A stretch of 22,054 bases of DNA from a virus. The notes under the pieces were generated by a model. It ran no database searches. It was not told the DNA's origin and saw nothing but the letters and a program-made list of their open reading frames with translations. The DNA lies in IMG/VR virus record IMGVR_UViG_3300017769_000147, positions 1 through 22,054 of that record. The stretch is one strand, 5' to 3'. Shown piece by piece: positions 1 through 22,054 of this stretch. Each line of letters opens with the position of its first letter. The stretch's first letter is position 1. A program made the position numbers and the translations under genes.

Positions 1-2921
1 AAGGTGTCGTCACCACAGAAAGAACAGTTAGACGGAAAAACGGTGGATCCAGACTGACTAATCCACTCTTCCTGCATGTATGGATTTCCGGACATCGTAA
101 CACAATCCCAAGTATATGGCTCGTTCCTTGAAAAACAAACTGCATCATTCAAGTTACCATACCTAGAATCTAACCACGCAACATTTTGTGCTAACACATC
201 TGCCAACGATGAATCATAAATGATTTCACAACCACGATCTACATCTGGTGGGGGGGTGCTTGGGTTTGGTGATGCTGTGGTTGAATCCGGGTCGGGAGTA
301 GTGTCGGGATTCGGAGTAGTGCCGGGACCGGGATCGGGAGTAGTGGGTGGAGGTTGAATTGTGCCCGTCGGGGACGGGGTCGGGCCGACGGTAGTAGTTA
401 TTGGCTCGTCCGTCGTCGTTGTTGTTGTGGTCGTTGACGATGGTGGTGGTGTTGTCACTGGACCACCGATACATGGATCTGTTATACAAGAAACTCCACC
501 GGTCCATTGTGCATTTGGAAGACCAAAGCAATCACACCAAGATTGAGTGGAATCTTGACAAATTGTTCCATTACAACACGATCCAAATGGCTCTACTGGA
601 GCAACAACGAAGTTGGGATTAAATACAAAATAAATCTCTGGAATCCATCTACTGTAAAAAAGTTCACTTCCAGTAGATTTCAATCCATAACTATTTGAAC
701 CGGATGCGTATGTTTGATCCGGTCCGGAAGCACTCGTTCTCGTTGGAGTGGCTATGTACTCCCCATCAGAGTTCATAATTAAGTAATTTTCAATAATTCC
801 TATGCTGAGGGGACTAAATTGCTCAAAACCCGGACTCACGTCCATAAGTTTAGAATACAGACTAATATTTTGTGGATCTGACGGAACTGGTGGTGCATCA
901 AACAGTGTTGCGTTGCCATATTCGATGTTCATGCGAAATGCAATACTGGCAAAATCTATCGGAAGCCCACCGACTTCATATTGTTTCCTTCTCAGATTAA
1001 TTCCGTTACCACCATAACCCAGATTAAATGCCCCGGGTCCACCTCCGGCTTCCCCACCGACACCTAAAATTGCTCCTCTTGCTCTACCATCATTTGGAGT
1101 TGTGGTATTGGATGTACCTCTAAATCCAAAAGGATCTGACGAGCAAGTCACATCAGCAATGAATTCATTACACTCCTCACACTCTGATGGATCATTTACT
1201 TCAACGCATTCATCGAGATATGTGTATCTAATTCCCGCAACTTGATCTTGTTTAAGAATCCCACAAACACCAGCCACACCAAAGCAACAATTTGTGTCTT
1301 CGCAGTTTGTTCCATGTCCTTGGAAAATTCCACCAGCGGCTTTGCAATCTTGATACGATTTTTCACTACATTCACCCTCTGATAAATCGTCAGGTGAGAT
1401 AGGCTCACAACATGCACCAAATCGTTCGATGGAGTCACAACAACTTTGTTCACCAACGATGTCACCATTTTCACATGTTACTCCGGGGACAGATTGTCCT
1501 CCATAGAGAAACTCACATTGAATTCGTGTAATATCATCACCAATACATGTTCCATTTACACAACATGCAACTGGCTCTTGACAACGATCATAACAGAACC
1601 TTCCTGTTTCGATTGGGTCTGCATAATTTTGTCCTTCGGAATCGTATGTTATGCTATCACCATACTCATTAACAATTGTGCTTGTTTCACAAATAACATT
1701 TGGGAAGAATGAACCACCGATGGATGCACAAAGAATGGCACTGATACCGTTTGAGCAATTACCCTCAGAACAACAAACACCACCACCAACACCACAAGTA
1801 TCACTACAAGACTGAAGAACGTTAAATGTTCCGTTTCTTTCAAGACATTGTTCTTGTGTTAAGTAATCATCACAGAAGAAAACACCAGTTTCGGGATCAG
1901 TTGAACAGCAAGAGCCGGGAGTTGTTCCAGATCCTTGACAACCAAAGACATCATAACCTCTTGCGGTAAATACTGCTGTCCAGTTTACACCACCATCAAT
2001 CGTGGTAATAGAGAGAACATCCGTCCCGCAACTAAAGTAGTTTTCATCATCTTCAAATTTAACATTTGATGGAAATGCCCACATGTCACCGTTTTCAATA
2101 ACGAGTGTTTTTGTGATCGAATATCCTGTTGGATAATCACCAGAAATTCCAAGAATACCAGCAGGGGTAACAATTTTTGCAATGTCAGTATTTGATAAGT
2201 CAATGCTAATGCCATTTGTAACTCCGGCAATAACTTGACCTTTTTCAAACGGACCAACAACAAAAGCACCATCTTTGTTAAACACACCAGTGATACCGTC
2301 ACCATTAAGGAAACTATATCCTGTAGTTCGTAAGAAACCTGCGGTTCCTGTTCTTGAACCACCACCTCTAAAATCTAGAACATTCGCTGAGGCAGAGTCT
2401 GTTTCAATTTCAATATCTGTACTTGAAATTACTGATGGATTTTTAACATATGCAAGTCTATTTGCAACAAGAGAAGCGGTTGTCCCTGCGATATCAGTTA
2501 ATATTGATGAAAAAACAATTTTGTCATTATTAAATGTGGATTGAATACTTCCGCTACTTTTAATACTTCTAAAATCAATTGTAATTCCGGAAACACCGGC
2601 AGCGAAAGAAACACCTGCACCTAGATTTACGACACCGGCAGTTCCGGCAAAGCCAGTTGGTCCAACAAAGTTTAATCCTGTAGCACCTTCAATTAGTGTA
2701 TTTACCCCATCAACTTCACCGAAGAAGTCGAGTAAGACACTACCATCAGATTGAATATCTCTTTTAACGAGTGTTATAAAACCACCACTAATACCAGCAG
2801 GACCGGTGGGACCGGTTGCTCCTACAGGACCAGTTGCACCCGTCGCTCCGGTGGCTCCGGTTGTTCCTGTTATCCCTCTGGTTGGGTTGGGTATTGCACT
2901 ACTACCATAAATGAAAGACAT
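1..2921 (-). CDS. Collagen-like, cysteine-rich modular tail fibre/adhesin (third of three paralogues; 3' end beyond the window)
   Basis: The reading frame is open from ATG at 2921 to the left edge, giving 973 codons with no stop, so the C-terminus is missing. The protein starts MSFIYGSS, then Gly-X-Y repeats (about 16-43), then a beta-rich spacer to about 325. A cysteine array follows at 336-546 with about 27 Cys, including GACC and GGIFQGHGTNCEDTNCC. Next come a Gly-rich stretch (616-640), another GSCC module (780-817) and a Thr/Pro linker (821-895) with eight consecutive Thr. A further Cys-containing domain starts at about 898. The start overlaps the previous stop as TAATG, with a GGAG-type ribosome site about 12 bases upstream. 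The shared N-terminus and cysteine modules make it a paralogue of the two genes upstream. No Lcl/DUF1566 domain is visible in the part present. A virion adhesin role is inferred from architecture and position; the ligand is unknown. Confidence 0.85.
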   Translation of the reverse strand, partial: MSFIYGSSAIPNPTRGITGTTGATGATGATGPVGATGPTGPAGISGGFITLVKRDIQSDGSVLLDFFGEVDGVNTLIEGATGLNFVGPTGFAGTAGVVNLGAGVSFAAGVSGITIDFRSIKSSGSIQSTFNNDKIVFSSILTDIAGTTASLVANRLAYVKNPSVISSTDIEIETDSASANVLDFRGGGSRTGTAGFLRTTGYSFLNGDGITGVFNKDGAFVVGPFEKGQVIAGVTNGISIDLSNTDIAKIVTPAGILGISGDYPTGYSITKTLVIENGDMWAFPSNVKFEDDENYFSCGTDVLSITTIDGGVNWTAVFTARGYDVFGCQGSGTTPGSCCSTDPETGVFFCDDYLTQEQCLERNGTFNVLQSCSDTCGVGGGVCCSEGNCSNGISAILCASIGGSFFPNVICETSTIVNEYGDSITYDSEGQNYADPIETGRFCYDRCQEPVACCVNGTCIGDDITRIQCEFLYGGQSVPGVTCENGDIVGEQSCCDSIERFGACCEPISPDDLSEGECSEKSYQDCKAAGGIFQGHGTNCEDTNCCFGVAGVCGILKQDQVAGIRYTYLDECVEVNDPSECEECNEFIADVTCSSDPFGFRGTSNTTTPNDGRARGAILGVGGEAGGGPGAFNLGYGGNGINLRRKQYEVGGLPIDFASIAFRMNIEYGNATLFDAPPVPSDPQNISLYSKLMDVSPGFEQFSPLSIGIIENYLIMNSDGEYIATPTRTSASGPDQTYASGSNSYGLKSTGSELFYSRWIPEIYFVFNPNFVVAPVEPFGSCCNGTICQDSTQSWCDCFGLPNAQWTGGVSCITDPCIGGPVTTPPPSSTTTTTTTTDEPITTTVGPTPSPTGTIQPPPTTPDPGPGTTPNPDTTPDPDSTTASPNPSTPPPDVDRGCEIIYDSSLADVLAQNVAWLDSRYGNLNDAVCFSRNEPYTWDCVTMSGNPYMQEEWISQSGSTVFPSNCSFCGDDT
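237..461 (-). repeat. Thr/Pro-rich, mucin-like linker coding region
   Basis: This stretch codes for residues 821-895 of the left-edge fibre. It is almost entirely Thr, Pro, Ser, Gly and Asp, with eight Thr in a row (831-837 area) and recurring TTPDP/TTPNP units. The DNA is visibly richer in G and C than its neighbours and contains imperfect repeats of the type cgggagtagtg. It includes a run of seven G at 250-256 (seven C in the coding strand). The likely role is an extended flexible stalk between the cysteine modules and a distal domain. Glycosylation is only a possibility. Confidence 0.8.
471..584 (-). repeat. Isolated distal cysteine module of the left-edge fibre
   Basis: Residues 780-817 begin with GSCC and hold eight cysteines in 38 residues, ending just before the Thr/Pro linker. 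The module has the same GSCC start as the main array, but it lies about 230 residues further on, after the Gly-rich region. The C-terminal half departs from the consensus: it has WTGGVSC instead of GGxFxGxGxxC. Confidence 0.65.
1284..1916 (-). repeat. Cysteine-module array of the left-edge fibre
   Basis: Residues 336-546 contain about 27 cysteines arranged as four successive modules, starting at GSCC (336), GVCC (381), ACC (452) and GACC (503). The last is the closest to consensus and ends GGIFQGHGTNCEDTNCC. The same module type occurs in the two upstream fibre genes. Small disulphide-bonded or metal-binding folds are both possible; the sequence does not decide. Confidence 0.75.
2793..2876 (-). 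repeat. Collagen-like Gly-X-Y segment (third fibre)
   Basis: Residues 16-43 follow Gly at every third position, mostly as GAT and GPT triplets, directly after the IYGSS N-terminal motif. In phage fibres such segments form a trimeric triple-helical stalk. It is shorter and less proline-rich than the matching segment of the 1370-residue paralogue. Confidence 0.85.
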
Positions 2922-5746
2922 TAATTCAACTCCGGACAATTGCAGGTTCGACAGTTATAACAATCACCATTATTACTCTCTATGTATCTTGATAAATGGT
3001 TTTCAAATTCACAATCATACGTTGTTTCAAATAATGGTATTCTTCTGATTGGTCTAGCCGAAGCAAAATCATCACTTCTAAACTCTGTTTCAATTAGTCC
3101 GTTTTGGAAGTTTTGTAAAAATGCTCTGTGTGCGTGTGGTGCAATATTCGATGTTGTCCTGTCAAGACTTTGATCTCTTCTATCAAGAGGAATAAAGTTT
3201 TCTGCTTCACATGAAGAAGTATCAGTTGTTCTGTATTTTGCACCACTTGTTGACGACCAATATTTTGGTTCCGACAACGGTGAAAGTCCAGCACGAAGAA
3301 GTCCGAGATTAATTACGTCAAGATTACCATAGATATACATCAATTCAATAATACTTGGGACGTACCAATCGTTGTAACCAAACTTGGTGGTATCATTCCA
3401 TTCCGAGACAAGTCTCATTATTGAGTTTTCTTTGTTTTCGTTTTCCCAAAGTTCTGTAAACTTCTCTTCAAAATATGAAATGTCCGTTTCAACTCTAGTT
3501 TGATCAGTGTCGGAAGGCCAAGCAGTAAACTCAGAATGCACCCATCGTAAGTACGAGTCCTCGTCTTTACCTTGATAATTTTCATCATACCAAGGCTTCC
3601 ATGTGATCGAAGATTTATCAAACATTCTCGTTCCGATAAGTCCGTCAAAGAATGGTGATCCCATGTACTTACCCGACTCGACTGGATCGGATTCGGTTTG
3701 TCCGTATGTTGTTTGACGAATACCCCAAGAAAGAGATCGTGAATTGTTGTAGTTCAAATCTTCGGGTGCAATAACGATTGCCCATTTTCTTGGAATCTTT
3801 GTGCTGTTGTAATACTTCTCAGCGACTCTGTAATATCTTTCGATTTGAATGTAATTTTCATACGATGCCAAATGTCTCTTAATCGGCATCTCATAAAGAT
3901 TATAAAGATAAGGTGAATGTGGAACATCGTAACATGCGTCAACTTTATTTGTGTTGTTACTTAAATCGTTTCTGTTCGTATCATTAAAACATGTGCTTGG
4001 GAAAACTTTAAATGGCATCACGCTGTCACAGAAACATGGACCTTCGTTTTCGTAACTGAAGTTATTTCCTGCATTGATAACATAACGAATTGGATTTGAT
4101 TGTGCCTCTGGTGGACAAGCAGCACACTGGTTTTCTGTGTAACCAAAGGTGAGACAATATGGTGATTCACCCTTCGCAAAGATTGTTCCATAATCGTTTG
4201 GTTCACCAATAACACCCAGAAGAATGCCACCACCAAACTCATCACCCGGCTGAAGATTTATCGTTGGGTTAACATTTACAGAACAATTTGCTTGCTCAGA
4301 TTGTCGAGTCAAAGTTTCAGGTGGAGCAAATCCTCCTGCGTCTGGTGAGTCTGTTACACTTGAACAGCAATCTGTTGTTTCGCACGAAGTGCCATCACCT
4401 TGGAAAATACCACCAACACGATTACACTCAACAGGACTTAGATTATCTGCACATACTTTTGGTTCACCATTTTCATCTGGTGTGCAACAAGCACCACGAT
4501 ATAATTCTTCAAGACAACAGTTTCTTGCCTTACATGGAACATCCTGTTGGAACACTCCACCTGCAAGATCGCACTCATATTGATTAAATTCGTAACACAC
4601 ACCACCGACACAACACGATCCAATAAGGCATCGGTCGGGACATTCAACTTCCGTTGCCGTGACACTTGGAATAAAAATACCATTAAACTGATCACAAATT
4701 GCACTTGTCGAATTAAATGCTTCACCATTAACACAACAAGCACCACCGAATGCACAGTTCACACCCTCTTTTCGATTAATACATGTTGTGTTTGATGAAA
4801 AATTTCCACCAATATTATCACAGTAACCTTTGGTTACATAATCGACGCAATTGTTTAGATATGATCCATCGTCATCATCTTCGCAATAACAGCACGATCC
4901 ATACTCTCCAGAAAGTATTGATTCATCATATGATGATGTAAAGAGTTCTGGGGTTGGAATTGTTCTAAAACTTGTTCTATCGGCTGTTGTATCTCCTGTA
5001 CGAACACCCATATTTAAGAGCGGACGAATCACACCAATATCTGGATTTACTGTGATGAAACCAAAGAAACTTTTACTTGCAGTGAGTCCTGCGCCTGCTG
5101 ATGGATAAAAATATGTTGTGTCTGAATTAACGATTGTCTCATTTAAAAGTCCGAACTGATCGTTATCTACATCGAGACTTTCGAGTAGAGTTGGAACATT
5201 CAACACTATATCTTGTCTGTCATCATATTCAGAAAAATTAAGTCCTTCGGCAGAAGAGCCAGCCTCACCCACAATATGAAGAAGTTGTCCAGTTACTCCA
5301 ATAACACCAAATTCTTGACCATAAACATTAATAACATCATTATTAGAACCAGTTAACGATGCAGCCCCTGATGTGGAAAACGTAAAAAATGCCGCAGTAA
5401 AACCAAAAGAATCCCAGACAATATCTGTTTTTGGTTCGACTCCAATTGTATTTACATTTAAACTTGGATTTTCAGTTCCCGCTGCACCTGTAACGTTAAT
5501 TACAGCAAAACTAAATCCAGTCCCACCTGCACTTAATTCTTCTTCATTTGAAAATCGGAATGTGACAGATTTACTATCTTGAGTAACACCTACAATTCTA
5601 TCTCCAGTACAACCCTGTGGTCCAGTTGATCCGAGAGGTCCGGTCGAACCAGTAGGTCCAGTTGGTCCGATAGGACCAGTTGAACCAGCAGGTCCTCTGA
5701 ATTCGTCGCTCACTATGCTACTGCTACCGTAAATGTAACCGGCCAT
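2921..5746 (-). CDS. Collagen-like, cysteine-rich modular tail fibre with Lcl/DUF1566-like C-terminal domain (941 aa)
   Basis: The protein starts MAGYIYGSSS, then a collagen-like segment (18-48) and a beta-rich spacer. Four cysteine modules follow at 283-461, with 26 Cys in 179 residues, including GGIFQGDGTSCETTDCC. From about 500 a domain begins with GDEFGGGILLGV and later shows WYVPSIIELMYI (about 794), YWSSTSG (829) and ASARPIRRI (895). Together these resemble the Lcl/DUF1566 family, a C-type-lectin-type fold used in surface adhesins. A short Cys-rich tail (CYNCRTCNC) ends the protein. ATG at 5746 has GAGGT upstream at good spacing, and there is an 8-base gap from the preceding gene. It is probably a receptor-binding or surface-adhesion fibre. 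The domain assignment rests on motifs read by eye, so it is moderate; collagen and cysteine arrays are certain. Confidence 0.85.
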   Translation of the reverse strand: MAGYIYGSSSIVSDEFRGPAGSTGPIGPTGPTGSTGPLGSTGPQGCTGDRIVGVTQDSKSVTFRFSNEEELSAGGTGFSFAVINVTGAAGTENPSLNVNTIGVEPKTDIVWDSFGFTAAFFTFSTSGAASLTGSNNDVINVYGQEFGVIGVTGQLLHIVGEAGSSAEGLNFSEYDDRQDIVLNVPTLLESLDVDNDQFGLLNETIVNSDTTYFYPSAGAGLTASKSFFGFITVNPDIGVIRPLLNMGVRTGDTTADRTSFRTIPTPELFTSSYDESILSGEYGSCCYCEDDDDGSYLNNCVDYVTKGYCDNIGGNFSSNTTCINRKEGVNCAFGGACCVNGEAFNSTSAICDQFNGIFIPSVTATEVECPDRCLIGSCCVGGVCYEFNQYECDLAGGVFQQDVPCKARNCCLEELYRGACCTPDENGEPKVCADNLSPVECNRVGGIFQGDGTSCETTDCCSSVTDSPDAGGFAPPETLTRQSEQANCSVNVNPTINLQPGDEFGGGILLGVIGEPNDYGTIFAKGESPYCLTFGYTENQCAACPPEAQSNPIRYVINAGNNFSYENEGPCFCDSVMPFKVFPSTCFNDTNRNDLSNNTNKVDACYDVPHSPYLYNLYEMPIKRHLASYENYIQIERYYRVAEKYYNSTKIPRKWAIVIAPEDLNYNNSRSLSWGIRQTTYGQTESDPVESGKYMGSPFFDGLIGTRMFDKSSITWKPWYDENYQGKDEDSYLRWVHSEFTAWPSDTDQTRVETDISYFEEKFTELWENENKENSIMRLVSEWNDTTKFGYNDWYVPSIIELMYIYGNLDVINLGLLRAGLSPLSEPKYWSSTSGAKYRTTDTSSCEAENFIPLDRRDQSLDRTTSNIAPHAHRAFLQNFQNGLIETEFRSDDFASARPIRRIPLFETTYDCEFENHLSRYIESNNGDCYNCRTCNCPELN
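4364..4900 (-). repeat. Cysteine-module array of the 941-aa fibre
   Basis: Residues 283-461 hold four modules starting at GSCC (283), GACC (335), GSCC (377) and GACC (418), each about 35-50 residues long with six or more cysteines. The first carries an acidic run (CEDDDDG). The last is nearly identical in its C-terminal half to the last module of the array in the downstream paralogue. Confidence 0.8.
5603..5695 (-). repeat. Collagen-like Gly-X-Y segment (941-aa fibre)
   Basis: Residues 18-48 keep Gly at every third position, with GPT, GST, GPI, GPL and GPQ triplets, and one unusual GCT triplet that places a cysteine within the stalk. It lies immediately after the IYGSS N-terminal motif. Confidence 0.85.
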
Positions 5747-5754
5747 ACTCTACC

Positions 5755-8700
5755 TCAATAACCGTATGAAGATGATGATTGGGATTCCCCAGACGACTGA
5801 GATCCACTTGATTGCTGTGATATACCAGAAGTATTCGTAATATTTAGGTTAGTCTCCGTCGTTTGTTGAATTTCATATGAACCACTTCTTCTTCTTCCTC
5901 GGTAATATGCCTCCAAGTAATTTACTCCACTTGGTTCGGTTGGACGATATGCCGATTTTTCAATACTATCTGGGCACCGAGAACCCTCACCACCAAAGAT
6001 TCCACCATAATAATTGACACATTCATAACGCTCTCTCAACGAACAGTAACCATTTGGTAAAGTACAAGATCCATAAAGATCACCCAAGAAAGAACTTCCA
6101 CCCTGTGGATCTCCTGCCTCTAAAGTGAGGTATCCTCTATGTCTTATGATTTCACCAAAAATATTTTGTAAAACAGACGGAATTGATGGTGATGCTTCAA
6201 ATCTACCATGATAGAAATTAATCGCTGAAGTGCTTAACGATTGAACAGCAGGCATATACCAAAGTCTAGCATTTGCATCAACCCACGAACCGTTTAGAGT
6301 AGTTTGTGCTTTGTCATAGAATAGTTTTGGATATCGTGCATCAACACGAACCAATCGAATCGCTCTGACTTTTGCAAGGTGATTAAACTTATCTCTCTTG
6401 TAATTTTTAAATCCAAAACTACTCTTTGTTGGATCGGGATTTGGTGGGAACTCTTGAGTCCATGCTTTTGTCATATGTCCCTTGATTTGAACTGCGTTTG
6501 TTGTTGACTTGACTCTATTGTCCGCACGATCAAAAGTAATTCCCACATATGGTGCCGCTGCCGTTCCACCTTCGCTTCCCGCTCCGGGAATTGTAGTAAA
6601 CAAAAGACCTTCTGGGTTATCAACGTGATCGTTTTTGTTGGTTATAAAGTCGAACGCACCAGATGATGTCCAATATTCACCCTGAAGTGCCTCTCCTCCG
6701 GCAGACAAAATATGATTGTTCAAAGAATTTGTTGCGACATGTTTTGCAATAAAAGCAAGTTCGTCTGGACTTGGAATGTACCACGGTGACATAAACGGTG
6801 GGTTGGGGTAGTAAATATTTTTATTTACTCCAGACGAGTCGTTGTCAACGCAGTATTTATCGGGACATGCTTGTCCAGTGGTTGATGCTTGATCGTCATA
6901 GAAAACTCTTGCACCATAAACTGCGGTTCCCTCTTTGCCTGCGTCTTGTCCTGTATTTCCACTTGCAGCGGCTTTTCCAAACCAATACTCACCGATATAC
7001 ATTTGTCGATTATACTTACTGTCTTTTTCAAAAGCATATGCTAAATTATTAATCGGTGTTGGGTCTTGTGGCCATGATGAATAATAAAATTCATTTGCAG
7101 TTGTGTTATTGTTATCACAACCAATCGTGAGGCTAGAACTAAACAAACAACCACATTGAAGTGACGAACCTGTTAAAGTTTTAAGTTGATCACATGTAAT
7201 AGTTTGAGATCCGTCTGGTGAGATATAATCGTAAGTTCCATTACAATTAGTTCCGGCAGTTCCACACTCGTAATAAGCATGATTCAGTCCATGTGCCATT
7301 CTTACCGTATTGTGAAGTCCCCAGTTTCTGTGCCAAAGACCATTGTAGTCAGCACCAAGTTCTTCTCTCAATTGATAATTGCCACCGGCAGATGCTTTGG
7401 AATATAATTTTTCAAGCGAGGTTGTTCCAGCACCTCTAGCAGATTGCCAAGATGTGACAGAGTGACGAGTAAGATTTTCATTTACGGTGGGTTGTCCTTG
7501 ATTTGCACCAACACCTGATGTCTTCCTCCAATGTCCTTCTTTTGTAGAGAAAATTGGTCGGAAGTAACCACCATATTCTCCACCCTCAAGAACACCTGAT
7601 GCAGAATAGTCTTCACCATTGAACCCTTCAACAATATCAATGTCGAGATATTTTTGTTGTCTTTCTGTTCCAACGTCGGAGTCTGGTTGTCCAATGTTAC
7701 TAATCGGTCCATAATTACTACCCGTAACACCCCAACGGAACTCTTTATTATTTGAGAACGGATTTGATTCTAACTCTGCATCGTTGAGTGAAAGAATAAT
7801 AAACCAAGCATCCTCTCTAAACTCACCCGATTCCTCGTCTGGATATGAAAGGCCTTGGTAGTAACTTTGAGACTTTCTATCATCATAACCGTATCCGTGG
7901 AAATCATATTGTGACCGATAAATTCCAGAGTCTGATTCGTCTGCTAGAATTGATGGTGGAATATATGCAGATGAAGTTGTTCCGTCTGGAAGAGTATCAA
8001 TTACATTTCCAGTAAGACCAGAAACTGAATTACGATCCAAACCATGTCCTGTGTTACCTAAGCAGGTTGCACCATATGGATTAAAGATACCAACCACAAT
8101 ACCACCACCATAAGATTGACCTAATTTAAAATAAGGTTCAACATCTGAATGTGTAAAGAACGGATGAATTCCATCTGGAAGGGAACGTCTTTCTGGATTA
8201 AAAAGATTTGGTGGACTTGTTGTTGCACAATTACTGTCATCTCCAGCATAAAGGGATCCAACACCAATGCAAGCCGCACCATCTATATTATCAACACAAG
8301 TTTGTCCTGTATAACACGCACCACTTCCACCCGAACATAATGTGTCTGTGCAAGCCACTCCCGGTCCTCTAAAGAATCCACTAATTTGCTCACATGAAAA
8401 TCTATCCACTTCTGTGCAATTTCCATTACCGTCGCAACATGCCCCGATACCAAGAACTGAATTATCGCAATCAACACATTCACAACCCGATTCAACTTTG
8501 GTAATGTCACATCCCGGCAGATAATCATTAAAGTTTGAAAAAGATGCGTACAAGTCTGCGTTATTTGAAAGGGATAAACATTGATCGGGACTTTGATCGT
8601 TGAGACAGTCAATTTGATCGGTGTCGATTTGATACACACAACACGGTCCAACCGCATCACCATTGATTCCGGTTGCGGGAGTTCCGCAAGCGTTTTCAAT

Positions 8701-9867
8701 ATTTTGTGGTGTGAAACCAAAAGCGGCAGCCGTTGCTTGAGAAACAAAGAAGCCCGGACACTCTGCAAACGTTGTGATTGTTGTATTACCATCACCAAGA
8801 CAACATGCACCCGTGGCACCATCGGTGGAACCAAAGAATGGTTCTAATTCATTACAATAGTGTGTTTCACTATATGGTTCTAATTCGTTGATGTCAGGAT
8901 TATTGCCTGTAAGATCCCAACCAACAAGATTTCCATACCATGTATCCTGAAAAGAGATAAAAGTAAAGATGTCTCTGTTACCACTAAAACAAGGTTTCTG
9001 TATGTACGGGAATTTGACATTACTCTGACTTGTGAACCGATCAACTGATGGTGTAGTTCCGGTTGCACCATCAACAATTAAAAAGAACGAAGCACTATAA
9101 TTTTCTGGTGCTTTGTTAATGTTTACAGTCAGTGGTGTCTGTCCATCAGTTACCTCTGCATATTGAGTCATATCAACAACAAAGTTTTTTGCTCGTGCCC
9201 AATCAACGGTTGCTTCAACCCCCTGAACACCTTCAATATCTTTTATTTCTACACCGTTTCCTTTTTCTAATAAAACGGTTGGTTCTCTATATGATTTAAC
9301 TCGAAGACCACGAACTTCATTTCGATTTAAAAACTCTTTGGCAGTCGCACCCTGAAGTCCAACTAAGTTGCTAGAACCATCTGTTTTGATAAGTTGTCCG
9401 GTTAACCCAGAAACATCAGCAAAACCCGATCCACTCAAATCATAGTCGAGAGTTATCAATCCATCAGAATCAGTTGATAACGTCAGATAATTACCTGTAA
9501 CTCCAAGACTTCTTATTGATAACGTGTTTTTTTCTGTGCTTACAGCAAGAGTAAATCCGTCACCTAAGTTATTGAATCCTACTCTGGTTAAAGTTGAACC
9601 AGTGTTTCCAAGAATTTGAGATCCATCGACGGTGCTATACTCGGCAGAAATACCTCTTTCAAAAGTATTACCGCTAAAAAGTGTAACAAAAGTAAGACCA
9701 GAGGAGGAAGAAAGAATCTCAAGAAAACTTTCTCCAGTCGGTCCAGTTGCACCTCTAATTGTTGGACCAGTTGCCCCGGTCGGTCCTGTTGGACCAGTGG
9801 GGCCAGTGGGGCCGGTGGGACCAGTCGCAGATCGTATAAAGGGGCTACTTCCATAAATTGGTGTCAT
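5755..9867 (-). CDS. Giant collagen-like, cysteine-rich tail fibre with Lcl/DUF1566-like domain (1370 aa)
   Basis: This is the largest protein in the window. It starts MTPIYGSSPF, followed by a collagen-like segment (16-45, mainly GPT), a beta-rich spacer (46-340) and cysteine modules at 354-511 (18 Cys), trailing to 547. From about 583 (GQSYGGGIVVGIFNPYG) to about 1174 a long region carries Lcl/DUF1566-type landmarks: WYIPSPDELAFI (1029), GEYWTSSG (1063) and KVRAIRLVRV (1166). Large inserts in it make it far longer than the usual domain. After it come a second domain-like stretch, another cysteine module (1266-1298) and a Ser/Gln/Gly-rich tail ending SSSSYGY. ATG at 9867 overlaps the upstream stop as ATGA; the nearest purine-rich site (AGAGGAAA) is about 19 bases away, so translation may depend on coupling. 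It is likely the main adhesin; the ligand cannot be read from sequence. Confidence 0.87.
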   Translation of the reverse strand: MTPIYGSSPFIRSATGPTGPTGPTGPTGPTGATGPTIRGATGPTGESFLEILSSSSGLTFVTLFSGNTFERGISAEYSTVDGSQILGNTGSTLTRVGFNNLGDGFTLAVSTEKNTLSIRSLGVTGNYLTLSTDSDGLITLDYDLSGSGFADVSGLTGQLIKTDGSSNLVGLQGATAKEFLNRNEVRGLRVKSYREPTVLLEKGNGVEIKDIEGVQGVEATVDWARAKNFVVDMTQYAEVTDGQTPLTVNINKAPENYSASFFLIVDGATGTTPSVDRFTSQSNVKFPYIQKPCFSGNRDIFTFISFQDTWYGNLVGWDLTGNNPDINELEPYSETHYCNELEPFFGSTDGATGACCLGDGNTTITTFAECPGFFVSQATAAAFGFTPQNIENACGTPATGINGDAVGPCCVYQIDTDQIDCLNDQSPDQCLSLSNNADLYASFSNFNDYLPGCDITKVESGCECVDCDNSVLGIGACCDGNGNCTEVDRFSCEQISGFFRGPGVACTDTLCSGGSGACYTGQTCVDNIDGAACIGVGSLYAGDDSNCATTSPPNLFNPERRSLPDGIHPFFTHSDVEPYFKLGQSYGGGIVVGIFNPYGATCLGNTGHGLDRNSVSGLTGNVIDTLPDGTTSSAYIPPSILADESDSGIYRSQYDFHGYGYDDRKSQSYYQGLSYPDEESGEFREDAWFIILSLNDAELESNPFSNNKEFRWGVTGSNYGPISNIGQPDSDVGTERQQKYLDIDIVEGFNGEDYSASGVLEGGEYGGYFRPIFSTKEGHWRKTSGVGANQGQPTVNENLTRHSVTSWQSARGAGTTSLEKLYSKASAGGNYQLREELGADYNGLWHRNWGLHNTVRMAHGLNHAYYECGTAGTNCNGTYDYISPDGSQTITCDQLKTLTGSSLQCGCLFSSSLTIGCDNNNTTANEFYYSSWPQDPTPINNLAYAFEKDSKYNRQMYIGEYWFGKAAASGNTGQDAGKEGTAVYGARVFYDDQASTTGQACPDKYCVDNDSSGVNKNIYYPNPPFMSPWYIPSPDELAFIAKHVATNSLNNHILSAGGEALQGEYWTSSGAFDFITNKNDHVDNPEGLLFTTIPGAGSEGGTAAAPYVGITFDRADNRVKSTTNAVQIKGHMTKAWTQEFPPNPDPTKSSFGFKNYKRDKFNHLAKVRAIRLVRVDARYPKLFYDKAQTTLNGSWVDANARLWYMPAVQSLSTSAINFYHGRFEASPSIPSVLQNIFGEIIRHRGYLTLEAGDPQGGSSFLGDLYGSCTLPNGYCSLRERYECVNYYGGIFGGEGSRCPDSIEKSAYRPTEPSGVNYLEAYYRGRRRSGSYEIQQTTETNLNITNTSGISQQSSGSQSSGESQSSSSYGY
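5974..6072 (-). repeat. Isolated C-terminal cysteine module of the 1370-aa fibre
   Basis: Residues 1266-1298 read GSC...C...C...GGIFGGEGSRC, matching the second half of the cysteine-module consensus. The module lies about 760 residues downstream of the main array, beyond the Lcl-like domain. It shows that the module can be placed independently within these proteins. Confidence 0.65.
8335..8808 (-). repeat. Cysteine-module array of the 1370-aa fibre
   Basis: Residues 354-511 contain 18 cysteines in three modules starting at GACC (353), GPCC (407) and GACC (475). The third is closest to consensus (SGFFRGPGVACTDTLC). The first two are looser, with longer spacing before the closing cysteines, so they may be older or degenerate copies. 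Confidence 0.75.
9733..9822 (-). repeat. Collagen-like Gly-X-Y segment (1370-aa fibre), 9-bp DNA repeats
   Basis: Residues 16-45 are mostly GPT triplets, with a short interruption at IRG. On the plus strand the DNA shows near-identical 9-base units of the ggaccagtn type between about 9764 and 9822. The repeats also create a proline/valine-rich open frame on the other strand, which is a shadow and not a gene. Confidence 0.88.
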
Positions 9868-11033
9868 GATATAAGTCCGAGTTTCCTCTGAACAGTTTGA
9901 AGATCAGTCTGAACTGTATTTACTGTGCTATTAATATCAGCGAGAGTGCTTGTTGCATTTGTTGATGTTGTAAGTTTATCGGTAACTTCAAGTTCTTTAA
10001 CAGACACTTTTCTTGGGATTGAAATGCCTCGGATATTTTTTACAACCATCGCAACAGCGATGCTGCCGGTTTGAATCGAACTACCAACAGAAAGTCTAGC
10101 AGAACCAGACGTAACGATTTGCGGCACAACAAATCTTGTTACTGTTGTACTATCGACCGTGTATAACACATCATCAATATTTATTTTGATACCTGTGTTT
10201 ACTTGGGGAACTCCAGAACCTCTTTCAATGGTGATTGTATTGTTAACGGTATCTATCGAAGTAATCCTTCCAGTGTAAGTTGTTTTACCTCCACTAACTT
10301 GTTTTGCAACCCTGCCAATTAAACTTGCCTTGGCAAGGCTTGTTGAAGCAAATGTAATTACTTCGGTATAACCATAAGTTTTACCGATTACCCCGTACAG
10401 TTCGTTAAAATCAGAAACATTAAAGTTTTGAGAACCTTGATCCACCCTCACGAGAGAAGGTGGTAATTGTTGTCCAATGTCCAAATATTCTCGAAGTTCA
10501 CCGATCAAATCATCGGTGCTTTCTGCCGCAATTGCTCCACCGACAGTATATCCAATATAGTTCAAAACAATAGCGTTGTTTACACCATCATCTGCCACTT
10601 GCAAAATTGGTTTAATTACTTGAGTTTGCTCAAACGGAGCCAAGTTTTGAACACCACCAGTTGCGGTCGGACTAAGGAAATAAATGTCATTACCGCCAGT
10701 TGCTCCTGTGGTATCCTCTGATAAATTTGTAAATCTACCTGATGGGTAATTAATTTGACCAAAAACAACAACGTTTAAATTTACAGCATCAACAGATTCA
10801 ACAACACCGATAACTTCTGCATTCTCTACAGTATTTGCTTTTGATTTTCTGTAAATTTTATTTGATGGATCTGACACATCGTACCGAATAACATCACCAG
10901 CCACAATTCCAGCCTCCACGGTATAATCTGAACTTGTTACTGGAATGGTGGCAAGAATTCGTGAACCGATGTTATTTAAATTAACATTGGTAGTCGATGA
11001 ATTAATATTTGAACTACTTGAACAACTTGGCAT
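9864..11033 (-). CDS. Tail-fibre-associated structural protein with shared repeat module (389 aa)
   Basis: I do not recognise a named family for the whole protein. A Ser/Asn/Thr-rich N-terminus (1-20) is followed by a module at about 40-165. That module aligns by eye with residues 115-230 of the 741-residue fibre next door: VAGDVIRYDV against VAGQVVRFVV, AEVIGVVE against AEVFGIVN, and IYFLSPTATGGV against VHFLDSSTAGGL. The middle (about 190-335) is beta-rich. The C-terminus (350-389) is polar with heptad-like spacing (VNTVQTDLQTVQRKLGL) and may form a short coiled coil. ATG at 11033 has a clear GAGGT upstream at 8 or 9 bases and lies 8 bases after the previous stop. Its position between two fibre genes suggests a fibre, connector or fibre-tip role, which is inferred. 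Confidence 0.75.
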   Translation of the reverse strand: MPSCSSSSNINSSTTNVNLNNIGSRILATIPVTSSDYTVEAGIVAGDVIRYDVSDPSNKIYRKSKANTVENAEVIGVVESVDAVNLNVVVFGQINYPSGRFTNLSEDTTGATGGNDIYFLSPTATGGVQNLAPFEQTQVIKPILQVADDGVNNAIVLNYIGYTVGGAIAAESTDDLIGELREYLDIGQQLPPSLVRVDQGSQNFNVSDFNELYGVIGKTYGYTEVITFASTSLAKASLIGRVAKQVSGGKTTYTGRITSIDTVNNTITIERGSGVPQVNTGIKINIDDVLYTVDSTTVTRFVVPQIVTSGSARLSVGSSIQTGSIAVAMVVKNIRGISIPRKVSVKELEVTDKLTTSTNATSTLADINSTVNTVQTDLQTVQRKLGLIS

Positions 11034-11041
11034 ATTTTACC

Positions 11042-13267
11042 TCAACTTACGTCGTTATTTAGGTCAGCATCAGCAACATAGTGGACAGAAATGTTATCAA
11101 AATTAACAAAACCAGTTAACGGTTCAACAAGAACCCCGTCTTTCGTTTTTTGTCCCACACGAATGGTTGTTTCTCCCGCAGGTGCAACACGGGTGTTTCC
11201 ACCAGAACCTCTGGATCCAGAAGTTTTTGCGAGGTTTGCATTCGCTGTTCTATTGAAAGCGTCTGCTGTGATCCCGTCTATTGGGGAGAATAAAGTAACA
11301 GTTGGTTCTTCACGCATTCGGACTGGGAATCTATGATAGAAATCGGAGTCGGGTGAAATTACGGTAAAGTTAAGAGAAGTTGAATCGGGAACACCATTTA
11401 TTGTCGTGTTCGACGACGATGTGATATCCGGTCCGTAACTTCGTTGATAATATCTTGCACAATCATCATACTCCGCTTCAATAGTTTTTGGTCTAACTGG
11501 AGTTGAAGCAAGTCCTCTTTCAAGTTTTACTTGAGCAAGATCCAGTTGTCCGGGGACTCGAAGAATGTCAATACCGACACCAACATAATCGTCACCATTA
11601 AAATTCGGAACTTGAGTCATTGCAGGCATAGAGAATGTTGTAATATATTTTGTAAAGTCTGTTCCGAGTGAGAACGTACCAAGGCTGGTTAGAGTTTCAT
11701 CGGATTCGTTATAAACTTGTTTCACAAACGCTGTACATGTCGCTCCTGAAGTCCCCGCTCTCGCATAGAAGGAAAGTGTCATGTTCTCCCCTCGGAAAGC
11801 ATCAGAACCCTCCACACGGTTCTCTACCTGTAGGAAATCGTCTCCAGTGTAACCAGAGATACTGTGATTCAAACGAGTATAGTAAAGCGGATTACCTTCA
11901 ACCTCTACTTGCGTTGGAGAGAAGTCTTTTCTTAAAATACTAAAGGATCCTGATCCGTGTGTCAAACCGTTAAGTCTTACCCACTTATCTGCAAAATAAG
12001 TGCTTCCTGTTCCAGTGTGTGCAGAACCAACACCAATACCTCTCTGCCAAACCGTGTACGAACCATTAATCAGTTCGTTATCGTTGACATAGGATACACC
12101 ACCAGTGTTAGATGTTGCACCAAAAAGAGTTGGAGGAGCCAATGTCGAAAACTGGATTGGATTGCCGGTTGATTCTCCCGTCAAGGGATTGAACGATCCT
12201 GCATCGTGATATGGATGGACAACCAAAGCAAAGTCACTGCCGATAAGAACGTTGATTCCAACTATTTTTGAACCAGATCCCGGATTTGTAAATTGCAAAG
12301 TACCATCGGTATTAACAAAGAGAGGTCCAGATCCATTTGTTACTGGTGAGTTTACTACAAAGCCATTTGTTACAACTTTAATTACACCAGATGCAAGTCC
12401 CGTTGTTGAATCTTCGGTGATAACACCGGCAACGCTGTTCATTGAATTGCTGTTATTTCCATTTGTGGGTTCAAATTGACCGTTATTAAATGAGATGGCT
12501 TTTCCACGAGTAAATTCAGATGCCATTCCTGTCAAGAAGAATGCGTTGTTGTCAGCCTGACTAGAACCTGTACCACCAGTTCCTTGAAGAAGTTGACCTC
12601 TAAAATTATAAACAACACCTTGTGTTTCTGATGTTGCGACTAAAACTGGTTTGGAAACTTGACCCAAAACATTTGGTTCATTTGCTGTCAAACCACCCGC
12701 CGTCGAAGAATCTAAGAAGTGAACACAACCGGGCTCAAGACCACCTGTTGGAATGTTAACAACACCGTGGGTTGCAACAGAAATTGAATTTTCACCTGTT
12801 TCCCCGTTTACAATACCAAAAACTTCTGCTCCTGATGGAGAGTCTGCTTTTGCTAGAGTAAGACCTCTGTAACTTCCGTCAACGACAAAACGAACAACTT
12901 GACCAGCAACATAATCGGCAGTTGCACCAGTAACAGACGCAGAGACTGTATTAACACCAGTGAAGGATTTTGCAAAATCATAACTGAGTAATCCATTAAT
13001 TGTGACATCGTTGAATGTCATTCCTTTGTTAACATTGCCACTAAGTTCGACAAAAATGTCACCAGAGGAGATACCAGTATTATCACTGCCAACACCATCC
13101 GAAGTAACACCAACGATTACGTTGATACCGTCACCGGAAATGCCGTCATATACACGGAGAAGATTATGCTTTGCGATAATTTCTGAGTTGGTTTTTGTTG
13201 CCCACTCAAAGAAACTCGTGTTATCGTTCAGGTCTTCTATTTGAAATGTATTGTCTTCAACGCCCAT
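11042..13267 (-). CDS. Tail fibre with C-terminal carbohydrate-binding-module-like region (741 aa)
   Basis: The N-terminus (1-52) has the pattern seen in T4-like marine phage fibres: a short polar segment, FFEWATKTNSEIIAKHNLL, then VYDG. Two copies of a beta-rich module follow at about 115-228 and 245-350. From about 398 the sequence matches the common phage-fibre pattern NGSYTVWQRG...YFADKWVR, with FRGENMTLSFYARAG (491) and LDLAQVKLERGLASTP (576) followed by DCARYYQRS. This is a carbohydrate-binding-module-like receptor region, and the remainder (620-741) is a distal beta domain. The role is host recognition on the virion, likely through surface polysaccharide. It starts 10 bases after the previous stop with a weak GGGG ribosome site. 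The C-terminal region is confidently a phage-fibre type; the receptor is unknown. Confidence 0.87.
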   Translation of the reverse strand: MGVEDNTFQIEDLNDNTSFFEWATKTNSEIIAKHNLLRVYDGISGDGINVIVGVTSDGVGSDNTGISSGDIFVELSGNVNKGMTFNDVTINGLLSYDFAKSFTGVNTVSASVTGATADYVAGQVVRFVVDGSYRGLTLAKADSPSGAEVFGIVNGETGENSISVATHGVVNIPTGGLEPGCVHFLDSSTAGGLTANEPNVLGQVSKPVLVATSETQGVVYNFRGQLLQGTGGTGSSQADNNAFFLTGMASEFTRGKAISFNNGQFEPTNGNNSNSMNSVAGVITEDSTTGLASGVIKVVTNGFVVNSPVTNGSGPLFVNTDGTLQFTNPGSGSKIVGINVLIGSDFALVVHPYHDAGSFNPLTGESTGNPIQFSTLAPPTLFGATSNTGGVSYVNDNELINGSYTVWQRGIGVGSAHTGTGSTYFADKWVRLNGLTHGSGSFSILRKDFSPTQVEVEGNPLYYTRLNHSISGYTGDDFLQVENRVEGSDAFRGENMTLSFYARAGTSGATCTAFVKQVYNESDETLTSLGTFSLGTDFTKYITTFSMPAMTQVPNFNGDDYVGVGIDILRVPGQLDLAQVKLERGLASTPVRPKTIEAEYDDCARYYQRSYGPDITSSSNTTINGVPDSTSLNFTVISPDSDFYHRFPVRMREEPTVTLFSPIDGITADAFNRTANANLAKTSGSRGSGGNTRVAPAGETTIRVGQKTKDGVLVEPLTGFVNFDNISVHYVADADLNNDVS

Positions 13268-13277
13268 TTGTACCCCA

Positions 13278-14123
13278 TTAGAATGTGTCTATTAGTAAGT
13301 TATTCATATATTTTACTTTTTTATTTAGGTGATCTACATACAGGACCGGAGCAAAGTCTGAAATAATAGTATCTACTCCCCCATATAATTCTGTTGCTTC
13401 ACTAAATTCATATTGAATTCTTTTTGCGACCGTTACTTGATCGTCAACAGATTTTAATTTATCATTCATCAAAGTAGAGTCAGTGTCAGTTCCAGTTACT
13501 GTTCTAGTTTGTGGAAGAATTTCTTTACTATTAAATTTTAATCCAACATAAGTTATACCAGACGTAAATTCTTTACTCACAGTAACTTTAAATTTATCCA
13601 CTCCATCATTTTGATTTAAATAAACGTGATATAAAAATCCGTGATCTTTTGCCGTTCCATTCAATGTCGAAAGACGATAAAATCCTTCGTTAAATTTTAT
13701 TGAAAGATTGTCGCTAGTTTTTGTAATAGTAACGGGTGAATATTCACCTTGTTTTCTTGACATTGTTGGCACTACATTTGTTGATATTGGTATGCCCGGA
13801 ATAATTGGACTGGCACCATTCCAGCCCGGAGAGCCGACTCTGTTTCGTCCATTATCTCCATTTGCAGGTGGTCCTTGAAAAAATCCCCACGATCTAAGTG
13901 ATTCTATTGCAAGATTTCTCTCTATGTAATGTGTTTCTTGTTGTTCATTTAAATCTGATGACTGAAGGGTATCACCCGATGCGAATGCAACGTAAGTGTA
14001 ATTTTTATCCACACTTTCTTCATTTAAAGAATGTTCTGCTTTTTTCGATCCATATGGTGAAAGTGGACCATACACAGTGGATGACCCTTGTTGCTTTTTA
14101 AATGGATAGAGATTTCTTGTCAT
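13278..14123 (-). CDS. DUF4815-like baseplate/fibre connector, second tandem copy (281 aa)
   Basis: The N-terminal part contains NYTYVAFASGDTLQSSDLNE (about 41-60), the pattern of the DUF4815-type phage structural N-terminus in which a long Gln-x2-[ED]-L-N-E helix follows. The middle has SPGWNGASPI and ITYVGL, and the end is VLYVDHLNKKVKYMNNLLI. All these landmarks recur in the gene immediately upstream, so the two are tandem paralogues. They have diverged strongly, and this copy is more lysine-rich and AT-rich in its second half. It begins one base after the previous stop, without a good ribosome site (GGTG only), so translation is probably coupled. A baseplate-to-fibre connector role is inferred from position between gp8 and the fibres. 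Confidence 0.78.
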   Translation of the reverse strand: MTRNLYPFKKQQGSSTVYGPLSPYGSKKAEHSLNEESVDKNYTYVAFASGDTLQSSDLNEQQETHYIERNLAIESLRSWGFFQGPPANGDNGRNRVGSPGWNGASPIIPGIPISTNVVPTMSRKQGEYSPVTITKTSDNLSIKFNEGFYRLSTLNGTAKDHGFLYHVYLNQNDGVDKFKVTVSKEFTSGITYVGLKFNSKEILPQTRTVTGTDTDSTLMNDKLKSVDDQVTVAKRIQYEFSEATELYGGVDTIISDFAPVLYVDHLNKKVKYMNNLLIDTF

Positions 14124-14124
14124 A

Positions 14125-14991
14125 TTACACCGTTGTTATAATTAGATTGCTCATGTATCGAACTTTGCCCGTTGAGTGGTCGATATACAAAACAGGAGAG
14201 ATAGTATCAAATCCGGTCGAACCGTTAACACCCGCAACACCTATGCCAGAGAAATTAAAGGAAACTCTTGCCGCACCAAGACCGTTTATATTATAGAATC
14301 CAGCAGAATTATCTTGTAATGTTCTGTCCGTTGCTCCATCACCACCACCCTCGGGTAAAACGTATGTTTGTGTTAAAAATAATCCAACATAAGAAATACC
14401 TGATGTTGCTTTTGAAATTGTAGTTGTGTAAAGAGATTCACCCAAAGCACCCTCATAGTTAAGGTACACAAAATATTTAAATCCATTATCAACATCGGTC
14501 CCTGTTCTTACCTCTGTTAGATAGTATCCTTGATTTAATTGAATTGTAATTGAGGTTCCGTTATCAATTACAGACACAAGGTTTGGAATTTCGGATGATG
14601 CTGGTTGAGACGCTGGGGGGATCACATCAAATCCGGGTTGATTTCCTGCACCGTATGGTGCAAGCGGTGTTGCACCATCCCAGCCTGGTCCACCGTATCG
14701 AAGGCTTGTTCCCTCGTCTCCAGATCCAGCGTAAGGAGTTCCAACATAATAACCCCAGTAATTAATCATTGTTGCCATCAGAGTATTTTCTTTGTAAAAA
14801 TACTCTTGAACTTCGTTTAACTCTGCCGCTTGAACGGCATATCCGGGACGGAACGCAACGTATTTGTAGTTTTCCTCGAACGAGTTTGGATCAAATGAAT
14901 GCAAAACCGTTCTGCTGTTATATGGTGCAACAGAGAGTGGAGTTTGGGGTTCTGTTGAAGAAATTTTAAATGGTAATATTGATCTTGCCAT
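14125..14991 (-). CDS. DUF4815-like baseplate/fibre connector, first tandem copy (288 aa)
   Basis: Residues 41-65 read NYKYVAFRPGYAVQAAELNE plus a following helix, closely matching the DUF4815-type motif. A glycine-rich turn follows (GGPGWDGATPL, about 100-110), then beta-rich sequence with ISYVGLFL and the C-terminal VLYIDHSTGKVRYMSNLII. The paralogue downstream shows the same plan. The start overlaps the gp8 stop as TAATG, and a ribosome site AGGAAAA lies about 8 bases upstream. In T4 the genes after gp8 are gp9 and gp10 (fibre socket and wedge pin). The position fits an analogous role, but no sequence match to those is visible, so the exact function is open. Confidence 0.8.
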   Translation of the reverse strand: MARSILPFKISSTEPQTPLSVAPYNSRTVLHSFDPNSFEENYKYVAFRPGYAVQAAELNEVQEYFYKENTLMATMINYWGYYVGTPYAGSGDEGTSLRYGGPGWDGATPLAPYGAGNQPGFDVIPPASQPASSEIPNLVSVIDNGTSITIQLNQGYYLTEVRTGTDVDNGFKYFVYLNYEGALGESLYTTTISKATSGISYVGLFLTQTYVLPEGGGDGATDRTLQDNSAGFYNINGLGAARVSFNFSGIGVAGVNGSTGFDTISPVLYIDHSTGKVRYMSNLIITTV

Positions 14992-16823
14992 TAATATTTT
15001 CCTAATGAATAAATGTATTGGAAGAAAACTTCTCTTGGTGGTGCTTCTACAGCAGCGGTACTAGAAGTAGCGGTAATATTTGTATCATTTGATGAAACAA
15101 GTTTACCTGTAAATGGTGTAACGGTTGGGGAGGAGGTGACTTGAGACACAGTGAAAACATCGGTCAAATCAGTATTCAAAACCAATTCATCTCCTACTTT
15201 TATAGTATCAGATGCTTCAATTAATTCCAATGTCGCTGCCTTTGCCCCCACTTGTTTGGTTGCAACAATTTTTGCGGACTGCGGAACTTTTGTCTTTGAA
15301 TCCTGCGTTAAATTATTGAAAACAGTTAAACCTTTTTCATTAACAATTTTGGTTTTATCGTGACTAATGCTGGATATTTCAAAAGTTGGAGTCGCACCAA
15401 AACTAATAGAGGATGGAGAAGTAACGTTTACCTTTTTCACGTTAGAGAAACGTTGAATTTGTCCTGATCCCGTATCTGACCCTGCCTGAAAATTAGTCGT
15501 CTGTCCTTGTGTTTGAACATCTCTTATGATTCCGTAACGTCTAAATGTTACTTGATTTGTCCCGAAATCATCGGCAAGTCTATCAGTTCGTATTCCGACC
15601 CTAACCATCACTCTGGTGGCATTTAACAATCTTCTGGGATCAGCAAAAAGACCGTCTTGGTAGTCTAAATTAATTCTAATTCTATTTTCAAGACTGTTTG
15701 TAACTGATAAAATTGAGGCATCCCTATATCCAGATCCCCCATTAACTAGACTAATGCCATCAATTACAAAACTACTACCACTTTTATAAGTTGTTAATTG
15801 AACAACGGCATTTTCTCCGGAACTTGATGATATCTCCACAACTGGATCTTTTGTTGTTGTCGTTAAATCACTAACCGAAAGTCCAGACAAATCAATTGAA
15901 ACTGAATGAATTTGTCCTACTTTTGCTTTTGCCTCTTTGTAAACATTCGCTTGTAAATAAAGGTTCCTATTTGGACTTATTTTTCTTTGTTGATCCAAGG
16001 CAAGTTCATACCCACTTTTAATTGTTGTTGTTGAAGCACATGGATTATCGGTGCAGTTACCAAGCAGATTAAAAATGTATGATCTATTAAGTGCATTTGC
16101 TATAGCAAAACAATTTGTACATTTTATGTTTTCTGTGCAAAAATCAAGATCACCTTTAGAGAAAGCGTCTGATGTTACAGGATCAATCGCATCTTCCTTG
16201 TAATAAAAACAACAAGATCCGGATGCTCCTGCATTGTTACCACATCCACGACGAAAAGCCTCTTCTTTTTTGGATGCAGTTGAAGGTACAATATCATACT
16301 CATTTATGTCTGGAACAGGCATGTATGTGTTTGAAAGAAAGGTTTTGTCTGCGAGGTCAATTTTGTATAAAAATCTCCAAGAATAACCATCAGCCAAAAC
16401 TGTGTTTTGATTTGCCCTTGTGGGTTTAATTGTTGATGTACTCAATCCAAATTGGTCGTAACGATTTTTTTCGTTCGCTCCCATACAAACAAAAACTTCT
16501 TTGTCTTCTGTCATCGCATAGTAGTTTCTTTCCGGTCCACTTGCCCCAGTTTCTGGAATACCATTTGAATCATATGGGTAGTAAACATTCCCCGACGACC
16601 AATTAACTCGTCTTGCAATAATAGCAACTTCGTTGTCACGAATTTTTTGGAGGAATGTAATATCTTGCCAAACTGAATTGTCATCGGTGATTGTATTTTT
16701 ATTTTCTTCTGGAGCCGCACTTGCTCCACCTAAAAAGAAGAGCCAATTACTGGTATCTCCCCGAATAAGATCATACAGGGTTTTTGCCGTATCTATTCCA
16801 ATTGACCTCAAAGTTGTTGACAT
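14991..16823 (-). CDS. gp8: Baseplate wedge protein gp8-like, with cysteine-rich insert (610 aa)
   Basis: The N-terminal third carries the pattern seen in gp8 of T4-like phages: NEVAIIARRVNW (about 64-75), YYPYD, a KEVFVCMG strand (108-115), STIKPT (130) and DGYSWRFLYKIDLADKTFLS (145-164) followed by YMPVP. gp8 is a wedge subunit that helps lock the baseplate around the hub. T4 gp8 is 334 residues, so this version is much longer. Part of the excess is a cysteine-rich insert at 194-262, right after the core motif; the rest is a beta-rich C-terminus to LGKY. The start lies 13 bases after the gp7-like stop with an AGGAA ribosome site. A TATAAATA late-promoter-like box lies about 85 bases upstream. 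Assignment rests on motifs and on gene order. Confidence 0.82.
   Translation of the reverse strand: MSTTLRSIGIDTAKTLYDLIRGDTSNWLFFLGGASAAPEENKNTITDDNSVWQDITFLQKIRDNEVAIIARRVNWSSGNVYYPYDSNGIPETGASGPERNYYAMTEDKEVFVCMGANEKNRYDQFGLSTSTIKPTRANQNTVLADGYSWRFLYKIDLADKTFLSNTYMPVPDINEYDIVPSTASKKEEAFRRGCGNNAGASGSCCFYYKEDAIDPVTSDAFSKGDLDFCTENIKCTNCFAIANALNRSYIFNLLGNCTDNPCASTTTIKSGYELALDQQRKISPNRNLYLQANVYKEAKAKVGQIHSVSIDLSGLSVSDLTTTTKDPVVEISSSSGENAVVQLTTYKSGSSFVIDGISLVNGGSGYRDASILSVTNSLENRIRINLDYQDGLFADPRRLLNATRVMVRVGIRTDRLADDFGTNQVTFRRYGIIRDVQTQGQTTNFQAGSDTGSGQIQRFSNVKKVNVTSPSSISFGATPTFEISSISHDKTKIVNEKGLTVFNNLTQDSKTKVPQSAKIVATKQVGAKAATLELIEASDTIKVGDELVLNTDLTDVFTVSQVTSSPTVTPFTGKLVSSNDTNITATSSTAAVEAPPREVFFQYIYSLGKY
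16038..16244 (-). other. Cysteine-rich insert within gp8-like protein
   Basis: Residues 194-262 hold eight cysteines in 69 residues (194, 204, 205, 229, 235, 238, 257, 262), including GSCC and CTNC. The rest of the 610-residue protein has essentially one (C113). The segment begins with GCGNNAGASGSCC, which resembles the start of the fibre cysteine modules, although the GGxFxGxG half is absent. It separates the conserved gp8 core motif from the C-terminal half, as an inserted domain would. Confidence 0.7.
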
Positions 16824-16836
16824 TTTAAATTCCTAT

Positions 16837-18039
16837 TTAAGAGCAAGGTGTGTACGATGTGTTGGGACTATTTTCTGCGGGTGCAAGGAAAAAGAAACTC
16901 CCAATATTTATATTACCAAATGCCGACGCTGCCGACCCTTCAATGGGGATATCATCTGACCAGCCGGGGTGAGCATGTGTTGTGAGTGAAGTTCCATCGC
17001 CATCTAAGTCATAGGTACATCCGGAGGTGTAAGTAAGACCAGTTTGATCAGACACCCTGTAGGGGAGATAATGACCTAAAATTGTCGTTTCTCTAGCACC
17101 AAATTCACCCTCAAAATCCGGTGGTGGAACATAATCATCATTTGTAGTATTAAAGAAAACTTTAATTCCAGCGGGATGTGCGAGTTCGGAGTATATTTCC
17201 TGCTCAACCTCATCTAAATCATATGTTAAGTCCAATCCTACTGTTTCACCCAAAGAGGTAGAAACACTTAAGAGATAAGAGTAGTCTTGATACCAATAAC
17301 TATCTTGAAAAACTGCTTGTCCCAAGGGTTGATCAGATATTAAAAGATTACCTGAGGCACTTGGTGCAAACTCAGGAATGCCACCATCCGTTCTCAAAAT
17401 GTATTTTTTTGGTTCGTCAATTATAACGCTCGCACCGGCAACTTCAAACAAAGTTTTAAAGTAATAATCAAGTGCTGCTTTATTTGTTTTCTTTTGATAA
17501 AAATTTTCACGAATACCACTAATGAATTGAATTAGTTGTTCTTCACCAATTGGGTTTGATTGATCATTCCAATAGGTTTCTAATCCTTCTGCATATTGCT
17601 TCGCAATAAGGGATAGAATGTTTTTACGAGTTTCTTTATCACGGATAAAATCTTCATCATCATCTGACGTTTTTGCAATAGAGTCAATATCTAATAAACG
17701 ATATACGTCTTCGGACGTTAAGAAATACCCAGATCCCAGAGAATCTGTTGTATTTGAAGTATAAACCCAATCATAATACTCTGTTACAAGGCTAATGAAA
17801 TCAGTATAACCAAGAAGAGACAGATACGCTGGTAACGCTGGGTAAATGTTGTAATATGCGTTTGATACACCAGCAACTCTTTGTGAACCAAGAGGTTCAA
17901 ACACCGAGGGTGCATTTTCTGGACTTCTTGGTAAAAACTCTCTGTCTGCCAAAGAAAACCCGTTAAGATAAGTAGAGGAGATTTCATTGAATCTATACTC
18001 TTTATTCTTTGCCGAGTTTTTAAATATTGCACCAAACAT
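16837..18039 (-). CDS. gp7: Baseplate wedge protein resembling the C-terminal module of gp7 (400 aa)
   Basis: From memory of T4 gp7 (1032 residues), its C-terminal part shows an aspartate-rich helical segment with repeated tyrosines. It also has a 'K...A..Y.FK.LF' motif followed by a glutamate/valine strand, an SYYV-type strand and RFVHPVGF. Here the same order appears: PAYLSLLGYTDFISLVTEYY (70-89), KKTNKAALDYYFKTLFEVAG (183-202), DSYWYQDYSYLLSV (246-259) and AHPAGIKVFF (287-296). The N-terminal part of gp7 is missing, so this is either a short gp7 or a separate protein built from its C-terminal module. Position between gp6 and gp8 matches T4 order. The start overlaps the gp6 stop as TAATG with no clear ribosome site, so coupling is likely. 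The last 60 residues are variable. Confidence 0.72.
   Translation of the reverse strand: MFGAIFKNSAKNKEYRFNEISSTYLNGFSLADREFLPRSPENAPSVFEPLGSQRVAGVSNAYYNIYPALPAYLSLLGYTDFISLVTEYYDWVYTSNTTDSLGSGYFLTSEDVYRLLDIDSIAKTSDDDEDFIRDKETRKNILSLIAKQYAEGLETYWNDQSNPIGEEQLIQFISGIRENFYQKKTNKAALDYYFKTLFEVAGASVIIDEPKKYILRTDGGIPEFAPSASGNLLISDQPLGQAVFQDSYWYQDYSYLLSVSTSLGETVGLDLTYDLDEVEQEIYSELAHPAGIKVFFNTTNDDYVPPPDFEGEFGARETTILGHYLPYRVSDQTGLTYTSGCTYDLDGDGTSLTTHAHPGWSDDIPIEGSAASAFGNINIGSFFFLAPAENSPNTSYTPCS
16905..16912 (-). promoter_or_regulatory. Candidate T4-type late promoter box TATAAATA ahead of gp8
   Basis: On the minus strand the eight bases read TATAAATA, an exact match to the T4 late-promoter -10 element recognised by the phage sigma factor gp55. 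It lies inside the 3' end of the gp7-like gene, about 80-85 bases upstream of the gp8 start. Transcription would begin a few bases downstream and leave a leader of roughly 75 bases. It is the only exact match I noticed, but an 8-base AT-rich motif can arise by chance inside coding DNA. Confidence 0.35.
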
Positions 18040-19913
18040 TAGAGTTGATTAACCGTGACTGATCCCTGAAGAACACGAAGAATAATTTCTTGTTTTGCTA
18101 TAACTTTGGGATCTTTAAAGTTTGCAGTAAACACGACAGAACTATTTGCAACATTTTTAAATATGCGAACAAGACCTCGATTGTAATCAATCTCACCAAC
18201 ACCACTTGGTGCAGCGACTGAAATGAGACCAGATGAATCTCTTGTCACGAGTCTGAGTGGAGAAACACCAAATCTGTTTGGAGTAACACCGCTATCTTGG
18301 ATGAACACATTACTCAAACCAAATTTAGGAGAGGTGAATGTGGTAGAAGTTAAACCGTTTCCCGCACCGGCAAAATTAATAGCGTTTTTAAATGTAAATT
18401 CAACATCTCGATCAGTGGATAATACTTCGGATCGTGAAACATCAAATGATATGTTAAGTGGTGTGATTACCGCTGGTTCAACTCTTTTAATTAGAGCAAC
18501 GAGATCACTCACATCAACACTGTTGTTAAATCTAACTTTACCATACTCATCAGCAATCGCATCAAAAATGGCTCGTTCAACTTGTTCTCTGGTTCGTGTT
18601 GTTCCTGAACCGTTGTAGTTCACATTGTAACTCAGATTCATTGTGAGATTTTGTGGTGCAAGATATTCTGGAACAATTGAAACGGGACAGAGTTCTCGAA
18701 GTTTTTCTGTGATTGCGACGGAGTTTGCATCAATGACACCACCTGCTGCTCCATCAATTGTTGAAATGAAAACTCTTCCATAGTAAGGTGGATCTGTTTC
18801 CTCCCCACCAAATACGACTAAAGATTCATCAGGTGATTGCCCTGCCGGAAAAAATTCTGGTATCGCAGCACGATAGTCATTCTTCGTCACGGCTCTACCT
18901 TGTGCGGCAAACCACTTAGGTGCAAAGAATTTAATCAAGTCTGGATCTGGCTCTAAACTACCACCAAAACTCGCAACACGAAGAGTCGGTGTTCCAGTTC
19001 CCGAAGCATATGTAAATGATCGAATTCCGTTTGCGGATGGTCCCGTTGGAAGCAAGTAAGAAATTCTAACAATATCAGTGTTCAGAATTTTTCGACCGAC
19101 GTTATCGGTTTCAAGGCTCTTGTTAAGTGAAGAAAACTCTTCATTTCCTCTGGCAGAGAAGGTGATTCTAACCGAACGACTTTGACGTTCCGTGAAGTAA
19201 ACTTTACTTTCTTCTGTAATATCATAACTGATATTTGATATTCTTGTGTATTCTGTAAAGGTTTCTCCGTTATCTTCGCTCACCTCAATGATCAAAGAAT
19301 TTAAATCAATTCTATCATCATTAAGAATAAGTCTCTGTCGATCAATGTCAATCTGTGAAGTAACATTTCGATTTAAAACAAAATCCTTTGCTTCAAATAA
19401 CACAACTTCATTAATATTTCCGGTTGTATCTGGATCGTATGAATTGAGAGTGAAAAAGTTATAGTTAGCACCGTCTGGTGTTGTACCAACAAATCTAGAA
19501 TATTTTGGAATGGTTCCTGTCACATTTGCCATTGAAACCGATGCTCTTGATGATGCTCCAGCAGGAACTTCAAATCCAAGTGGTTTGGAAATTGAAATTA
19601 AAGATTCAATTCTTTGTGCCGAGTCAAGGTACAATTCATTGGCAATCATGTTTGAGTAGAAAGCATAATATAATGTGTTGTATGCAAGAGCATCGACAAG
19701 GACTTGGATCGCTGATGATTCAAAATCAAAATCCTTGAGTGGACTGTCTGTTCGCTTTAAATACTCAATAATGCTAGTTTTGATATCACCAAAATCAAGA
19801 TCACCAATCTGAATTTGATTACCAGAAAGCGTAAGAATGCTTGTCGCAGTTGCCGTGCTTGCTGACGATGACGCTGGAACCGATATTCCTGATAAACTGC
19901 TGTAAACTGACAT
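18039..19913 (-). CDS. gp6: Baseplate wedge protein gp6 (baseplate J family, 624 aa)
   Basis: gp6 forms the dimeric ring of the wedges that connects the hub to the periphery in contractile tails. The N-terminal region has FESSAIQVLVDALAYNTLYY (64-83), then ANELYLDSAQRIESLISISK and PLGFEVPAGASSRA. This is the hallmark of gp6/baseplate J proteins in T4-like phages. Further on, FFAPKWFAAQGRAVTKNDYR (329-348) with AIPEFFP is the second conserved signature. The length is close to T4 gp6 (660). The start overlaps the gp25 stop as TAATG, with AGAGGAA about 6 bases upstream inside gp25. gp25 upstream and gp7-like downstream give the expected wedge order. Confidence 0.93.
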   Translation of the reverse strand: MSVYSSLSGISVPASSSASTATATSILTLSGNQIQIGDLDFGDIKTSIIEYLKRTDSPLKDFDFESSAIQVLVDALAYNTLYYAFYSNMIANELYLDSAQRIESLISISKPLGFEVPAGASSRASVSMANVTGTIPKYSRFVGTTPDGANYNFFTLNSYDPDTTGNINEVVLFEAKDFVLNRNVTSQIDIDRQRLILNDDRIDLNSLIIEVSEDNGETFTEYTRISNISYDITEESKVYFTERQSRSVRITFSARGNEEFSSLNKSLETDNVGRKILNTDIVRISYLLPTGPSANGIRSFTYASGTGTPTLRVASFGGSLEPDPDLIKFFAPKWFAAQGRAVTKNDYRAAIPEFFPAGQSPDESLVVFGGEETDPPYYGRVFISTIDGAAGGVIDANSVAITEKLRELCPVSIVPEYLAPQNLTMNLSYNVNYNGSGTTRTREQVERAIFDAIADEYGKVRFNNSVDVSDLVALIKRVEPAVITPLNISFDVSRSEVLSTDRDVEFTFKNAINFAGAGNGLTSTTFTSPKFGLSNVFIQDSGVTPNRFGVSPLRLVTRDSSGLISVAAPSGVGEIDYNRGLVRIFKNVANSSVVFTANFKDPKVIAKQEIILRVLQGSVTVNQL

Positions 19914-20320
19914 TAAATTCCTCTTTCCAGTTCTACTGTGATTTCTCTCAGTGTTTGTTCGTTAACTAATTTAAATTGAACGTTTATACTCACCATATTT
20001 GAGTCTAAGTTGCTTGTGTCAAAGTCCAGTCCAATAAAATTAACTCTTGGTTCAAATTGTTGAATCGCATCCCTCATGTCCTCTTGAATTCGGATCATTT
20101 GAACAGGATTAAAATTTTCAAATAACAAATCAATTAAATTAGTACCAAATTCAGGTGAAAACCCTTTTTCACCGGGTCTTGTCAAAATAAGATTTACAAG
20201 AGACTGTCTAATTGAATTGATATCTTTTTTCACGGCAAGACCATGAGGTGCATCACCAGTTTTTGTAAACTTTAAATCAAAATCAATAAATCTGTCTTTT
20301 GCATCCACTCTTATTGACAT
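19913..20320 (-). CDS. gp25: Baseplate wedge protein gp25 (GPW/gp25 family, 135 aa)
   Basis: gp25 is the small wedge protein, related to lysozyme-like sheath initiators, that joins gp6 and starts sheath assembly. Conserved landmarks are IRQSLVNLILTRPGEKGFSP (37-56), FGTNLIDLLFE (58-68) and the family's EPR triplet in FEPRVNF (89-95). The length matches T4 gp25 (132). A strong ribosome site GGAGGAA lies 5 bases upstream of ATG at 20320, and the gene follows the hub-like gene by 27 bases, the largest gap in the window. It is the best-defined start in the block. Confidence 0.95.
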   Translation of the reverse strand: MSIRVDAKDRFIDFDLKFTKTGDAPHGLAVKKDINSIRQSLVNLILTRPGEKGFSPEFGTNLIDLLFENFNPVQMIRIQEDMRDAIQQFEPRVNFIGLDFDTSNLDSNMVSINVQFKLVNEQTLREITVELERGI

Positions 20321-20325
20321 AGAAA

Positions 20326-20332
20326 TTCCTCC
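20326..20332 (-). promoter_or_regulatory. Strong ribosome binding site of gp25 (GGAGGAA)
   Basis: The minus strand reads GGAGGAA five bases before the gp25 ATG, in the only gap of meaningful size (27 bases). It is the strongest Shine-Dalgarno match in the window and fixes the gp25 start. Confidence 0.8.
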
Positions 20333-20347
20333 AAACTATGTAGGTCA

Positions 20348-22054
20348 TTATTGTTCGTACTGAGGCTCGGTTGTACCACTTGAATCTTGGGATGATGAAT
20401 CTCGTGTCAGAGAAAGACTCATTATATGATTCTGTAAACTCATTCTATGTTTTATCTTACCAACAAGATACTTACCAGAAGTTCGTTTGAAGACTTCACT
20501 ACCGGGAGCCTCGGCTTTTCTTGGATTGACAACGTTTATGATTGTCCCCGGACGTAAAGTAAGATCCCCCGGCAAAGAGGCAACGACAGATTGTGATGTA
20601 AGTTGAACCATATGGGCATCACGAAGAAGCGTCGTTTTGTCTGGTGTTGACCAAAACGTTGCTTTAGTTCGATAAAACGGCAAAAGATCCTTAAATAGTT
20701 CACCTCGTTGTGGACAATTACAACTATAAGGCAAGTCTGGATCAGAATAAACACACCCAAGATACTCAGATCCAAGTTCAGTTTCGATAAAGTCACATTG
20801 ACTAACCTTCAGTTCATCTTCAAGTTGATCTATTTCCGTTCGAGTTGGCTCCTTTAACTCTGGATCAAAGACAGACTCAACAGCGGTGATTGGTTCACCC
20901 GGCTCTGGTTCATTTTCCTCCAACCCCAAATAGTCCGGTCTTAATTCTTGCATGGGACAGTTAAGATATGGATCATACTCTTCATCTGTCTGACCCGGCT
21001 CTCTTTTTGGTGGATTCACTGGACCAGTATTTCCACACTCATAATTTCGACACGGTGTGGATTCTTTGCCATATACTATAAATTGTGCGGAGAAGTTTTT
21101 CTCAAGCATGTGAACAAAATCACTGTCCTCACCGACACCCGCATTTTTCAGAGGAAGAATTGGTGGTGAAAATACTCCATATTCCGATTCTCCCGAAAGA
21201 TCATATTTCCATATATTTTCCTCTGGGTACTCTTCAAATGGTGCGGGATCTCTCCATAACCTTCCGTACGTTGATGTTAAAACATCCTTTGAATACCCAG
21301 TGGTACTCGACAAATACTTAGAATAAAATGTCTCTCCATCACCAATTGTGTCATATGGGTTTCCATACAAATCATTAGTGAAAGCCAAGTAGAATGGTGG
21401 AGTATCTCCTCGTTTTAATCTAGTCAGGTGGTTATGATTTATTATTTGACTCGGGTTAAATACAGATGGATCATGCGGAAGGTGATGATGCCAAGTTCTG
21501 GGGAAATAATCTAAATCACTAATTGGCTGTGCTTCCTCTCTAAGTAGTCCATACATTTGAGCATCTCTCTGGAAAGTTGTCTCTTTGTAAAATACATTGA
21601 TAGGATCAATTTTTTCTCCCTCCACTGCCTCTGCCGGATACAGGTATGGGTTATCATGGGAGACGTTGTTTTGCATACTTCTCCACGCATCGGTTCGTGT
21701 AACAGCAACATCAAATCCGTACGGATCCATCCCAATAACACTAACATTATAATTTGCAGATTGTCTACCGAAAGGTCCCGCTGTTATCTGAACATTGTAT
21801 GGTAAATAATATTCAGAACCCGCATCTCGAACAAAGCCATACGGGAAGTCTTCTAAAGATTCTTCTCCAATTGGCTCTTCAAATTCAACACGAATATAGT
21901 GTTGATTTTCGGCAAGGAATCTTCTTGCGGATTGATAATTTTCTTCAACAAACTCGGTGAATATTCCTTGTTCTTGTTTTAGTTCAAACCACTCACCTAC
22001 ATTACCTAATCCATAAACAGCACCATAATTAAGTTTTGCCGGATTAAATGTAGG
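20348..22054 (-). CDS. Baseplate hub-like protein with cysteine-rich inserts (5' end beyond the window; 568 residues visible)
   Basis: The frame is open from the right edge, so an apparent ATG at 21730 is internal; 108 upstream residues are visible, including NYGAVYGLGNVGEWFELKQE. The C-terminal part has GDLTLRPGTIINVVNP (about 496-511) and GKYLVGKIKHRMSLQNHIMS (527-546) then LTRDS. This is the pattern closing the hub domain of gpD/gp27/VgrG-type tail proteins ('set parameter, then rotate back' domain). Its role would be the central hub under the tail tube. Two cysteine-containing acidic inserts occur at about 335-366 (PCRNYEC...NC) and 420-447 (CDFIET...CVYSD...CNC). The position directly ahead of gp25 fits a baseplate protein. 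The hub assignment is moderate because only the C-terminal motif supports it. Confidence 0.72.
   Translation of the reverse strand, partial: PTFNPAKLNYGAVYGLGNVGEWFELKQEQGIFTEFVEENYQSARRFLAENQHYIRVEFEEPIGEESLEDFPYGFVRDAGSEYYLPYNVQITAGPFGRQSANYNVSVIGMDPYGFDVAVTRTDAWRSMQNNVSHDNPYLYPAEAVEGEKIDPINVFYKETTFQRDAQMYGLLREEAQPISDLDYFPRTWHHHLPHDPSVFNPSQIINHNHLTRLKRGDTPPFYLAFTNDLYGNPYDTIGDGETFYSKYLSSTTGYSKDVLTSTYGRLWRDPAPFEEYPEENIWKYDLSGESEYGVFSPPILPLKNAGVGEDSDFVHMLEKNFSAQFIVYGKESTPCRNYECGNTGPVNPPKREPGQTDEEYDPYLNCPMQELRPDYLGLEENEPEPGEPITAVESVFDPELKEPTRTEIDQLEDELKVSQCDFIETELGSEYLGCVYSDPDLPYSCNCPQRGELFKDLLPFYRTKATFWSTPDKTTLLRDAHMVQLTSQSVVASLPGDLTLRPGTIINVVNPRKAEAPGSEVFKRTSGKYLVGKIKHRMSLQNHIMSLSLTRDSSSQDSSGTTEPQYEQ

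Follow-up and report, generated by a model that had tools for sequence, protein, structure and literature searches.

Three adjacent phage genes, here called A, B and C, begin alike and end differently, which raises the question of whether they encode interchangeable adhesins, the chains of one composite fibre or fixed parts of an adhesion module. ORF calling shows the stretch of DNA analysed (22,054 nt, hereafter the window) to be one minus-strand operon, and all window coordinates refer to that strand. In order of transcription, an open ORF with profile matches to tail proteins (20348-22054) is followed by a gp25-like baseplate wedge subunit (19913..20320; phrog_261, E 9.3e-34), the gp6 wedge subunit (18039..19913; phrog_219, E 7.5e-81), a wedge-like protein, a gp8-like wedge subunit (14991..16823; phrog_438, E 4.7e-32), two DUF4815/phrog-like proteins, a 741-aa tail-fibre protein (11042..13267; phrog_4492 tail fiber, E 1.2e-32), a 389-aa protein (ORF 9864..11033; MPSC..SSNI), and then A, B and C. 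The gp25, gp6 and gp8 wedge genes thus stand in the order of a T4-like structural operon; the downstream series gp13-gp14-gp15-gp16-gp17 is found in the relatives L006 and L023, the window stopping earlier. In T4, the place corresponding to the A-B-C cassette is occupied by gp9-gp12 and wac. The gp6 protein is about 29% identical to its best named matches, which are in cyanophages; a search for Psb (PF00124) as a hint of a cyanophage host found none in the partial contigs searched.

Close relatives were collected by single-protein scans and distant ones by alignment scans. One contig, L002, is 99.9% identical to the window and represents the same phage; another, L010, is about 85% identical. 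A, B and C keep their neighbours: gene order is preserved in L006, L007, L008, L012, L017-L022, L024 and L026-L029, as far as the contigs extend. The 389-aa gene, which overlaps A by 4 bases in the window, has the equivalent place in L006, L007, L012, L017, L019-L022, L024, L026, L028 and L029. A and B are separated by 8 bases, and the first base of C is the last base of B. In relatives, A-B-C is followed by a fourth gene, D, and then by gp13-gp17 where the contig reaches that far.

Gene A (ORF 5755..9867) encodes 1370 aa and has orthologs in L004, L006, L007, L012, L017, L019-L022, L024, L026, L028 and L029. Gene B (ORF 2921..5746; 15 orthologs) encodes 941 aa, and gene C, an open ORF truncated by the window end (3..2921), at least 973 aa; L002 likewise breaks inside C, whose true end lies beyond both contigs. 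The near-identical N-terminal motifs reported in the preliminary description (MTPIYGSS, MAGYIYGSS and MSFIYGSS) are indeed the starts of these three ORFs. They form a cap in which conservation centres on GSS. In the A cap (MTPIYGSSPF, 9838..9867), G6 and S8 are invariant and S7 is kept in at least 90% of 14 sequences; in the B cap (MAGYIYGSSSI, 5714..5746), G7, S8 and S9 are invariant in 16 sequences; in the C cap (MSFIYGSSA, 2895..2921), the G, the last S of GSS and the next I are invariant in 14 sequences. A few members of the triad carry cap variants such as GYSS or VGFS.

Behind the cap, the collagen-like stalk, beta spacer and dense Cys array that had been described follow in each protein. 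A regular expression for Gly-X-Y places the stalk at residues 16-47 of A (9727..9822) and 16-48 of C (2778..2876); that of B, residues 18-50 (5597..5695), matches Pfam Collagen with an E value of 3e-4, below the curated cut-off. Each stalk counts about 10-11 triplets. PHROG and BclA matches that cover the stalk were discounted because of its low complexity: BclA is a spore protein of Bacillus with a GPT-rich collagen stalk, and the B profile matches 1wck over the low-complexity stalk only. The spacers, residues 48-337 of A (8857..9726), 51-282 of B (4901..5596) and 49-327 of C (1941..2777), are almost devoid of Cys, with single residues at A293 and C298; Cys 46 of B falls inside the stalk. The Cys arrays occupy residues 338-555 of A (8203..8856), where GxCC modules recur, 283-462 of B (4361..4900) and 328-597 of C (1131..1940), and A has an isolated C-terminal Cys module that can be read from its sequence (residues 1266-1298; 5974..6072). 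In proteins assembled in the cytoplasm, such Cys-rich arrays might form disulfides later or serve as metal sites. The B protein of L006 (8621-12604) has an insertion of several hundred aa directly past the stalk, lacking in the other aligned B proteins. Among 168 distinct ORFs of at least 100 aa from the window and its related loci, GSS within the first 16 residues and Gly-X-Y repeats by residue 70 coincide in 34, all of them in the A, B and C slots.

Resemblance extends past the stalk. With cap and stalk removed, the A and C spacers align by hhalign over 230 columns (E 4.3e-9); B is more weakly related to A (E 1.1e-4, 125 columns) and to C (E 1.3e-4, 87 columns). The Cys arrays align among all slots (hhalign; A-B 2.2e-12, B-C E 7.5e-29), their common Cys spacing boosting the scores. 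Judged from these alignments, the paralogy of A, B and C extends beyond the low-complexity stalk. The notion that a virion-attachment N-terminus was duplicated holds as to duplication and needs widening as to extent, as the shared profile is not confined to the cap but takes in the entire N-terminal half (about 460-600 aa).

A tree of 44 N-terminal halves sorts by slot, not by genome (support 100/97 for C and 93/81 for A). B forms one clade save for L006_B, whose trimmed segment contains the large insertion, and a single B clade is not rejected (p-AU 0.416). Because the tree groups A, B and C by slot rather than by genome, the triplication is old and the slots are fixed; the three proteins are accordingly constant components and not alternatives shuffled in recent times. 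Three slots that are always present, in fixed order, would also suit one hetero-oligomeric fibre in which the collagen chains combine, such as an ABC triple helix with three different heads per stalk, and the distances from GSS to stalk end are near equal within several genomes (42/44/43 for A/B/C in the window, 43/44/44 in L006, 43/45/45 in L024 and 43/43/45 in L029). However, the stalk ends are unequal in the L017 group (29/44/39) and the L021 group (35/74/77), in part because the regular expression breaks where the repeat is interrupted, a correlation of triplet counts is limited to A with B and comes from related genomes, and homotrimers can form from a single polypeptide, as in Lcl of Legionella (PMC11162425). 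We regard the heteromeric fibre as unlikely.

As proposed initially, the distal parts of A and B are Lcl/DUF1566-like. The B head (residues 499-906; 3029..4252) was identified by Pfam Lcl_C, by AlphaFold modelling and by a fold match in the PDB. The A head, which contains large inserts (residues 577-1176; 6340..8139; WYIPSPDELAFI...YWTSSG...VRAIRLV), was recognised by its profile match to the B head (E 9.4e-9). Pfam Lcl_C is found in 10 of 16 B members (best 2.8e-8) and PF07603 in 2 of 14 slot-A members (best 0.0022); that scan gave no PF07603 match for the window's own A, and for Lcl_C the window's own proteins either stay under Pfam's cut-off or give no match. AlphaFold modelling focused on the B head reached a pTM of 0.80. 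The top PDB match of this model by Foldseek is the C-terminal domain of Legionella Lcl (8q4e; prob 0.99, E 0.061); C-type lectins come next, and its viral matches include DUF1566 phage proteins. The 8q4e match of this predicted structure is consistent with an Lcl-like fold, though not decisive alone. A model of full-length B built from 16 sequences was set aside (mean pLDDT 43).

Gene D has a Cys-rich N-terminal part and a Lcl/DUF1566-like end whose profile matches the B head (E 2.2e-13); it lacks the GSS cap and the stalk, and its start carries the recurrent motif R.(K/R/Q)(T/S)...(D/N)Y. It lies directly past C in most relatives reaching there (for example L006:17742-19751, L007:18282-20039 and L017:15758-18307), other Cys-rich genes standing between the two in L024. 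D belongs to the cassette as a member outside the window. In L026, a Cys-rich D-like ORF (14038-21798), cut by the locus end, contains 251 Cys in no fewer than 2587 aa. The A and B proteins of L021 and L022 are short (471 and 472 aa) and end past the Cys array without a lectin-like motif, and the lectin-like domain is encoded there by a separate 211-aa gene (L021:8241-8876, L022:14871-15506).

The distal region of C (3..1130, incomplete) is of another kind. By profile comparison it matches none of the other heads (A, B and D), nor was a DUF1566/Lcl_C domain found by profile in C, which is incomplete in the window and complete in relatives. The mucin-like linker noted earlier is present as a Thr/Pro-rich stretch (residues 820-895; 237..464), and C of L006 has a Pro-rich stretch after the corresponding Cys module. 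In L007, C (13855-18282) carries distal repeats of the form GCTDPNAINYNENAVNDDGSC at about residues 1085-1365. Altogether, A, B and D have mutually related heads that are likewise related to the C-type-lectin-like Lcl_C/DUF1566 family; the C head is not.

Signs of exchange come from L017, L019, L020 and L027 (the L017 group), in which gp13 is 96-98% identical and both halves of A (three of the four genomes compared) and of B are 77-98% identical. C is 79-92% identical over residues 1-480 and 33-59% beyond residue 561; for the L017-L027 pair the values are 91% and 37%, with gp13 at 98%. DNA identity also falls over the span of the C head and D start. In B (residues 1-505), 11 informative sites join L017 with L027 versus 2 joining L017 with L019. 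Beyond residue 561 of C, 74 sites separate L017 and L019 from L020 and L027, versus 3 and 4 for the other groupings, and in D (residues 1-620) 62 sites join L017 with L019, versus 5 and 0 (Fisher p 2e-9). These groupings are most simply explained if a block spanning the C head and the beginning of D was exchanged; its breakpoint is loosely placed, since informative sites are sparse in C 1-480 (5, 2 and 1). C and D being adjacent, linkage alone can explain their common grouping, and fast divergence of both could mimic part of the mosaicism. The mosaicism is that of relatives rather than of the window's own lineage; by analogy with the L017 group, where distal C is hypervariable, the window's distal C would be a variable head. 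The proposal of N-terminal duplication with distal replacement is thus supported for the duplication and for the different distal parts, head exchange having been detected in C only.

A diversity-generating retroelement working on a lectin fold might instead create the variation of the C head, DUF1566 domains being frequent targets of such elements, phages included (PMC6642488, PMC8143477). We consider this very improbable: no reverse transcriptase (PF00078) was found in the contigs searched, all possibly partial, and the lectin-like A and B heads are the conserved ones, whereas the variable C head has no lectin-like domain. An elaborate form of the heteromeric fibre, in which three obligate paralogous collagen chains build an organelle with two constant lectin-like heads and one exchangeable head, D being a co-exchanged partner, also seems unlikely to us.

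The upstream tail fibre is variable too and could be the main host-range protein. Counterparts of window 11042-13267 (L017:2105-3952, L019:2049-3917, L020:2054-3892) are 82-84% identical in the L017 group, dropping to 41-47% past residue 240. Were this fibre to set host range, A, B and C could be accessory decoration or environmental adhesins, placed on the tail or baseplate and binding glycans or mucus loosely; collagen and lectin folds are known in non-specific adhesins too. Yet the C heads are no less variable than the tail fibre, and they are exchanged, which leaves decoration a conceivable but doubtful role.

Our preferred reading, to which we assign a probability of roughly 0.6, is that the cassette serves a T4-like phage as its adhesion module, with a triplicated N-terminal half, constant A and B heads and an exchanged C head that governs host range. 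A, B and C would descend from a single N-terminal half, composed of GSS cap, collagen stalk, spacer and Cys array, that was triplicated anciently; by analogy, the common cap most likely docks all three proteins to baseplate sites of one kind, and their Gly-X-Y stalks would form a triple helix. The conserved lectin-like heads of A and B probably provide steady glycan contact or trimer closure, and the fast-changing C head, swapped between lineages with the D start, probably sets host specificity. We infer cap docking, trimers, virion location and receptor binding, assigning docking to the cap and binding to the heads by analogy with Lcl (PMC11162425) and with collagen-containing prophage fibres (PMC3368898). 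A recurrent adhesin cassette of uncultured aquatic T4-like phages is defined and its constant heads are told apart from the variable one, making the C head a candidate host-range determinant and the GSS cap a candidate common docking peptide.

Among known systems, Lcl of Legionella is a trimer that combines collagen repeats with a DUF1566/Lcl_C domain (PMC11162425). A and B share this plan, as profile and fold place a C-terminal DUF1566-type, C-type-lectin-like domain after their collagen-like region; the curated Lcl family model (NF046116), however, scores 15.2 bits against a cut-off of 500, over the stalk only. Unlike Lcl, the phage genes lie beside baseplate genes, form three paralogs, have a spacer and a Cys array separating the stalk from the head, and start with a GSS cap instead of an amphipathic N-terminal helix. 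The side tail fibres EPclA/B of Escherichia coli prophages are likewise modular and collagen-containing, with N-terminal virion attachment and C-terminal cell binding proposed (PMC3368898), but their PfN, PCoil and PfC domains were not named in the Pfam and PHROGs scans. In Streptococcus thermophilus phages, the antireceptor also sets collagen-like repeats beside a variable host-range region (VR2); it is one protein of another phage type, and the description consulted mentions no GSS cap or Cys array (PMC5601072). Cyano- and pelagimyophages carry, between baseplate module and gp14, a host recognition cluster of adhesin genes, some with collagen repeats (PMC7029224), in a genome position similar to that of the cassette. 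The A-D profiles matched no ORF in such regions of three named phages (Melnitz, S-H9-2 and P-SSM2), and tblastn of A, B, C, L026 A and L021 C found no match in named phages, low-complexity filtering masking any stalk-only similarity. A genome-contig scan with the C alignment gave no relative. No cassette of three paralogs in fixed slots with a single exchanged head was found in the named phages searched or, non-exhaustively, in the literature consulted, in line with the initial remark, which knew of no described phage fibre family with this combination. An uncultured Caudovirales protein annotated as 'Collagen triple helix repeat' (A0A6J5PX22, 1034 aa), judged from its Foldseek match to the B head (prob 1.00, E 6.6e-3), may be an already deposited family member. 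Taken singly, the elements of the cassette are familiar: phage adhesins with collagen, phage proteins with DUF1566 heads, and adhesin clusters in the corresponding genome region.
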